Assembly (NCBI GenBank): GCA_902779355.1
Contig: CACZBF010000015.1
Coordinates: 1-64,000 of the forward strand
Length of the DNA: 64,000 nucleotides
Source of the DNA: an uncultured Lachnospiraceae bacterium
GTDB taxonomy: Bacteria > Bacillota > Clostridia > Lachnospirales > Lachnospiraceae
Direction of reading: 5' to 3'
The translations under genes were made by a program, and so were the position numbers. The notes beneath the pieces are model-generated. The model saw nothing but the letters and a program-made list of their open reading frames with translations, had not been told where the DNA came from and searched no databases. Shown in pieces: positions 1 through 64,000 of this stretch (position 1 is the first letter of the stretch; every line of letters starts with the position of its first letter).

Positions 1-201
1 TGATTGAGGCTTAATCCTGCCTCCAGGCTATCTAAAACATCTGATGATGTCTTATTCAAAAAGAAACATTTTCCTATTGACTTTTAATAGTTAGTCTTTC
101 TTTTGCTAATTTACTGCACCTATGCTGACTTTATCACAGACATATCAGATATGATATAGTACCTTTTTTAGGAGAAAGAATCTCATTGGAACACTCTATC
201 G

Positions 202-235
202 AATCCACAATTCCGAAAATGGATTATTTTTTTTT
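202..235 (+). terminator. Possible Rho-independent terminator before the TetR promoter
   Basis: Six-base arms AATCCA (202-207) and TGGATT (220-225) flank a 12-nt loop and are followed by a run of nine T. The stem is short and A+T-rich, so this is only a candidate. It would end transcription entering from the left of the window. The sequence from 1 to 200 shows no gene I can support. Confidence 0.35.
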
Positions 236-236
236 G

Positions 237-265
237 TTGACAAAACTAATGAACATTAGTATTAT
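237..265 (+). promoter_or_regulatory. Sigma-A promoter of the TetR operon
   Basis: A perfect -35 TTGACA (237-242) is separated by exactly 17 bases from a -10 TATTAT (260-265). Transcription would begin near 272 and read the TetR gene and the DUF998 membrane gene behind it. The spacer is almost entirely filled by a palindrome, described separately. Confidence 0.75.
245..260. promoter_or_regulatory. Palindromic operator inside the TetR promoter
   Basis: ACTAATG (245-251), AA, CATTAGT (254-260) is a perfect 7+7 inverted repeat lying between the -35 and -10 boxes. TetR/AcrR repressors commonly bind such palindromes, and a bound dimer here would block RNA polymerase directly. I infer autoregulation by the adjacent TetR protein. 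Confidence 0.65.
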
Positions 266-325
266 GACTAACAAAAGTAAGTTGCGTTACAGATGATTGT
301 TTCGAAAGGGCGTGATGTCGGGAAA

Positions 326-961
326 ATGAGCAGGAAAGAGGAAATCCTATATGCGACGCTGGAACTTGCCGCAGAGAATGGGATAAAAGCAGTATCTATG
401 TCGCAGATCGCAGATAAGGTAGGGATGAAAGCACCATCACTGTACAATCATTTTAAGTCCAAGGATGAGATCATTCGGGAAATGTACGGTTTTCTCCGGA
501 ATCGGGCGCAGGCCGGAGGCACTCCCGTAGCCATGGATTTTTCCAAGCTGTCGGATAAAAGCGTGGAAGAAATTCTGCTTGCTTCCGTATCGGCTTATAT
601 GGGGATCGTCTCTGACAAATATATGCTGCAGTTCTTCAAGGTTCTCTATTCGGAACGATCCACAAATCCAATCGCAGCGCAGATTGTTTTGGAAGAAACG
701 GAACGCATGCTCCAAGCATCCAGAAATATGTTTTATGCCTTGGTGGTGCATGGGAAAGTGAAAAATGATGACATTGATACAGCAGCCATGACATATTCGC
801 TGACCATACATTCACTGATCGATTACAGGATGGACATGCTGACGGCCGGGAAAATACAGGAATTCGGAGAAGAGGGAAGTCCGGTTCCAAAGAATATTAT
901 CGATTTTATAAGATGGTTTAGCCATCAGATAGGAGTGAACGATGAACAGAAAACTGATTAA
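326..961 (+). CDS. TetR/AcrR family transcriptional repressor
   Basis: This encodes a one-component repressor of about 211 residues, the usual TetR length. The N-terminal 50 residues form the helix-turn-helix (KAVSMSQIADKVGMKAPSLY, then NHFKSKDEI). The rest would be the helical ligand-binding domain, whose inducer cannot be read from sequence. An in-frame ATG at 293 would add 11 residues with no clear ribosome site. I chose 326 because homologues normally start a few residues before the first helix, but either is possible. The downstream membrane gene overlaps its end by 20 bases, so the two are co-transcribed, and the regulator probably controls that gene and itself through the palindrome at 245-260. 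Confidence 0.85.
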   Translation: MSRKEEILYATLELAAENGIKAVSMSQIADKVGMKAPSLYNHFKSKDEIIREMYGFLRNRAQAGGTPVAMDFSKLSDKSVEEILLASVSAYMGIVSDKYMLQFFKVLYSERSTNPIAAQIVLEETERMLQASRNMFYALVVHGKVKNDDIDTAAMTYSLTIHSLIDYRMDMLTAGKIQEFGEEGSPVPKNIIDFIRWFSHQIGVNDEQKTD

Positions 962-1595
962 CTGGATTGGACTGACGGGGCTAGCTGCACTGATCTCTTA
1001 TGCGGCAGCTGCATATTTTTGCAGGGCGGCATTTCCGGGATATAATTGGCTGGCATCTGCAGTCAGCGATCTTTCGGCAGAGACAGCGCCTTCGCGACAG
1101 CTTTGGGATAAGCTTTCTGCAGTTTATTCGGCAGGGAGTCTGGTATGCGCCACATGCGTCGCAATATTTGTTTCGGACAAAAAGATTTCGACAAAAGTGT
1201 TCCGCGTGGGAATCTATCTGTTTGCGATCATGAACTGGGTTTCGAAGATCGGATACGAGATGTTTGCGCTTGATGATGCCGGTAAGGGGATCGGTTCGTT
1301 TCAGGAAGTCATGCATATGGTTGTGACCGCATTGGTGGTGGCCCTTTCGATCGTATCGTTTATTTTGCTGATCATAGCCGGATGCAGGAACAAGGAAGTG
1401 AGAGGAGTCGGGATCTGGGCTGCGATATTCTTTGCGATGATGCTGATGGGACCTATCGGCATGCAGGCGTTTCCGCCTCAGTACTTCGGTATCGCAGAAA
1501 GGCTCAGCATTTATTCTGCGATCGGATTGAATGCCATTCTCGGATTATATCTTTTCAACGGATTTGAGAACAGAAGAAAAGAAACGATGGGATGA
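942..1595 (+). CDS. DUF998 family integral membrane protein
   Basis: The 217-residue product has about six hydrophobic segments and resembles the DUF998 membrane family (N-terminal YNWLASAVSDLSAETAPS, a hallmark-like stretch after the first helix). Function in this family is not established. The start lies inside the end of the TetR gene (20-base overlap, GGAG-type site just upstream), which indicates translational coupling. TetR-DUF998 pairs suggest a membrane protein whose level is set by a small-molecule-responsive repressor. I see no catalytic motif. Confidence 0.75.
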   Translation: MNRKLINWIGLTGLAALISYAAAAYFCRAAFPGYNWLASAVSDLSAETAPSRQLWDKLSAVYSAGSLVCATCVAIFVSDKKISTKVFRVGIYLFAIMNWVSKIGYEMFALDDAGKGIGSFQEVMHMVVTALVVALSIVSFILLIIAGCRNKEVRGVGIWAAIFFAMMLMGPIGMQAFPPQYFGIAERLSIYSAIGLNAILGLYLFNGFENRRKETMG

Positions 1596-1873
1596 TGTGT
1601 AAGGACATTATTTTTGACTTGGACGGAACGCTGTGGGATGCAAGGGATTGTGCATGTGATATTTGGAATCGGGTTTTTGACAAGCACGAGGAAGTGGAAT
1701 ATCTGCAGGAGAACGGAGCAGTTCTATTTCCCGACTTGAAGGATACAGTCTCCCGGTTGGCAAAAGAACACAACCTTTATATAGTGAGCAACTGCCAGGA
1801 CGGATATGTGCCTGCTTTCCTGAAGGCGCATGATATGGGATCCTATTTTAATCTTTTTGGACGGTTGGCTTGA
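1592..1873 (+). pseudogene. Truncated HAD-superfamily hydrolase
   Basis: The 93-residue reading frame starts like a phosphoglycolate-phosphatase-type HAD enzyme: nucleophile motif I in IIFDLDGTLWD (residues 6-16) and motif II in LYIVSNC near residue 66. Normal members have about 200 or more residues with a helical cap between these motifs and motifs III and IV (Lys, then Asp-Asp) behind. Here the cap is shortened to about 20 residues and the frame stops at FGRLA before motif III. I therefore call it a remnant with an internal deletion and a lost C-terminus. It overlaps the DUF998 stop codon by four bases. Confidence 0.7.
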
Positions 1874-1955
1874 AATAAGAGTTCAAGTACTCTTGGTTTA
1901 CGAGGTAGATATGATAGGTAATTAATGGATTTGCCTGCAAATGAAAGCCATTGTG

Positions 1956-1964
1956 TGCTATACT
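1956..1964 (+). promoter_or_regulatory. Candidate extended -10 promoter of the zeta-toxin operon
   Basis: TGC followed by TATACT (1959-1964) forms an extended -10 element 28 bases before the antitoxin start. No good -35 lies at the right distance, which extended -10 promoters tolerate. The ribosome site AAGGAGGAGA follows at about 1976. Confidence 0.4.
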
Positions 1965-1991
1965 GCAAATGTGTAAAGGAGGAGATTCGGT

Positions 1992-2186
1992 ATGACAGTT
2001 ATCAATGAATTAGACTCAACATGCGGAATTTCTGACGATGAGTTGACTCAGAGATTCAAAGAATCGATTAGAATTGATGATGAGATTCGGAGGATTAAGG
2101 GACTCCCGGTTGCAAGATACGACGCTGTATCCCAAAAGGCGTATCTCGAGTATCCGGACGGGAGGCGTGAGTATGTCGGAGAATAA
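1992..2186 (+). CDS. Small antitoxin-like protein of a zeta-toxin module
   Basis: This 64-residue protein is acidic and largely helical, starting MTVINELDSTCGISDDELTQ and ending in a short basic stretch YPDGRREYVGE. It lies directly before a zeta-type toxin and overlaps it by 14 bases, the usual antitoxin-first order. A consensus site (AAGGAGGAG) precedes the ATG. I infer that it neutralises the toxin. It is shorter than the classic epsilon antitoxin and I do not recognise its family from sequence alone. Confidence 0.65.
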   Translation: MTVINELDSTCGISDDELTQRFKESIRIDDEIRRIKGLPVARYDAVSQKAYLEYPDGRREYVGE

Positions 2187-2760
2187 CGCAATAAAACTCC
2201 CTGAGGTTATTGCCTTTGCCGGACCAAATGGAAGTGGAAAAACAACGATTACTAGAATGGCGAAAACCGTTGGGGAGTATATCAACGCAGACGACATAAA
2301 AAGCACAACGCTATGTTCTGATTTGGAAGCCGCCACTAAAGCGGAAAAGTTACGGGAGCTCATGATAGAACAGGGCAATGATTTTACTTTTGAAACAGTA
2401 TTGTCAACAGAACGTAACTTAAATCTGCTGCAGAAAGCAAAGGAAAAGGGATACTTTGTCAGAGGTATCTATGTGCTGACTGCAAATGCGGATATCAACG
2501 TTGCAAGGGTAAACGCAAGAGAGGCTTTTGGAGGTCATGGAGTTCCTGAAGAAAAAGTAAGATCCCGGTACCAGAAGGCACTGGCATTGATTCCAAGACT
2601 GGTCAGTATTTGTGATATTCTTCATATTTATGATAATACGACGGAACCCTTTCGCATTTTTAAGAAGCGTAAAGATATCTGCTTCCGATGGACGAATGAA
2701 TTCTGGGGAGAAAAGGACATTGAAACATTAACTGGTATCTGTGATTTTGCTAAGGACTGA
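2173..2760 (+). CDS. Zeta toxin family P-loop kinase
   Basis: The 195-residue product has the zeta-toxin arrangement: a Walker A P-loop GPNGSGKTT near residues 14-22, then an Asp-rich stretch (NADDIKS) where zeta toxins place a substrate-binding region, and FTFETVLSTERN, which matches the region after it. Zeta toxins phosphorylate UDP-N-acetylglucosamine and so block cell-wall synthesis. I chose the ATG at 2173 (site GGGAGG just upstream, 14-base overlap with the antitoxin) over the in-frame ATGs at 2074 and 2077, which lie inside the antitoxin and give an unrelated N-terminus. Some chromosomal members of this fold are called AAA ATPases and may have other substrates. Confidence 0.82.
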   Translation: MSENNAIKLPEVIAFAGPNGSGKTTITRMAKTVGEYINADDIKSTTLCSDLEAATKAEKLRELMIEQGNDFTFETVLSTERNLNLLQKAKEKGYFVRGIYVLTANADINVARVNAREAFGGHGVPEEKVRSRYQKALALIPRLVSICDILHIYDNTTEPFRIFKKRKDICFRWTNEFWGEKDIETLTGICDFAKD

Positions 2761-2785
2761 TGGTGGGCGTGCTATCAGTCCTTTT
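2752..2785 (+). terminator. Terminator overlapping the zeta-toxin stop codon
   Basis: Ten-base perfect arms AAGGACTGAT (2752-2761) and ATCAGTCCTT (2774-2783) surround a 12-nt loop and run into TTTT. The stop codon of the toxin is inside the left arm. The stem is long and perfect although the T-run is short. Confidence 0.7.
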
Positions 2786-2887
2786 GGCTTGCTGTATTTA
2801 TACGCTACATGCTCAAGTCTTGCTGTCGTGTATTGCGTATTTGCGTGACTTGCCTGTTCAAGAGCAAGTTTGCAATAGACAATGTGA

Positions 2888-3076
2888 TGGGTACCGATTC
2901 TGATACATGCCTTTATTGATATATGTGCCCTGCCATATTGCTTCACAACATTCAGCGGATACAAAACGATAAGCCTGATCGGACTGGTTATCATCTATAC
3001 GCTGTTAGGCGCATATAGTATCATTTTGATGAAACAGAAAACCGATAAAACGGTGATATGGGGCTCTTGTAGATAG
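2888..3076 (+). pseudogene. C-terminal remnant of a membrane protein
   Basis: In the frame ending at the TAG at 3074-3076 one reads about 62 codons without a start, containing two hydrophobic stretches (a weaker one, then SLIGLVIIYTLLGAYSIILM) and a basic tail. It opens directly after a TGA at 2885. This looks like the last two helices of a decayed membrane protein, but I cannot assign a family. The 100 bases between the preceding terminator and this remnant hold nothing recognisable. Confidence 0.35.
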
Positions 3077-3102
3077 ACAAGTAAAAGAAGAAGGGAGTTG
3101 TT

Positions 3103-3915
3103 ATGGCGGAATTATATTGGCTGGGCCAGATGGGCCTCATCATAAAGAGTAAAGAAACAAAAATCTGTATCGATTATTTTGCTACCCAGACTGCGGAGCG
3201 CAGGATCGCGCCGCCGCTTGCGACAGAGGGGCTGGCCGATGTCGATGCGTTTCTAGGGACACATAACCACCTCGACCATATTGATCACGAGGCTTGGAAG
3301 ATCTGGACGCGGGCATTTCCGCATGCAAAGTTTATCTTTGGCGAAACGCACCGAAAAGAGGTGCTCGACGACGGAGTAGCGCCGGAAAACGCTATAGGGC
3401 TGAATGACGGTGAATCGGTCAAAGTCGGTGATATGACGATCCATGCGATCGCAGCAGCACATGAATTTCTCGAGATGGATGAGGCGACGGGATTGTATCC
3501 CCATCTGCAATATATCGTTGAGGCAGATGGCGTTAAAATCCATCACGCCGGCGACACCTTAAGATACGAAGGCATGCTCGCGAAGCTGAAAGCATTTGGT
3601 CATATTGATGCAGAGCTTCTGCCCATAAACGGTCGTGATGCAAGACGCTATACGCGGGGCTGCATCGGAAATATGACCTTTCAGGAAGCGGCGGATCTGG
3701 CAGGAGAGGTTGCTCCTACGGTTGCGATCCCGGGCCATTGGGATATGTTTGCCGACAATGGTGCCGATCCGAAGGAATTTGCGGATTACCTTGAAGCAAA
3801 GTACAAGGGAAAGGTCGCATGCCGTATCCCGAAGATCATGGAACGGATCACGGTCTGGCCGGAGACGGCTGGACATCCGCCCGGAGTATTATTTCACCGG
3901 CTTTCCCGCCGATAA
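3103..3915 (+). CDS. Metallo-beta-lactamase fold hydrolase, UlaG-like
   Basis: The 270-residue protein is a metallo-beta-lactamase-fold hydrolase of the UlaG (L-ascorbate-6-phosphate lactonase) type. The metal motif is THNHLDHID near residues 53-61, with further metal ligands in HHAGDT (about 147-152) and in PGHWDMF (about 208-214). UlaG linearises ascorbate-6-phosphate, but no ascorbate PTS or ula genes are nearby, so the substrate here is unknown. The start has a good site (AAGAAGGGAG). The C-terminus runs 68 bases into the opposite-strand amidohydrolase gene, a convergent overlap. Residues after about 250 (WPETAGHPPG) may therefore be an extension produced by loss of the original stop. Confidence 0.8.
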   Translation: MAELYWLGQMGLIIKSKETKICIDYFATQTAERRIAPPLATEGLADVDAFLGTHNHLDHIDHEAWKIWTRAFPHAKFIFGETHRKEVLDDGVAPENAIGLNDGESVKVGDMTIHAIAAAHEFLEMDEATGLYPHLQYIVEADGVKIHHAGDTLRYEGMLAKLKAFGHIDAELLPINGRDARRYTRGCIGNMTFQEAADLAGEVAPTVAIPGHWDMFADNGADPKEFADYLEAKYKGKVACRIPKIMERITVWPETAGHPPGVLFHRLSRR

Positions 3916-5452
3916 ACGCACCGTTTTCCACAACGAGCCGGCCGTTTACCATCACATGCGAGATCCCTTCCGGCTTTGCGTCCGGCACCTTTTCATTCAC
4001 CTTCATATGGGAAGCGTCAATGACGGTGATGTCCGCTTTATAGCCTTCCTTTAAATAGCCGCGTTCCGCAATATGGAAACGATCCACTGTGGCGCCGGTC
4101 ATTTTGCGCACGATCTTCTCCACGGGAATGCCGTATTTGCGGGCGAGTACAAAGAACTGGGGGAAGGTCTGATATGCGGCAATGTTCTGAAGACCCTTGT
4201 CCTCCACCCATGCATCGGTCATGAAAACAGAAAGGTCGTCCTCCATCAGACGCCGTACGATCGCATCATTATAGTACTTGCCGAGATAAATACTGCCTTT
4301 CCGATCAGACAGCTCGACCAGTTTCAGATACATATCAAGCGGCTTGATGCCTTCTTCCCTCGCGCAGTCCAGAACCGTTTTCCCTTCATAATCCCGATGC
4401 TCATCGGAGATGTATGCCACAACGAGATCATCCCAATCAATGCCGAACAGCTTGCGATAGAGGAAGATCGTGAAAGCGAGCTTTCGTTTGTTCGAAGGCT
4501 TTGCAGCCTCTTCCTTGGACAATGCAGCATACCAGGCGGGGAACACGACCGTGATGACGGAAGCGCCGTAATGGAACGCATAATTGTCATAGGCAATATC
4601 CCAGCCTTCTTCTCTGGTTTTATGAAATGAGGTGAGCATCTTGTCCAGCAGATTCCAGCTTCTGGACCCCGTGAAGATCAGATGGCTGTACTCCAGCCGG
4701 CACTTCGCCTTCTTCATGATATCCACAACTTCATCCAGCCCCAGCTCGAGATGAGATTTTTTCGAGAAGAGGGGATAGTCCGCGCTGATGATGGCGCAGG
4801 CCCTCGGATGGACCGTCACGATCCCGTCGTATTTTGCGATCGTCTCCGCAAAAGCCAGAAGCTCATCCGGCTGCGCGTAGCGGTTCGGCTCATACATGAA
4901 GCCATAGGAACCGCCGAGCGCTCCTCCCTGCATGGCTTCTTCCACATATTCCATTTCCTTTTGGATCTGCTTTTTTGAGAGGGGCGTGGGATCGTACCCT
5001 GTCATCCCGGCGCGGACAGATCCGTTGCCTACAAGCGGCGCAATGTTGACATAAAGATTTCCCTTCTGACGCTCTTTAAATGAAGCAAAGCTGCCCGGAC
5101 GCAACACCGAAAAAAGACCGCCGCCAAGTTCTTTCATATGCGGGCTGTCTGCGTCCATACCGAAGACCGAAAAGCTGCAGTTCCCGGTGATCTGTGTGGT
5201 AATCCCCTGTTCCATAAACGGGCGGAAGAATTTTTCGGCATCCTCCCGGTCGCAGAAAAAATCGTTATGAGAATGGGCGTCGATGAACCCCGGACAGATC
5301 TGACAGTCTGTGATATCCAAAACCTTGTCTGCATCTGCCGAAATGCTGCCGCCGACGGAAACGATCCGATCATCCTCCGTCAGGACATCACCCTGATATG
5401 GTTTCTCGCCGGTTCCGTCTACGATCCAGCCGTTTTTAAAAAGAATTTTCAT
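3848..5452 (-). CDS. N-acyl-D-amino-acid deacylase-like amidohydrolase
   Basis: This 534-residue amidohydrolase resembles D-aminoacylases: a metal-dependent TIM-barrel enzyme that removes acyl groups from N-acyl-D-amino acids. Visible motifs are the first metal site GFIDAHSHND (about residues 53-62), a barrel Cys/His region (ITGNCSFSVFG), SHLIFTG near 240, and the C-terminal TDAW and PDAKPEG stretches with the terminal beta-sandwich. I start at the ATG at 5452, which has AAAGGAG six bases upstream; six extra codons upstream lack a site. It is monocistronic and convergent with the UlaG-like gene. The true substrate could also be a cyclic amide or dipeptide. Confidence 0.8.
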   Translation of the reverse strand: MKILFKNGWIVDGTGEKPYQGDVLTEDDRIVSVGGSISADADKVLDITDCQICPGFIDAHSHNDFFCDREDAEKFFRPFMEQGITTQITGNCSFSVFGMDADSPHMKELGGGLFSVLRPGSFASFKERQKGNLYVNIAPLVGNGSVRAGMTGYDPTPLSKKQIQKEMEYVEEAMQGGALGGSYGFMYEPNRYAQPDELLAFAETIAKYDGIVTVHPRACAIISADYPLFSKKSHLELGLDEVVDIMKKAKCRLEYSHLIFTGSRSWNLLDKMLTSFHKTREEGWDIAYDNYAFHYGASVITVVFPAWYAALSKEEAAKPSNKRKLAFTIFLYRKLFGIDWDDLVVAYISDEHRDYEGKTVLDCAREEGIKPLDMYLKLVELSDRKGSIYLGKYYNDAIVRRLMEDDLSVFMTDAWVEDKGLQNIAAYQTFPQFFVLARKYGIPVEKIVRKMTGATVDRFHIAERGYLKEGYKADITVIDASHMKVNEKVPDAKPEGISHVMVNGRLVVENGAFIGGKAGEIILRADVQPSPARP

Positions 5453-5591
5453 GTCGATCTCCTTTCGCAAGTCGTTGTTTCGATGGTAATGATATCATAA
5501 GCCTCATCACTTCATTTTCTTATCCTCGCATTTCCGGAAAGATTTCAACCCGATAATTATAAAGAAGAACGTCCGCTATCGCAAGTGGCTT

Positions 5592-5619
5592 TTGACTTTA
5601 CGATCTACAGTGGTATGAT
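5592..5619 (+). promoter_or_regulatory. Promoter of the GT1 glycosyltransferase
   Basis: TTGACT (5592-5597) and TATGAT (5614-5619) are 16 bases apart. The ATG follows 33 bases after the -10. Confidence 0.55.
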
Positions 5620-5651
5620 GCAAGATAGAGATCATAAAGAGGGGGAAAACC

Positions 5652-6830
5652 ATGAAGATCGTATGGTTCTGTATTCCGGCGTACGGGCATACCAATCCGA
5701 CGCTCGGACTTGTGAAGGCGCTGACGGAGCGCGGCCACATCATCTATTATTTCTCATTTGAAATGTTCCGGGAAAAAATAGAAAGCGTCGGTGCGCAGTT
5801 CTTTCCCTGCGACGGATACAACTTCGAGATGGAAGGCAAGGAAAACGCGGACCGTGTGGGCAAGGATCAGGCATTTGCCGTGCAGATGCTGGTTTCTTCC
5901 ACGCTGGCGCTGGATGAGATGGTGACGGAGAAAGTCGCAGAGCTGAAACCGGATGTCATTGTGTCCGACTCTGTCGCTTACTGGGGGAAACTTGCGGCGA
6001 TGAAACACGGATTGCCGTATGTCTGTTCGACTACGACATTTGCGTTCAACCGCTATTCCGCAAAGTATATGAAGCACGGCGCCGGAGAAACGCTAAAGAT
6101 GCTGTTTTCCATGCCGAAGGTGAATAAACAGATCAAGCGTCTCAGGGAGAAAGGGTATCCGGTCAAAGGGCTTCTCGATATCGTGCAGAATGATAATGAG
6201 ACCAACACGATCGTATACACTTCCAAATATTTCCAGCCCTGTGCGGAGAGCTTCTCGGACAGGTATCATTTCATCGGTCCGTCCATGCGGCCGATCACCG
6301 AGACATATGAAAAGACAGCGGAGAAAACCGTTTTCATTTCCATGGGTACGATCAATCAGAACCGCGAGTTTTACCGCAACTGTATCGAGGTGCTTGCAAA
6401 GACCGGCTATCAGGTGATCATTTCCATGGGCACGAATCCGGATCATTTTGACGATCTTCCGGAGCAGGTACAGATCCATGAGAGTGTGGATCAGATGGCG
6501 GTCCTGTCGATCGCGGATGCATTCATTACGCATTGCGGCATGAACTCGGCATCCGAAGGCCTTTACTATGGCGTCCCGCTGATCCTGTTCCCGCAGACGC
6601 CGGAGCAGGATGCAGTCGCGAAACGCGCAGAAGAAGTGGGCGCGGGACTGAGACTTCCCTCGATCGGAAAAGAAGATGTTTTGAAAACCGTGACGCGGGT
6701 CATTGAAGAGCAGAGCTTTACAGACGCTGCAAAAAAAGTATCCGACAGCTTCAAGCAATCCGGCGGGATCAAAGAGGCTGTCGCATTTATAGAATCCTTC
6801 GGCACGCAAGAAGGGAAGGGGCAGGGCTGA
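5652..6830 (+). CDS. GT1-family glycosyltransferase, YjiC/MGT-like
   Basis: The 392-residue enzyme is a GT-B fold UDP-glycosyltransferase of the macrolide-glycosyltransferase type. The N-terminal acceptor half opens with MKIVWFCIPAYGHTNPTLGL. The donor-binding signature near residue 295 is HCGMNSASEGLYYGVPLILF followed by PQTPEQ, the usual last two donor-binding residues. Family members glycosylate small hydrophobic compounds or lipids in the cytoplasm; the acceptor is not evident. The start has the site AGAGGGGGAAA. The gene appears to be its own unit, with a promoter upstream and another promoter behind. Confidence 0.85.
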   Translation: MKIVWFCIPAYGHTNPTLGLVKALTERGHIIYYFSFEMFREKIESVGAQFFPCDGYNFEMEGKENADRVGKDQAFAVQMLVSSTLALDEMVTEKVAELKPDVIVSDSVAYWGKLAAMKHGLPYVCSTTTFAFNRYSAKYMKHGAGETLKMLFSMPKVNKQIKRLREKGYPVKGLLDIVQNDNETNTIVYTSKYFQPCAESFSDRYHFIGPSMRPITETYEKTAEKTVFISMGTINQNREFYRNCIEVLAKTGYQVIISMGTNPDHFDDLPEQVQIHESVDQMAVLSIADAFITHCGMNSASEGLYYGVPLILFPQTPEQDAVAKRAEEVGAGLRLPSIGKEDVLKTVTRVIEEQSFTDAAKKVSDSFKQSGGIKEAVAFIESFGTQEGKGQG

Positions 6831-6851
6831 CGAAAAACGCCATATTTCCTC

Positions 6852-6881
6852 TTGCAAAAAAAAAGAAAACGTGGATAATAC
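6852..6881 (+). promoter_or_regulatory. Promoter of the lipoprotein operon
   Basis: TTGCAA (6852-6857) and TAATAC (6876-6881) are 18 bases apart across an A-rich spacer. The ribosome site AGGAGG follows near 6900. Confidence 0.45.
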
Positions 6882-6912
6882 TTACAAAATAACAGTTTCA
6901 GGAGGAAATATT

Positions 6913-8019
6913 ATGAAAAAAAGACTTGTATTGCTTGTGGCAGGAGCACTTGCGCTGTCTGCTTTTGCGGGCTGCGGTGCCAACAATCAACCGGCCGCAA
7001 CGCCTGCTACGGAGACAAAGGAGGAGACCACGGAGGCTGCGGCACCGGCAGCAGAGACGGAGACGGAGACGGAAAAACCGTCCGCTTTTGAGGCAGATCT
7101 TGAGAGCTATGAAGCATTGATCGCATCCGCGCCGGTGGATGCCTACTATGCGTTTGCGGATCTGGCCGAGATGAGTGACGCACTGATCATCGCGCCCGGA
7201 GAACTGACTTTTGACAACGGAGATGGCACGATGGCTGCCACAGGAGGTTGGGTCTATGGGCTCGGACCGGACGGCAATATCATGGAATATGGTTATGTAG
7301 AGGGCGGTGGTACGGCTACACCGCTTGCTGTGGGCGAGGGTTACGTACTGTTTTACGGCGGACGTGATTATATGAATAAGGTCACACTCGACACCGAAGC
7401 CGGAGCACTCAATACGGACGAGGGAGAATATTTCGATGACTATGAGAATGCCATCACGATCGCATTCATGCCTGTCGCGACCTGGGGCAATTCCGACGGA
7501 GAAGAGGCGATGGGACCTTCCGACTTCGTACAGGAACAGTCCGGAAAACTGGAGTTTACGGATTATGATGAGATCATCAGTTTTCTCAAGCCGGGACAGG
7601 GTTATGTAATCCTGCAGGTCGGTGATGATGATAACGTGCTTGCGGTCGCGGAAGAAGTGAACAAAGATGATAAAACGGCGACAAGTGCTTCCTGCTATGT
7701 CATGAAGGATGGAAAGCCCGTCGAGGTGGGCTATGTCATTGCAAACGGTATTCCGCTTCGCGCGAAGGACGGGATCGTTTACGGCGGCGACAAGGATAAT
7801 TACGAGTCGAACTTCCTGAATCCGACAGGCGACGGCATCATGGCAAAGGCTTATATCTACAAGGCTGATGCTGACGGAAAGACAGAGTATGGCGGATTTA
7901 TGCGTGAGACCAACAGCTTTGACCAGGATCAGGATTTTACAGGCGGAGAGGAAGAGTTCAACGCCCTGATCAAGGAACGTGACAGTATGCCGGTCATTGA
8001 GTTTACGATCGTAGAATAA
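6913..8019 (+). CDS. Surface lipoprotein of unknown function
   Basis: The 368-residue product begins with a lipoprotein signal: KKR, a hydrophobic core, then AGC with the lipidated Cys at about residue 19. A Thr/Glu/Ala-rich spacer of about 40 residues follows, then a folded domain rich in Asp, Gly and aromatic residues. I see no catalytic motif and do not recognise a family. The ATG at 6913 has a consensus AGGAGG; the in-frame GTG at 6871 adds a stretch without signal character. It is followed 36 bases later by a second lipoprotein with a similar leader and spacer, and then an HD-GYP gene, all on one strand. Confidence 0.7.
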   Translation: MKKRLVLLVAGALALSAFAGCGANNQPAATPATETKEETTEAAAPAAETETETEKPSAFEADLESYEALIASAPVDAYYAFADLAEMSDALIIAPGELTFDNGDGTMAATGGWVYGLGPDGNIMEYGYVEGGGTATPLAVGEGYVLFYGGRDYMNKVTLDTEAGALNTDEGEYFDDYENAITIAFMPVATWGNSDGEEAMGPSDFVQEQSGKLEFTDYDEIISFLKPGQGYVILQVGDDDNVLAVAEEVNKDDKTATSASCYVMKDGKPVEVGYVIANGIPLRAKDGIVYGGDKDNYESNFLNPTGDGIMAKAYIYKADADGKTEYGGFMRETNSFDQDQDFTGGEEEFNALIKERDSMPVIEFTIVE

Positions 8020-8055
8020 CAGTAAAACGTTTGCCGAACAGGCAGGAGGAACCAG

Positions 8056-8958
8056 ATGAAAAAGAAACTTTTGATGATGCTTATGGGAGTGGCTGCGGTG
8101 GCAGCTCTTACAGCCTGCGGCGCACAGGCACAGCCCGCTGCACCGGCGGCGACCGAAGCAAAACCGGCAGCAACCGAGTCGACAGCAACTGAGACTGTAG
8201 CGGAAGAAGAAACGACGGAAGCGGCAGCAGTCGAGGAACAGACCGGCGCGCAGGAAGAAGTGTATGCCAGCGAGATGGGCTGGGTAGTCCGTTATGATCC
8301 GTCCGTGATCCAGGTGGAGAGCATCGGCGAACCCGAGACGGAAGTAGATTTTATTTACACCGGAGAATGTGCCGGCGCATGCATGCTTTCGATCAAATTT
8401 GATCAGGACCATCTTCCGGACGCAGTCATCGACGACATCAAGAAGCAGTACGATGAGGTTGAAGTGACGGGCAGCTTTTTCCCGGGAACGACCGATAAAT
8501 GGGGCTACTGGGTTGGACCGAAGATGGAAGAGGGCGGCGATGCTTTCTCGGAGGAGTTCATTGTCGGTGAGTACAGCAACGGCACGTTGATCTTCGACTT
8601 TTCCATCCACAAAGCAGGTGACGACGAAATCGATATACCGGTGAGCGATGCACTGGCACTCGTCATCGATTCCATCGAGTATGAGAACTTCGGGCCGCAG
8701 ACCATGTATGACGGCATCCCGGGTGAGTATAAGCATGAGACCACGGAAGAGATCGAGGGCGAGGACATCACTTCGGAAGACAAACTGATCTTGAATGAGG
8801 ATCATCACGGTGTCATGAGCTTCCAGGACGATGTGAATATCGTCTGGGATGATCGCATGATCATGGGAGAAGACGGCAGCTTTGCTTACACCTACACCAA
8901 GGACGGAGACAAGATCACACTGGATTATGACGGGGTAGGAATGGAGTTCGAGAAATAG
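8056..8958 (+). CDS. Second surface lipoprotein of unknown function
   Basis: This 300-residue protein has a typical lipobox (LTAC, Cys at about residue 21), then a long Ala/Thr/Glu/Pro spacer to about residue 75. The mature part holds an Asp/Glu-rich domain and ends in a repeat of beta-type segments (EDKLILNEDHHGVMSF, then SFAYTYTKDGDKITLDYD) resembling small lipocalin-like add-ons of Firmicute lipoproteins. Function is unknown. A clear site (AGGAGGAACC) precedes the ATG. It shares its signal and spacer style, but not obviously its fold, with the lipoprotein before it. Confidence 0.7.
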   Translation: MKKKLLMMLMGVAAVAALTACGAQAQPAAPAATEAKPAATESTATETVAEEETTEAAAVEEQTGAQEEVYASEMGWVVRYDPSVIQVESIGEPETEVDFIYTGECAGACMLSIKFDQDHLPDAVIDDIKKQYDEVEVTGSFFPGTTDKWGYWVGPKMEEGGDAFSEEFIVGEYSNGTLIFDFSIHKAGDDEIDIPVSDALALVIDSIEYENFGPQTMYDGIPGEYKHETTEEIEGEDITSEDKLILNEDHHGVMSFQDDVNIVWDDRMIMGEDGSFAYTYTKDGDKITLDYDGVGMEFEK

Positions 8959-8978
8959 AAACAGGGAGATCGTGAACT

Positions 8979-10706
8979 TTGATACCGGTCATTTACGGCA
9001 GCATTTTTGCAGCATCGCTGCTGTGCACTGCAATCTATATTTTCATCTGGCATAAGCACTTCAATGTGAACATCAGCCTGATCTTTGCGTTCGTACCGAT
9101 CGTATGCCTCGGGCATTATCTGTACAGCATCGCGGGGGACATGGGAGAGGCGATGACGGCGCAGAAGCTGATCTATCTGGGCACCAGCTTCCTGCAAATG
9201 TTCATTCTGTTCAGTATCACCAATCTATGCCAGATTGAGATCAAGAATTGGATCAGGACGCTCCTCTACGGGGTTTGCGTCCTGGTCTTTACTGGTGCAC
9301 TGACGATCGGGCATACAAACATTTTCTATCGGAATATTTCTTTTACGATCCATGACGGCGTGGTCGTCCTGCAGCGGCAATACGGCTGGATGCATACGCT
9401 CTATTACGTGGTCGTGATCGGCTTCTTTGCGGCGGGCTTCGCCGCTATCTGTTATTCTTGGACAAAGAAAAAACAGGTGCCGCGGACCATCATCATCTTG
9501 CTGGTGATCCCGTATGTGATCGTGCTGGGCAGTTATTTTATCGGTAAGGAATTCGGCCGCGGGATCGATTTCATGACGCTTGGTTACCTTCTGGCACAGA
9601 TCATGTATCTCGTGATCGCCGCGCGGATGAACCTTTACGATGTGGCCGACACAGCCATCGATTCCATGGTGAGGGAGCGGGCGATCGGCTATATCTCTTT
9701 TGATTTTCATTACCGCTATCTCGGGAGCAACGAGACTGCGAGACAGCTTGTACCGGATCTAAACCTCCTTGCGGTGGACGATGTCATCGGGAACGGACCG
9801 TCCGAAAAAAAGATCCGCCATTTCCTGGATAGCTTTCGGCATGATGAGAAATACAGCCAATTTGTATACACCGTTCATAAGGAAGGGGATTCCGAAGAAG
9901 AGGAAAAGATCTATAATGTGAATGTGAATTTCCTTTACGAGGGCAATTGGAAAAGAGGATACATCGTCACCTTCACGGATGATACCGCAAACAGGAAATA
10001 CATCCGGCTGCTTGATACCTATAATGACAAACTGCAGACAGAAGTGGACGAAAAGACACGGCACATTGTAGAGATGCATGACAACCTCATCATGAGTCTC
10101 GCGGTGATGGTGGAAAGCCGCGACAACTCTACCGGCGGACATATCAACCGGACGAGCGAGGGCGTGCGTATTTTGATCGATGAGATCAAAAAGGAAGGGA
10201 CGCTGCAGCTCTCCGAAGAGTTCTGCCGTGACGTGATCAAAGCAGCACCGATGCATGATCTTGGCAAGATCGCCGTCGATGATGCCGTCCTCAGAAAGCC
10301 CGGGCGGTTTACCGACGAAGAATATGAAAAGATGAAACACCATGCGGCGGAAGGTGCGCGCGTGATCCATGAGATCCTGCGGAATACGGACGATGAATCG
10401 TTCAAGATCGTTGCGGAGAATGTGGCGCACTACCATCACGAACGCTGGGACGGATCAGGCTATCCGGAGAAGCTTTCCGGGGAGCAGATCCCGTTTGAGG
10501 CGCGTGTCATGGCGATCGCCGATGTCTATGATGCGCTTGTCAGCAAGCGTGTCTATAAAGAGGCCTTCAGTTTTGAAAAAGCGGACAGCATCATCATGGA
10601 AGGCATGGGGACACAATTTGATCCTGACTTAAAGCAGGTCTACGTGAATGCAAGACCGCGGCTGGAGGCGTATTACCGTGAGAAAAACGCCGAAAGTGCC
10701 GGCTGA
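8979..10706 (+). CDS. 7TM-HD-GYP protein, probable cyclic-di-GMP phosphodiesterase
   Basis: The 575-residue protein has about seven membrane helices in residues 1-215, of the histidine-kinase N-terminal 7TM type, then a PAS-like region (about 225-330), a short helical linker, and a C-terminal HD-GYP domain. The metal site HDLGK is near residue 426 and the GYP loop (ERWDGSGYP) is near 487-495; both are intact, so hydrolysis of cyclic di-GMP is likely. No ATG fits. The frame opens at a TTG (8979) behind GGGAG, 20 bases after the lipoprotein stop. The neighbouring lipoproteins might be sensory partners, which is inference. Confidence 0.85.
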   Translation: MIPVIYGSIFAASLLCTAIYIFIWHKHFNVNISLIFAFVPIVCLGHYLYSIAGDMGEAMTAQKLIYLGTSFLQMFILFSITNLCQIEIKNWIRTLLYGVCVLVFTGALTIGHTNIFYRNISFTIHDGVVVLQRQYGWMHTLYYVVVIGFFAAGFAAICYSWTKKKQVPRTIIILLVIPYVIVLGSYFIGKEFGRGIDFMTLGYLLAQIMYLVIAARMNLYDVADTAIDSMVRERAIGYISFDFHYRYLGSNETARQLVPDLNLLAVDDVIGNGPSEKKIRHFLDSFRHDEKYSQFVYTVHKEGDSEEEEKIYNVNVNFLYEGNWKRGYIVTFTDDTANRKYIRLLDTYNDKLQTEVDEKTRHIVEMHDNLIMSLAVMVESRDNSTGGHINRTSEGVRILIDEIKKEGTLQLSEEFCRDVIKAAPMHDLGKIAVDDAVLRKPGRFTDEEYEKMKHHAAEGARVIHEILRNTDDESFKIVAENVAHYHHERWDGSGYPEKLSGEQIPFEARVMAIADVYDALVSKRVYKEAFSFEKADSIIMEGMGTQFDPDLKQVYVNARPRLEAYYREKNAESAG

Positions 10707-10736
10707 CGGATACATGACAAAACATAGGAGGAGAAC

Positions 10737-11462
10737 ATGAACGTACTGGAGATCAACAACTACACCAAGATTTACGGAAAGGACAAGAAGGCCTGTGACG
10801 GTGTGAGCCTGACCGTGGAGAGCGGAGATATCTTCGGCTTCATCGGGCATAACGGCGCCGGGAAAAGCACGACGATCCGCGCGGTTGTGGGGGTACTGGA
10901 TTTTGAGATCGGCGAGATCAAGATCGACGGACATGATGTCAAGACAGAGCCGCTCGAATGTAAAAAGATCACGGCATACATCCCGGACAACCCGGATCTG
11001 TATGAGAACCTGACCGGTCTGCAGTATCTGAACTTTGTTGCGGATGTGTACGATGTGAGTGAAGAGGATCGGCAAAAGCGGATCAACGATTATGCGGCGC
11101 GTTTCGAAATTGCGGATGCTCTTACGGATACGATCGGTTCTTATTCCCATGGGATGAAGCAGAAGGTTGCGATCATTTCCGCGCTGATCCATGAGCCCAA
11201 GCTCCTTGTGCTGGATGAACCCTTTGTGGGACTGGATCCGCAGGCGTCATTCATACTCAAAGAGATCATGCATGAGATGTGTAAAAAGGGAAGCGCTGTC
11301 TTTTTCTCCACACACGTGCTCGAGGTGGCGGAGAAACTTTGTAACAAGATCGCGATCATCAAGCGCGGCTCGATCATCGCAAACGGGACGATCAAAGAAC
11401 TGCTCGGAGACAAAGAGTCTCTGGAAGAAGTATTTTTGGAGGCGGTGAAAGATGAAGCATAA
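10737..11462 (+). CDS. ABC transporter ATP-binding protein
   Basis: The 241-residue ATPase has Walker A (GHNGAGKST, about residues 37-45), signature SHGMKQKV (about 139) and Walker B (LLVLDEPFVGLDP, about 158-170) with the usual H-loop (FFSTHVLE). It is the cytoplasmic ATPase of an ABC-2 type exporter. The next gene overlaps it by 11 bases and encodes the membrane partner. The start has AGGAGG seven bases upstream. Substrate is unknown; such pairs often export peptides or drugs. Confidence 0.9.
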   Translation: MNVLEINNYTKIYGKDKKACDGVSLTVESGDIFGFIGHNGAGKSTTIRAVVGVLDFEIGEIKIDGHDVKTEPLECKKITAYIPDNPDLYENLTGLQYLNFVADVYDVSEEDRQKRINDYAARFEIADALTDTIGSYSHGMKQKVAIISALIHEPKLLVLDEPFVGLDPQASFILKEIMHEMCKKGSAVFFSTHVLEVAEKLCNKIAIIKRGSIIANGTIKELLGDKESLEEVFLEAVKDEA

Positions 11463-13056
11463 AAGTATCCTCCTGCTTCGGACCATGATTGCTTCCACGA
11501 GCAACATCCATATCGTGAAGTATTCCAAGGATCCGAAAACCGTGAAAAATGCCAGGTCGTCGCTCATCGGGAACGTCGTCCTTGCAGTGATGCTTGCCGT
11601 TCTGGGTGGAGCGTTCTCCTATGGGATGGCGTTTGTGGCTCCCGTGATGGTGCCGGTGCTGGTCGCCACGGTGATCTCGTTCCTTTCCCTGATCCTCCCA
11701 ATCTTCAAGTCCAACGGGTATCTGTATGAGTATCCGGAGTACGACTCGCTGATGTCGATGCCGTTTTCCGTCAAGACCGTTGTCGCGGATCGGTTTCTTC
11801 TGATGTATCTGAAGGATCTTCCTTGGAATGTATTGTTTTCCGTTTCCGCGTTGGTGGGACTGTGCATGGCTGTACAGCCCAGCGTATGGACGATCGTTTC
11901 CTGGATCGTTTTGACGCCCCTGATCCCGCTTGTGCCGACGGTGATCGTGTCACTCCTCGGCGCATTTATCACGGGGATCGGATCCAACTTTCGGCACAAA
12001 AAACTGATCCAGACGATCCTGACCTTTGTGCTTTTCATCCCGCTGATCTTCAGCCGTTTCATCATTGACTATCTGATCCGAAACGATAAGGTTACGGAGA
12101 TCATGACGCAGTCCTCCCAGGCACTGGCCGGGATTGAAAAGGCCGTCCCCACGGTGAGGTGGTTTGCAAAAGCAACATGCGAACAGGACGTGCTTTCTTT
12201 CATTCTCATGATCGTCGTGTCGCTTGGACTGTACCTGGCTGTGGTCTGGCTGGTGAGCATCAACTACAGAAAGATCAACTCCAGACTGACGAGCCACGCC
12301 ACGCGGCGCAAAGGGAAAAAGGTGGTCAAGAGCTTCAAGCAAAAGACCCCGGCGCGCAGCATTCTGTTCAATGACTGGAAGCGGATCACAGGCTCCACAG
12401 TCTGCGCGACGAATCTCGGCATGGGTGCAGTAGTCTCCATCATCGCGGCTGTGGTACTACCGTTTATCAGGATCGAAGCCCTCGCTTCCATGATGGCAAA
12501 CGGGCACGAGGTGGACCTTACGAATTTCCATATGGTATGGCCTGTGATCATTTATTTCTTTGTCGGGATGGTGCCGGCGACAGTAGCCACTCCTTCGCTG
12601 GAAGGAAAGAGCGACTGGATCTTAAAGAGCATGCCGGTGTCAAAGAAGACGATCTGCAAAGGCAGGATCGGACTGAACCTGCTTTTGAACCTGTTGCCGG
12701 CGGCTCTTGCGGTGATCGGCGGGTTCATTTCCATGCGTGCGAACGCGCTCGAGTATCTGACCGGTCTGCTTTTGATCACGGCGATGTGCCTGTTCTCCAG
12801 TGTCTATGGCATGCAGTGCGGGCTTAAGTATTGCAGAACAGACTGGAAAAACGAGATCGAGGTCGTGAAACAGGGGCGTGCCGTGACGTTCTATCTGCTG
12901 CCGAATATGATCGCAACGATGGTACTGGTCGTGCTCATGATCTTTTTCTGCGCGACGATCGGAAGCATTGCGGGAGGACTGACCTTGGCTGCGGTCTATT
13001 TCCTACTGATGCTGCTTTCGCTGCAGAGTGTAAAACGACTCACCGGAGAAAAATAA
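11452..13056 (+). CDS. ABC-2 type permease
   Basis: The 534-residue membrane protein has about twelve hydrophobic segments in two blocks separated by a basic cytoplasmic loop (THATRRKGKKVVKSF near residue 285). The size and layout fit a two-block ABC-2 permease, so one subunit may form the whole channel or a homodimer. It overlaps the ATPase gene by 11 bases and is clearly translationally coupled. No signal peptide or catalytic motif is present. Confidence 0.8.
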   Translation: MKHKSILLLRTMIASTSNIHIVKYSKDPKTVKNARSSLIGNVVLAVMLAVLGGAFSYGMAFVAPVMVPVLVATVISFLSLILPIFKSNGYLYEYPEYDSLMSMPFSVKTVVADRFLLMYLKDLPWNVLFSVSALVGLCMAVQPSVWTIVSWIVLTPLIPLVPTVIVSLLGAFITGIGSNFRHKKLIQTILTFVLFIPLIFSRFIIDYLIRNDKVTEIMTQSSQALAGIEKAVPTVRWFAKATCEQDVLSFILMIVVSLGLYLAVVWLVSINYRKINSRLTSHATRRKGKKVVKSFKQKTPARSILFNDWKRITGSTVCATNLGMGAVVSIIAAVVLPFIRIEALASMMANGHEVDLTNFHMVWPVIIYFFVGMVPATVATPSLEGKSDWILKSMPVSKKTICKGRIGLNLLLNLLPAALAVIGGFISMRANALEYLTGLLLITAMCLFSSVYGMQCGLKYCRTDWKNEIEVVKQGRAVTFYLLPNMIATMVLVVLMIFFCATIGSIAGGLTLAAVYFLLMLLSLQSVKRLTGEK

Positions 13057-13280
13057 GATGTATGCAATTGTGATCGGCATTCAATTGATCAGTATCTCGC
13101 CGTTGGTCTTTTTTTGTTTATCGCGGAACTTGTGAAGAGGTGATGCTGGCCGTGCTGACCGAGGGCGCGTTTGTGATCGTGGAGATGGGGAAATTCTTCC
13201 CGGCTCTGGAGAGAGTGTATGACGTGACGATGCAAAGCTTTCCCCGATCGATACGGAATAAGCAGCAAGGGCTTCCGGTG

Positions 13281-13682
13281 TCACAAGAGATCGCTCAGTT
13301 TTTTACCATAGAAGAAATCATGTACCATCTGGTCATATTCGACCCACATGGGCAGGGTGTGACAGGAGTCCTTTTTGGGGCAGGAGTTGGTCTCGTCGGC
13401 GAGGCACGCCACAGAAGACATACTTCCCTCCATGAGGTCAAGGATCTCGCCTACGGTGTATTCTTCGGGACGCCGGCAGAGTTTATAGCCGCCGCCTTTC
13501 CCGCTGGCGCCGACCAGCAGACCGCCGGTCACCATATCCTTGACGATGATCTCCAGATATTTCTTGGAGATATCCTGCCGGGCGGCAATCTCCTTCAACG
13601 GAATGTAATTGCCTTCCTCATCTTCGTTTTGTGCCAGATCGATCATGACGCGGATCGCATAGCGTCCTCTGGTTGAGATCAT
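13281..13682 (-). CDS. Rrf2-family regulator with iron-sulfur ligands
   Basis: The 133-residue protein is an Rrf2/IscR-type winged-helix regulator: MISTRGRYAIRVMIDLA at the N-terminus, recognition helix around ISKKYLEIIVKDM, wing GKGGGYKL. Three cysteines in VACLADETNSCPKKDSCHT (residues about 92-110) match the positions that hold an Fe-S cluster in IscR-like members, so it probably senses iron-sulfur or redox status. The site AAGGAGG precedes the ATG. It is divergent from hydE, whose product builds an iron-sulfur cofactor. The 220 bases behind its stop (13057-13280) hold no gene I can support. Confidence 0.85.
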   Translation of the reverse strand: MISTRGRYAIRVMIDLAQNEDEEGNYIPLKEIAARQDISKKYLEIIVKDMVTGGLLVGASGKGGGYKLCRRPEEYTVGEILDLMEGSMSSVACLADETNSCPKKDSCHTLPMWVEYDQMVHDFFYGKKLSDLL

Positions 13683-13712
13683 TGGATGAAACCTCCTTGT
13701 TTTTGACTATTA

Positions 13713-13737
13713 CCTATTATACCGCAAGGTGAATAGG
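13713..13737. promoter_or_regulatory. Rrf2 promoter with candidate operator shared with hydE
   Basis: On the minus strand TTGATT and TATAAT, 18 bases apart, form a good promoter for the Rrf2 gene (-10 at plus-strand 13717-13722). An imperfect inverted repeat covers the -10: CCTATT (13713-13718) with AATAGG (13732-13737), and an inner ACC/GGT pair. Its place suggests autoregulation, possibly with control of hydE on the other side. Confidence 0.5.
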
Positions 13738-13757
13738 CAAATCAAGAGGAAATGAAC

Positions 13758-14816
13758 ATGGAAGATTGTTTTCTCCGCACCGTTGCGGAGATCAAAGAAA
13801 ACCAGAAGCTTACAAAAGAACAGCTCCAAAGCATCCTGACAGATCGGGACGAGGCGCATGAGGCGGCTCTGTTTGCTGCAGCCACAGAGGTGGCAGAGCA
13901 GACCTTTCAAAAGCAGATCTATCTGCGCGGGTTGATCGAGTTTACAAACTATTGTAAAAATGACTGCTATTACTGCGGGATCCGCTGCAGCAACAAGAAG
14001 GCCGAGCGTTACCGGCTTTCAAAAGAGGAGATCCTATCCTGCTGCGACAAAGGCGCGGCGCTTGGCTTTCGGACGTTTGTGCTGCAGGGCGGGGAAGATC
14101 CGTATTATACGGACGAGATGATCTGCGGGATCATTTCGGAGATCAAAAAGAAGCATCCTGACTGTGCGGTGACCTTGTCGATCGGAGAAAAACCGAAGGA
14201 GAGTTATCGGCGTTTTTTTGAGAGTGGCGCGGAACGATATCTCCTGCGGCAGGAGACTGCGGACGAGGCACATTACAAGACCATGCATCCGCCTGCGATG
14301 TCCGCGGAAAACAGGAAACAGTGCCTTTGGGATCTGAAGGAGATCGGTTATCAAGTGGGATGCGGGTTTCTCGTGGGAACGCCCGGACAGACGGCCACGG
14401 AGATCTATGAAGATCTGCACTTTATGCAAAAACTGCAGCCGCAGATGATCGGGATCGGCCCGTTTCTGGCGCATAAGGATACGCCCTGGCATGACAGACC
14501 CGATGGGAGTGTACAGGATACGCTGCGGCTTCTTGCCGTGCTGCGCCTGCTTTTCCCGAAAGCACTTTTGCCCGCCACGACGGCGCTTGGGACGGCGGAT
14601 CCAAAAGGCCGCGAAAAGGGGATTTTGGCAGGAGCGAATGTTTTGATGCCGAATCTTTCCCCGGCAGCAGTGCGCGAAAAATATCTGTTATACGACGGCA
14701 AGATCTGCACCGGCGAAGAGGCGGCGGAGTGTGTCCGGTGCCTTAAGGAGCGGATCGAGCGGATCGGGTATACGATCGCAGAGAGCAGAGGCGACCACCC
14801 GGATTTTTGCCGGTGA
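13758..14816 (+). CDS. hydE: [FeFe]-hydrogenase H-cluster radical SAM maturase HydE
   Basis: The 352-residue enzyme is a radical SAM protein. The cluster motif is CKNDCYYC (CX3CX2C, about residues 60-67) preceded by IEFTNYC, followed by the family stretch FRTFVLQGGEDPYY and YLLRQETAD. These fit HydE, which helps make the dithiolate bridge of the H-cluster. BioB and PylB share this fold, but the CX3CX2C context and length favour HydE. I take the second ATG (13758), which has AGAGGA seven bases upstream; the ATG at 13752 is too close. hydF and hydG are not in the window. Divergent Rrf2 suggests redox or iron control. Confidence 0.87.
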   Translation: MEDCFLRTVAEIKENQKLTKEQLQSILTDRDEAHEAALFAAATEVAEQTFQKQIYLRGLIEFTNYCKNDCYYCGIRCSNKKAERYRLSKEEILSCCDKGAALGFRTFVLQGGEDPYYTDEMICGIISEIKKKHPDCAVTLSIGEKPKESYRRFFESGAERYLLRQETADEAHYKTMHPPAMSAENRKQCLWDLKEIGYQVGCGFLVGTPGQTATEIYEDLHFMQKLQPQMIGIGPFLAHKDTPWHDRPDGSVQDTLRLLAVLRLLFPKALLPATTALGTADPKGREKGILAGANVLMPNLSPAAVREKYLLYDGKICTGEEAAECVRCLKERIERIGYTIAESRGDHPDFCR

Positions 14817-14832
14817 CATCCCACAAGATCAT

Positions 14833-15906
14833 TCAGTAGCGGTTATGCACCTTTTCCGCGAAACAGAGAACGTCCGTGAGCTCCAACGTATTACCGTCGT
14901 TCAGCACGGCTTTCCCGCTCAGCCGACCGAAAACCTGATGCTGATCGGAAACGATGAGTTTTAAGTCCATCTTGGCAGCACGGTCTAAGACCGGACGGAA
15001 TTCCATCTCAAACCTTTGATCGGAAGAAGTCATCTTCCAGGGCTTCAGATAGTCCGGTGCATCCATGTCTTTGGGCGAGCGGTCATCCGGGATTCCGAAA
15101 TCCACATCCATAAGCTTATGCGCCACGCCGTCAAAGAACAAAATGTTTTCGCTGGCAGCCTTTGTATCACCGAAACCGTAGCCGATGTTAAAGCCGAAGC
15201 GGTGACCGGCGACTGTCGCATTGCCGTTTCCCCAGTACCACGTATTGTCATAGGTCCAGACGCCGCGTCCCCAATCCAGCGTGCCGTAATCATGAGCGGG
15301 ATCGAACCGGTAGGTTTTGCCGTCATAGCAGACTTCGCCGGAGGCGGGAAGTGTGTTGATCTTCTGGTTGTAGTAGAAATGGCCGCGCTTTTCAAACGGT
15401 GTTGCGATCACCATGGAATCCATATCCGGCTGCTGCAGCGTGATGTCCGCGGTCAGTTTTTTTTCATTCCGGAAACGGTCGAACGAACAGGTGATATGGC
15501 GTGCCTGATCCGTTTTTTGAAACGACATCTGCAGGCGCTTGTCCTCATAGACGGTATCGCCTGCGTCGGAAGTTGGCGGGAGATGCAGTTTTCCCATCGG
15601 AAACGCGTTGAGGACGGTCTCCGTATGTTCGTCGGCGTGTCCCTCATCAAGCAGCAGGAGGGAAACGGACTGCAATCCGACATACCCGTCATCGGAGATC
15701 GTAAACGCAGCTGCAAAGCTTTCGCTTCCGTCCTGTTTCCCATCGTGGATCACGATATAATAATCCCATTCTTTGATCCGGAATTTCGGCGCGCGGATCG
15801 CTTCCCTCCGGTATGTGAAAAGCTGTTTTCTCGCCCACCCGGGCTCCGTCAGATCGCCGTTTTTATCCAACAGCGGTGTCTGTGCGGTCACTTCATGATT
15901 TCTCAT
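14833..15906 (-). CDS. DUF2804 family protein
   Basis: The 357-residue protein matches DUF2804: an early EPGWARKQLFTYRREAI, the central DYGTLDWGRGVWTYDNTWYW (about residues 205-225), and a C-terminal beta-rich part. It has no signal peptide and no known enzymatic function. I start at the ATG at 15906 (site AAGGAAGGGGA); the longer open frame upstream reads into the promoter region of the DegV gene. It converges with hydE with only 16 bases between stops. Confidence 0.78.
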   Translation of the reverse strand: MRNHEVTAQTPLLDKNGDLTEPGWARKQLFTYRREAIRAPKFRIKEWDYYIVIHDGKQDGSESFAAAFTISDDGYVGLQSVSLLLLDEGHADEHTETVLNAFPMGKLHLPPTSDAGDTVYEDKRLQMSFQKTDQARHITCSFDRFRNEKKLTADITLQQPDMDSMVIATPFEKRGHFYYNQKINTLPASGEVCYDGKTYRFDPAHDYGTLDWGRGVWTYDNTWYWGNGNATVAGHRFGFNIGYGFGDTKAASENILFFDGVAHKLMDVDFGIPDDRSPKDMDAPDYLKPWKMTSSDQRFEMEFRPVLDRAAKMDLKLIVSDQHQVFGRLSGKAVLNDGNTLELTDVLCFAEKVHNRY

Positions 15907-15960
15907 ACAGTATCCCCTTCCTTCTGAATCATCTGCCATGATTATACCAAGAATACTATT

Positions 15961-15990
15961 TTGAAAAAAGGGGAGATATGATACTATAAA
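15961..15990 (+). promoter_or_regulatory. Promoter of the degV-phoH-GT4-GH13 run
   Basis: TTGAAA (15961-15966) and TATAAA (15985-15990) are 18 bases apart, 41 bases before the DegV start. Four same-strand genes with short spacing follow. Confidence 0.5.
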
Positions 15991-16030
15991 AGGGTAAGAA
16001 AAATGCACAGTAGGCTGAAAGGAGAGACCA

Positions 16031-16873
16031 ATGGGCGTGCAGATCATCACAGATTCATCCAGCGATGTTTCACAGGAACGGGCAAAGGAATGGGGGATCA
16101 CAGTCATCCCGCTCAAGATCCGTTTTGGGGAAGAAGAATTCGAGGACGGAGTGACCCTCAGCAATCGGGAGTTCTATGAGAAACTGGTAGAGACGGACGA
16201 GATCCCGAAAAGCAGTCAGATCCCGCCGTTTGAATATGAGAGCAGGTTTCGGGAGGCAGTGGATGCAGGAGACGAAGTAGTTTGCCTGTGCCTTTCCTCC
16301 GGCGTTTCCGGAAGCTTTCAGAGTGCACAGATCGCGGCGGAGGAGTTTGAGGGAAGCGTTCATGTCGTGGATTCCAGACAGTTTTGTATCGCGCTCTATC
16401 TCCTGGTGCAGCGTGCCGTGCAGGAGCGGGACGCCGGGAAGAACGCAGCGGAGATCGTAGAGATCATCGAGAAGGAAAGGGAGCAGGTGCATCTCATTTC
16501 TCTCTTCAATACGCTGGAGTATCTGAAGCTCGGCGGACGGATCTCGGGTGCAGCCTATGTGGCAGGCAGCATGCTTTCCATCAAGCCGGTTATCAGCATT
16601 GAGGACGGACTCGTCAAGATCCTCGGCAAGGCCCGCGGATCCAAAAACGGCAACAATATGCTCAAGGAATACGTGAAAGAATGCGGCGGGATCAACTTTG
16701 ACAAGCCGCTGTGCCTGGCATATACAGGCTTTTCCGATGAGACGCTGCAAAAGTATATTGCAGACAGCAGGGAATTGTATGAGGGGCATGAGGATCAGCT
16801 GCCGATCGTGAAGGTTGGCGCAACGATCGGGACCTATGCGGGACCGGGCGCGATCGCGCTGGCATTTTTCTAA
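16031..16873 (+). CDS. DegV family fatty-acid-binding protein
   Basis: The 280-residue protein is a DegV/FakB type. The N-terminal motif VQIITDSSSDVSQERAKEWG, the CLSSGVSGSFQSAQIA stretch near residues 91-106 and the later GGRISGAAY are hallmarks. In Gram-positives FakB proteins present a bound fatty acid to the kinase FakA for entry into phospholipid synthesis. FakA is not in the window, so a role in fatty-acid uptake is family inference. The ATG has a good site (GAAAGGAGAG). It stands 29 bases before the PhoH gene. Confidence 0.88.
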   Translation: MGVQIITDSSSDVSQERAKEWGITVIPLKIRFGEEEFEDGVTLSNREFYEKLVETDEIPKSSQIPPFEYESRFREAVDAGDEVVCLCLSSGVSGSFQSAQIAAEEFEGSVHVVDSRQFCIALYLLVQRAVQERDAGKNAAEIVEIIEKEREQVHLISLFNTLEYLKLGGRISGAAYVAGSMLSIKPVISIEDGLVKILGKARGSKNGNNMLKEYVKECGGINFDKPLCLAYTGFSDETLQKYIADSRELYEGHEDQLPIVKVGATIGTYAGPGAIALAFF

Positions 16874-16902
16874 ATCAAAAAAGGATCAACAAGGGGGAAC
16901 AC

Positions 16903-18297
16903 ATGAAAAAAACTTATGTGCTTGACACAAACATCCTGATCGACAGTGCGGGTACTGCGATCTACGGCTTTGATGACAATGACGTCATCATCACGAGCAC
17001 GACGATCACAGAGCTGAATAAACATAAAGGAGACGAGGGAGAGCGCGGCTACAACGTGCGTGAGACCTCGCGAATCCTGAGAGACCTGCGGGCAGAGCAG
17101 GGCGACCTTTATCAGGGCGTTTCGATCAATACGAACGGGACGTTTCGGATCGAAAAGAACGGCTATGAGCATCCGCTGCCGGAGTGGCTTCGGAGCGACA
17201 AGAGCGCAGAAAACGACAACCGGATTCTGGCGACGGTCCTTTCCCTCATGGATCAAAATCCGGGGACCAAGGTAGCGCTGATCACAAATGATTTCCTGAT
17301 GTCGCTGGACGCACAGGCACTTGGGATTGAGACACAGGAATACCGGAATGACAAGATCGAGAGCGAAGAGATGTATGCCGGGAGGCGGACGGTCGAGGTT
17401 TCCGCGGAAGCCATCAGCAGGCTTTACCGAGATCACAGCATTCCGGTGGACGATGAAGTGTTTCTGGAAATTGAGAATCTCATGCCGAATGAGTTTCTGG
17501 AGATGCATTCCGGGACTTCTTCCGCACTCGGCTGGGTGCGGAACGGCGCGGTGACGCTGCTGCCGGAAGACATTGTGAACGGCACCTATTTCGGGCTGAC
17601 AGCCCGAAACGCAGGCCAGCGCTTTGCAATTGCTGCGTTGCAGGCACCTGCGGAGGAGATCCCGCTTGTGATCATCAAGGGACCGGCCGGCTGCGGCAAG
17701 ACGCTTTTGGCGGAGGCTGTCGGGCTGGATAAAACCTACATCGGGCGAGAGTTCCACAGAGGCAAGGATCATCCGGACGAGGAATACCGGAATCTTTACA
17801 TCACGCGTTCCAATACGCTGCCGGAGTCGGAGAACCTGGGATTTTTGAAGGGTGACCTGGAAGAAAAGATGGGGCCGCTGCTTGCGCCGTTCTATGACAA
17901 TATGGAGACATTGATGCGAATCGGCGGAGAGACGGATCCGCAGCAGATCCAGTATCAGGTGGATTATCTGATCGATGACGGCGGTCCGGTCAAGATTGTA
18001 TCGATGGCCTATATTCGCGGACGGTCTCTCGATAAGAGCATCATCATCGTGGACGAGGCGCAGAACATCACGCCGAAGCAGGCAAAGACCCTGGCCACCC
18101 GTGTGGGTGAAGGCAGCAAACTGATCCTGCTCGGAGATCCGCAGCAGATCGACAGCCCGCGTCTGACGGCCAGGAGCAACGGACTCGTCTATGCGGCTGA
18201 AAAAATGAAAGATGATGATCTGTGTGCGGTCATCACAATGTACGAGCGGGAATGCGTGCGTTCCGAGCTTTCCAAGCGCGCAGCGAAGAAGATGTAA
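16903..18297 (+). CDS. PIN domain-PhoH ATPase fusion
   Basis: The 464-residue protein joins an N-terminal PIN nuclease domain (YVLDTNILIDSAG, with later acidic residues, about 1-150) to a PhoH-like ATPase. Walker A is GPAGCGKT (about 261-268) and Walker B is IIIVDEAQN (about 379-387). The family (YlaK, PhoH2-like) is thought to act on RNA as a coupled helicase and ribonuclease. Both active-site sets appear intact and length is normal. The start has AAGGGGG upstream. Confidence 0.88.
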   Translation: MKKTYVLDTNILIDSAGTAIYGFDDNDVIITSTTITELNKHKGDEGERGYNVRETSRILRDLRAEQGDLYQGVSINTNGTFRIEKNGYEHPLPEWLRSDKSAENDNRILATVLSLMDQNPGTKVALITNDFLMSLDAQALGIETQEYRNDKIESEEMYAGRRTVEVSAEAISRLYRDHSIPVDDEVFLEIENLMPNEFLEMHSGTSSALGWVRNGAVTLLPEDIVNGTYFGLTARNAGQRFAIAALQAPAEEIPLVIIKGPAGCGKTLLAEAVGLDKTYIGREFHRGKDHPDEEYRNLYITRSNTLPESENLGFLKGDLEEKMGPLLAPFYDNMETLMRIGGETDPQQIQYQVDYLIDDGGPVKIVSMAYIRGRSLDKSIIIVDEAQNITPKQAKTLATRVGEGSKLILLGDPQQIDSPRLTARSNGLVYAAEKMKDDDLCAVITMYERECVRSELSKRAAKKM

Positions 18298-18312
18298 CCG
18301 GGAGGACAGGCT

Positions 18313-19710
18313 ATGAGAGTGGCATTACTGAATGACTCGTTTCCACCGATCATTGACGGCGTCGCAAATGTGGTATTGAATTACGCGAAGATCCTGACAG
18401 AGCAGCTTGATACGCAAGTGATCGTCGGGACACCGCGGTATCCGAAAGCGGAGTACACGGGTTATCCATATCCCGTGGTCGCTTATCCGAGCGTTGACAC
18501 GTCGAAGCTTGTGGCGGGGTATCGCGCCGGTGATTTTGTACATTGGCCGAAAATACGGGAACTCATTGATTTCCAGCCGGATATCATCCATACGCATTGT
18601 CCGGCGGCTTCCGCACTGGTGGCGCGGATCGTGCAGAATCACACCGGTGCGCCGGTCGTATTTACTTACCACACCAAATTTGATGTGGACATCGAACGTG
18701 CCGTGGGCGACGGCCTGTGGAAAAAGCAGTTCATCAAAATGATGATAGACAATATCTCGGCTTGCGACGAAGTCTGGGTGGTTTCCAAGGGCGCCGGTGA
18801 AAACCTGAAGTCCCTCGGATTTCGGAGCGATTACCGCGTGGTGGATAACGGCGTGGATTTCGCGAAAGGGCGCGTGGAAGATGCGCTTGTCAAAGAGGTG
18901 ACAGGTCGTTTTGATCTGCCGGAGGGCGTGCCGGTCTTTCTTTTCGTCGGACGGATGATGAAGTACAAGGGTCTGCCGATCATTGTGGACGCGCTGGGCG
19001 AATTGTCGCAAAAGGGCGTGGACTTTCGGATGGTGTTTGTCGGCGGCGGCGCGGACGCAAAGGAGATGCAGGAAAGCGTAAAGGCATTCGGCATTTCTAC
19101 GGATATCGTCGGAGAAGACGGCACTGTCACGCACACGGACGGTGCGGCAGACAAGAGCGGACGTGTGATCTTTGCGGGAGCGGAGCATGACCGTGACCGG
19201 TTACGTGCATGGAATACGAGAGCGGACCTTTTCCTTTTCCCGTCTGTGTATGATACCAACGGCATTGTGGTACGGGAAGCGGCGGCATGTGGGCTGGCAA
19301 GCATCCTGATCAAAGACTCCTGTGCGGCGGAAGGCGTAACGGACGGCAGGAACGGATTCCTCATCGAAGAAAACGCGCAGTCGATGGCCCAGATGTTGAT
19401 GGCGCTTGCACCGGATCTCGAAAAGCTGCACACGGCGGGGCAGTATGCAATGGACGAGATCTACATTTCCTGGGAGGACAGCGTCAGGGAGGCTTACCGG
19501 CGCTATGAAGAGATCCTGCTTGCGAAGCAGGATGGTACGCTTGCAGAAAAAAAGAAAAGGAGCCTGGACTATTTGATGCAAGGCGCCCTGACGGTTTCCA
19601 AAGGCACCAACCAGATGATCACAATGCCGCGTACGGTCTACGAGTCGATGTGTGATAATTTCCGGGATGTGATAGAGGGAATTGCCTCTTTGGGGGAAGC
19701 GGATGAGTGA
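18313..19710 (+). CDS. GT4-family glycosyltransferase
   Basis: This 465-residue GT-B enzyme starts MRVALLNDSFPPIIDGVANV, the motif of GT4 enzymes that glucosylate lipids or small acceptors. It carries DIIHTHCPA (about residue 95), VFTYHTKFD, FVGRMMKYKGL near 214, and the donor-binding region around FPSVYDTNGIVVREAAACG (about 310-330). A C-terminal helical extension of about 70 residues follows the fold. Its end overlaps the GH13 gene by eight bases, so synthesis and hydrolysis of a glucoside may be linked. Retaining mechanism is family knowledge; the acceptor is unknown. Confidence 0.82.
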   Translation: MRVALLNDSFPPIIDGVANVVLNYAKILTEQLDTQVIVGTPRYPKAEYTGYPYPVVAYPSVDTSKLVAGYRAGDFVHWPKIRELIDFQPDIIHTHCPAASALVARIVQNHTGAPVVFTYHTKFDVDIERAVGDGLWKKQFIKMMIDNISACDEVWVVSKGAGENLKSLGFRSDYRVVDNGVDFAKGRVEDALVKEVTGRFDLPEGVPVFLFVGRMMKYKGLPIIVDALGELSQKGVDFRMVFVGGGADAKEMQESVKAFGISTDIVGEDGTVTHTDGAADKSGRVIFAGAEHDRDRLRAWNTRADLFLFPSVYDTNGIVVREAAACGLASILIKDSCAAEGVTDGRNGFLIEENAQSMAQMLMALAPDLEKLHTAGQYAMDEIYISWEDSVREAYRRYEEILLAKQDGTLAEKKKRSLDYLMQGALTVSKGTNQMITMPRTVYESMCDNFRDVIEGIASLGEADE

Positions 19711-21481
19711 TCACAAAAACGAATGGTATCGCCGCATGAGCTTTTACCAGATCTGGATCCGGAGCTTTTATGACGGCAACGGTGATGGGATCGGGGATCT
19801 GTACGGCGTTTATGAGAAGCTCCCATACATCAAGTCGTTGGGCGTGGACGGGATCTGGTTTTCGCCGATCTATCCGTCTCCCAATGCGGACTTCGGCTAT
19901 GACATTTCGGACTACCGGGACATCCACCCGGAATATGGGACGCTCCTGCAGTTTCAGAAGGTGCTGAAGAAGGCCCACGCACTTGGGCTGAAGGTGATCA
20001 TGGATCTCGTGGTCAACCACACGTCCGACGAGCATCCGTGGTTTTTAGAGAGTCGGAAAGGGAAGGACAATCCCTACAGCGACTATTATATCTGGCGGGA
20101 CAAGCCGAACAACTGGAACAGCCTTTTTGAAGGGAAAGCATGGGAATATGACCCGGTGCGGAAGCAGTATTATCTGCATCTCTTTGCGAAGAAGCAGCCG
20201 GATCTCAATATGGATAACCCGAAGGTCAGGGAAGAGGTCAAGGGGATCCTTCGCTTCTGGCTGGATCTCGGCGTCGACGGGTTCCGTGAGGATGTCATCA
20301 ATTTCATATCCAAAAAAGAGGGATTGCCGGACGGGATTCCTTTTTTGCCTGCGGCAAACGGGATCCCTTATTACAAGGACGGACCGCATATTCACGAGTA
20401 CCTAGCGGAGTTCCGCGAGGTCTGCAAGGAGTATGACTGCTTTCAGGTGGGGGAGGGGCCGCTGACGAGCGTCCGCTCTGCGCTCCAATATCTGTCAGGT
20501 CCGACGAAGTCGCTTGACATGATGATCTCCTTTGACCACATGATGGCGGATTGCTTTTTGAGCGAATACATTCCGCGGCCGTTTTCTCTGCGAAAGCTCA
20601 AGAGGGCATTTTCCAAGTGGCAGTATACGTTGGCGGGGAAGGCGTGGAATGCGCTCTACCTCGAGAATCATGACCATCCGCGCGTCATCAGCCGCTACGG
20701 GAGCGAGCACCTGTACTGGAAAGAAAGCGGGAAGATGCTGGCGGTTTCTTATCTTTTCCAGCAGGGGACGCCGTTTATCTATCAGGGGCAGGAGATCGGG
20801 ATGACGAATATCCGCCTCTCATCGATCGACCAGTATGTCGATGTGGTTTCCATCTATAATTATCATGCGTTCCACACCAAAGATCCGGAGGAGAAGCGCA
20901 TGCACCGGATCCATCTTGCCAGCCGCGATTCCGCACGGACACCGGTGCAATGGGATAGCAGCGACTATGCCGGGTTTTCTTCGCACAAGCCCTGGTTTGC
21001 CGTGAATCCGAACTACAGGCAGATCAATGTCGCAGCGGAGGAAGCGGATCCGGACAGCATCCTTCATTTTTACAGGAAGTGCCTGGCGCTGCGCAAGCAT
21101 TCAAAAACGTTGCTCTACGGCTCCTATCGGGAGTACTTTCCGGAGCACAGCAAACTCTATGTTTATGAACGGGCCCGGGGAAGTGTCCGCTATCTCATTT
21201 TCTGCTCTTTCTCCCATCTGCCGGTGAAGCTCCCGGTCCCGACAGCATATGCCGGGCGAAAGGGGGAGCTTCTGCTCTGCAATTACCCCGATCTGCCCGG
21301 ACAGAACCCGAAGGAAACAGGGCAGGAAGACGCCTTGGCGTCGTTGGGGATCGCGGCCCCTGACGACGTGAAAAAGCAGCCGGGGCGGGTGCCCTGGCAC
21401 AGGATTGGCCAGAGCCATGCGACCCACGGTACACTTCGTCCGTATGAGGCGCGGGTCTATCGGTTTCGAGTGGAAGAATGA
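19703..21481 (+). CDS. GH13 alpha-glucosidase family enzyme
   Basis: The 592-residue enzyme is a GH13 alpha-amylase-fold glucosidase of the oligo-1,6-glucosidase / trehalose-6-phosphate hydrolase branch. Conserved regions are all present: DLVVNHTSDEHPW (about residue 100), nucleophile Asp in DGFREDVINF (about 190-199), acid Glu in FQVGEGPL (about 245-252), and ENHDHPR with the third Asp (about 319-325). It has no signal peptide, so it acts inside the cell. I use the ATG at 19703, which overlaps the GT4 stop and has GGGGGAA upstream. The C-terminal beta domain contains an unusual roughly 30-residue insertion (about 535-565). Confidence 0.88.
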   Translation: MSDHKNEWYRRMSFYQIWIRSFYDGNGDGIGDLYGVYEKLPYIKSLGVDGIWFSPIYPSPNADFGYDISDYRDIHPEYGTLLQFQKVLKKAHALGLKVIMDLVVNHTSDEHPWFLESRKGKDNPYSDYYIWRDKPNNWNSLFEGKAWEYDPVRKQYYLHLFAKKQPDLNMDNPKVREEVKGILRFWLDLGVDGFREDVINFISKKEGLPDGIPFLPAANGIPYYKDGPHIHEYLAEFREVCKEYDCFQVGEGPLTSVRSALQYLSGPTKSLDMMISFDHMMADCFLSEYIPRPFSLRKLKRAFSKWQYTLAGKAWNALYLENHDHPRVISRYGSEHLYWKESGKMLAVSYLFQQGTPFIYQGQEIGMTNIRLSSIDQYVDVVSIYNYHAFHTKDPEEKRMHRIHLASRDSARTPVQWDSSDYAGFSSHKPWFAVNPNYRQINVAAEEADPDSILHFYRKCLALRKHSKTLLYGSYREYFPEHSKLYVYERARGSVRYLIFCSFSHLPVKLPVPTAYAGRKGELLLCNYPDLPGQNPKETGQEDALASLGIAAPDDVKKQPGRVPWHRIGQSHATHGTLRPYEARVYRFRVEE

Positions 21482-21509
21482 CCGGAACGGTCAGAGGGTC
21501 AGATAAGCG

Positions 21510-21878
21510 TCAGAGTTTTTTGCAAAGACCTTTCAGATATGCCTCGAGAAGCTTCCTGTCAGACTTCGAGAGGGTTCGATACATATAAATAACATCTTCT
21601 TCATCCTCGCTCAGCTGGATTCTGTAATCCACGGAGCGGGGATGTTCTTTTTCCCGGCCGGAATCTTCCCGGTTGATTTGATCGAAGAATTCTGAGAGTG
21701 TGATCCCGAATCCATGGCAGATCAGAGAAAGTGTGGGAATCGAGGGACAGGTCCCGCGGGAGAAAATATTATTCAGGCTGGAGTAGGGAAGACCGGACTC
21801 CTTGGCAAGCCTGTACAGAGACCAGTGTCTGTGATCGCAGATCTTTTTAATTTCGTTTATCACATCTTGTTCTATCAA
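21510..21878 (-). CDS. XRE-family helix-turn-helix regulator
   Basis: The protein is an XRE/Cro regulator: HTH from about WSLYRLAKESGLPYSSLNNI to SRGTCPSIPTLSLICHG, then an acidic C-terminal helix region of about 60 residues. No ATG exists in the frame. I chose the TTG at 21878, which lies shortly before the HTH and has GGTGAT upstream. The frame is open back to another TTG at 21959, but that would place the candidate operator inside the gene. It is divergent from the sortase-like operon and probably controls it through repeated TGAGTAATAT motifs in the region between. Confidence 0.75.
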   Translation of the reverse strand: MIEQDVINEIKKICDHRHWSLYRLAKESGLPYSSLNNIFSRGTCPSIPTLSLICHGFGITLSEFFDQINREDSGREKEHPRSVDYRIQLSEDEEDVIYMYRTLSKSDRKLLEAYLKGLCKKL

Positions 21879-21900
21879 AAAAATATCACCATTTTTCAAT

Positions 21901-21920
21901 TGAGTAATATGCGTATTACT
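21901..21920. promoter_or_regulatory. Inverted-repeat operator next to the XRE start
   Basis: AGTAATA (21903-21909) and TATTACT (21914-21920) form perfect 7-base arms around TGCG. The ten bases TGAGTAATAT at its left edge (21901-21910) recur exactly at 21992-22001 in the -10 region of the divergent promoter, so both are probably bound by the XRE protein. Confidence 0.6.
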
Positions 21921-21972
21921 ACTATTTGTAGCACAAACAAAAAGAAATGCTAGATGCAAAGTGAAAAGTATA

Positions 21973-22001
21973 TTGACAGAGACAACTCAAGTGAGTAATA
22001 T
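21973..22001 (+). promoter_or_regulatory. Promoter of the sortase-like/LCP operon, with operator
   Basis: TTGACA (21973-21978) and TAATAT (21996-22001) are 17 bases apart. The spacer holds ACTCA (21985-21989), AG, TGAGT (21992-21996), a perfect 5+5 inverted repeat. The -10 is part of a ten-base copy of the XRE-side motif. A repressor bound here would occlude the promoter. Confidence 0.7.
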
Positions 22002-22039
22002 AATAAGTGATTTTTTATGACAACTGATATATCCGCTTA

Positions 22040-22060
22040 TTTTTTTTGGGGGGGGGGGGG
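22040..22060 (+). repeat. Homopolymer pair T8-G13 in the operon leader
   Basis: Eight T (22040-22047) are followed by thirteen G (22048-22060). The tract lies about 40 bases after the -10 and 64 bases before the first start codon, so it is in the untranslated leader. Such tracts change length easily by strand slippage, and a leader position would alter mRNA structure, not reading frame. A sequencing artefact in tract length is possible. Confidence 0.75.
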
Positions 22061-22123
22061 TAGAAGAGCTAGTTGTGCCCGTTCTTTCCTCTCGTTTTTT
22101 GTGTATAAGGGCTTTTGTTTCAA

Positions 22124-22993
22124 ATGAATCAGGAAAAGAAACAATCAAAAAAAACCATATTGCTGCTTGTCGTGATCTGTCTGGCAGTGGTTGCGATCAT
22201 CCTTTGTGTGGTGTTGTTGCTGAAAAAAAAGCAACCCGCTTCCGATGCGGCTCCGCAGGCAATGACAGAACAGACTGCCGCGACGGAACAGGTGCAGACA
22301 ACCGAGATACCGGAGACGGAGGAGATGACGGATCCGGAGATCGAAGCATTGCTCAAGATGGGAATCGAGGTGCCCGAGAAGCAGCTTGATTGGGACGCGC
22401 TTCATGAAGAGAATCCGGATATCTATGCCTGGATTGTGGTGCCGGGGACGGACATTGATTATCCTGTGCTGCAGCACCCGACGGATGATGCCTATTATGT
22501 CAGCAACGATCTGGACGGAAATTCGGACTCATCCGGCTGTATCTATTCCGAAAGCCGCAGCCGGAAGGATTTTTCCGATTTTCATACCGTACTGTACGGG
22601 CAGAACCGTGAGGATCAGACGATGTTTTCCACGCTTCACAATTTTGAAGCCCCGGATTCGGTGGAGGGAGACCATTACATCTATGTTTATACGGAGGATG
22701 AGATTCTCGTTTATAAGATTTTTGCAGCCTATGAATTTCCGGCGGTGCATCTGCTGGCAAATTTCGATCTGACCAATGAATACGTCAGAGAGCAATATCT
22801 GAAGGAAGTATTTGCGGTGGACGAAGGGGACGTAGAAGTGGCAAATGTCCGTCATGACGTGGAAGTGACACCGGATGATCATATACTGACTCTTTCCACG
22901 CATGTGTCGGATCCTGACCGGGATGCGATGTACCGGTTTCTGGTGGTAGGCGTTCTGGTTTATCCGGAGGAGATGACGTCCGATGCTGGATGA
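22124..22993 (+). CDS. Class B sortase-like protein lacking catalytic Cys and His
   Basis: The 289-residue protein has a short basic N-terminus, one membrane helix (about residues 10-32), a Thr/Glu-rich stalk, and a class B sortase fold beginning at WDALHEENPDIYAWI. Sortases need His, Cys and Arg. Here the His region reads TVLYGQN (about 153-159) where active enzymes have YGHN, and the Cys region reads LTLSTH (about 252-257) where they have LSTC. The Arg is kept (YRFLVVG, about 270). It therefore looks catalytically dead but otherwise intact, and could bind a surface-protein signal without joining it. A TTG at 22115 is a possible earlier start. It overlaps the LCP gene by 11 bases. Confidence 0.8.
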   Translation: MNQEKKQSKKTILLLVVICLAVVAIILCVVLLLKKKQPASDAAPQAMTEQTAATEQVQTTEIPETEEMTDPEIEALLKMGIEVPEKQLDWDALHEENPDIYAWIVVPGTDIDYPVLQHPTDDAYYVSNDLDGNSDSSGCIYSESRSRKDFSDFHTVLYGQNREDQTMFSTLHNFEAPDSVEGDHYIYVYTEDEILVYKIFAAYEFPAVHLLANFDLTNEYVREQYLKEVFAVDEGDVEVANVRHDVEVTPDDHILTLSTHVSDPDRDAMYRFLVVGVLVYPEEMTSDAG

Positions 22994-24107
22994 GGAAATC
23001 ATAGTTGAAAAAAAGAAGCTGGGCTTCGGCAGAGTGACTGTTTTTACGATCATTGCCGGAATCTGCACGATATTGATTGTTATTGGGATCCTGCGTATTA
23101 CCGGACGAAATAGTATTAATAAGCCGATGGCAGTGACGGCAACGAGTGCCACGGCGGATGTCGTAGCGAATATGGGAGAGCCAAACGCTCCCGCGGTGGC
23201 AGATAATGTGATCACATACGGCGGGAAGGAATATGCCCTGAACGAAGACCTGATTACGATCCTTATCATGGGTATTGATGCGGAGACGCAGAAGGAGGTC
23301 GGCGGTCAGAGTTGGGAAGAGGAGGAAGGCAGTGCGCAGGCAGGCGGTCAGGCGGATGCATTATTCCTGGTTATGATGAATCCGCATGATAAAAATGTTT
23401 CCATACTTGCAATAGACCGGAATGCCATGGCCGATGTGGATGTTTTCGATAAAGAGGGCAACTATCAGGGGGTTCAGATCAAACAGATCGCGCTTCAGCA
23501 TGGGTATGGAGACGGGAAAGAACAGAGCTGTGAACGTCAGGTGAAGGCAGTATCCCGGATGCTGGGCGATATTCCGATCAATGCCTATATTGCCATCAGT
23601 ATGGATGCGATACCGGAACTGAACGATGCTGTCGGCGGAATCACGGTCGACGTGCTGGAGGACATCGTCTATCCGGAATACGATATGGATCTGCACCAGG
23701 GTGAGACCGTGAAGCTGGAGGGAGACAAAGCATACTGGTATGTGCGTCTCCGGCAGGAAGACGAGTTCGGATCCAATGAAATGCGTCTTCAGAGGCAGAA
23801 ACAGTATATGACCACCTTTGCAGCCGCGGTCAAGAATGAGGTTGCTTCCGATATCCGGGTGGCGGCAGACCTTTATCAGGTTTTGCAGAAATATATGGTT
23901 TCCAATATCGAGCTCAGTCAGTTTGTTTATCTTGCGACAGAGTATAAGAATTATGACTTTGATGTCAGCAATCTCTTCTCGCTGCCTGGTGAGACAGTGA
24001 TGGGCAATAATTACGAGGAGTTTTACATCGATGAAGATGCAGCGCGCGATTTGATCGTCAAGCTGTTTTACGAACCGCTGGAAAAGAAGCCGGAAACCGA
24101 ACAATAA
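22983..24107 (+). CDS. LytR-CpsA-Psr (LCP) family protein
   Basis: The 374-residue protein has an N-terminal membrane helix (about residues 18-40) and an extracellular LCP domain from about residue 92 (TILIMGIDAETQ), with QADALFLVMMNP, VSILAIDRNAM and the LNDAVGGITVDV segment. LCP enzymes attach polysaccharides from a polyprenyl carrier to peptidoglycan. The usual IPRD arginine motif reads AIDRN here, so the Arg is present but shifted in context. It is coupled to the sortase-like gene by overlap and may attach the polysaccharide made by the locus that starts 1 kb downstream. A decayed relative lies at 52.9-53.5 kb. Confidence 0.85.
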   Translation: MLDEEIIVEKKKLGFGRVTVFTIIAGICTILIVIGILRITGRNSINKPMAVTATSATADVVANMGEPNAPAVADNVITYGGKEYALNEDLITILIMGIDAETQKEVGGQSWEEEEGSAQAGGQADALFLVMMNPHDKNVSILAIDRNAMADVDVFDKEGNYQGVQIKQIALQHGYGDGKEQSCERQVKAVSRMLGDIPINAYIAISMDAIPELNDAVGGITVDVLEDIVYPEYDMDLHQGETVKLEGDKAYWYVRLRQEDEFGSNEMRLQRQKQYMTTFAAAVKNEVASDIRVAADLYQVLQKYMVSNIELSQFVYLATEYKNYDFDVSNLFSLPGETVMGNNYEEFYIDEDAARDLIVKLFYEPLEKKPETEQ

Positions 24108-24185
24108 TCGGTATCTCGCGGGAGCCGGGATTTTCCCCCTCGCTTGATATAAACCACATGATTAAAGGAAAGGAGGAACAAGTTT

Positions 24186-24971
24186 ATGAAAAAAAGAGCT
24201 TTGGCAGTATTTATGGCGATTGCCGTGATGCTGCTTGGCACAACAACCGTGTATGCGGCAGGCAGCCCGACATCCGGCGGTACAGTAGAGCAACCGGAAG
24301 CAGGACAGGCAGCAAACACGGCAGTAACCGGTGTAGAGAGCCCGGCGCAGTATGCAGCCGAGACTTCGGCTGACGCAGGGTTCGCTACGAGCGCAGTTGG
24401 TGCAACCACAGTGCAGAGTGCAACAGTTGCAGCACAGAACCTTCTGCTGAATCACCTTGCTAGTGTAGGCGCAGCCCTTGGAAATTCGGGCATCAGCGCA
24501 GCTGCAGGACAGGCAGGCGCTACCGTGACCGCAGAAATGCTTTCTGTCATCAATGTGACACTCAACGGCGCAGCTAAGGGTGCTGACGGATTGTACGATG
24601 TTACCGTCCGTAACGGCAAGATTCATGCCGGCGACACCATCGCAGTCATGCACTTTGATGGCAGCTGGGGTCTTGTAGTTCCGACCGCAGTCGGCAACGG
24701 CTTTGTATCCTTTAAGGTTGCTAACTGCTCACCCTTCAGCATCGTCCGTTTGAACGGCGGTTCTGCAGGCGGCGCAGGCGCAATCGCAACGCTGAGCGTA
24801 CATGATGCACTGGAGCAGGCTGCTCTTGCAGCACAGGCAGCAGAGCGTCAGCAGATCGCTTACTACGCTACACTGTATGGCTGGAACAAGGATATCGTAG
24901 ATTTCCTGTTACTGGCAGCAGCACAGGGCCTGAATCCGCTTGGCGCACTTGGGCTTGTAGGCGCACCGTAA
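24186..24971 (+). CDS. Secreted Ala-rich protein of unknown function
   Basis: The 261-residue product has a clear Sec signal peptide (KKR, hydrophobic core, cleavage after VYAA at about residue 25). The mature protein is rich in Ala, Gly, Val and Thr: a low-complexity N-terminal third, a beta-type middle (about 110-205, with LYDVTVRNGKIHAGDTIAVM) and a helical C-terminus. There is no lipobox, LPxTG motif or late membrane helix, so it is probably released or held by partners. A strong site (AAGGAAAGGAGG) suggests high expression. It follows the LCP gene by 78 bases. I do not recognise a family. Confidence 0.7.
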   Translation: MKKRALAVFMAIAVMLLGTTTVYAAGSPTSGGTVEQPEAGQAANTAVTGVESPAQYAAETSADAGFATSAVGATTVQSATVAAQNLLLNHLASVGAALGNSGISAAAGQAGATVTAEMLSVINVTLNGAAKGADGLYDVTVRNGKIHAGDTIAVMHFDGSWGLVVPTAVGNGFVSFKVANCSPFSIVRLNGGSAGGAGAIATLSVHDALEQAALAAQAAERQQIAYYATLYGWNKDIVDFLLLAAAQGLNPLGALGLVGAP

Positions 24972-25040
24972 GAAAAGATACGTGACATGACAGCCTAGAC
25001 GTGACAGATTCAGTCTCCCAATGTAATACATAGTAATACC

Positions 25041-25054
25041 CATAAGATCTTATG
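25041..25054. promoter_or_regulatory. Perfect 14-base palindrome before the polysaccharide locus
   Basis: CATAAGATCTTATG reads the same on both strands. It stands 84 bases before the first glycosyltransferase gene of the long locus. It could be a dimeric regulator site; no regulator is linked to it. Confidence 0.35.
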
Positions 25055-25096
25055 AATTCCGATTATCATGTGGTTGAGAAAGGAAGAGCGAAGAAT

Positions 25097-25121
25097 CGCG
25101 GGGAGAGCCGATCTCTCCGCG
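25097..25121 (+). promoter_or_regulatory. GC-rich leader hairpin at the head of the polysaccharide locus
   Basis: GAGAG (25103-25107) pairs with CTCTC (25113-25117) around a five-base loop, and CGCG (25097-25100) pairs with CGCG (25118-25121) below a two-G bulge. There is no T-run, so it is not a terminator. The start codon at 25138 lacks a nearby Shine-Dalgarno; the closest, AAAGGAAG, lies about 55 bases upstream, before the hairpin. A leader hairpin like this is where processive antiterminators such as LoaP act in Firmicutes, but that is inference. Confidence 0.45.
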
Positions 25122-25137
25122 GGCTCCGCGCTTTACC

Positions 25138-26283
25138 ATGAGAAAAGTCCTGTTTGTTACAACGATCAGTGGATTTCTGACACAATTTGAAAAGAACGAC
25201 GTCAAAATATTGCGTGAACTCGGATGCGAAATCCATTACGCGTCCGATTTTCAAAACCCCGTATATGAATACGACGAAGACGAACTTCAGAATATGCGGG
25301 TGATCACGCATCAGATCAGTGTAAAAAAAAGCCCGGCGAAGTTACGCGAGAATGCAAATGCGATCCGGGAACTGAAAAAGATTATAGATACGGAAAAAAT
25401 CGATCTGATCCATTGTCACAACCCGATGGGTGGTGTGACGGCACGCATGGCGGCACATCAAAGCAAGATGCGGCCTTACGTGGTTTATACGGCGCATGGA
25501 TTTCATTTTTATAAAGGTGCGCCGGTAAAAAACTGGCTGCTGTACTATACAGCCGAGCGGCTGATGGCAAATTATACGGATCGGATCATTACGATAAACA
25601 ACGAAGACCGGATACGGGCAGAACGTTTTCCGGTACGGGGCGTCACCCAGATCCACAGCGTGGGTGTGGATGAGCAAAGATTTCGACCTGTTGAAGAGTT
25701 ACGGGAGAGGAAACGAAAAGAACTTGGCATCCCTCAGGATGCCTTTCATATCGTCACTGCGGCAGAACTGAATGACAATAAGAACCAACGGACGGTGATC
25801 GAAGCAATTGATCGCATCGGATGTCCGGATATTTATTACAGCATCTGCGGGAAGGGACCGAACAGGGAAAGGCTGCAGAGGCTCATTGAGGAGAAAGGTC
25901 TGACAGAACGGGTGCGGCTGCTTGGCTACCGCACCGATATGGAAGAAGTCCTGCAGACAGCAGACTGCTTTGCCTTCCCCTCCAAAAGAGAAGGACTCGG
26001 GGTGGCAGCCGTGGAGGCGCTGCTTTGCGGCGTTCCGCTCATTGCAGCGGACAACCGCGGGACACGGGAATATGCGGTGAACGGCAAAAATGCGTTCGTC
26101 TGCGGAGCGGATCATCCGGAGGAGTTTGCGGCAGCAATCGAGAAGCTGAGAACGGATCCCAGGATGCGCCAACAGATGAGTGAAGCCTGCAGAGATTCGG
26201 CGATGGAGTTTACACTTCCGGCGGTGGATTGTACCATGCGGAAGTTTTATGAAAATGTATTCAAGGATATGGGAGCGGGATGA
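25138..26283 (+). CDS. GT4-family glycosyltransferase, first gene of the polysaccharide locus
   Basis: The 381-residue GT-B enzyme begins MRKVLFVTTISGFLTQFEKN and has LIHCHNPMGGVTARMAA (about residues 88-104), YTAHGFHFYKGAP, the donor loop GKGPNRERL and the C-terminal ExxE-type region FPSKREGLGVAAVEALLCG (about 280-299). It resembles EpsD/CapM-like enzymes that add early sugars to a lipid-linked chain on the inner membrane face. There is no good ribosome site at this ATG and a stop lies 60 bases upstream in frame, so this is the first possible ATG start. The next gene overlaps by four bases. Confidence 0.85.
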   Translation: MRKVLFVTTISGFLTQFEKNDVKILRELGCEIHYASDFQNPVYEYDEDELQNMRVITHQISVKKSPAKLRENANAIRELKKIIDTEKIDLIHCHNPMGGVTARMAAHQSKMRPYVVYTAHGFHFYKGAPVKNWLLYYTAERLMANYTDRIITINNEDRIRAERFPVRGVTQIHSVGVDEQRFRPVEELRERKRKELGIPQDAFHIVTAAELNDNKNQRTVIEAIDRIGCPDIYYSICGKGPNRERLQRLIEEKGLTERVRLLGYRTDMEEVLQTADCFAFPSKREGLGVAAVEALLCGVPLIAADNRGTREYAVNGKNAFVCGADHPEEFAAAIEKLRTDPRMRQQMSEACRDSAMEFTLPAVDCTMRKFYENVFKDMGAG

Positions 26284-27227
26284 AAAGCAGAGGAGAACAG
26301 CCCTACATCTCAGTGATCATGGGCGTGTACAACCAGTATGACGCCGAAGCACTGCGGCTTTCGGTGGACAGCATTTTGCGCCAGACGTTCTCTGATTTTG
26401 AGTTTATCATTTGGGATGACGGATCGGAGGGTGCTGCATCGGAGAATGTGGCAAAACTGAAGGGGCTGGATGAGCGGATTATCGTTGCAGGGAGAGAAAA
26501 GAACAGAGGTCTCGCCTTTTCCCTGAATGAATGCATCAAGCTGGCAAAAGGGAAATATATTGCCCGCATGGACGCAGATGACATTTCCGCACCAACGCGT
26601 CTGGAAAAACAGGCGGCATTACTGGACTCACATCCGGAATACGGATGGTGCGGGACGAATGCAAAACTTTTTGATGAAAACGGGATCTGGGGAGAAAGAA
26701 AGATGCCTGAGGATCCCGGCATGACGGATTATCTCCGCTATTCTCCCTTTATCCATCCCTCGGTCATGTTTCGTGCATCGCTTTTTGAAGAGGGGCGTGG
26801 GTATCTTGAGACAGAAGAGGTGCTGCGCTGTGAGGATTATGAGATCTTTTTGCATCTGAAGAACCGTGGTCTGCAGGGATGCAATCTGCAGGAACCCTTG
26901 TTTCTCTACAGGGAGACACAGGAGTCCTATCGCAAACGGACTTTTCACACAAGATGGAATGAAGCGAAGATGCGGTATCACAGTTACCGGGAGATGGGGA
27001 GTCTGTTTCCCCTGGGGTGGCTTTATGTGATGCGGCCCTTGGTATCCTGCCTTCTGCCCGCATCTGTGCTTGCCTGGATCAAGCGAAGCAAGGGCATAAG
27101 GGAGAAGGAAAGCATGCAGACGGAGACACCGAAGGAGGAGGCAGTTTCTTTTGAACGGGGAGAGCGCATTTCGGGAGCGTTTGGCGCGATACAGATGGTA
27201 TCTGCAAACAGAGCCGGCTCTTTGTGA
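26280..27227 (+). CDS. GT2-family glycosyltransferase
   Basis: The 315-residue GT-A enzyme has the family-2 pattern: ISVIMGVYNQYDAEALRLSV at the start, FIIWDDGSEG with the first Asp pair, ARMDADDISAP (about residues 96-106) as the metal-binding DxD, and a later acceptor region. It inverts the anomeric carbon of an NDP-sugar when building the chain; which sugar is unknown. It overlaps the GT4 gene by four bases (ATGA). Its last 77 bases overlap the next gene, whose ribosome site lies inside this one. Confidence 0.86.
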   Translation: MKSRGEQPYISVIMGVYNQYDAEALRLSVDSILRQTFSDFEFIIWDDGSEGAASENVAKLKGLDERIIVAGREKNRGLAFSLNECIKLAKGKYIARMDADDISAPTRLEKQAALLDSHPEYGWCGTNAKLFDENGIWGERKMPEDPGMTDYLRYSPFIHPSVMFRASLFEEGRGYLETEEVLRCEDYEIFLHLKNRGLQGCNLQEPLFLYRETQESYRKRTFHTRWNEAKMRYHSYREMGSLFPLGWLYVMRPLVSCLLPASVLAWIKRSKGIREKESMQTETPKEEAVSFERGERISGAFGAIQMVSANRAGSL

Positions 27228-28311
27228 ACCTTTGTATGACTGCCTTTTGGAAGGTTGCTGTGAAACAAAACAGGAGCTGCTGTTTTTACATGTGTTTGCG
27301 CCTGTGATCACTGTATTTATGGAATGGGTCATCCGTTCGTCAGAAAAAGCGGGGCTGAAAAGGCTGTATTTTCTGGCGAGAGATGGGTGGCTCTGGATGC
27401 GGGCTGCGGAGTATGTTCGACAGGAAGTAGGAGCGGAGCTGGAATTTCGTTATCTTTGTGTTTCCAGAAAAACGCTCTACGGAGGTTCCGCGGAGTGTCT
27501 TGCATACCTGAGACAGGAAGGACTGTATGAGGAAACCCCTTATGGAATCGTTGACAGCGGGTGGATCGGCACTACGAAAAAGAGTCTGGAAAGCCTGATC
27601 GGAAAGCCGATCCCGGGTTTTTATTTTGGGATCTATGAACTGCCACAGGGGGCGGAAGAGAACAGTTACCACTGCTTCTATTTTCGTCCTTACCGGGATA
27701 TCCGAAGAAAAGCGCAATTTTCCATTTGCCTGTTTGAAACCGTGTGCTCTGCACCGGAGGGTATGACCATTGGATATGAAACCGCCTGTTCCTTGCCGGA
27801 GGGCATGACGGTCGGGTATGGAAAAAATTGCAACTATGTGCGACCTGTATGCGGAGAGGACAATCCGAACAGTGTATGCATCCGCGCTTTCGCGAGAGTG
27901 ATGGAACGGTATCTTTTCCATGTCGGAAAAAGAGGGATTGATAAGGAGCGGAACGAATCAAAGGAAAAGAACCGCATACGGTCCGTCCGAAACGTTCTTT
28001 CTCTTCTGATGGGACGCCCGACAAAAGAGGAGGCGGAAGCCTTTGGCACAATGCAGTTTGACGAGGGCGTGGAGGGAGATCATCTTAGGGATCTGGCGAT
28101 TCTCTGGAGCCCGGAGGAAGTGAAAGCCTTAAGGCTCCCGCAGCGGATCAGGATGAAGCTGCAAGGGAAAAGCGCATTTCGGATAAGCGGGTGGCAGGAG
28201 GGCAGCATCGTACGATCCGTGGAAGGAAGAGGGCGAAATTGTGCACTCAGAGAGGAACGAATCTATAAGGGAGCGGCTCAGTTTTATAAAGCGCTCCGTC
28301 GCATGGTATAA
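27151..28311 (+). CDS. RDG/VDxGW-domain protein of the polysaccharide locus
   Basis: The 386-residue protein shares a domain with the C-terminal parts of the proteins at 46.5 and 50.9 kb. The markers are LYFLARDGWLWMRAA (about residues 69-83), LCVSRKTLYGG, and GIVDSGWIGTTKKSL (about 131-145). Unlike those two it has no HAD domain. I do not know the activity; homologues occur in capsule loci and may modify or transfer sugars. The start is a TTG at 27151, ten bases after AAGGAGGAGG and inside the preceding gene. Its own end overlaps the permease gene by 71 bases. Confidence 0.65.
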   Translation: MNGESAFRERLARYRWYLQTEPALCEPLYDCLLEGCCETKQELLFLHVFAPVITVFMEWVIRSSEKAGLKRLYFLARDGWLWMRAAEYVRQEVGAELEFRYLCVSRKTLYGGSAECLAYLRQEGLYEETPYGIVDSGWIGTTKKSLESLIGKPIPGFYFGIYELPQGAEENSYHCFYFRPYRDIRRKAQFSICLFETVCSAPEGMTIGYETACSLPEGMTVGYGKNCNYVRPVCGEDNPNSVCIRAFARVMERYLFHVGKRGIDKERNESKEKNRIRSVRNVLSLLMGRPTKEEAEAFGTMQFDEGVEGDHLRDLAILWSPEEVKALRLPQRIRMKLQGKSAFRISGWQEGSIVRSVEGRGRNCALREERIYKGAAQFYKALRRMV

Positions 28312-29068
28312 ATTACGGCAATATGCCTTTGCCATCCGGGAGATGACCGGGCGGGAGATCAAAAGAAAGTATGCCAGAAGCGTACTGGGAATCATCTGGA
28401 GTGTGCTGAATCCGTTGCTTTCCATGGTGGTGATCTCTATGGTGTTTTCCACCATGTTCCGCCGATCCATCCAGAACTTCCCGATTTACTATCTGACGGG
28501 ACAGATTTTCTGGACACTGTTTCAGACCTCGACAACGGCGTCTATGACGGCGCTGGTGGACAACCGGAGTCTGCTTTTGCAGGCGAAACTGCCAAAGCAG
28601 GTGTTCATGCTTTCCAGGATTTATACCGCACTGGTGAATTTTGCATACACCTGCATCGCCTACGTGCTGATGCTTCTGGTATTTCAGGTGCCGCTGAATC
28701 CGGTGATGCCGCTGTTCCTTGTGGCGGTGATCCTGATGGTGCTGTTTTCCATGGGAATCGGGTATGCACTGGCCACGGCCTACGTGTTTTTTGCAGATAT
28801 CAGGTATCTTTACGGCGTGTTTCTAACCTTTTTGATGTATCTTTCTGCGATCTTTTATCCGGTGGATGCGTTGCCGGAAGCCATGCAGCGTGTGATCGGG
28901 GTAAATCCTTTGTATGTGATGATCGCTTTTGCAAGAAAGAGCATTCTGGAGGGAACAGTTCCCGAGCCCATTGAATGGGTAAAGGCTTTGGCCTGGAGCA
29001 TCGGAAGTCTGGTTGTGGGACTCCTGATTTTTAAGACAAACGAAAACAAGGTAATGCAGAAATTATAG
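28241..29068 (+). CDS. Wzm-like ABC permease for polysaccharide export
   Basis: The 275-residue protein has the ABC-2 polysaccharide-exporter layout: an amphipathic N-terminal helix with IREMTGREIKRKYARSVLG, then six membrane segments. The stretch SVLNPLLSMVVISMVFSTMF is typical of Wzm/TagG. It forms the membrane channel for a lipid-linked chain, with the ATPase encoded five bases later. The start is a GTG at 28241 with GGAAGGAAGAGG about eight bases upstream, inside the previous gene. Confidence 0.87.
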   Translation: MHSERNESIRERLSFIKRSVAWYKLRQYAFAIREMTGREIKRKYARSVLGIIWSVLNPLLSMVVISMVFSTMFRRSIQNFPIYYLTGQIFWTLFQTSTTASMTALVDNRSLLLQAKLPKQVFMLSRIYTALVNFAYTCIAYVLMLLVFQVPLNPVMPLFLVAVILMVLFSMGIGYALATAYVFFADIRYLYGVFLTFLMYLSAIFYPVDALPEAMQRVIGVNPLYVMIAFARKSILEGTVPEPIEWVKALAWSIGSLVVGLLIFKTNENKVMQKL

Positions 29069-29072
29069 AAAC

Positions 29073-30881
29073 ATGAGTGCAGCAGTCACATTCGGATCGG
29101 AAGGATACACAGTCGAAGACGGACAGAGCTTCCCGATCGGTGCATATATCCATACAGACGGCGGAGCGGGAACCTATTATGTCACGATCAATTATGATCC
29201 GGCGGTTCTGACCTATGTGTCCGGCGCAGACTCCGTTGACGCGCAAAACGGTGTGCTTACCCTTTCCGGCAACAGCGGAAATCCGGAGATCAAATACTGG
29301 CTGACCTTTCAGGCGAAACAGGGAGGAGATACTGCCATATCCGTCGGCTCTGCGTCCGTGAATCTGCCGGACGACAGCGGCGCTTATGAGGTTGCGGTTA
29401 TGGGAGCGGCACCGGTGCATGTGCAGGGCGATGGCGCAGAAGAAAACGAAGTTGCGGAGGAAGATGGAGAGGAGGCGGAGGAAGAAAACACTACTGCCCC
29501 TGTGGATCTCTTCACAACTGCCGGACTGTTGCGGGAAGAGGCACGCGCAGAGCAGGAGCTGCATACCCCGGAGTATCCGCCGGACCTTTTGTATATTGGC
29601 GGGGAGGATCAGACAGGAGAGAACCAACCCGGAGAAAACCAGATTGAAGAGCACCACGGCATTGACCTGAACAGAGGTGGCGCGGCAGAGGGGAACACCG
29701 CAGAAATCTCTATTGTTTCCGGCGAGATCGATTCGGAATTGGAAAGCATGACTGTGACCGAGACCGAAGCCGGTGCAGAGGAGCCGAAGACCTCGATCTT
29801 TTTCAACAGTTATGTGGTACTTCTTTTGGGGTTGATCGCGATTATCGTGGCGGTCAATGTGGTGGTCTTCACCATCGCCAGAATCGTCCGGAAACGGAGA
29901 GAACAGAAGAAGAGAGAGGCGGAGAACGAGATCCACGTCACCTACGATGAGGATTCGGATCTGGAGTTCCTGCATTTTGACGAGGAAGAAGAGGATACCG
30001 GGGATGTTGGGCAGGAGGAAACGGAAGAGCCTGCAGAAGCCGGACAATCAGGAACGAGTGGCGAACCAGAGAAAGCCGTTGCGGAAATGGAATCGTTCCC
30101 GTCTATCCAAAAGCTTCTCGATATTACAAATCCTCCCGCAGTAGATGTGCGAGATGTGACGATGTTATTTAAACTGTCTTCCGGAGAAGCGTCGGGGTTC
30201 AAGGAGTTTTTGATCCAGCTCATCAAACGGCAGGTGCGTTACCGGAGACTGTATGCGCTCTATCATGTCAGCTTTTCCATTCAACGCGGAGAAGTGGTGG
30301 GGATCATCGGAACGAACGGTTCCGGGAAGTCCACACTCTTAAAGATCATCTCCGGCGCATTGAAACCCACAGAGGGTGAAGTCAGAGTAGACAGAAGGAA
30401 GCTGCAGTTGCTGACACTGGGCACTGGTTTTGACATGGAACTGACTGCCCATGAGAACGTTTATCTGAACGGCTCCATCATTGGATACACGCGGGAATTT
30501 CTGGATACACATTATGAAGAAATTGTCGCCTTTGCTGAGCTATCCGGCTTCATGGAAGAAAAGGTCAAAAATTTCTCTTCCGGTATGGTGAGTCGACTCG
30601 GCTTCGCCATTGCAACGGCAGGACAGGCTGCCGACATTCTGATTCTGGATGAGGTGCTGTCTGTGGGAGATGAGTTTTTCCGAAAGAAGAGTCTCGCGAG
30701 GATCAGTGAGATGATTCATGGCGGCAGTACGGTTCTCATGGTGAGCCATGGGATGGATACAATACTTAACCACTGCACCCGGGCGATTTGGATCGAAAAG
30801 GGTGAGCTTAGGATGGACGGTGCGCCGAAGGTAGTCTGCGCGGCGTACCGGGAATATGGGAAACATAATAAGGCGGAATAA
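29073..30881 (+). CDS. Cohesin-like domain-TM-Wzt-type ABC ATPase fusion
   Basis: The 602-residue protein has three parts. Residues 1-110 look like a cohesin-type beta-sandwich (VTFGSEGYTVEDGQSFPI, YYVTINYDPAVLTYVSGA). An acidic linker follows, with one membrane helix at about 246-267 flanked by RIVRKRREQKKRE. Residues about 355-602 are a polysaccharide-export ATPase with Walker A GTNGSGKST, signature FSSGM and Walker B ILILDEVLS. Wzt ATPases often carry a carbohydrate-binding beta-sandwich, but at the C-terminus and cytoplasmic. Here the positive-inside rule puts the N-terminal domain outside, although no signal peptide precedes it and a stop lies just upstream in frame. The ribosome site is weak. 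Function as partner of the Wzm-like permease is clear. Confidence 0.82.
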   Translation: MSAAVTFGSEGYTVEDGQSFPIGAYIHTDGGAGTYYVTINYDPAVLTYVSGADSVDAQNGVLTLSGNSGNPEIKYWLTFQAKQGGDTAISVGSASVNLPDDSGAYEVAVMGAAPVHVQGDGAEENEVAEEDGEEAEEENTTAPVDLFTTAGLLREEARAEQELHTPEYPPDLLYIGGEDQTGENQPGENQIEEHHGIDLNRGGAAEGNTAEISIVSGEIDSELESMTVTETEAGAEEPKTSIFFNSYVVLLLGLIAIIVAVNVVVFTIARIVRKRREQKKREAENEIHVTYDEDSDLEFLHFDEEEEDTGDVGQEETEEPAEAGQSGTSGEPEKAVAEMESFPSIQKLLDITNPPAVDVRDVTMLFKLSSGEASGFKEFLIQLIKRQVRYRRLYALYHVSFSIQRGEVVGIIGTNGSGKSTLLKIISGALKPTEGEVRVDRRKLQLLTLGTGFDMELTAHENVYLNGSIIGYTREFLDTHYEEIVAFAELSGFMEEKVKNFSSGMVSRLGFAIATAGQAADILILDEVLSVGDEFFRKKSLARISEMIHGGSTVLMVSHGMDTILNHCTRAIWIEKGELRMDGAPKVVCAAYREYGKHNKAE

Positions 30882-30895
30882 ATAATCCGCCCCGT

Positions 30896-30929
30896 GTACA
30901 TTGACAATTTCATACTTTACAGAGGGAAA
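30896..30929. repeat. Element A1, left boundary of cassette 1
   Basis: This 34-base sequence, from GTACATTGACAATTTC to AGAGGGAAA, occurs again without a single change at 49638-49671 and in diverged form at 36186-36219. Its centre TTCATACTTTACA is the reverse complement of the first half of the B hairpins. It lies 14 bases after the ATPase stop and forms the left edge of a segment carrying a toxin-antitoxin pair. Confidence 0.8.
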
Positions 30930-30964
30930 GACACCGAGCGCACTCATCGTATGAAAGAAAATGA

Positions 30965-30993
30965 TTGCAAATGGCATACACATCTGGTATTCT
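30965..30993 (+). promoter_or_regulatory. Promoter of the RelB/YoeB-type pair
   Basis: TTGCAA (30965-30970) and TATTCT (30988-30993) are 17 bases apart, 24 bases before the antitoxin ATG, with AGAGGAGG between. Confidence 0.5.
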
Positions 30994-31017
30994 GATGTCA
31001 GAAGAGGAGGTGAAACT

Positions 31018-31275
31018 ATGGCACAAGCAATGGTTAATTTCCGTATGGATGAGACACTAAAAGAGAAAATGGAGAAAACGTGCAAGGATATGGGACTGAC
31101 CGTAACGGCTGCATATACAATGTTTGCAACTAAAGTCACAAGAGAGCGGAAAATCCCTTTCGAAATTACAGCAGATCCTTTTTATAGCGATGAAAACATG
31201 GAGCGTTTAAGAAAAAACGTAGCTGAAATGGAGAGGACCGGCGGAACTGTACACGAGGTGAGTCTGAGTGATTAA
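31018..31275 (+). CDS. RelB/DinJ family antitoxin
   Basis: The 85-residue protein is a ribbon-helix-helix antitoxin: MAQAMVNFRMDETLKEKMEK as the DNA-binding strand and first helix, then GLTVTAAYTMFATKVTRERK. The C-terminal half would wrap the toxin. It starts at the ATG at 31018 behind AGAGGAGG; the open frame further upstream has no site. It overlaps the toxin gene by eight bases. The complex probably represses its own promoter. Confidence 0.85.
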   Translation: MAQAMVNFRMDETLKEKMEKTCKDMGLTVTAAYTMFATKVTRERKIPFEITADPFYSDENMERLRKNVAEMERTGGTVHEVSLSD

Positions 31276-31531
31276 ATCGTGGACGGATGATGCATGGGAA
31301 GAGTTTGAATACTGGACTGAACAGGATAAGAAAACACTCAGGCAGATAAAGAAGCTCCTTAAGGATATAGACAGGAATGGATATAAAGGAATAGGCCATC
31401 CTGAACCGCTTACCGGAGACCTTTCAGGATACTGGAGCAGACATATAGATGAAAAGAACCGTATTGTCTATAAGATTGAGGATGGTATAGTAAAGATTAT
31501 TCAATGTGGTTCTCACTATAAAGACAAGTAG
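31268..31531 (+). CDS. Txe/YoeB family mRNA-cleaving toxin
   Basis: The 87-residue protein is a YoeB-type endoribonuclease toxin: IKSWTDDAWEEFEYWTEQDK at the start, GHPEPLTGDLSGYWSRHIDE in the middle and IIQCGSHYKDK at the end, which holds the catalytic His-Tyr. The expected Glu, Arg, His and Tyr are all visible, so it should be active at the ribosome. It starts with GTG inside the antitoxin gene. The pair is the main cargo of cassette 1. Confidence 0.87.
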   Translation: MIKSWTDDAWEEFEYWTEQDKKTLRQIKKLLKDIDRNGYKGIGHPEPLTGDLSGYWSRHIDEKNRIVYKIEDGIVKIIQCGSHYKDK

Positions 31532-31575
31532 AATAAGATCGCCAAGGGATTTCAAACTGGCATGCTTGTATTTGA

Positions 31576-31725
31576 AAAATTTCCGGAAGAGAAGCAGGGA
31601 TAAAAGAGGGAATGCTCATATCTATCAATCATCTGATGAAAAATCTAAAATGCTCCTCAGAAAAGGCTATGGAAATTCTGGATATTCCAAGAGGTGATCA
31701 TAAGAAATATATGAAAATGCTCTAG
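31576..31725 (+). pseudogene. C-terminal remnant of an Rpn-type protein
   Basis: An open stretch without a start codon begins after a TGA at 31573 and reads GREAGIKEGMLISINHLMKN, then CSSEKAMEILDIPRGDHKKY and a stop at 31723-31725. Gly-Ile-Lys-Glu-Gly repeats followed by a short helical tail are typical of the C-terminus of Rpn/PD-(D/E)XK nuclease-transposases. An intact Rpn gene is the cargo of cassette 3, which links the two cassettes. The rest of 31532-31950 holds only the B1 hairpin. Confidence 0.6.
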
Positions 31726-31752
31726 ACACTAAATTTGATATTATTTTAACGG

Positions 31753-31798
31753 AACTCCCGATGTAAGGTATGAAATTGCTTTACGGAGGGAGTTTTTT
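31753..31798 (+). terminator. Element B1, terminator-shaped hairpin at the right edge of cassette 1
   Basis: AACTCCC (31753-31759) pairs with GGGAGTT (31788-31794); an inner GTAAGG/CTTTAC helix follows after a 3x3 internal loop, and six T close the element (31793-31798). It is shaped like an intrinsic terminator for the toxin operon. Its left half TGTAAGGTATGAA is the inverted counterpart of the A elements. Confidence 0.75.
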
Positions 31799-31950
31799 AA
31801 TTGCACTGTAGCAATGCATAAACGTAAGCGCAATAGAAAACAAATAAATTCATTTCCTATAGCTTACTTGTGCTAAAAAGGATGGGCTTGCGTTTTTTAA
31901 TCGGTCGGACAATGAATTAAAGTAATGAATTCAAGAAAGGATTTCAGAAA

Positions 31951-32544
31951 ATGGAACTTGACTGCCATGCGGAAACGTATTTTTCGGATATTTTATCTGC
32001 CTTGAAGCAGGCGATTTGTACCGATCTTTCTTTTTCGCAAATAGAGATGAACGAGGGCCTTTCGCGGTGGATAGAAAAAAGCGAGACGTGCCGCCGCGCA
32101 GAGGGATTCTTCTTTTTTTGCGGCAACGGCGCTTCGGCTACTATGGCGGAACATTTGTCTCATGACTGCTTTCAGAATGCGGATTTTTTGACGGAAACCG
32201 TATCAGAGACATCTCATATTACCGCCATCAGCAATGACCTTTCATATGAGGAGGTTTTTGCATATAGGATTAGCAAGATGATGAAGGATAAGGATATGCT
32301 GATTACAATATCCTCTTCCGGTAATTCGCCAAACGTCATAGGAGCCATTGAGGAGGCCAGAAAAAAGAGTGCTTTTGTTGTCACGTTGTCCGGCATGAGT
32401 GAAGGCAACAAATCACGAAAAAAAGGCGACTTGAACTTCTATATTCCACTGCAGACATATGGAATGGTGGAGTCAGCTCATGCAGTATTGTTACACTGCT
32501 GGCTTGATATGTATTTGGACAAGTATAAAGGAGGCCGGCATTGA
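31951..32544 (+). CDS. SIS-domain sugar-phosphate isomerase, GmhA-like
   Basis: The 197-residue protein is a SIS-fold isomerase like sedoheptulose-7-phosphate isomerase. Marks are FFFCGNGASATMAEHLSHDC (residues about 52-71), the phosphate-binding ISSSGNSPNVIGAIEEA (about 118-134), and a late VESAHAVLLHCWLDM. GmhA makes D-glycero-heptose-7-phosphate for capsular heptose. No heptose kinase is visible nearby, so a different ketose phosphate is possible. Its stop overlaps the next start. Confidence 0.8.
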   Translation: MELDCHAETYFSDILSALKQAICTDLSFSQIEMNEGLSRWIEKSETCRRAEGFFFFCGNGASATMAEHLSHDCFQNADFLTETVSETSHITAISNDLSYEEVFAYRISKMMKDKDMLITISSSGNSPNVIGAIEEARKKSAFVVTLSGMSEGNKSRKKGDLNFYIPLQTYGMVESAHAVLLHCWLDMYLDKYKGGRH

Positions 32545-33434
32545 TGAAGGTTGTGGTAGGCGCATCGACCTTTGCAGAGGCGGGGGATGCTGCACTGAGA
32601 TTGTTGGAAGAAAAAGGAATTGAGGTCATAAAGAATCCGTATCGGCGCAAAATGACGGAGGATGAGATCATAAAGCACCTACAGGGAGCGGATGGTCTTC
32701 TGGCTGGATTAGAGCCTATTAATGAAAAGGTGCTGACTTTAGCACCGGATTTGAAGGCGGTTGCGCGCATAGGCATTGGGATGGACAGCGTAGATATGGA
32801 GGCATGTGTTAGACATGGAGTGAAGGTGTCCAATACTCCTGATGCGCCAACGGATGCAGTGGCGGAAATGACGATCAGTGCACTCCTATCAATCAATCGC
32901 AGGATCGTGTCCTGTAATAGAGATTTGCACCATGGTGAATGGAAAAAACAGCTTGGTGTTTCGATGAGAGGACAGAGAATACTTGTTATAGGATATGGAC
33001 GGATTGGGAAAAAGGTGACAGCACTTCTTCGGATGCTGGGGGCGGATGTTTTGATATATGATCCGTTTCAGCCTGACGTATCGACAGAAAGCATCGAGGA
33101 GACGTTGAGAACAGTAGATGTGATTACACTCCATGCGGCAGGGAAAGAGACAATCCTGACAAGGGAAAGACTGGAAGAATGCAAACCGGGCTGTGTGATA
33201 TTGAACTGTGCAAGAGGAACCTTAATAGATGAAACTGCGCTATACGAGAAACTTCAGAGTGGAACCATAGCGTGGTTCTGGGGGGATGTGTTCCCAGAGG
33301 AACCATATAAGGGGAAATTGATTGAATGCGAAAATGCTGTTCTGACACCTCATATAGCAAGCAACACACGCGAATGCCGTCTGGCAATGGAACTGGAAGC
33401 TTCTGAGAATATTATACGGGATCTGGGACTATGA
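32544..33434 (+). CDS. D-2-hydroxyacid dehydrogenase, SerA-like
   Basis: The 296-residue enzyme resembles D-3-phosphoglycerate dehydrogenase: an N-terminal half with ARIGIGMDSVDMEACVRHG, the NAD-binding ILVIGYGRIGKKV (about residues 142-154), NCARGTLIDE with the catalytic Arg region, and the final LTPHIASNTRECR with the His. It lacks the C-terminal ACT part of true SerA. In this locus it may oxidise or make a 2-hydroxyacid for a polysaccharide side group; that is inference. The start overlaps the isomerase stop, with GGAGG upstream. Confidence 0.83.
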   Translation: MKVVVGASTFAEAGDAALRLLEEKGIEVIKNPYRRKMTEDEIIKHLQGADGLLAGLEPINEKVLTLAPDLKAVARIGIGMDSVDMEACVRHGVKVSNTPDAPTDAVAEMTISALLSINRRIVSCNRDLHHGEWKKQLGVSMRGQRILVIGYGRIGKKVTALLRMLGADVLIYDPFQPDVSTESIEETLRTVDVITLHAAGKETILTRERLEECKPGCVILNCARGTLIDETALYEKLQSGTIAWFWGDVFPEEPYKGKLIECENAVLTPHIASNTRECRLAMELEASENIIRDLGL

Positions 33435-34204
33435 AGCAGGAAATAAGTAAAGAGCTGAACCTTGCAATAAAGGCGGCCAGAAAGGCCGGTGCATTTCTTC
33501 GGAAAAAGGAAGACGTTCGTGTAGATTCGATGATTGGAAAGGATATCAAACTCTCGTCAGACAAGATGAGTGAAAAGATTATCCTGGATATTCTTGTGGA
33601 AACAGGGATTCCCGTATTGTCAGAGGAATGTGGACTACAAGACGGGAGTGTTGACACGGAGAACGAGAGATGCTGGATCGTCGACCCGTTGGACGGCACA
33701 ATGAATTATTACAGGGGCTTGGATGACCTTGCCTGTGTATCGATTGCGCTGTGGGAAAAGGACAAACCGGTACTGGGAGTCGTATACCGTTTTATGCCAG
33801 AGGAGCTCTACTTTGGGGAAATTGGAATGGGTGCATATATGAATGATCGAGAACTTCAGCCATCCGCTACAGAGCATATAGATCAGGCAGTGCTTGCTAC
33901 CGGATTTCCGGTGAAACGGACCTATGATGAGGAAAGCCTGAAACCCTATATAAAACGGACACAGCTTTTTAAGAAAGTGCGCATGCTGGGAGCAGCAGCT
34001 ATCATGGCAACATATGTACCATGCGGAAAGATTGATGTATATGAAGAAGATGGGATTATGCTGTGGGATATTGCCGGGGCAGTGGCAATCGCAAATGCAG
34101 CGGGATGTTCATATAGGATTGAACGTCAGAATGATTTCAAAGTGCATTGCCTTGTTTATGCCAATCATAAGCTGATGGAGGATTATGATGCTCAGAGCCT
34201 ATGA
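33431..34204 (+). CDS. Inositol-monophosphatase family phosphatase
   Basis: The 257-residue protein is an IMPase-fold Mg-dependent phosphatase. Metal motifs are SEECG (about residues 65-69), WIVDPLDGTMNYYRG (about 80-94) and MLWDIAGAVAIANAAG (about 215-230). Such enzymes hydrolyse sugar or inositol phosphates, 3'-phosphoadenosine phosphate or histidinol phosphate. The place in the locus suggests a sugar-phosphate intermediate. It overlaps the dehydrogenase gene by four bases. Confidence 0.83.
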   Translation: MKQEISKELNLAIKAARKAGAFLRKKEDVRVDSMIGKDIKLSSDKMSEKIILDILVETGIPVLSEECGLQDGSVDTENERCWIVDPLDGTMNYYRGLDDLACVSIALWEKDKPVLGVVYRFMPEELYFGEIGMGAYMNDRELQPSATEHIDQAVLATGFPVKRTYDEESLKPYIKRTQLFKKVRMLGAAAIMATYVPCGKIDVYEEDGIMLWDIAGAVAIANAAGCSYRIERQNDFKVHCLVYANHKLMEDYDAQSL

Positions 34205-35153
34205 TTATGCAGAAAAGCGCATGGACGACAGAATCAGGGATGCGCATGTCCTAAACGGGGAAAAAGAGATCGCGCTGAAGTATGTATTAGAGCACCCGAT
34301 TCAAAAGAACTGTCAGCCGTGTCCAATCTGCGGTTCACATCATACAGGCTATGTATTTGACATCTGGAATGTGGATTATCTGCGGTGCGTTGATTGCGGC
34401 AGTATATATGTGCCTGTAGATGATGACACGATGCAGGAATATAAAAATCTTGAGGAAATAAAGGAATTCAGAAGAGACAAGAATTATCAAAACCTGATCA
34501 GCGAAATAAGAGACAGTGCGTACGAAGAGAATATACGGTGGCTTCAATACAGGGCATACAGATATCTGGGGAGAAACAAGGATCTAAAAATCATTGATTA
34601 TGGGAATAAGTATCAAGGCTTTATAGATAAGATTAAAACCTCGGGGATGGCGTCGGAATATGAATTAAGAGAGTCTCCATTGCTTGAAGAAATCGAAACG
34701 GCACGGATAGATCATGCAGATATTGTCATCTCTATGAATCAATTACAGCATGAGGCAAATCCCCTTGATCTGCTTTGCAATTTAAGGGAGTCGCTGGATG
34801 ACAATGGCATATTGATCCTCAATACGAGATTGGGAAGCGGCTTTGATGTACTGACGCTGAAGGGGAGTAATGATGATATTTATCCATATGAGCATATCAT
34901 GTTGCCGTCCAAGCGGGGTGTAGAGATTGCTTTGGAGTCGGCAGGATATGAGCTTCTTGAGATTACTACGCCCGGAACCAGAGATATTAATGTCGTAAAA
35001 AGCAATGTGCGAAGATTGGGAGACGAGAATCTGTTTGTGCGATATCTGATGGATACAGCAGATGAGAAAATGCTGATGGATTTCCAGCAGTTCCTGCAGA
35101 AAAGTTGCCTCAGTTCGTTTGTCAGGCTTGTGGCAAGAAAGAAGGCAGCTTGA
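34188..35153 (+). CDS. SAM-dependent methyltransferase with N-terminal zinc ribbon
   Basis: The 321-residue protein has a zinc-ribbon-like N-terminal region (CPICGSHHTG and LRCVDCGSIYVP, about residues 44-78), then a class I methyltransferase fold, with HADIVISMNQLQHEANPLDL and GILILNTRLG as the late strands. The layout resembles sugar C-methyltransferases and similar enzymes of polysaccharide loci, but the glycine-rich SAM loop (IDYGNKYQGF) is weak. ATGs at 34185 and 34188 are both possible; the second is better spaced from GGAGG. The next gene begins at its stop. Confidence 0.68.
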   Translation: MLRAYDYAEKRMDDRIRDAHVLNGEKEIALKYVLEHPIQKNCQPCPICGSHHTGYVFDIWNVDYLRCVDCGSIYVPVDDDTMQEYKNLEEIKEFRRDKNYQNLISEIRDSAYEENIRWLQYRAYRYLGRNKDLKIIDYGNKYQGFIDKIKTSGMASEYELRESPLLEEIETARIDHADIVISMNQLQHEANPLDLLCNLRESLDDNGILILNTRLGSGFDVLTLKGSNDDIYPYEHIMLPSKRGVEIALESAGYELLEITTPGTRDINVVKSNVRRLGDENLFVRYLMDTADEKMLMDFQQFLQKSCLSSFVRLVARKKAA

Positions 35154-36175
35154 TGTGGCGTGACAGGAAGATACAAACTGCCATCATAGGAATGGGCAGG
35201 ATGGGGAAAACCAGATATGAAGCCATGGAACGCCATGGAGGGTATAAGGTCATATCTGTCTGCGATTCAAATCCGGATTATCTGAAAGGATATCAGGAAG
35301 ACACTTTTCAGGAGTGGAGAGAATGCATAGATCGCTCGGAGATAGATGCCGTTTTTGTGTGTACGTATAATGTGACCATACCGGATATTGTCTGTTATGC
35401 ACTGGAAAGAGGATTGTCAGTATTTTCAGAGAAACCTCCAGGCAGAAATCTGGATGATACTCTGCGCATGAAAAAGGCTTATGAAGGCAGTTCAGGAACA
35501 GTACTGAAATATGGGTTTAATCACAGATATCATAACTCTGTCATAGAGGCAAAGGCTCTCGTTGATTCCGGGATTTTGGGAAAAATCGTATGTGCACGCG
35601 GAGTGTATGGAAAAGCGGGTACGCCGGAATTTCAGACAGAGTGGAGAAATGACAGGGAAATTTCCGGCGGAGGAATCATGCTGGATCAGGGCATCCATAT
35701 GCTGGATCTGATGTATTACTTTTGTGGAGAATTTACAGACATACAGAGTACGGTGGATCAGCTTGTATGGAAAGATATGCCTACGGAGGATTCTGCATTT
35801 TCAATTCTCCGAACAGCGGATGGAAAGGTGGCATCGCTGCATTCCAGCGCGATCCAGTGGAGGCATAAGTTCAGTTTGGATCTGATATGTTCAGAGGGAG
35901 TGGCATCGCTGAATGGACTAATCACCTCGACAAACAGCTACGGAGAGGAAAAGCTCAGCTATTACCATAAGGATCTGGAGCAGAAGACGGGCGGACTTGG
36001 CAAGCCGATAGAACACACGATGTGCTTTGATGAAGACAATTCTTGGGATTATGAGATGGCAGAGTTCTATGATGCCGTTGTATATGGGAAACCTGTCAGA
36101 CAGGGGGCCATTGAGGACGCGGTAAATCTGATGCGTATGATAGAGGGAATCTACCATACAAATCAGGCAATATAG
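35153..36175 (+). CDS. Gfo/Idh/MocA family oxidoreductase
   Basis: The 340-residue enzyme has an N-terminal Rossmann fold (TAIIGMGRMGKTRYEAMERH) and the family motif FSEKPPGRNLDDT (about residues 90-102) with its catalytic Lys, then a substrate domain with GGGIMLDQGIHMLDLMYYF. It would oxidise or reduce a sugar nucleotide or cyclitol hydroxyl. It follows the methyltransferase with a one-base overlap and ends this part of the locus, just before element A2. Confidence 0.85.
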   Translation: MWRDRKIQTAIIGMGRMGKTRYEAMERHGGYKVISVCDSNPDYLKGYQEDTFQEWRECIDRSEIDAVFVCTYNVTIPDIVCYALERGLSVFSEKPPGRNLDDTLRMKKAYEGSSGTVLKYGFNHRYHNSVIEAKALVDSGILGKIVCARGVYGKAGTPEFQTEWRNDREISGGGIMLDQGIHMLDLMYYFCGEFTDIQSTVDQLVWKDMPTEDSAFSILRTADGKVASLHSSAIQWRHKFSLDLICSEGVASLNGLITSTNSYGEEKLSYYHKDLEQKTGGLGKPIEHTMCFDEDNSWDYEMAEFYDAVVYGKPVRQGAIEDAVNLMRMIEGIYHTNQAI

Positions 36176-36185
36176 ATACCGGAGA

Positions 36186-36219
36186 ACATTGAAAACTTCA
36201 TACTTTACATCGGGGGAAA
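36186..36219. repeat. Element A2, left boundary of cassette 2
   Basis: This is a diverged copy of the A element with the same core TTCATACTTTACA. Read on the minus strand it shares 19 consecutive bases (CCCGATGTAAAGTATGAAG) with the B2 hairpin at the other end of this cassette. It lies 10 bases after the oxidoreductase stop. Confidence 0.75.
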
Positions 36220-36290
36220 TGCACTGTATATTGAGAACAGTAGAGTTCTGCTAAAATGGATATGAAAGAAGTCTTGCGGAGGGAATAATC

Positions 36291-36662
36291 ATGTGCAGAA
36301 TGGCTACGATCATTATCAACGGCAGAACGATAAAGGTTGCCGATATCAAGGCGCGTTTCATCAAAAATATTGCAGATGCTGCGGCAGAGTGTGACTATAT
36401 AGACAAGGTTGTGCTGTTTGGGTCAAGCATTACGGAAAGAAGCACGAAGGATTCGGATATAGATATTGCTGTATTCGGTAGGCAATACAAATCAAAAGCA
36501 CTTATTTCCGCGAAGTATAAACGATTCACACATAAGGTGCGAAATTATGAAGATGGCACACAGGAATATGACATATTGTATTTTAAGTCAGATGGTAAGT
36601 ATCGCCCTATTATCCTGAACCGTATAGATGATGGGGAGGTGCTTTATGAGCGAAAACAATAA
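36291..36662 (+). CDS. MntA-like nucleotidyltransferase (antitoxin type)
   Basis: The 123-residue protein is a minimal nucleotidyltransferase: LFGSSITERSTKDSDIDIAV (about residues 43-62) carries the GS and the DxD metal site. MNT proteins pair with HEPN ribonuclease toxins and inactivate them by adding AMP. The HEPN partner follows with a 17-base overlap but carries a stop codon, so this antitoxin may now be an orphan. The start has CGGAGGG seven bases upstream; a second ATG lies three codons later. Confidence 0.83.
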   Translation: MCRMATIIINGRTIKVADIKARFIKNIADAAAECDYIDKVVLFGSSITERSTKDSDIDIAVFGRQYKSKALISAKYKRFTHKVRNYEDGTQEYDILYFKSDGKYRPIILNRIDDGEVLYERKQ

Positions 36663-37086
36663 GGCTGCAAGAATGGAACTGTCGCTGGCACAAATAGAGG
36701 CGGATTTGGTTGTTGCGTATCTCTCCATTCAGCGATCACAAACTGAAAAGAAGAAAATGTCTAAGTATATTCGCGGACAGGCGGGGTTTCATCTGCAACA
36801 AGCAGCGGAAAAGCTTATTAAATATCAGATGTACCGGTCAGGAAAGAAACTTGATTATGTAAAGGTATACTGACACAGTATCAGTAAGCTGATAGAGTAT
36901 GCAGATTCGCTGAATATCAATGTAATCATTCCAGATTATGTAAGGAAAAATGATGAAATCATTACAGATTGGGAAGCAGAGGGACGATATGATATGCATA
37001 TTGTTGTAAGATTGGACACCTTGAAGAAAGCGTACAATGAGATCAATAACTGGTATCAGGAATTGAAAAAGGTTTATAAGAAATAA
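36646..37086 (+). pseudogene. HEPN-domain toxin interrupted by an in-frame stop
   Basis: The first 75 codons read as a HEPN protein (GFHLQQAAEKLIKYQMYRSG). A TGA follows at 36871-36873, and the same frame continues for 70 codons as HSISKLIEYADSLNINVIIP and further to a TAA at 37084-37086. The stop falls just before the conserved His of the HEPN ribonuclease site, so the short product should lack activity. A single base change would restore the frame, so the loss may be recent, or the call at this base may be wrong. Confidence 0.75.
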
Positions 37087-37128
37087 GAACAGGTTTAGGA
37101 AAAATCATAATACAAAGTAGGAGATGGC

Positions 37129-37175
37129 AAACTCCCGATGTAAAGTATGAAGAATGCTTTACGCCGGGAGTTTTT
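37129..37175 (+). terminator. Element B2, terminator-shaped hairpin at the right edge of cassette 2
   Basis: AAACTCCCG pairs perfectly with CGGGAGTTT, then a 2x2 internal loop and a second helix GTAAAG/CTTTAC, with five T (37171-37175). It lies between the HEPN remnant and the ribosome site of the next glycosyltransferase gene. It is the inverted counterpart of A2. Confidence 0.78.
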
Positions 37176-37196
37176 GTTATTAGACAGGAGGACGAT

Positions 37197-40100
37197 ATGT
37201 TAGACCCGAAAAGAACAGCAATTTTATTCACTGCAAATACGCCACATTTGGCGCATGCTAATCTTATGATTGATTCTTTAAGAGACCCTCAAAAGGGAAA
37301 TTTTAAAGGCGATTTATGGGTTATTTCTACAGGATTGTCAAATAGAGCGAAGAATTATTGTGATTCAAACAATATTAATTTTTTTATTAGCGAAATGAGG
37401 GAACTTAATCATTGGGAAGGTAGGGAGATAATTGCAAGATCTCAACCAGAATACCAAAATGCATTAAAGAATTGTAGCGATGAAATTGCGCTTAAAAAGT
37501 CTTTTGAATCATATAGAAATAAAAGAATGTCAAAACTAATACTATTAAATTGGGTCAAACGATTCGGAGACAAATATGATTTTATAGCCCTAGGAGATAA
37601 TGACTTATACTTTCAAAAAGATGTTTATTATTTATTCAATGAAGCGTATACCAATGCTCCTGATAGGATATCATACAAACAAGAGGAAAACGAAATTGTA
37701 GTTGATAGCTGGATTTGGAAAAAGGATTTCCATTATAGCTTACTTCAAACAACATATGGTCTAGATTTTGGGAGACACGAAATTAATATTGGGTTTATTC
37801 TAGGTAAGCCATATGCATTGTATAGGTTGTTTATGACCGTTTATAAAGAGTTTCTTAATAAAAAAAATATAGATTTGTTTAGTAAGTATAATTGGCACGA
37901 TCAAGACTTGGTTAGGCTCTGTAGAGCTAAAAATCCAGATTGGTTTGATCACCTTTCGGAGGATGATATTATACATCTATGTAATGGTGGAGATAGTGTG
38001 ATAGAGGAAAATGAGATTATGACGTTTACCCATAAGAGGACTGGAAGGAAACCGTATATAATCCATTTTGCAGGAGGAGCATGGAAAAACTATGCAAGCG
38101 TAAAAACTACGTTTAACGTTGATCCGGGTATTTTTTTCTATAGGAATGAATCTTTAGAAGATTTTGACGAAATAAGAAAGAATAGTGCTGTAAACTTATT
38201 CAATTTGGATAACCCGGCTTTTTTTTCTGAAGGGAATATAAAAAGCAGAAAAAAAAATAGAAGAAAATGGATGAAAGCTTATAATAATGGGAAAAAGAAT
38301 GTTCTATTGATAGGATGGTTGGATATTCCCACGCATAAGAGCTTTATTGATTATTTGATGCCATTTATTCAATCTGAACTTTTTAATTTAGCAATCATAA
38401 ATGGGAATATTAAAGAAGAATATAGAGATGATGTTGTATGGGAAGATATGCCAAAGTGTTTATCAAGTTTGACGAGCAGAATTTGGGATGTTAATTTTGC
38501 GCGGACTTTTGGATATAAGGATGCTCAGATTCCGGAATGGATTGTTGAGAATGCTATTAAATCATTAATGGATGAGTATAGATGCCCTGAACGAAATGCC
38601 AGAGCAATTACTACAATTCTCTTTTCTTTTTATAATGAAACGCTAGATTTCTATAAGCCAGATGTGGTTCTTTATTTATCAGTTACAAATCCGCTTGGAA
38701 AGTTAATGGAGCGCTTGTGCCGGTGGAAGAAAATACCAATAGCTGACTTGGAATGGGGAGTATTGCCAGGAACTATGACATTTGAATTTAGTGGTCATAT
38801 GGCTGAAAGCTGGGTTGGAGATAATAAGGAATTTTTCAATCAGTTGCCTATAGATAAGAACGATTTGGTATTGGCTGAAAAATATATAGAAATAGCTTGT
38901 GATGAATCTTTGAATAGAAATAAGATAACTCATATAGAGTATGATACAGAGTTTTATGTGGATCTAAAATCCCAAAAAAAGATCATTCTGTACTTGGAGT
39001 CTAACAATGCTGCTAGCGGCAATACAGATATAGATGAAGAGAGAAGAAAAAAGCATTCTCCTTTGTTTTATGATGATAAAGATGCATACAAGTATATTGC
39101 GAATCTATGTGAAAAGAATGATGACTGGCATATCTTATATAAGACACATCCGATTTCAATAACCAGAGGATTAGATGTTGAGATAAATGAAGATAACACA
39201 ACTGTGATTTGGTCGGGTAGCATATATGATTACCTGCCATATGCAGATGTTGCCATGACTTTGGTGTCTCAAAGCGCATATCTAGCCTTGTTACGTGGCA
39301 TTCCCACAGTAATGCTTGGGGTTAATCAGATAAATGGAAGTGGGGCGGTTTATATCCCTGAGTCAAAGAAGGATATAGAGAAAATCGTAAATAGTGCTCT
39401 TGAAAATGGATTTGATAGTAATAAAAAGAGCTGTTTCATAGCACATATTGCGAGACTACTGAAATACTATCTTTTTTCTTATGAACCCAAGATTGGGTAT
39501 AGAAACATTTCGAACATGGCGGATGCTTTTCTATCCATAATAAATGGATGCCAAATGAATTATTATTGTTTTGAAAGACAGTCATATGAACTAATGGCTT
39601 GTGATAAAGACAATGCTAAAAATAAGGCGCTGCCAATCGTCTCGGTTATTATACCAGTACATAATTCTGAATTATTTTTATCTGAAGCAATAGCGTCTAT
39701 AGTTAATCAATCGTTGAAAGAAATTGAAGTGATTTGCGTTAATAACGGTTCTGTGGATGATTCCCAGGATATTTTAGAGTATTGGGCATCAAAGGATGAC
39801 AGAATAAGAATAGAATCATGTGTGGAATCTATAACGGCCGGAGTTCCAAGAAATATTGGTCTAAAACTAGCCAAAGGAAAGTATGTCTATTTAATGGATT
39901 CGGATGATATTTTGGAAAGAGAGGGTCTTGAAAAATTACTAAAAGTTGCCGAAGACAATAACTCAGATTTGGTCTATACATTTTTTAAACAAGTGGAAGC
40001 GAAAATCTCCAATGATATGCCTAGGCCAAGATTTTATAACTATAAGCACTATCTGCCTGATGCGTATTCCTATAAATTGGAGCGAGACCATTATCGTTTT

Positions 40101-40745
40101 TTCATACAATATCCATTTCCATGGGGGAAATTGATTTCACGAGACCTTCTTAATCAAGAAGAGTTGTTTTTTGACGAAGGAGTCCGCTGCTTTGAGGATA
40201 ATCCACATAATTTAAAAACATTATTTAGAGCACATAATCCATATGTTTTAAACGACAATATATATCATTTGCGCATGCATAATGATTCGACAACTCAACA
40301 CGAAAACCCGCGAATTGTCGGAATGATAGATGCTGTAATGGCTATGAATAGAATTTTTCATAATAATAATAATTATTATGAGTATCAGAAATATTATGTT
40401 CCCTACAAAGCACACTTGTTGACATGGGCATTAAAGAATGTTCCGGATTCATGTAAAGATGACTATGTCGAGGGAATAAAGGACTGCTTCAACAATAGTG
40501 ATTACAACTATCTTATATCTGATGAGTCATGGGAGTTGTTTAATATTCCATCAGAACTAGCTGTTTCCTTTTTGACCGATATGAAAGTAACAAATAATGA
40601 TGACTTGTTGAGAAAATATGGTTATAGACCACCGAAATATGAAACGATTAGCAAGGCTCATTTATATGCAATCAAGATATGCGAAAAGCTTCATATTATC
40701 AATGGCGCTATCAAAATAAAAAGGCTTATATGGAGAAAAAAATGA
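37197..40745 (+). CDS. Three-domain capsule glycosyltransferase
   Basis: The 1182-residue protein appears to hold three transfer domains. Residues 1 to about 340 look like a glycosyltransferase with FIALGDNDLYFQKD as a possible DxD-type site. Residues about 365-790 resemble capsule-synthesis GT-B domains, with ILYKTHPISI (about 647) and TLVSQSAYLALLRGIP (about 689), and are related to the separate protein at 45.0-46.5 kb. Residues about 810-1050 are a GT2 domain: VSVIIPVHNSELFLSEAI and YLMDSDDIL. Such multi-domain enzymes can build a repeat by themselves. The gene is strongly A+T-rich compared with genes left of 36 kb. A good site (AGGAGGACG) precedes the ATG. Confidence 0.8.
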   Translation: MLDPKRTAILFTANTPHLAHANLMIDSLRDPQKGNFKGDLWVISTGLSNRAKNYCDSNNINFFISEMRELNHWEGREIIARSQPEYQNALKNCSDEIALKKSFESYRNKRMSKLILLNWVKRFGDKYDFIALGDNDLYFQKDVYYLFNEAYTNAPDRISYKQEENEIVVDSWIWKKDFHYSLLQTTYGLDFGRHEINIGFILGKPYALYRLFMTVYKEFLNKKNIDLFSKYNWHDQDLVRLCRAKNPDWFDHLSEDDIIHLCNGGDSVIEENEIMTFTHKRTGRKPYIIHFAGGAWKNYASVKTTFNVDPGIFFYRNESLEDFDEIRKNSAVNLFNLDNPAFFSEGNIKSRKKNRRKWMKAYNNGKKNVLLIGWLDIPTHKSFIDYLMPFIQSELFNLAIINGNIKEEYRDDVVWEDMPKCLSSLTSRIWDVNFARTFGYKDAQIPEWIVENAIKSLMDEYRCPERNARAITTILFSFYNETLDFYKPDVVLYLSVTNPLGKLMERLCRWKKIPIADLEWGVLPGTMTFEFSGHMAESWVGDNKEFFNQLPIDKNDLVLAEKYIEIACDESLNRNKITHIEYDTEFYVDLKSQKKIILYLESNNAASGNTDIDEERRKKHSPLFYDDKDAYKYIANLCEKNDDWHILYKTHPISITRGLDVEINEDNTTVIWSGSIYDYLPYADVAMTLVSQSAYLALLRGIPTVMLGVNQINGSGAVYIPESKKDIEKIVNSALENGFDSNKKSCFIAHIARLLKYYLFSYEPKIGYRNISNMADAFLSIINGCQMNYYCFERQSYELMACDKDNAKNKALPIVSVIIPVHNSELFLSEAIASIVNQSLKEIEVICVNNGSVDDSQDILEYWASKDDRIRIESCVESITAGVPRNIGLKLAKGKYVYLMDSDDILEREGLEKLLKVAEDNNSDLVYTFFKQVEAKISNDMPRPRFYNYKHYLPDAYSYKLERDHYRFFIQYPFPWGKLISRDLLNQEELFFDEGVRCFEDNPHNLKTLFRAHNPYVLNDNIYHLRMHNDSTTQHENPRIVGMIDAVMAMNRIFHNNNNYYEYQKYYVPYKAHLLTWALKNVPDSCKDDYVEGIKDCFNNSDYNYLISDESWELFNIPSELAVSFLTDMKVTNNDDLLRKYGYRPPKYETISKAHLYAIKICEKLHIINGAIKIKRLIWRKK

Positions 40746-41500
40746 TTCTTTTGATTATGGCTGCGGGGAAATCCACTCGTTTTAATGGCTATCCGAAGGC
40801 GTTCTGTTCTTTGGGGAAAGAGATTAATGTTAACAATACTATAGAAAAGTCATCTAAGTATGTTGAAAAGGTGTATGTTGGTATAAACAAGGAAACCTTT
40901 GAGTATACAAACCAGTTTGATGTAAGGGGAGAGTTAATATCTATTGTTACTGGGCAAGGTGATGCGGATTCTATATATAAATGTGTAATCGAAATAAAGA
41001 GAAGAAATCCAGAGTATCATAGGGATTTGTTAATTTGTTGGGGCGACGCAGTTTTTTTTGAAGAGGTGCCATTTAAATACGCAACGAATGATGATGAAAT
41101 GGATGAGAATTACTTTATTTCTGCAGTATGTTCATGGGATAAAAAGCCATACGCGTGGTTTGACTATGATAACACAGGAATAACCAAAGTGCACTTCTAT
41201 AATGATTCAAGTGAGGTGGTTGAATATGGCATGCATGATCAGTCATTATTTAGGACTAATATAGATATTATATATGAGTATTTAAAAATATATCGTGAAA
41301 AGAATGGGTTAACTGATAAGAACATAAATATTTACAATCCTAATATAAAGGAAATCAAACTGCTAGAGATGATGGCTTTTTATCATAATCTTAACGAATA
41401 TAAGAATGCGGGAATACTACAGATACCGTCTGGTAGTGTGATGTCTTTTAATTCTGTTGAAGAACTTGAGAATATCAAGAAATGTTTAAGGGAAGGTTGA
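40742..41500 (+). CDS. NTP-transferase family nucleotidyltransferase
   Basis: The 252-residue protein starts MILLIMAAGKSTRFNGYPKA, the nucleotide-binding signature of the NTP-transferase fold (IspD, MobA, GlmU and CofC share it), followed by a metal Asp in LLICWGDAVFF. It should join an NTP to a phosphorylated substrate. Two earlier in-frame ATGs exist inside the previous gene; I chose 40742, which forms an ATGA overlap and has GGAG upstream. It sits just before the CofD-HAD fusion gene, which makes a CofC-like activating role attractive. Its sugar or acid substrate cannot be read from sequence. Confidence 0.72.
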   Translation: MILLIMAAGKSTRFNGYPKAFCSLGKEINVNNTIEKSSKYVEKVYVGINKETFEYTNQFDVRGELISIVTGQGDADSIYKCVIEIKRRNPEYHRDLLICWGDAVFFEEVPFKYATNDDEMDENYFISAVCSWDKKPYAWFDYDNTGITKVHFYNDSSEVVEYGMHDQSLFRTNIDIIYEYLKIYREKNGLTDKNINIYNPNIKEIKLLEMMAFYHNLNEYKNAGILQIPSGSVMSFNSVEELENIKKCLREG

Positions 41501-41504
41501 TACA

Positions 41505-43316
41505 GTGTACAGAATAGTTATTTTTGGTGGAGGAAGCGGAACAGAAGAATTACAAAAAGGTTTTTATCAAGTCTGTAATAAGGATACCATTAGGATAGAT
41601 GTAATCATTAATGCATATGACAATGGCTTGTCAACAGGACTATGTAGGAAGTGCTTTGACAATCTAATTCTTGGACCAAGTGATTTGAGAAAAAACCATC
41701 TTATTAGCCTTGAAAACGAGTATTCGAAAGAACTCAATGTGAGCGGAAGTAGAGAACGAGATTTATATGAACTATTTAGCGCTCGTATATCTGCTAGTAG
41801 CAAAGAGGAGTTTATTTCAATTGCAAAAGAGCAAATTGATAGATGCATAGGTTTATCTGTTAAAGATGCATTTTTCTTATATGAGTTGTTGGATTATTTC
41901 TTTTATGCAGTAGAAGAAAGGAAAGGAAAGAATTTTCTCAATTCATTTGATGATTTTTCTTTAGGTAATGTTTTCTATACGGCATGTGCTGTCCAAAATG
42001 ATTATTCATTAGATAAAGCGGGAAGAATTCTTTCTGCTTTTTTGGGTATTGAGGACAGAGTACATTTAATATCAAATGTAAGCCTCTTGCTTCATGCCGA
42101 AACAGATTCTGGTATGATTATTGATGATGAGGGAACGATTGTAGAATGGAATAATAGTACGGACAAAATAAAACGAGTTTTCCTGACAAGGGATGGACAG
42201 GAATATATTCCGAAAGTCGGAGAAAACTGCGAGGATTATGGCAATTCGATTAGAAGTGTTATAGAAAATGCAGATATCATTATACTTGGTTCGGGTACGC
42301 AGTGGTCATCATTGATACCAACCTATATGCATATAGGCTTGCAGAGTATCATTACCAATTCAAATGCAAAAAAATATATGATTATGAATCTCGTCCAGGA
42401 TGGGGACATGTATGGTGTGGGAGGAAATGATATTCTTTCTATCGTTAGTTACTATTTGGATTTAAATGATTTTGCCATCATGTTGAGCAGCAATTCATCA
42501 AGTTGCTTTAAGGAATTGCATACTTCTAATAGAGTTATAGAAGGGAATTTTAGCGTATTAGGTGAGAAAAAGCATAAAGGAAGAGATTTGGTTGTAGGAA
42601 TATTAAAAGATTATTTTAGAGATATATTAGGGTTTAACCACTATGTGTTTGATTTTGATGGGACTCTGTGGGACAAGCATGCTTGTACAAAAGAGAAGGA
42701 TATAGCAATTGAAAATATTGATAATTATGAGGGTATTGTGCTGTCCGGGAATAGGGATAATTATTTGATGGAGATATTTCAAAAAAACGGAAGAACAAAA
42801 AAAAGAAAACAAATCTATTCTGATTATGGAAACGTTTATTTTGATACGTTACGATATGAATCAAAACTAATAGATCGCAATAGTTGCATATCGAGTAGTA
42901 TATATAAAAAATTACAAGGGGATAAAGAGTATATTGGTAAAATGAAATTGAGGGGATATGGCAGTATTATTACTCTAAAGCCTTTTATCAATCGGGCGAT
43001 TGAAGTAAAAAGGATAGACGAGTTTTTGCGCGAGTTTAAGGGACTATACGAAGTATATTTGGCTGGGGACACCTCTATAGATATTATAAAAAAAGGATAT
43101 GGAAAAGGGGAAACATTACAGACTATTATTCTGAAGGAGGGATGGGAGAAAAAGGAAGTTTTGTTTATTGGAAACGAAGTGACCGAGGGAAATGATAAAT
43201 CAATAAGGGATAAAGGATTTGAGACCTTTCAAGTAAGAGATATTCAAGAAACAAATGTCGTGATTAGAATGATTAATCTGGTTAATCAACGGAATATTTC
43301 TAAAGCCAAACAGTAA
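41505..43316 (+). CDS. CofD/YvcK-like domain fused to a HAD phosphatase
   Basis: The 603-residue protein has an N-terminal CofD/YvcK-type domain (about residues 1-350): FGGGSGTEELQKGF, NAYDNGLSTG, and ADIIILGSGTQWSSLIPTY, equivalent to the family GPGS loop. Residues about 375-590 are a HAD phosphatase of the phosphomannomutase/Cof type, with DFDGTLWD as nucleophile motif and GNEVTEGND as motif IV. CofD moves a phospholactate-like group from a guanosine carrier to an alcohol. YvcK members instead sense UDP-sugars. The fusion in a capsule locus beside a nucleotidyltransferase suggests a phosphodiester decoration. The start is GTG (41505) behind GGAAGG. Confidence 0.75.
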   Translation: MYRIVIFGGGSGTEELQKGFYQVCNKDTIRIDVIINAYDNGLSTGLCRKCFDNLILGPSDLRKNHLISLENEYSKELNVSGSRERDLYELFSARISASSKEEFISIAKEQIDRCIGLSVKDAFFLYELLDYFFYAVEERKGKNFLNSFDDFSLGNVFYTACAVQNDYSLDKAGRILSAFLGIEDRVHLISNVSLLLHAETDSGMIIDDEGTIVEWNNSTDKIKRVFLTRDGQEYIPKVGENCEDYGNSIRSVIENADIIILGSGTQWSSLIPTYMHIGLQSIITNSNAKKYMIMNLVQDGDMYGVGGNDILSIVSYYLDLNDFAIMLSSNSSSCFKELHTSNRVIEGNFSVLGEKKHKGRDLVVGILKDYFRDILGFNHYVFDFDGTLWDKHACTKEKDIAIENIDNYEGIVLSGNRDNYLMEIFQKNGRTKKRKQIYSDYGNVYFDTLRYESKLIDRNSCISSSIYKKLQGDKEYIGKMKLRGYGSIITLKPFINRAIEVKRIDEFLREFKGLYEVYLAGDTSIDIIKKGYGKGETLQTIILKEGWEKKEVLFIGNEVTEGNDKSIRDKGFETFQVRDIQETNVVIRMINLVNQRNISKAKQ

Positions 43317-43360
43317 GAACCAGAGTTGGTTGAAACGGATAAAAAACTATAGGGAGAAAT

Positions 43361-43771
43361 ATGAGGTTTAAAAACTATAATAACAGGCGTATTTTTGACC
43401 ATGAGGGTAATAGGATAGGGTTTATTTCAAATTCGGCTGAGATACGTGGTTTGAAAGACAATGTTAAAGTGGGAATACCACATATGATATGTGATGATGC
43501 ATATGTAGAGGCTGGTGAAATAGGAAATAATACATATATTGGAAGGAAAACACTAATTAGAAATATAATAAGGATTGGCAATAATTCTTTCATCTCTGAT
43601 GGAGTTGTCATAGGAAACGATATTATTAAGCTTCAAAGACATACTATAGGGGTATCTACGGAAGATGTTTATATAAGAAACTATATTCATGAAGCAAAAA
43701 TTTTTATTGAAAAAGTGTATTTTCAAGGTGAGAAACTTGGAGATGGATGGAATGAGATGAAATTTCTTTGA
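43361..43771 (+). CDS. Short left-handed beta-helix protein
   Basis: The 136-residue protein has hexapeptide-like turns (IGNNTYIGRKTLIRNIIRIG, about residues 68-87, then NNSFISDGVVIGNDI), the pattern of left-handed beta-helix acyltransferases. It is much shorter than a normal sugar acetyltransferase, so it may be a truncated enzyme, a small trimeric one or a structural partner. It is A+T-rich like its neighbours. The start has AGGGAGAAAT upstream. Confidence 0.6.
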   Translation: MRFKNYNNRRIFDHEGNRIGFISNSAEIRGLKDNVKVGIPHMICDDAYVEAGEIGNNTYIGRKTLIRNIIRIGNNSFISDGVVIGNDIIKLQRHTIGVSTEDVYIRNYIHEAKIFIEKVYFQGEKLGDGWNEMKFL

Positions 43772-43836
43772 TCGCTTTTGGTCGTACTGTACCGATAATT
43801 GTTGATGGTAAGACATAAACTGTGGAGATAGAAAGA

Positions 43837-44304
43837 ATGACAGTTGATAGAATAGCCAATTTGCCCTATTACCTGCCAGAAAAACAGAAAGACAACATAA
43901 TGTGTTTTATTAATTCCGTATCGTCTGGCTTAGGGAATGGAAACTATAATATTTGCAGTGAAAATGTTTACGCCAAAATAATGTCATACGCTACTAAAAA
44001 AGCAGAAAAATGTGTGGTTGAGGCGCATAGTTATCATATGGATATACAATTTTCCCTGCAGGGCGCTGAAGGGATAGACATATTCGCACCGGATCAGCTA
44101 CGTGCAGTACAAGAATATGACGTTGATCAGGATGTGCAGCTATATGATGTGGTAGAGGATCATCCAATTGCCTCTGTTTTGAATAGAGAGGGATATTTCT
44201 GCCTAATACCCGCAGGAGTACCCCATAGACCAATGAAGGCGGTTACCAATGAAGGCTGGGTCAAAAAGTGTGTGATCAAAATTCTGAGTCTGGAGGGAGT
44301 ATGA
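43837..44304 (+). CDS. YhcH/YjgK/YiaL family cupin
   Basis: The 155-residue protein belongs to the YhcH/EbgC/TabA cupin family: EAHSYHMDIQFSLQGAEGID (about residues 66-85) and FCLIPAGVPHRPM (about 126-138) hold the metal-binding His and Glu residues. YhcH is linked with sialic-acid metabolism and may be an anomerase or epimerase. I start at 43837 (GGAG nine bases upstream); the frame is open to a GTG at 43822. It overlaps the NeuA-like gene by four bases, which fits a shared ulosonic-acid-like substrate. Confidence 0.83.
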   Translation: MTVDRIANLPYYLPEKQKDNIMCFINSVSSGLGNGNYNICSENVYAKIMSYATKKAEKCVVEAHSYHMDIQFSLQGAEGIDIFAPDQLRAVQEYDVDQDVQLYDVVEDHPIASVLNREGYFCLIPAGVPHRPMKAVTNEGWVKKCVIKILSLEGV

Positions 44305-44996
44305 AAAAAATAATCATTATGATCCCGGCAAGGCTGGGGTCTAAGCGGATACCAAAGAAAAATATTAGATATATGCAGGGAAAGCCACTGATACAGTATC
44401 CGATAGACATAGCCAAATCCGATTCAAGGGATATGGAAATATGGGTAAATACAGAGGATGAACGACTTGGGACGATAGTCACGGATATGGGAGCGAACTT
44501 TCACAGGAGGCCAAAGGAATTGGCTGGTGACACAGCCACAAATCGGGATTTCACCTACGAGTTTCTGCGGATGCATCCCTGTGACTATGTGGTGATGCTC
44601 AATACCACATCCCCGCTTCTTAGACAGGAAACTTTTGGACAATTTATCGATAAGATCATAGATTCGGATGCTGATACGATACTGTCGGTTGTGACGGAAA
44701 AAGAGGAGACATTTTATCAGGGAGAGCCGTTAAATTTTTCGTTGAATGAGAAGATCAACAGTCAGTTTCTGCCGTCCACACAAAAGATTGTTTGGGCGAT
44801 GACAGGGTGGAAACGGGATACGTTTATGAGATTGCAGGAACAGGGAGAGAACCCGGTGTTTGGTGGGAAGATAGTGCTGTTTGAAGTGCCGAAAGATGAG
44901 GCGTGCGATTTGGATACGGAGGAGGATTGGAAGATTGCAGAAGGCATTTTACAGTCCCGTTCAGAAACGCATACTCCAAAGTATTTGGAGCTGTGA
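44301..44996 (+). CDS. NeuA-like cytidylyltransferase
   Basis: The 231-residue protein is of the acylneuraminate/Kdo cytidylyltransferase type: IIMIPARLGSKRIPKKNIRY at the N-terminus (CTP-binding) and VVMLNTTSPLLRQETF (about residues 98-113). It activates a 2-keto sugar acid or related sugar as a CMP derivative. NeuB and NeuC are not in the window, so the substrate may not be sialic acid. An AGTATG start with GGAGG is clear and overlaps the YhcH stop. Confidence 0.83.
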   Translation: MKKIIIMIPARLGSKRIPKKNIRYMQGKPLIQYPIDIAKSDSRDMEIWVNTEDERLGTIVTDMGANFHRRPKELAGDTATNRDFTYEFLRMHPCDYVVMLNTTSPLLRQETFGQFIDKIIDSDADTILSVVTEKEETFYQGEPLNFSLNEKINSQFLPSTQKIVWAMTGWKRDTFMRLQEQGENPVFGGKIVLFEVPKDEACDLDTEEDWKIAEGILQSRSETHTPKYLEL

Positions 44997-46507
44997 CAAA
45001 TAAACAGAATTTTAATATGAATGAAAACGATAACTCCAAATGGGAAAGCATCAGTAGACCGCGCCAGGAACTCATAAAGCTTGGAAACAGGCTGGGGATT
45101 ACAGACAAGCTGGTTGTCTTGAAGCGGCTGATCCTGAATCAGGGTGCTGTTCGCGAAAACACCGTTAGAATTGATGAACTATTCCAAAAGCCTCTGGATG
45201 AGTGGAAAGAGCAGGTCAGAGAAGCGAAAAAAAAGCATAAGCCGTACACTCTTGTGGTGGGGGATGTTGTTGGTTTTGACAAGGGGATCTGTCATTATTT
45301 GAATACCTTGTCTGAAAGCATACATGGCACGGATTTTTTATTGCTGTCGGAAGCAGAGAATCAGAATGGAAAGATTGATTTCAAAACAATCATCGTCCCG
45401 GACTTTCTTATCAGAAGGCGTAAAGCCCCTTCTCCAAATGTGATTGCCACCCATGAAATACTTGTCTTTTTGGAACGCCGAACCGCATTGAAGTGGTGCG
45501 TTTCAAATTATTTGGGACAGAACAAGGATCTGACTTTGGACGATGCCGTAGTGTGGACATATTATTCGTATCATGTGGCGGAATATTTACTTGATCAACT
45601 GAAACCACAACAGGCGATCCTCTGGAATGTGTTTTATGACTTTCATCATATCATGGATTGGCTCTGCAGGAAGAAAGGGATCCCAACTATATATATGGAG
45701 TTCGGATCGATTCCGGGTACATTTTCTCTTGAAAAAAACGGTCAAATGGGGCGGAGTTATCCGGGAATTCATTCGGCGGAGTTTGCAAATCTTCCAGTCT
45801 CAAAAACAGATCTTTCAAAAGCGGAGGAAGTCCTGAGGTATCTCAGGGAAACGCGTCTGAATCGAAATAGTCAGCCACAAAACGATAATATAAATGTGGT
45901 GAAAGGTCGACTGGAAGTCGGAAGACCGACGATATTATTTGCAGGATGCAATGACTATGAAAGCGGAATCTATCCATATACGAGAGAGTCACGGCAGCAA
46001 TCCCCAGTGTTTAAAAGCAGCGATGAGGCAGTACAGTTTTTGTCTGAATTGGCGAGAAAGCATCGTTGGAATTTGATATACAAGCCGCATCCCATAGTAG
46101 TGTATCTGGAACGCGTTAAGCCATGCGATGAGGGAATCATCCGTATAGATGATGTTGACATTAATGAGTTGATTGATATTTCAGATGTAATCGTTACCAT
46201 TGTGTCGCAGGTATCCTATATCAGCTTAATCAGGGAAAAGCCCATATGTATGCTGGGATATACACAACTGAGAGGGAAGGGATGTACATACGAAGCCTTT
46301 TCCTTGCGTGATGTGGAAACGGCGCTGGAAAAAGCAGTAGAAGATGGCTTTACATCCGATCAACAGGTAAAGTTTCGGAAACATACGGCACAGATGCTGA
46401 AATACAATCTGTTTGATGATTTGACCGACAAAGGCAGGAAATTTGGGCAATCTATGGAGAGAGCAGTTCATTTTTTAGAAGACGCATTGAGCGTTCATGG
46501 AAAGTAG
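44993..46507 (+). CDS. Capsule-synthesis GT-B-like transferase
   Basis: The roughly 504-residue protein is a single-domain relative of the central part of the 37.2 kb protein. Shared marks are GIPTIYMEFGSIPGTFSLEK, NLIYKPHPIVVYLERVKP and VTIVSQVSYISLIREKPICM (about residue 400). It resembles capsule polysaccharide transferases of the Kdo-transferase/GT-B kind. The start is uncertain: a GTG at 44993 overlaps the NeuA stop, and an ATG at 45017 lacks a ribosome site. Base use is less A+T-rich than between 37 and 44 kb. Confidence 0.72.
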   Translation: MTNKQNFNMNENDNSKWESISRPRQELIKLGNRLGITDKLVVLKRLILNQGAVRENTVRIDELFQKPLDEWKEQVREAKKKHKPYTLVVGDVVGFDKGICHYLNTLSESIHGTDFLLLSEAENQNGKIDFKTIIVPDFLIRRRKAPSPNVIATHEILVFLERRTALKWCVSNYLGQNKDLTLDDAVVWTYYSYHVAEYLLDQLKPQQAILWNVFYDFHHIMDWLCRKKGIPTIYMEFGSIPGTFSLEKNGQMGRSYPGIHSAEFANLPVSKTDLSKAEEVLRYLRETRLNRNSQPQNDNINVVKGRLEVGRPTILFAGCNDYESGIYPYTRESRQQSPVFKSSDEAVQFLSELARKHRWNLIYKPHPIVVYLERVKPCDEGIIRIDDVDINELIDISDVIVTIVSQVSYISLIREKPICMLGYTQLRGKGCTYEAFSLRDVETALEKAVEDGFTSDQQVKFRKHTAQMLKYNLFDDLTDKGRKFGQSMERAVHFLEDALSVHGK

Positions 46508-49500
46508 GATGATTTCAATAATAGTACCGGCGTATAATGCACAAAAAACGATCAATAGGTGTTTGGACAGCATTCTGGCACAGACTTATCGTGATTGGGA
46601 ACTTCTTGTAGTGGATGACGGATCCGATGATACCACCGCTTCAATTGCGCAAAAGTATACGGACACAGATAAGAGGGTAAAGGTCATACGGCATGAGTCG
46701 AACAAAGGACTGTTTGCAACACGTATCACCGGTGTAAAAAAAGCCAGCGGTGAGTATATCGGTTTTGTGGATAGCGATGACTATTTATCATCAGATTACT
46801 ATCGCCTTTTGGTCAAAAAGGCAGCAGAAGAAAACTCCGATATCACGATCGGAGATTTTTTTCTGGAATACCCAAATGGTAGAAGAGAATACTATAATAA
46901 TGATCCGATTAGGAATCAATGCATAAACCTGTCTGGTGATGCAATCATGGACACGTTTATGACGCAGGCAGGGGCTTTCTATGGGTGGCAGCTAGTATGG
47001 AACAAGCTATATAAAACGGAATTGTGGAAAAAGTGCCTGCCGGAGTTTGAATGCTTTTCAGATGCGCATCCCCATCTTAATATGACGGAAGATATGGCTT
47101 TTTCGGCACGGCTATGGTGCAATGCAACTAGAGTAGTAAATGCAGCAAATGCCGTATATTTTTACTATCGTTCTGATGCGCAGATGACGGATGAAATAAA
47201 GAATCTGTCCTCGAATAAAAAGAAACTGAAAGATGTAGAGGCCGCTTTTGCTTTCTTTGAATCGAGCCTGCATGAGGCGGGAGTTATGGAAAGATATGAA
47301 GCCTGTTTTAACATGTGGAAGCGAAGATATGGATTTCTCTATAGGAATCTTTTTGATAGATGTCCGGAGGTCTTGTCACATATAGATAAGGATCTTATCG
47401 GTGTGCGTCAGGATGATGCGGGTGAAGCAAAAAGCACGTATTATTATAACCTCGTTACAGAGGATTCAAATGAATGGGACGAACTGGAAAGGATCAAAAC
47501 CACAATCGCAGATGAGCTGACAAAGGTTGTCAGCTTTGATGTGTTTGACACGTGTCTCATCAGACCATTCCTGCATGCGACGGATTTGTTTGCATTTATG
47601 GATGGATTTTTTGCAGATATTACGTGTGCAGTCTCTGCAATCGATTATGAGGGAATAAGAGTTGAAAGTGAACGATTAGCCAGAGAAAAATGCAGAGGAA
47701 GAAGAGAGGACATTACGATAGATGATATTTTTACAGTAATGTCAGAAAGATATGGAATTGATGCGGATATATGCGCACAACTGAAAGAAAAGGAAACGGA
47801 ACTGGAACTGCGCTTTTCGAAACCTAGAGCAATGGCGAAGGAACTATATGATTTGGCTGTTGATATGGGGAAAACTATCGTTTTTACTTCGGATATGTAT
47901 CTGCCGAAAAAAACGATAGAGCAGATGCTAATTAAGAATAGCTTTACTTCCTATTTTGATATTTTTGTGTCTGGAGAAATGGGAGTGGCAAAGTATAGTG
48001 GTAATCTTTATAAAGCTATGATAAAGCGCCTTGGTGTTGAGGCCGGCGAGATTATTCATATAGGAGATAACCTGCAATCTGATGTTGACACACCCGGAAG
48101 ATTGGGAATTAAAGCATTTCATATGCAGTCGGTGAAGGATTGCTTTATGAAGTCATCCTATTGGCAAAAGAATGTCCTGCATACTGCAAATGACAGGGAT
48201 CTATGGTGGACAATGAAGGGATATATCGGATATCGTACCATGCTTGCAATGGCGGCAAATCGAGTCTATGACAATCCGTTTATTCCGTATCATGAATTGT
48301 CGGATTTTAATGCATCGCCACTTGAGATCGGCTATTTTGTTTTGGGAATGTATTTATATGCAGTGTGTGACTGGCTTGTAAAGGACATTCGAGAAAGAAG
48401 AGAAAGACCGCGCAAGGTTCATTTCGCGGCGCGAGATGGCTATCTGGTTGAGGAAGCGTATAAGCTGTTTTCTAAAATATATGATTTGCCCGTATCAAAC
48501 TATTTGTATGTATCCAGAAAGGCACTTTTATTTTCGAATATCAGAACAAAAATTGACATGCTGTCCATCATAGACAATTCAAATATATACAACACCAGCC
48601 CGGCTCAGCTTCTGGATATGCTGAGTATGGGCTTGGAAAAAGGGGATGTTGAGGAAGTAAAAAGCATTTTTGAAAATAAGAATATAGAATTTGATAAACT
48701 CTTTCAATCTCGTAACCAATACGAGGATTTTTTGAAGGTATTTTTGGACGAAATATATGACAGGGTAAACTGGGAAAAAGTAAGGGAGCTATCGAAAGAG
48801 TATTTATCGAAAAATGTGTCGCCAGAGGATGTGCTTTTTGATATTGGTTATAGCGGACGCGGGGAATGCGTTATGTATAATCTCCTTGGTTTTTCTCCGG
48901 ATTCCTATTACATCCATACCAACTCTGATGTGATATGTCGTAGACAGGATATAGCCGGATTCAAGAATAAAACAATGTATGGGTATAAGCCGGATATAAC
49001 GGGAGTGATACGAGAATATGTTTTTATGAAAAATGCCCCGTCGACAATTGGATATCGGAGAAATGAGAATGGAGAGGTAGAACCGCTTTTTGAAGCACAT
49101 CAAAGCAATTTTACGGCGACATATACGAACGGTCTGCTACAAAAATATGCGCTTGAATTTGTCGCCGATATGATAGAAACATTTGGTGAGGATTTAGCAC
49201 ATCTATACTATAGGTATGAAGATGCGACCCAACCATTTGAATACTATTTGCATCATGGGACTCTTTTTGACAGAAGCATTTTTTCTGATCTGGAATTTGA
49301 AGACGACTTTGGAGCGGGCGAGCGGATCAAGGTGATAGATTTTTGGAATAAGGAACTGAAGCGGGTGAATTATTACTGTACGACAGAATTAATAGAACCG
49401 CCCAAGAATGCATATGAGACCTATGTTGATGATGGAGTGATTTCCAAATCAGTCCTACACAAGGCGGTGTATTGGCTGAAGAATGATAAAGCTTTTTTTG

Positions 49501-49550
49501 TAAAAAGAATGAAGGATTACCTTTCGGGAAATCGGGAGGGGAGAGTGTAG
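46497..49550 (+). CDS. GT2-HAD-RDG/VDxGW three-domain protein
   Basis: The 1017-residue protein joins a GT2 domain (MISIIVPAYNAQKTINRCLD, IGFVDSDDYLS, about residues 1-230), a HAD-type domain (VVSFDVFDTCLIRP at about 343, FTSDMYLPKK, HIGDNLQSDVDTPG), and the third domain also found at 27.2 and 50.9 kb (VHFAARDGYLVEEA at about 641, YVSRKALLFS, LFDIGYSGRGE at about 779). The HAD part keeps both Asp of motif I and the motif IV Asp. It may add and process a phosphosugar in one polypeptide, which is inference. An ATG at 46509 is an alternative start. Confidence 0.78.
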   Translation: MESRMISIIVPAYNAQKTINRCLDSILAQTYRDWELLVVDDGSDDTTASIAQKYTDTDKRVKVIRHESNKGLFATRITGVKKASGEYIGFVDSDDYLSSDYYRLLVKKAAEENSDITIGDFFLEYPNGRREYYNNDPIRNQCINLSGDAIMDTFMTQAGAFYGWQLVWNKLYKTELWKKCLPEFECFSDAHPHLNMTEDMAFSARLWCNATRVVNAANAVYFYYRSDAQMTDEIKNLSSNKKKLKDVEAAFAFFESSLHEAGVMERYEACFNMWKRRYGFLYRNLFDRCPEVLSHIDKDLIGVRQDDAGEAKSTYYYNLVTEDSNEWDELERIKTTIADELTKVVSFDVFDTCLIRPFLHATDLFAFMDGFFADITCAVSAIDYEGIRVESERLAREKCRGRREDITIDDIFTVMSERYGIDADICAQLKEKETELELRFSKPRAMAKELYDLAVDMGKTIVFTSDMYLPKKTIEQMLIKNSFTSYFDIFVSGEMGVAKYSGNLYKAMIKRLGVEAGEIIHIGDNLQSDVDTPGRLGIKAFHMQSVKDCFMKSSYWQKNVLHTANDRDLWWTMKGYIGYRTMLAMAANRVYDNPFIPYHELSDFNASPLEIGYFVLGMYLYAVCDWLVKDIRERRERPRKVHFAARDGYLVEEAYKLFSKIYDLPVSNYLYVSRKALLFSNIRTKIDMLSIIDNSNIYNTSPAQLLDMLSMGLEKGDVEEVKSIFENKNIEFDKLFQSRNQYEDFLKVFLDEIYDRVNWEKVRELSKEYLSKNVSPEDVLFDIGYSGRGECVMYNLLGFSPDSYYIHTNSDVICRRQDIAGFKNKTMYGYKPDITGVIREYVFMKNAPSTIGYRRNENGEVEPLFEAHQSNFTATYTNGLLQKYALEFVADMIETFGEDLAHLYYRYEDATQPFEYYLHHGTLFDRSIFSDLEFEDDFGAGERIKVIDFWNKELKRVNYYCTTELIEPPKNAYETYVDDGVISKSVLHKAVYWLKNDKAFFVKRMKDYLSGNREGRV

Positions 49551-49637
49551 GAGTCTATCGCAGGGGACATGTCATTCCGCAAATGTATTGTTTAACATGC
49601 CCCGCGCCACGAGGACGAGTGCTCTGCCCCCCACGTT

Positions 49638-49671
49638 GTACATTGACAATTTCATACTTTACAGAGGGAAA
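49638..49671. repeat. Element A3, left boundary of cassette 3
   Basis: This sequence is identical over 34 bases to element A1 at 30896-30929, although 18.7 kb apart. It ends six bases before the 3' end of the Rpn gene. The 90 bases between the preceding gene and the element show nothing else. Confidence 0.8.
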
Positions 49672-49677
49672 AAGAGA

Positions 49678-50589
49678 TTATGCTTTTTTATCCGCAAGCT
49701 GCTTCTCGAGTTCTGCAATGCGGGCGTTGGCATCGGCAAGCATATTATTTTTGTCAGCAAGCTCAGCGTCTTTGTCAGCAAGTGCAGTGTTCGCGGCATC
49801 CAGCTTGGCGGTCACCTCGTCTCGCTCTTTTTTTGCCTCATCAAGCAGTTGCTGTACATCGAGCTCGTTGCGAATGGTATCCTCCCGGGCTTCCAGTAGT
49901 TGGCGCATATGTTCGTCTGCAGAGACTTTACAAATGGTTTCTCCAACTTCCTCCAAAATGGTTTCAGGTATCGAGAGCATTTTGAATTCCTCCCAAGTCG
50001 TGGATTTGAAGAGTTGAGCCCATTGGTCGATCTTATAACGGCGATCCTCTTCTGTAGCAAGATCTATCTTTGTTAAGTCTACCACAGAAATGCTGAGTTT
50101 GTCAGTATAGATTTGATGCGTACGCTTATTCATAAGCATGTTGACAGCATAAAATTCCGGGGATTCGGGAAACAGTGTATAGCCAAGAAAGCCGATCTGA
50201 TAGGAGGGCATCACTCGCAGGTAGCCCTGACCGGATTTGAGACTTGTGTAATTCCGGCAAAGATAAAAAGAAGAACGTTCAATCCAATTGCCTTTGTTTA
50301 CCACTTGCATTTCCAAATCAAGGAGAGCGCCATTATTGAGGAGTACCTTGACGTCGAGGATGACCGTCTTATCATCAATCACTTCACCGGGCGTGATGGG
50401 GTTTTGTACGATGGCGGATTTTATGGCGCTCTCATCCAGATGGAGCAGTGCACAGATCAGACCGATCAATACATGGTTTTTTTCCTGAAGAACGGTTTTG
50501 AACATAAAGTCATTCATCATGTTGAAACGAATGGAACCCGTCACAGAAGCGAGAAGTGGATGTTTGTCGAAAGAATGATTTTTGGACAT
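49678..50589 (-). CDS. Rpn-family PD-(D/E)XK nuclease/putative transposase
   Basis: The 303-residue protein is of the Rpn (recombination-promoting nuclease) family. FNMMNDFMFKTVLQEKNHVL is near the N-terminus, and the nuclease core VILDVKVLLNNGALLDLEMQ (about residues 75-94) carries the Asp and the Glu-x-Gln of PD-(D/E)XK enzymes. The C-terminal 65 residues are a repetitive coiled coil (ADKDAELADKNNMLADANAR). RpnA-type proteins cleave DNA and stimulate RecA-independent recombination. The start has AGGAGG. It is the only cargo of cassette 3 and faces the polysaccharide genes. The 230 bases upstream to B3 hold nothing clear. Confidence 0.83.
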   Translation of the reverse strand: MSKNHSFDKHPLLASVTGSIRFNMMNDFMFKTVLQEKNHVLIGLICALLHLDESAIKSAIVQNPITPGEVIDDKTVILDVKVLLNNGALLDLEMQVVNKGNWIERSSFYLCRNYTSLKSGQGYLRVMPSYQIGFLGYTLFPESPEFYAVNMLMNKRTHQIYTDKLSISVVDLTKIDLATEEDRRYKIDQWAQLFKSTTWEEFKMLSIPETILEEVGETICKVSADEHMRQLLEAREDTIRNELDVQQLLDEAKKERDEVTAKLDAANTALADKDAELADKNNMLADANARIAELEKQLADKKA

Positions 50590-50820
50590 GAGTATACCTC
50601 CTGAAATGAAATAAGATTTGAAAAAGGGATCGTTTGCCGAACGGCAGATCGCTTAAGATGTGTGTATCATAGCACACCGGAAATCGAATATGCAATGAAG
50701 AGAATATAAAATCTTTCTAAAGAATTTCTAAAATCCGGGACAGGATGGAACCGGATGTGCTATCGTCCAAGAGATGCTTTTTCTATCGGGGCGGATTCGG
50801 ATATTAGTATAGTCGGGCAG

Positions 50821-50866
50821 CTCCCTGTGTAAGGTATGAAATATGACTTTATACAGGGAGTTTTTT
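50821..50866 (+). terminator. Element B3, hairpin overlapping the next ribosome site
   Basis: CTCCCTGT (50821-50828) pairs with ACAGGGAG (50853-50860); an inner GTAAGG/CTTTAT helix with wobbles extends it to 14 base pairs, and six T follow. The GGGAG of the right arm is also the ribosome site of the gene starting at 50868. The hairpin could therefore stop transcription or hide the ribosome site. Confidence 0.75.
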
Positions 50867-50867
50867 G

Positions 50868-52895
50868 ATGGGTATAAATAGTAGAAGAAAAAGTATACGG
50901 ATTCGCCTTTATGATCGGCTGGTGAACAGACACGCAGGGATTGCGTTCCGATATCACAGGATGCATGATGGCTCCTATGGGGTACGCAAGGTTCTGTCCT
51001 TGGGGTATCTCTTATGGCTCAACGTCGCTCATGACCTCCTTTTCTGTCGCTTTTTGGAGGAACGCCCTCAAGAGGCCGTTGTTTGTAAAAAAACGCCCCC
51101 GTCTGAAAAGAGCGAGTCAAAGGCACACCGGGAAATACATGCAGAGCTTTCCATAGACGGAATGGTACAGCGACTGAAGCAGCATGAGGTGATTTCCTTT
51201 GATATGTTTGACACCCTGATCTTTCGTCCGCTGGACAAACCGACGGATCTTTTTTATTTTGCGGGGGAACAGCTGTCCTGTATGAACTTCCGGGCAGTGC
51301 GGATCCGGGCGGAAAAAACAGCGCGTGAAAAATGCCTGAAGCAAAACGGACACGCGGAGGTGACGCTGGAAGAGATCTGGGAGACCCTGTCAGAAGAGAC
51401 AGGAATCGATAAGACAGAGGGCATGCGCACAGAGATGGAAACGGAGCAGGCGCTTTGCTATGGGAACCCTTTCATGCTGGAAGTGTGGAACCGCCTGCGA
51501 TCCGGGAAAAGGCGTATCGTCGTAACAACAGATATGTATTTGCCGGAGACCTGTATCAGAAGCATTTTGGAAAAGAACGGCTTCACGGGAGCGGAACAGA
51601 TCTTTGTATCCGGGGAATACAAAAAAAGCAAAGCGGATGGAAGTCTTTTTCCCCTGATAAAGGAAGCTCTCGGTACGGATGATATCATCCATGTGGGGGA
51701 TCAGGAGAAGAGTGATTATCAGATACCGCTCCAAAACGGGATCGAAGCGATGCTTTACCCTTGTGCAGTGCAGAGTGCACGGGAGTATCGACCCCATGCC
51801 ATGTCGTTTTTTGTGGGGAGTGCTTATCGCGGCATTGTGTCCAACTATTTGTACAATGGCCTCGCGGAATATTCGATGGAATATGAGTATGGGTTTTTGT
51901 ACGGAGGGTTGTTTGTACTCGGGTATTGCCGTTTTATTCATGATTATTGCAGACAAAACGGGATTGGCCGTATGCTGTTCCTTTCTCGCGATGGTGACAC
52001 CCTGTGCCGCGCCTATGAGAAGTTGTTTCCGCAGGATGATTACGCTTATGCGTTATGGTCCAGGAAGGCTGCTACGAAGCTGATGGCAGGTTATGACCGG
52101 CATGATTATTTCAGGCGGTTTATTTTTCACAAAGTGAATCAGGGGTACACGATCCGGGAGGTTCTGCGGGCGATGGGGCTTGAGACGCTTGCTGCAGATG
52201 GCGGGTTGTTTGGACTGGATCCGGAGGAGGAACTGACGGATAGGAATGCTCCCGCAGTGAAACGGTTCGTGCGGGAGCACTGGGAGCAGGTATGCGCACT
52301 ATATGGAGAGCAGTCTGAATACGCAAAAGAGTACTATCAGGAGTTGACGAAAGGACAGAGCAGGGTGGCAGCAGTGGACATTGGTTGGGCAGGCAGCGGT
52401 GCGCTGTCCTTGTCCTGTCTTTTTGAGCATGCATGGAAATTGCCATGCGAGGTGATTGGAATCCTCGCGGGAACGAATACTGAGAGCAATGCAGAACCGG
52501 ATGCGACAGAGCCCTTCAGACAGAGCGGCAAACTGGTTTCCTATCTGTTTTCCCCGGCGGAGAACCGCGATCTTTTTGCCCATCATGACGCGGGAAGGGG
52601 GTATAACATTTTTTGGGAGTTGCTGTTGTCTTCGACGGAACCGCAGTTGGACGGTTTCTCGAAGGACGGTCCGGTTCTTGGAAAGGAGGATGAAAACCCG
52701 GAGGGGATAGCCGAGATCCGGAGAGGAATTTTGGATTTTATATCGGAGTATACGAAGCGTTTTGAGCAGTTTCCCTATATGCTTCGGATTGAAGGACGCG
52801 ATGCTTATGCGCCGATACTGGCTGCATCAGGGAAGCGGGAGCATTATCTCAGGGCGATGGCAAAGCGCTTTGATCTGCATGTGAATGTGGATTAA
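50868..52895 (+). CDS. HAD-RDG/VDxGW two-domain protein
   Basis: The 675-residue protein has a variable N-terminus, a HAD domain (VISFDMFDTLIFRP at about residue 108, VTTDMYLPET at about 220, IHVGDQEKSDYQIP at about 272) and the RDG/VDxGW domain (MLFLSRDGDTLCRAY at about 369, YALWSRKAAT, VAAVDIGWAGSGAL at about 500). It has the same order as the last two thirds of the 46.5 kb protein but lacks the GT2 part. Activity is unknown; the HAD motifs look complete. The ribosome site lies inside the B3 hairpin. Confidence 0.72.
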   Translation: MGINSRRKSIRIRLYDRLVNRHAGIAFRYHRMHDGSYGVRKVLSLGYLLWLNVAHDLLFCRFLEERPQEAVVCKKTPPSEKSESKAHREIHAELSIDGMVQRLKQHEVISFDMFDTLIFRPLDKPTDLFYFAGEQLSCMNFRAVRIRAEKTAREKCLKQNGHAEVTLEEIWETLSEETGIDKTEGMRTEMETEQALCYGNPFMLEVWNRLRSGKRRIVVTTDMYLPETCIRSILEKNGFTGAEQIFVSGEYKKSKADGSLFPLIKEALGTDDIIHVGDQEKSDYQIPLQNGIEAMLYPCAVQSAREYRPHAMSFFVGSAYRGIVSNYLYNGLAEYSMEYEYGFLYGGLFVLGYCRFIHDYCRQNGIGRMLFLSRDGDTLCRAYEKLFPQDDYAYALWSRKAATKLMAGYDRHDYFRRFIFHKVNQGYTIREVLRAMGLETLAADGGLFGLDPEEELTDRNAPAVKRFVREHWEQVCALYGEQSEYAKEYYQELTKGQSRVAAVDIGWAGSGALSLSCLFEHAWKLPCEVIGILAGTNTESNAEPDATEPFRQSGKLVSYLFSPAENRDLFAHHDAGRGYNIFWELLLSSTEPQLDGFSKDGPVLGKEDENPEGIAEIRRGILDFISEYTKRFEQFPYMLRIEGRDAYAPILAASGKREHYLRAMAKRFDLHVNVD

Positions 52896-52925
52896 GGAGT
52901 TATAACCATAGGCTGTTGCCTTTCC

Positions 52926-53552
52926 CGACACAAGTCTTATCGATACGATTCCGGGATCAAGACCTATCTTCTTCTTGGCATAGATAAAGATGAAAAGGTG
53001 AAGCCGGTGCCGGACGGCATTGACGGAGGACAGAGCGACGCGCTGTTTCTCCTGGTAGTGGATGAAAAGGAAGGGAAGTAGTCGCTGATAAAGATTCATC
53101 GGAACACCATGACAGAGGTGGAGGTTTATGACGAGGACGGAACAGACCTGGGTCCGCAGAAGATGTAAAAAAGTGCTTGACATTTGCACACAGTCACTTT
53201 AAATGGAGACGAAGCATATGCATATCTTCGGAAACGGGACACGTCAGAGTTTGACAGCGCCACCGGGCGTATGGAGCGTCAGGGAGAGTATCTGGAAGAA
53301 TTGATCCCGATGCTGCAGGGAATGGGGAAGTCCAAGGCGAACGAGATACTGAAAGAACTGGATGATTATATTGTTTCAGACGTCGTAAATCTGGATCTTC
53401 TGGAGGAAACGGAGGGAATGGAATTTTAACGGGGATCAGATTTATGAAGTTCCCGGAGAAACGGTACTAAATGGGGGTTTTGAGGAATATCACGTTGACG
53501 AGGATGCACTATATGACCTGATTCTTGATGTTTTTCATGACGAGACGACATA
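52926..53552 (+). pseudogene. Decayed LCP-family gene
   Basis: Fragments in order match an LCP protein and resemble the intact one at 23.0 kb: TYLLLGIDKDEKVKP and GQSDALFLLVVDEKEG then a TAG (about 53080); LIKIHRNTMTEVEVYDEDGT then a TAA; VTLNGDEAYAYLRKRDTSEF with a deletion before it; and YEVPGETVLNGGFEEYHVDE to a TAA at about 53552. The middle of the domain is missing and at least three stops or frameshifts break it. No product is expected. Confidence 0.8.
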
Positions 53553-53588
53553 AGTGAAAAAACCCATACAAGATGTGAGAACCGGGGA

Positions 53589-53618
53589 TTGCCCTTTGCA
53601 GCGGTTTGGTGGTATAAT
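53589..53618 (+). promoter_or_regulatory. Promoter of the chemoreceptor gene
   Basis: TTGCCC (53589-53594) and a consensus TATAAT (53613-53618) are 18 bases apart. The start codon is 250 bases further on, so a long leader is expected. Confidence 0.65.
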
Positions 53619-53624
53619 GATAAA

Positions 53625-53872
53625 GCTATATCAGAATAACATGCTCGTCTGTACATTTCTAATCCCTCAACTTCCTTGTCTGCAGACACAGGTGGTGCGT
53701 AAGACACCTGCTTTTCGAGATGACCCACTGATGACGCCGCGCCAAAGTATTATGGTATTCTGCTACAGTTTTGTATGGGAGCGCAGACCGGTATTGTGAG
53801 AATACCGCTGTGCAACTGGTGCATAGGGGTCGCTTTTATAATCCCCTCCAAAAAACCTGACGGGAGGTAAAC
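53625..53872 (+). promoter_or_regulatory. Long structured leader of the chemoreceptor gene
   Basis: About 245 bases between promoter and ATG contain at least three hairpins: CAGGTG/CACCTG (near 53690-53712), CGGTATT/AATACCG (perfect, 53789-53807), and AGGGG/CCCCT shortly before the ribosome site GGGAGG. Such leaders often hold a riboswitch. I do not see the conserved core of the common cyclic-di-GMP classes, so the type is open. Confidence 0.4.
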
Positions 53873-55867
53873 ATGAAACAAAAAAAGATCAGTGTACAGC
53901 TTTTACTCATTCTGGTCCCCATGATCGCCGCATTTATCATTTTGGTAGCGGCGATCATCTTCACGACTTCAAAGGGCATCATCATTGAAGAAGCGGAGAA
54001 GGGACTGAAGAACGAGTCCATGTCCAACGCCAATGACATCTCCGCCACGATGGCGAGCATCACCGGGTATTACAACGGCCTGGCAGATGTGGTGGAGCAG
54101 TCGGAGTATGAGGATAACGACGCGGTGCTGGCGGCGATCATGCCTGGCATGTCAGCTTATCCGGATGTAGTGAGTGACGTCTATATCGCCTTAAATGACG
54201 GAAGTTTTATCGACGGCAGCCTTTGGGTACCGGATGAAGGCTATGATCCGACAACCCGTGCATGGTATCAGCACGGAAGTGCGAGCGACAGGATCTTCCT
54301 CGGGGATCCGTCCCTTGACCTTGGCACCATGAAAATGGTGGTATGCGGATCCCGGCAGATGGAAATGATGGACGGACGTACGGGCGTGCTTTCCACCGAT
54401 ATTCAGCTGGATGGTATTTCCGAAGCCGTAAAGGGGTATACCCCGGCGGGGACCGGTGCATCCATGCTGCTCTGCAACGGGACTATCGTGGCACATCCGA
54501 CGGATGAGTATGTCGGAACCGAGGTGTCGGAGCACGGAGATGACGCCTTCCTTCAGACGGTGGCAACCACCGCAGAGGCGGGAGCGACTGATGTAGTGAA
54601 CCTTCGTGGCAACGACGGAAAAGAATATCTGGTTTCGCTGGATAACGTGGATGGCACGGACTGGACATTGGTTTCCTATGTCATGAAAAACGATATCCTG
54701 ACAGAGCTGAATACTCTCAGTATCATCACAGTGATCATCGTGATCGCGATCCTGATCGGCAGTACGCTGATCATCATGTTCCTGGTCAGCAAGATGATCA
54801 CCAAGCCGGTGAAGAGCCTGACGGATAACATCACGCGCATCGCGGACGGCGACTTTACCGTGGACATTGAGAAGGGCGGATCCAACGAGATCGGCACCAT
54901 GAATAACAAGATGCATGACTATGTGGAGCGTATGCGCGGAACCCTTGGGGAGATGAAACATGTGACCGACAATCTGTCCAAAGAGGCGGACTCCAGCAAG
55001 GGTGCGGCAGAGAGCATGAGCACACAGGCCGATCAGCAGAGCCACTCCATGGAGCAGATCCGGGAAGCAATGGATGGTGTTGCCCATTCCGTGACCGAGC
55101 TTGCTACCGACGCAACGGAGCTTGCGCAGGCGGTCAGTGAGATGGCCGATCAGGGTGATACGACGAAGCAGATCATGGCAGACCTTCTGGAAAAAGCAAA
55201 AGAAGGACAGCGTGATATGAACAACGTCCAGACCAATATGTCGACGATCTCGGATTCCATGGATGAAATGAACCGTGTCGTCCAGTCCGTGGATGAAGCG
55301 GCGAATAAGATCAACTCCATCGTTGAGATGATCAATTCCATTTCCTCACAGACCAACCTCCTTTCCCTCAATGCTTCCATTGAGGCGGCCAGAGCCGGAG
55401 AGGCCGGCAGAGGCTTCGCCGTGGTGGCAACGGAGATCGGATCTCTGGCAAATGACAGTGCGGAAGCGACCACCGAGATCAGCACCATCATCTCGGATAT
55501 CACGTCACAGATCAAGACCCTGTCCGCCCGTGCAGAGACCAGCGCAAAGGACATTGCGGCAAGCAGTGAGGCGGTGAGTGTGACCGGCGAGACCTTCGCA
55601 CAGATCTTTACTGCCCTTGATCAGGCAGGATCAACGGTGAATGAGATGGTAGGCCAGATGGACAAGGTCAATGAGATCGCGACCTCTGTCGCCGCCATTG
55701 CGGAAGAACAGTCTGCAAGCACCGAGGAAGTGACAGCCACCGTGGAAAATGCGGCAAACAGTGCACAGAACGTCGCAGACGAAAGCCGCGCCGTAGATGC
55801 CAGTGCCGTGACCGTGGCGGAATCCTCTGCCCGGATCGGAGAGTTTGTAGACACCTTTACGATCTGA
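53873..55867 (+). CDS. Methyl-accepting chemotaxis protein with dCache sensor
   Basis: The 664-residue receptor has a first membrane helix (about residues 11-32), an extracellular dCache-like sensor ([19 protein letters not shown] near 125-143 is typical), a second helix (about 286-308), a HAMP segment ([20 protein letters not shown]), and a cytoplasmic coiled coil whose tip has [20 protein letters not shown] (about 498-517). It senses a small ligand and signals to CheA, which is not in the window. The start has CGGGAGG. Confidence 0.92.
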
Positions 55868-55979
55868 AGGATCTTTTGAGACATCTGACAACTGAGACAT
55901 CTGACAAGACCGGGTGCGGAACGCATCTGCGCTGTCCGAGACCGGCCGGGTCGAAAAGAAGGAAAAGAAATGATGAGTG

Positions 55980-56024
55980 CTCCCGATGTGAAGGCGAAAG
56001 AATGCTTTCCATCGGGAGTTTTTT
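55980..56024 (+). terminator. Element B4, terminator after the chemoreceptor gene
   Basis: CTCCCGATG (55980-55988) pairs perfectly with CATCGGGAG (56010-56018), followed by six T. The layout and several bases of the loop (GAATGCTTT) are shared with B2, so it belongs to the same family, but I find no A element on its left. Here it looks simply like the terminator of the upstream gene. Confidence 0.8.
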
Positions 56025-56068
56025 ATGCGCAGGGAGACGGGACGGGCGGTTTGACTTTTTCGCGTCCC

Positions 56069-56097
56069 TTGAAGAGACTGCGCATAAATGGTATCAT
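56069..56097 (+). promoter_or_regulatory. Promoter of the carboxynorspermidine operon
   Basis: TTGAAG (56069-56074) and TATCAT (56092-56097) are 17 bases apart, 29 bases before the ATG at 56127. Confidence 0.5.
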
Positions 56098-56126
56098 GGA
56101 CGAGAAAAAAGAAAGGATCAGGAACC

Positions 56127-57329
56127 ATGGGTAGAGCAATGATCATCGGGTGCGGCGGTGTTGCAAGCGTCGCCATCCATAAATGTTGTCAGAACAGCGA
56201 TGTATTTGAAGAGATCATGATCGCAAGCCGGACAAAGGCGAAATGCGATGCATTGAAAGAAAAACTGCAGGGACAGACCAAGACCAGGATCACGACAGCG
56301 GAGATCGATGCGGACGATGTGACGGCGCTGACGGCGCTGATCAAGTCTTATCAGCCGCAGGTTGTGTTGAACCTGGCGCTCCCGTATCAGGATCTGCATA
56401 TCATGGATGCCTGCCTGGCTGCAAAAGTGCCATACGTGGATACGGCAAATTATGAGCCGGAAGATACGGCACATTATGAATACAGCTGGCAGTGGGCCTA
56501 CCGCGAGCGGTTTGAAAATGCCGGGATCACAGCGCTCCTCGGGAGCGGGTTCGATCCGGGCGTGACGGGTGTGTTCAGCGCGCATGCGTTGAAGCATCAT
56601 TTTGACGAGATCCATGAGATCGATATTTTGGACTGCAATGCGGGCGACCACGGGTATCCGTTTGCAACGAACTTCAACCCGGAGATCAATATCCGTGAAG
56701 TGTCCGCAAAAGGGAGCTACTGGGAGGACGGACACTGGGTTGAGACGGAGCCGATGGAGATCAAACGTGTCTATGATTTCCCGGAGATCGGGGAAAAGGA
56801 CATGTATCTTCTGCACCATGAGGAGATCGAAAGCCTGGCCTTAAATATCCCCGGCATCCGCAGGATCCGTTTCTTTATGACGTTCGGACAGAGTTATCTG
56901 ACGCATCTGAAGTGCCTCGAAAACGTCGGTATGACAAGCATCGAGCCGATCATGTTTGAAGGGAAAGAGATCGTGCCGCTCCAGTTTTTGAAAGCAGTAC
57001 TGCCGGATCCGGCGTCACTCGGTCCGCGAACAAAAGGCAAGACTAACATCGGCTGCATTTTCCGCGGCATTAAGGATGGCAAAGAAAAGCATTACTATGT
57101 ATACAATGTCTGTGATCACGAGAAATGCTATGCAGAGGTTGGATCGCAGGCAGTGGCTTATACGACGGGCGTGCCGGCAATGATCGGCGCCATGCTCGTG
57201 ATGAACGGCACCTGGAACAAGCCGGGCGTTCATAACATCGAGGAATTTGATCCCGACCCGTTTATGGACGCCCTGAACAAATGGGGTCTGCCGTGGCAGG
57301 AGAGTTTTGATCCCGCCATGGTGGACTGA
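56127..57329 (+). CDS. Carboxynorspermidine/carboxyspermidine dehydrogenase
   Basis: The 400-residue enzyme belongs to the saccharopine-dehydrogenase family: Rossmann start RAMIIGCGGVASVAIHKC, VVLNLALPYQDLHIMDACL and LLGSGFDPGVTGVFSAHA. These segments, and a decarboxylase gene directly behind, identify the branch that condenses aspartate semialdehyde with a diamine (putrescine or diaminopropane) using NADPH. The product, carboxyspermidine or carboxynorspermidine, is a polyamine precursor. True saccharopine dehydrogenase is less likely because of this partner. Confidence 0.88.
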   Translation: MGRAMIIGCGGVASVAIHKCCQNSDVFEEIMIASRTKAKCDALKEKLQGQTKTRITTAEIDADDVTALTALIKSYQPQVVLNLALPYQDLHIMDACLAAKVPYVDTANYEPEDTAHYEYSWQWAYRERFENAGITALLGSGFDPGVTGVFSAHALKHHFDEIHEIDILDCNAGDHGYPFATNFNPEINIREVSAKGSYWEDGHWVETEPMEIKRVYDFPEIGEKDMYLLHHEEIESLALNIPGIRRIRFFMTFGQSYLTHLKCLENVGMTSIEPIMFEGKEIVPLQFLKAVLPDPASLGPRTKGKTNIGCIFRGIKDGKEKHYYVYNVCDHEKCYAEVGSQAVAYTTGVPAMIGAMLVMNGTWNKPGVHNIEEFDPDPFMDALNKWGLPWQESFDPAMVD

Positions 57330-57360
57330 GCCCGATCACGATCAGCAACCGGAGAATACT

Positions 57361-58506
57361 ATGGAACGAGCAAGCTTACCGACACCGTGTTACATCATCG
57401 ATGAAGAAAAACTGAAGAGAAACCTGAAGATCTTAGCCGACGTGGAGAAGACAACGGGCGCGCATGTGCTGCTGGCGCAGAAAGCCTTTGCCTGTTATCC
57501 CTTGTATCCGCTGATCGGGAAATATATTTCCGGAACGGAGGCGTCAGGTCTGTTTGAAGCGCGTCTCGGGAAAGAGCACATGGGGAAGGAATGCCATGTG
57601 TTTTCCGCAGCGTATCGCGAGGACGAGTTTGACGAGCTGCTCCGGTATGCGGATCATATCGTATTCAATTCATTCGCGCAGTTGAAAAAGTACGGGAAAA
57701 AAGCGCGCGCCGCAGGGAAAAGCCTCGGTCTTCGCGTGAATCCGGAGTATTCGACCCAGTCCAATGCGCTGTATGACCCCTGTGCCGCGGGCAGCCGCCT
57801 CGGCGTCACGATCTCCATGTGGGAGAGAGAAGCGGATGCCGGTTTGGTCGGGCTTCTCGACGGGATCCATTTCCACACGCTTTGCGAGCAGAATTCGGAT
57901 GATCTCGTGAAGACACTGGCTGTCGTGCAGAAACGCTTCGGAAACATCCTGCCCTATATGAGCTGGATCAATTTCGGCGGCGGGCATCATATCACAAGAT
58001 CCGATTATGACTTAAAGCTCCTTTATGGCATGATCTGGGAAATGCAGGAGACCTATCATCTGAAGGTCTATCTGGAGCCCGGAGAGGCGGTTGCGCTAAA
58101 TGCGGGGACACTGGATACAACGGTCCTGGATATCGTAGACAATGGCAAAAAGACTGCGGTGCTGGATGTTTCCGCAGCATGCCATATGCCGGATGTGCTG
58201 GAGATGCCGTATACGCCGCCTTTGGAAGGCGCGGCGAAGCCGGGCGAAAAGGAATTTTCCTATACACTGGCCGGGCCGACCTGCCTTGCCGGCGATATCA
58301 TCGGGAGCTATTCTTTCGACAGAGAACTGTCGGTGGGAGAGCGGTTGACGTTTTCCGATATGGCGATCTATACCATGGTGAAAAACAACATGTTCAACGG
58401 GATCAATCTCCCGTCGATCGCGATCCGTGAATGGAAAGATGAGAAAGAAAATTACCGCCTCCTGAAATCCTTTGGATATGAGGATTTCAAGACGCGGCTT
58501 GGATAG
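57361..58506 (+). CDS. nspC: Carboxynorspermidine decarboxylase
   Basis: The 381-residue enzyme is an alanine-racemase-fold PLP decarboxylase: LPTPCYIIDEEKLKRNLKIL at the start, the PLP Lys in VLLAQKAFACYP (about residue 39), INFGGGHHITRSDYD (about 203-217), LEPGEAVALNAG, and the late CLAGDIIGSY. It removes CO2 from carboxyspermidine or carboxynorspermidine to give the polyamine. I use the ATG at 57361, which has CGGAG upstream. With the preceding gene it forms a complete two-step pathway. Confidence 0.9.
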   Translation: MERASLPTPCYIIDEEKLKRNLKILADVEKTTGAHVLLAQKAFACYPLYPLIGKYISGTEASGLFEARLGKEHMGKECHVFSAAYREDEFDELLRYADHIVFNSFAQLKKYGKKARAAGKSLGLRVNPEYSTQSNALYDPCAAGSRLGVTISMWEREADAGLVGLLDGIHFHTLCEQNSDDLVKTLAVVQKRFGNILPYMSWINFGGGHHITRSDYDLKLLYGMIWEMQETYHLKVYLEPGEAVALNAGTLDTTVLDIVDNGKKTAVLDVSAACHMPDVLEMPYTPPLEGAAKPGEKEFSYTLAGPTCLAGDIIGSYSFDRELSVGERLTFSDMAIYTMVKNNMFNGINLPSIAIREWKDEKENYRLLKSFGYEDFKTRLG

Positions 58507-58551
58507 TAGTGGATAGGCTGCGGTGCGGCACCGGCTGTACCGGAAATGCCG

Positions 58552-59142
58552 TTACGCCGTATGCTTCGCGTCAGCGCTCTGCGCCCTGCGGCGCAAAAAC
58601 GGCACCTTGAGCAGGATCGGCAGCAGCAGCACCGAAAGTACGATGCCCGTAACACCCTGCACGAGGTTGAAAGGAATGGACGCTGCACTGGCAACGAGCC
58701 CGGCAGAGAGTGCCTGTGCGGAAAAACCGCCGTTGCCGAATGCCGCGAGAAACGTTTCAAATACAAAATAGCCGCCGACCATGACGGATTCGCCGAGGAT
58801 CCCGCTGAGGATGAGGGCGAGGGTACGCTTACCGCTCCCGGCAAATTTCTTTGCCGCACGGTGATAGAGCAGTCCTGCGAGCAGAGCGGTCAGTGCTTTG
58901 ATCGCAAAGGTCGCCGGCACATAGACAAGATATCCGGAAAAGAGATCGGCAAGTGCCGAGCCGATCCCGGCAGCAAGGGCGCCCACACCGGGTCCTAAGA
59001 TCACACCACAGAGGAGAACCATACAATCGCCCACGTGGATATAGCCGAACGTTGGGGTCGGGAATTTGATCAGCATCGTCGCAACACAGGTAAAGGCGAT
59101 GAAGAGTGCTGACAGGACAATTTTCTGCAATGGTTCTTTCAT
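58552..59142 (-). CDS. ECF transporter S component
   Basis: The 196-residue membrane protein has six hydrophobic helices and the S-component pattern: KIVLSALFIAFTCVATMLIK for helix 1, GYIHVGDCMVLLCGVILGP, and ADLFSGYLVYVPATFAIKAL. Such subunits bind a vitamin and work with a shared energising module encoded elsewhere. YIHVGD and the length fit the group near the riboflavin/pantothenate-type S proteins, but the substrate is uncertain. AAAGGAG precedes the ATG. Confidence 0.83.
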   Translation of the reverse strand: MKEPLQKIVLSALFIAFTCVATMLIKFPTPTFGYIHVGDCMVLLCGVILGPGVGALAAGIGSALADLFSGYLVYVPATFAIKALTALLAGLLYHRAAKKFAGSGKRTLALILSGILGESVMVGGYFVFETFLAAFGNGGFSAQALSAGLVASAASIPFNLVQGVTGIVLSVLLLPILLKVPFLRRRAQSADAKHTA

Positions 59143-59180
59143 AACTAGTCTCCTTTCTGGGCATGTATGTTATAAGCAGT

Positions 59181-59208
59181 ATTATAGGCAGGAAAAATCA
59201 AAAGTCAA
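59181..59208 (-). promoter_or_regulatory. Promoter of the ECF S component
   Basis: On the minus strand TTGACT (plus coordinates 59203-59208) and TATAAT (59181-59186) are 16 bases apart, 38 bases before the start codon. The leader is too short for a typical vitamin riboswitch. Confidence 0.65.
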
Positions 59209-59214
59209 CAAAAA

Positions 59215-59231
59215 CCTATCAATTTGATAGG
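59215..59231. promoter_or_regulatory. Perfect palindrome between the ECF S and capA-like genes
   Basis: CCTATCAA, a single T, and TTGATAGG form a perfect 8+8 inverted repeat. It overlaps a possible TTG start of the capA-like frame and lies just behind the minus-strand -35, so it could be an operator for both genes or an RNA hairpin in the capA leader. Confidence 0.5.
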
Positions 59232-59253
59232 AGAAAAGGAAAACAACCCGGAT

Positions 59254-60462
59254 ATGCAGCCGGACAGAAGACGAAAAAAACGCAGAAAGAAACAGAAACA
59301 TACACTGCGGGTACTTGGTGTGATCCTTGTGATCCTGCTTGCGATCCTGGCCGCCTTGCTCGTCCTTTTTTTTGTTCAGAAAAAGAAGGAAGAGGAAGCG
59401 GCAGCAGAGGCGGCAAGGCGCGCGGCCGAAGAAGCGGCAAAGAAGCAGCAGGAAGAGGTCGTGATCCCGGAGGAACTACCGGAAGAACCGATCGTCTTAG
59501 AGACGGAGACCGAAGAGCCGGAGAAGGCGACCACACTGATCTTTACGGGCGATGTGCTGCTGCATCAGACCACGCTCGGGCGGTATCAGTCATCGGGTCT
59601 TCCCGGCATCCTTTCCGATGACCTGTCAGAGACCTTCCGCGAAGCGGATATTTTGATGATCAACGAAGAATTTCCATTCGGCGTGTCTGGAGAGCCGATG
59701 GCGGACAAACAGTATACCTTCCGCACCGATCCGCAATACGTCAGCGCTTTTCAGGATATGGGCGTGGACATCGTCGGGCTTGCAAATAACCATGTGCTCG
59801 ATTACGGTACGCCGGCACTCTTAGAGACGTTTCCGACGCTGGATGGTGCCGGAATCCGCTATGCGGGCGCAGGGGAAAATCTTGCCAGAGCATCAGAGCT
59901 CCAGGTCTTCGAACTGAACGGCAAACGGATCGGAATCCTTGCAGCGTCCCGTGTCTGGCCGTCCGGCTCCTGGGCGGCAGGACCGGATCATCCGGGGTGC
60001 TTCGGAACTTACGACCCTGCGATGTTACTCGGCGCGATCCGCTCCGCGAAAGAGGAGCAGGGGTGTGATTTCGTGGCGGTCTTTGTGCATTGGGGTGTGG
60101 AACGCAACACCTTGCCGGAGGATTATCAGCAGAGTCTTGCGCAGCAGTATGCGGAGGCCGGCGCGGATCTTGTGATCGGCATGCATCCTCATGTGCTGCA
60201 GGGCATTGAGTATTTCGGAAACACGCCGGTGTTTTACAGCCTCGGCAATTTTATCTTCGGCGGCAACTCCTATCAGACGGCCGCGGTTGCGGTGACACTG
60301 CATCCGGACAACTCCTGCGATGTAACGGTGATCCCCTGCATCGCGAGCGGCGGATTTACGAGGCGCGCGGAGGGAGACGAAGCGCAGGGTGTTTTTGACA
60401 CGTTGAATGCGATCTCTTTCGGCGCAGGGGTGGATTCCGACGGGAAACTCATGGATCTTTGA
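59254..60462 (+). CDS. CapA-family metallophosphatase-like protein
   Basis: The 402-residue protein has a Lys/Arg-rich start, one membrane helix (VLGVILVILLAILAALLVLF, about residues 20-40), a Glu/Ala/Lys spacer and an extracellular CapA domain: LIFTGDVLLHQTTL, VGLANNHVLDYG, FVHWGVERN, IGMHPHVLQGIEYF and YSLGNFIFGG. These fit the poly-gamma-glutamate synthesis CapA family, a calcineurin-like fold. No CapB or CapC is nearby, so its role in this cell wall is open. I start at the ATG at 59254; a TTG at 59224 would add ten residues. Confidence 0.82.
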   Translation: MQPDRRRKKRRKKQKHTLRVLGVILVILLAILAALLVLFFVQKKKEEEAAAEAARRAAEEAAKKQQEEVVIPEELPEEPIVLETETEEPEKATTLIFTGDVLLHQTTLGRYQSSGLPGILSDDLSETFREADILMINEEFPFGVSGEPMADKQYTFRTDPQYVSAFQDMGVDIVGLANNHVLDYGTPALLETFPTLDGAGIRYAGAGENLARASELQVFELNGKRIGILAASRVWPSGSWAAGPDHPGCFGTYDPAMLLGAIRSAKEEQGCDFVAVFVHWGVERNTLPEDYQQSLAQQYAEAGADLVIGMHPHVLQGIEYFGNTPVFYSLGNFIFGGNSYQTAAVAVTLHPDNSCDVTVIPCIASGGFTRRAEGDEAQGVFDTLNAISFGAGVDSDGKLMDL

Positions 60463-60466
60463 CGAC

Positions 60467-60495
60467 TTGCGCACAGCCGGTGCGATCAGTATAAT
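60467..60495 (+). promoter_or_regulatory. Promoter of the TAXI-GltS operon
   Basis: TTGCGC (60467-60472) and a consensus TATAAT (60490-60495) are 17 bases apart, beginning five bases after the capA-like stop. Confidence 0.65.
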
Positions 60496-60553
60496 AAAAG
60501 GGATAATTCGTTTAGACTGAGAATCCGGTTTTCCGGAGAAAGCGTGGACAAAC

Positions 60554-61498
60554 ATGACAAAAAAAACGATCAAGAAAATCGGATGCGCAGTGCTTGTTGC
60601 CGGCCTTCTGACGACGATGCTCGGTGCCTGCGGGAGCAGCAATCTGAAGATGGCTTCTGCCGATCAGAACGGAGAATACTATAAAGTTGCGAATGAGTTT
60701 GCTAAGGATCTGGAGACAGATGCGAACATCGAAGCGGAAGTATTGGAGACCACAGGCTCTGCCGGGAACTTGCGCCTGATCTCGGGCGGGTATGTGCAGC
60801 TTGCGGTGGTGCAGTCGGATGTGGCGGCGCATGCCTATCAGATCGCTTCCGATTCCGAAAAAGGATACAGCGCGGTCGGTGCGCTTTACACCGAGGTTTG
60901 TCATATCATCGTCAGAGACAATTCCGATATCTATTCGGTTGCGGATCTTGTCGGAAGGAAAGTCAGCATTGGTGCGAGTGAATCCGGTACCGAGAGCAGT
61001 GCGAAGGAGATCCTGCTTGCATACGGGATCACGGAGGACAATGCGATCCTTCAGAACCTGAATTACTCCAGCGCTGCTGCAGCGCTGACCTACGGAGACA
61101 TCGATGCCCTGTTCTGTACCGGAAATGTCGGGATGACGGTGTTAAAAACCCTTTCTGAGCAGACGCCGATCCGTCTGATCCCTGTGACGGCAGAGGATCT
61201 GGATCGGATGAACCAGACGATGGATGTCTACCACATCAGTGTGATCCCGGCCGGAACCTATCCGGGACAGACAGAAGATGTGCCGGCGATCAGCGTGGTT
61301 GCGATGTTGGTTGCGAGCGATTCTCTGAATAACAATACGGTGAAAAAGGTGACGGAATCCCTGCTGAATCGCAGGACGGAGTTTGTGCAGACGACGTATT
61401 TGGAGACAGACCAGGAAACCTCGTTTATTGTTTCTAATATTCCGATCCCTTTCCATCAAGGTGCAGTAGACTGCTATGAGGAGAAGGGGATTCATTAA
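60554..61498 (+). CDS. TAXI-family solute-binding lipoprotein
   Basis: The 314-residue protein has a lipoprotein signal (LGAC, Cys at about residue 26) and the TAXI-type binding fold: TTGSAGNLRLISGGYVQLAV (about residues 66-85), VADLVGRKVSIGASESGTES (about 134-153), then the later LTYGDIDALFCTGN. TAXI proteins normally deliver glutamate or similar acids to a TRAP membrane unit. No TRAP membrane gene is present. Instead the stop codon overlaps the start of a GltS-type carrier, so the two may act together. Confidence 0.85.
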   Translation: MTKKTIKKIGCAVLVAGLLTTMLGACGSSNLKMASADQNGEYYKVANEFAKDLETDANIEAEVLETTGSAGNLRLISGGYVQLAVVQSDVAAHAYQIASDSEKGYSAVGALYTEVCHIIVRDNSDIYSVADLVGRKVSIGASESGTESSAKEILLAYGITEDNAILQNLNYSSAAAALTYGDIDALFCTGNVGMTVLKTLSEQTPIRLIPVTAEDLDRMNQTMDVYHISVIPAGTYPGQTEDVPAISVVAMLVASDSLNNNTVKKVTESLLNRRTEFVQTTYLETDQETSFIVSNIPIPFHQGAVDCYEEKGIH

Positions 61499-62682
61499 TG
61501 CGCACATTCACGTTTGACATGTACCAGACCCTGATGGTTGCGGTGCTTGCGTTGCTGCTCGGGGGACTGATCCGGAAGAAGGTTCCGGCTTTGAAGCGTT
61601 TCTGTATTCCTGCACCCGTGATCGGCGGGCTGATCGTATCGGTGATCACGTGTGTTCTTTATGCGACCGGTGTCCTGACGGTCGCTTTTGATGATACGTT
61701 CCGAGAAGTCTGTATGATCTTCTTTTTCACTTCGGTCGGGTTTCAGGCCAATCTCAAAGCGTTAAAAGCAGGCGGGAAAGGGATCGTCATTATGTTGATC
61801 CTGCTGGTCGCATTGATCAGTTCGCAGAATCTGATCGCCATTGGGCTGTCGGTGCCGCTTGGTATCTCGCCGATGACGGCGTTTTGTACGGGATCGATCC
61901 CGATGGTCGGCGGACATGGGACAGCAGGCGCATTCGGACCGGTTCTGGAAGACTTTGGCGTACAGGGCGCCTCTACGATCTGTACGGCTGCAGCTACATA
62001 CGGGCTGATCGTGGGCTCATTGATCGGCGGACCGATCGCAGACCGTCTCATCGAAAAGCGCGATCTTGTGAAGACGGCAATCCCGCCGGAAAAGAATGTT
62101 ACGACGGATAAAACTTTCAAGGATCTCGCGGGCGGCTATGCGGGTGCTGTGTTCGAGCTTGTGATCGCAGTCGGGATCGGCACCGTGGTGACGATGCTCT
62201 TACGGGCAACGGGGCTCACGTTTCCGGTCTATATCGGATCGATGATCTCAGCAGCGGTGATCCGCAACATCGGAGAGTATTCCGGGAAGATCCCGCTGTT
62301 TATGGACAAGGTGGAGGATATCGGGTCCATCATGCTGTCGTTGTTCCTCGGGATTGCGATGATCACGCTGCAGATCTGGCAGCTGGCAGGACTTGCGCTG
62401 CCGATGATCGTGCTGCTCCTTGCGCAGACGATCTGGATGGTTGTCTTTGCCGGTGTGATCACTTTTCGCGCAATGGGGAAGGATTATGATGCGGCAGTCA
62501 TCACGGCCGGTTTCTGCGGGTTCGGGATGGGCGCGACGCCAAACGCGATGGCGAATATGGAGGCGGTGACGACAAGATATGTGCCGAGCGCCAAAGCATT
62601 TCTGCTGATCCCGATCGTGGGCAGTCTGTTTACGGATTTTCTGAACAGCATTCTCATCACGTTCTTTATCAATCTGATCTGA
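61498..62682 (+). CDS. gltS: GltS-family sodium/glutamate symporter
   Basis: The 394-residue membrane protein has the GltS layout of two homologous blocks of helices. The conserved half-loops read PAPVIGGLIVSVITCVLYAT near residue 40 and PMVGGHGTAGAFGPVLEDFG (about 135-154). The last helices carry GFCGFGMGATPNAMANMEAV and the final VGSLFTDFLNSILITFFINL. GltS imports glutamate with sodium ions. It begins at the ATG one base inside the TAXI gene, an unusual pairing. Confidence 0.88.
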   Translation: MRTFTFDMYQTLMVAVLALLLGGLIRKKVPALKRFCIPAPVIGGLIVSVITCVLYATGVLTVAFDDTFREVCMIFFFTSVGFQANLKALKAGGKGIVIMLILLVALISSQNLIAIGLSVPLGISPMTAFCTGSIPMVGGHGTAGAFGPVLEDFGVQGASTICTAAATYGLIVGSLIGGPIADRLIEKRDLVKTAIPPEKNVTTDKTFKDLAGGYAGAVFELVIAVGIGTVVTMLLRATGLTFPVYIGSMISAAVIRNIGEYSGKIPLFMDKVEDIGSIMLSLFLGIAMITLQIWQLAGLALPMIVLLLAQTIWMVVFAGVITFRAMGKDYDAAVITAGFCGFGMGATPNAMANMEAVTTRYVPSAKAFLLIPIVGSLFTDFLNSILITFFINLI

Positions 62683-62732
62683 GGATCCCGATCTGCCCCC
62701 GATCTTTGACCTGTATCCCCCCGGCCCTCCTG

Positions 62733-62765
62733 ATCTTCCCTTCGCGTCAGAATGGAAAGATTTTT
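62733..62765 (+). terminator. Possible terminator after gltS
   Basis: ATCTTCC (62733-62739) and GGAAAGAT (62754-62761) pair with one bulged base and are followed by T residues. The rest of the gap between gltS and the xylosidase gene shows nothing definite. Confidence 0.4.
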
Positions 62766-62868
62766 GATAATGGCAGGACGGGGTTTTTTTATAATAACTC
62801 TGCGAGAAAACCCCATCCGACATCAGTCGGTTGTGGGTCGTTCATCAGGATTCAGTAAGGAGGACAAG

Positions 62869-64000
62869 ATGGAGTATTACGTATCAGCAGCAGCGAGGAG
62901 AAGCGGAGACGGGACGAAGGAACATCCCTTCAAAACCATCAGCGAGGCAGCGCTTCTCGCGAAACCGGGAGACACGGTGTATGTCGGACCGGGTTTGTAC
63001 AGGGAATATGTGGATCCAGCGAGAGGCGGCGAGCCGGAGAACCGCATCCGCTATGTTTCGGAGCAGCCGCTGGCGGCGGTGATCAGCGGTGCGGAGCCGC
63101 TTACCGGCTGGCAGAAGCATGAAGGCAACACCTGGGTTGTCCGTGTGGGGAACGGCATTTTCGGAAACTACAATCCGTACACGGTTCCGGTGGCGGGGGA
63201 CTGGTATTTTGCACCGGATCCGGTGCATACCGGCGAGGTTTACCTGAACGGGGTTGCGATGTATGAAGTGCTGACGCTGCAGGAGGTTCTGAATCCGAAA
63301 CCGTTCAAACAGTCCTGGGAGTCGGATGAACGCACGATCCTCAAATGGTACACAGAGCAGGACGAAGAAAAGAATGAAACCGTGATCTATGCGAACTTCG
63401 GCGGGAAGGATCCCAACGCGGAAAACATCGAGTTTAACGTGAGACGTAACTGCTTTTATCCGTCGGTCGAAGGCCGGGGATATATCACGCTTTCCGGATT
63501 TACCGTCAAGCAGGCGGCGACGCAGTGGGCGCCCCCGACGGCATATCAGGACGGCATGGTCGGACCGCATTGGTCCAAGGGTTGGATCATCGAAGACTGC
63601 GAGATCTCCCATTCCAGATGCTCCGGCATCACGCTCGGGAAATATCTGCAGCCCAACAACGACAACAAGTGGACGACGAGATACACCAAGGACGGCACCC
63701 AGACCGAGCGCGACAATATCATGCAGGCGCAGGATGAGGGCTGGACGAAGGAGACCGTGGGAAGCCACATCGTCAGACGCTGCCATATCCATGACTGCGG
63801 CCAGACCGGTATCGTCGGACATCTGGGCGGTGTGTTCTCGATCATCGAGGACAATCACATCCATCATATCAACAATAAGCAGGATCTCGCAGGCGCAGAG
63901 ATTGGCGGCATCAAGATGCATGCAGCCATTGATGTCATCTATCGCCGCAACCATATCCATCACTGCACACGCGGACTCTGGCTGGATTGGCAGGCACAGG
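62869..64000 (+). CDS. GH120-like beta-xylosidase, cut by the window edge
   Basis: The frame is open for 377 codons to the end of the window. It begins MEYYVSAAARRSGDGTKEHP, followed by a right-handed parallel beta-helix with many NxIHH-type turns. VRRNCFYPSVEGRGYITLSG, QWAPPTAYQDGMVGPHWSKG and VGHLGGVFSIIEDNHIHHIN closely resemble what I recall of GH120 beta-xylosidases of Thermoanaerobacterium type. The last residues read GLWLDWQAQ, where the catalytic Asp of that family sits. There is no signal peptide, so it probably cleaves imported xylo-oligosaccharides. The ATG has AAGGAGG six bases upstream. Confidence 0.85.
   Translation, partial: MEYYVSAAARRSGDGTKEHPFKTISEAALLAKPGDTVYVGPGLYREYVDPARGGEPENRIRYVSEQPLAAVISGAEPLTGWQKHEGNTWVVRVGNGIFGNYNPYTVPVAGDWYFAPDPVHTGEVYLNGVAMYEVLTLQEVLNPKPFKQSWESDERTILKWYTEQDEEKNETVIYANFGGKDPNAENIEFNVRRNCFYPSVEGRGYITLSGFTVKQAATQWAPPTAYQDGMVGPHWSKGWIIEDCEISHSRCSGITLGKYLQPNNDNKWTTRYTKDGTQTERDNIMQAQDEGWTKETVGSHIVRRCHIHDCGQTGIVGHLGGVFSIIEDNHIHHINNKQDLAGAEIGGIKMHAAIDVIYRRNHIHHCTRGLWLDWQAQ

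Follow-up and report, generated by a model that had tools for sequence, protein, structure and literature searches.

The locus and its genes

The window analysed here, a 64,000-nucleotide stretch (positions 1 to 64,000, forward strand) of contig CACZBF010000015.1 from an uncultured gut Lachnospiraceae bacterium, carries a sortase gene that is followed directly by a gene for an LCP (LytR-CpsA-Psr) glycopolymer transferase. The genes and features of this region are as follows.

21510-21959, minus strand: divergent HTH (HTH_3) regulator
21973-22001, plus strand: sigma-70-like promoter ahead of the operon, TTGACA-17-TAATAT, by consensus match only
22048-22060, plus strand: run of 13 G in the leader, 63 bases upstream of the ATG
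22124-22993, plus strand: class B sortase pseudoenzyme gene, 289 aa, with an N-terminal transmembrane helix at residues ~9-35 and a sortase domain at ~88-282
22983-24107, plus strand: LCP glycopolymer transferase, overlapping the end of the sortase gene by 11 nt
24186-24971, plus strand: secreted partner protein, whose homologues end in (S/A)P(K/Q)TG, a transmembrane segment and K/R, while the window protein does not
24756-24968, plus strand: unrelated 71-residue C-terminal tail of the partner, in place of the sorting signal
25138-26283, plus strand: GT4 glycosyltransferase, found in the same place in the orthologous loci L008 and L010
26280-27227, plus strand: GT2 glycosyltransferase, likewise in the same place in L008 and L010

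The order sortase, LCP gene, secreted protein is common to loci L003, L004, L005, L007, L008, L010 and L016, which makes the window gene a derived counterpart, in synteny, of genes for active enzymes. The LCP partner retains 41-63% identity across the orthologs, and the rate of the window sortase relative to the LCP falls within the range of the intact orthologs. A sortase gene adjoining an LCP gene inside a polysaccharide locus, as in the window, is also what was published for SrtB4 of Mediterraneibacter gnavus (PMC13121745). The genus mates G001-G003 are without this LCP and partner; thus, the locus is dispensable at the genus level.

The 13-G tract lies between the promoter-like site and the sortase start. 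It is preceded by 8 T and is the sole run of at least 10 G or C in the 2.97-Mb genome assembly, and no comparable tract was found upstream in the 12 related loci checked. Judged by its letters and position, it may possibly serve slipped-strand switching (phase variation) of the operon, or it may be a sequencing artefact. Further along the window, positions 52932-53547 hold a degraded LCP gene in three fragments with a stop, the pieces lying in LCP query order. A low-GC block (34-42%, in a window of 50-54% GC) at 36000-48000 carries glycosyltransferase genes and is likely to be an acquired variable polysaccharide cassette.

The sortase fold and its active site

As the earlier note had claimed, the sortase gene is coupled to the LCP gene (through the 11-nt overlap) and its frame of 289 codons at 22124-22993 is open, with no stop and no frameshift inside. 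By fold and descent the product is a class B sortase. It matches the PF04203 profile at 34.9 bits (cut-off 26.6), and its AlphaFold (AF2) model, made with a 70-sequence alignment (mean pLDDT 88.6), is an SrtB beta-barrel whose top PDB match in Foldseek is the S. aureus SrtB-substrate complex 4lfd (E 5.9e-16). Its TIGR03064 score of 116 bits is under the equivalog cut-off of 153.75. A Cys-His-Arg site defines the sortases. The residues of interest in and around it are these.

22499-22501, plus strand: Val126, a position that is Leu in 190 of 193 sequences
22559-22561, plus strand: Ser146, a position that is Asn in 174 of 193 sequences
22601-22603, plus strand: Gln160 (CAG), at the catalytic His position, motif YGQN
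22610-22612, plus strand: Glu163, common only to the window sortase and a second pseudo-sortase, L177
22901-22903, plus strand: His260 (CAT), at the catalytic Cys position, motif TLSTH, then a loop extended by ~2 residues
22934-22936, plus strand: Arg271 (CGG), the conserved catalytic/oxyanion Arg, kept

The Cys of TLxTC is therefore His260 and the His of YGHN is Gln160, with the Arg retained as Arg271. In the model, Q160 comes directly after strand 154-159, H260 is the end of strand 254-260, and R271 stands at the start of strand 270-280. This layout is canonical, since it follows the same order as C. difficile SrtB, in which His and Cys are at the ends of beta-4 and beta-7 and Arg is at the beta-8 start (PMC5118464). 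Alignments and model together thus uphold the original reading of a class B sortase pseudoenzyme with Cys and His both replaced and Arg kept.

The same data bear on whether the alignment is misleading and the real Cys and His are at other places in the sequence, a possibility raised in the earlier note. The domain does contain Cys139, but the column of this residue is in GCIY, a segment where active orthologs also have Cys or Val, and the predicted strands put 160, 260 and 271 at the canonical places. A displaced Cys/His pair was looked for in the window sortase by alignment and predicted strand positions; none was found and the candidate was rejected, which leaves an alignment artefact extremely unlikely.

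The window sortase keeps 45 of the 50 columns conserved at 85% or more in the 70-sequence alignment, and its deviations are at 126, at 146 and at or adjoining the catalytic pair. The spacing from 126 to the His column is 34 residues, as from Leu96 to His130 in S. aureus SrtB, and by this spacing, rather than by structural superposition, we take position 126 to be the equivalent of Leu96. Leu96 of S. aureus SrtB is a substrate contact. Going from TGY to CAT requires two base changes and from CAY to CAG a third, and three base changes in two codons make chance or sequencing error unlikely. The assembly is admittedly a draft of 44 contigs, and the unusual 13-G run lies just upstream, but beyond these three separate changes the cleft has changed further, the partner has changed to match, and a second genome presents the case independently, so that we regard sequencing or assembly error as very improbable.

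From these residues we predict, with little doubt, that transpeptidase chemistry has been lost and the enzyme is dead. As read from its sequence, the window protein is predicted to be an extracellular pseudoenzyme tethered to the membrane, and its ancestor to have been an active SrtB of this capsule-type operon. With the known class B sortases (S. aureus SrtB 4LFD, C. difficile SrtB 4UX7/5GYJ; TIGR03064, PF04203) it shares the fold, the N-terminal membrane helix, the Arg, the strand order and most core residues; unlike them, it is without the catalytic His and Cys, its substrate-contact Leu is changed, and its partner has no cognate sorting signal. The C226A laboratory mutant of C. difficile SrtB (PMC4371152) is likewise a sortase fold without the nucleophile, but it is engineered and keeps its His.

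Such replacements are rare among relatives. H160, C260 and R271 are present in 69 of 69 relatives in the 70-sequence alignment. In a Lachnospiraceae-centred set of 196 distinct SrtB ORFs, drawn from genome contigs and Lachnospiraceae genomes, 194 have both H and C at the catalytic columns (192 of these have Arg as well, and two have a non-Arg residue in its column), and the two with neither are the window gene and L177 in genome G253; no sequence compared exceeded about 60% identity to the window sortase. A degenerate DNA pattern for D-x-x-x-T-L-S-T-H, used as a search for LSTH sortases, found one sortase (that of G253) in 396 family genomes and, in the 351 genomes of a class draw, the window gene only, the further matches being non-sortases. 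The window's own genome has one other detected sortase (L001 1492-2523, contig C29), with HGHN and LSTC intact. A search of open-licence papers for pseudo-, inactive or degenerate sortases yielded no natural class B pseudo-sortase.

The partner protein and a second pseudo-sortase

Where the third gene of a close ortholog is complete, the partner always ends in a sorting signal (e.g. SPKTG, SPQTG), a hydrophobic stretch and K/R. SPKTG is cleaved by C. difficile SrtB and is not cleaved by its C226A mutant (PMC4371152). No relic of such a signal was found in the window partner in six frames. A cognate signal for the window sortase was found neither in the partner nor within about 10 kb, and a codon search of the genome for C-terminal anchor proteins of the S/T-PKTG type found none; the Gram_pos_anchor model had no match above its cut-off in this genome. 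The suggestion that the protein binds sorting signals near the LCP enzyme is therefore unlikely. Since 18 of 52 intact sortase loci also have no nearby sorting signal by our detector, which missed at least one real signal (L239), a sortase without a signal nearby is no rarity.

No convincing homologue of the tail that replaces the signal was found in the window or the fetched loci. The tail (24756-24968) is weakly like the segment leading into the LCP domain (Y-x-x-x-Y-x-x-N-x-D-I-x-x-x-L); this likeness (7.9 bits, best of 2000 shuffles) was found post hoc and is not used as evidence. The fold of the partner has no significant PDB match; its domain at 24186-24755 gives weak, non-significant matches to GAIN domains of adhesion receptors and to the NLRP1-DPP9 complex (E 0.02 and worse).

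The second case is L177, with motifs YGPN and LSTH and its Arg kept. Its locus in G253 comprises CpsB/CapC, two tyrosine-kinase-like genes, a VanZ-LCP gene, the pseudo-sortase and a homologous secreted partner. This partner (L238 10315-10992) ends in TEVAP-stop-TG, an APxTG motif with a stop at x. A paralogous locus of the same genome (L239) has a YGHN/LSTC sortase and a partner ending in APQTG, a transmembrane segment and KK. Like the window sortase, L177 has lost both catalytic residues, has His at the Cys position, E163 and a changed L126, and stands beside an LCP gene and a partner without a usable signal; unlike it, L177 has Pro at the His position, its LCP is fused to VanZ and lies upstream, and it belongs to a separate clade. 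Indeed, in the tree the two sit in separate clades, the closest members of each being intact, whether or not the active-site columns are included, and the two losses are thus independent. On this evidence, read from sequence, the paired loss of catalysis and partner sorting signal arose independently at least twice, and the loss of the signal and the loss of catalysis are very probably linked.

Eighteen columns are conserved at a level of at least 95%. The window sortase departs from them only at 126, 160 and 260; L177 departs at the same three and also at 113 and 167. E163 and H260 are each common to both dead copies and occur in none of the other 191 of the 193 sequences. Sharing of at least two private residues was found in 5 of 16,440 pairs in a test limited to pairs below 50% identity.

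Selection, competing explanations and a proposed role

In a two-ratio codon model, run with a FastTree tree, omega on the window branch is ~0.03 and omega=1 is rejected (2dlnL 37.6); on the L177 branch omega=1 is rejected as well (2dlnL 14.5). The marks of a pseudogene are therefore absent from the sortase gene, with its open frame and with neutrality rejected over the whole branch, although two serious limits apply: saturation at synonymous sites (branch t above 10), and branches that also span time as an active enzyme, so that these tests do not isolate purifying selection after inactivation. When neutral evolution was simulated, the reading frame remained free of stops in 24% of runs after 0.05 substitutions per site and in 6.5% after 0.1; thus a gene that has been neutral only briefly will often still be open. 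The earlier note had counted it against its own proposal if relatives all had His and Cys and this were a lone decaying copy. Almost all relatives do have both, but the copy is not alone, given L177, and neutral decay does not fit the codon models over the branch.

These results leave room for a recent relic, in which the partner lost its signal first, the sortase became useless, and the gene has been drifting without yet acquiring a stop. We consider this a serious possibility, nearly as likely as the reading that we favour. In both cases the partner has no signal left, the motif of the G253 protein being interrupted by a stop, the simulated frames survive in the proportions just given, and the substitutions sit where use as an enzyme would have constrained them. 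Set against this are the 45 of 50 conserved columns that are kept, with the deviations near the catalytic positions plus 126 and 146; the change from Cys to His, which is two hits in one codon and happened twice; E163 and H260 in both dead copies; the intact LCP overlap and fold; and a rate relative to the LCP inside the range of intact orthologs. The same recurrence of His at the Cys position with Glu163, in two independent cases, could be imagined to reflect a new active or metal site built on His260, perhaps with Glu163. The earlier note had raised a new chemistry with His; direct support for it is lacking, and the recurring His remains notable. Since His160 was replaced by unlike residues (Gln, Pro), we consider such a site improbable, and we know of no sortase-fold enzyme that works by His at the Cys position with Glu163.

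The explanation that we favour, to which we give about an even chance, is that the protein is still kept for a non-catalytic part in capsule/LCP assembly. The bacterium would have abandoned covalent anchoring of the partner, leaving the active site free to change, while the folded sortase would have stayed on in a second role at the LCP transferase that involves no catalysis. Sitting in the membrane and facing outward beside the LCP, the protein would act by binding without transpeptidation, and may serve as a scaffold or binding platform for the partner or the LCP while capsule polymer is being attached. The dispensability of the locus among G001-G003 and the 18 of 52 intact loci without a detected signal speak against such a role. 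Outside support for it comes from a described system: M. gnavus needs SrtB4, encoded next to an LCP gene in a capsule cluster, to present its capsule, as a clean deletion and its complementation established; the paper gives no mechanism (PMC13121745). By description, SrtB4 is like the window protein a class B sortase of a Lachnospiraceae species whose gene adjoins an LCP gene in a capsule-type locus; unlike the window protein, it is treated in that paper as an active sortase enzyme, and it may act via an anchored substrate.

The M. gnavus case raises the question of how a protein-anchoring enzyme helps a polysaccharide to reach the surface. Two independent natural knock-outs of catalysis, each with loss of the partner signal, make it testable whether catalysis or the folded protein is needed. 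The paired losses hint at a task of capsule-locus sortases for which catalysis is not required. Tentatively, sortases of LCP/capsule loci might share a conserved non-catalytic role in capsule attachment, and the pseudo-sortases with His at the Cys position might be repeatedly evolved separation-of-function forms that retain this role alone.
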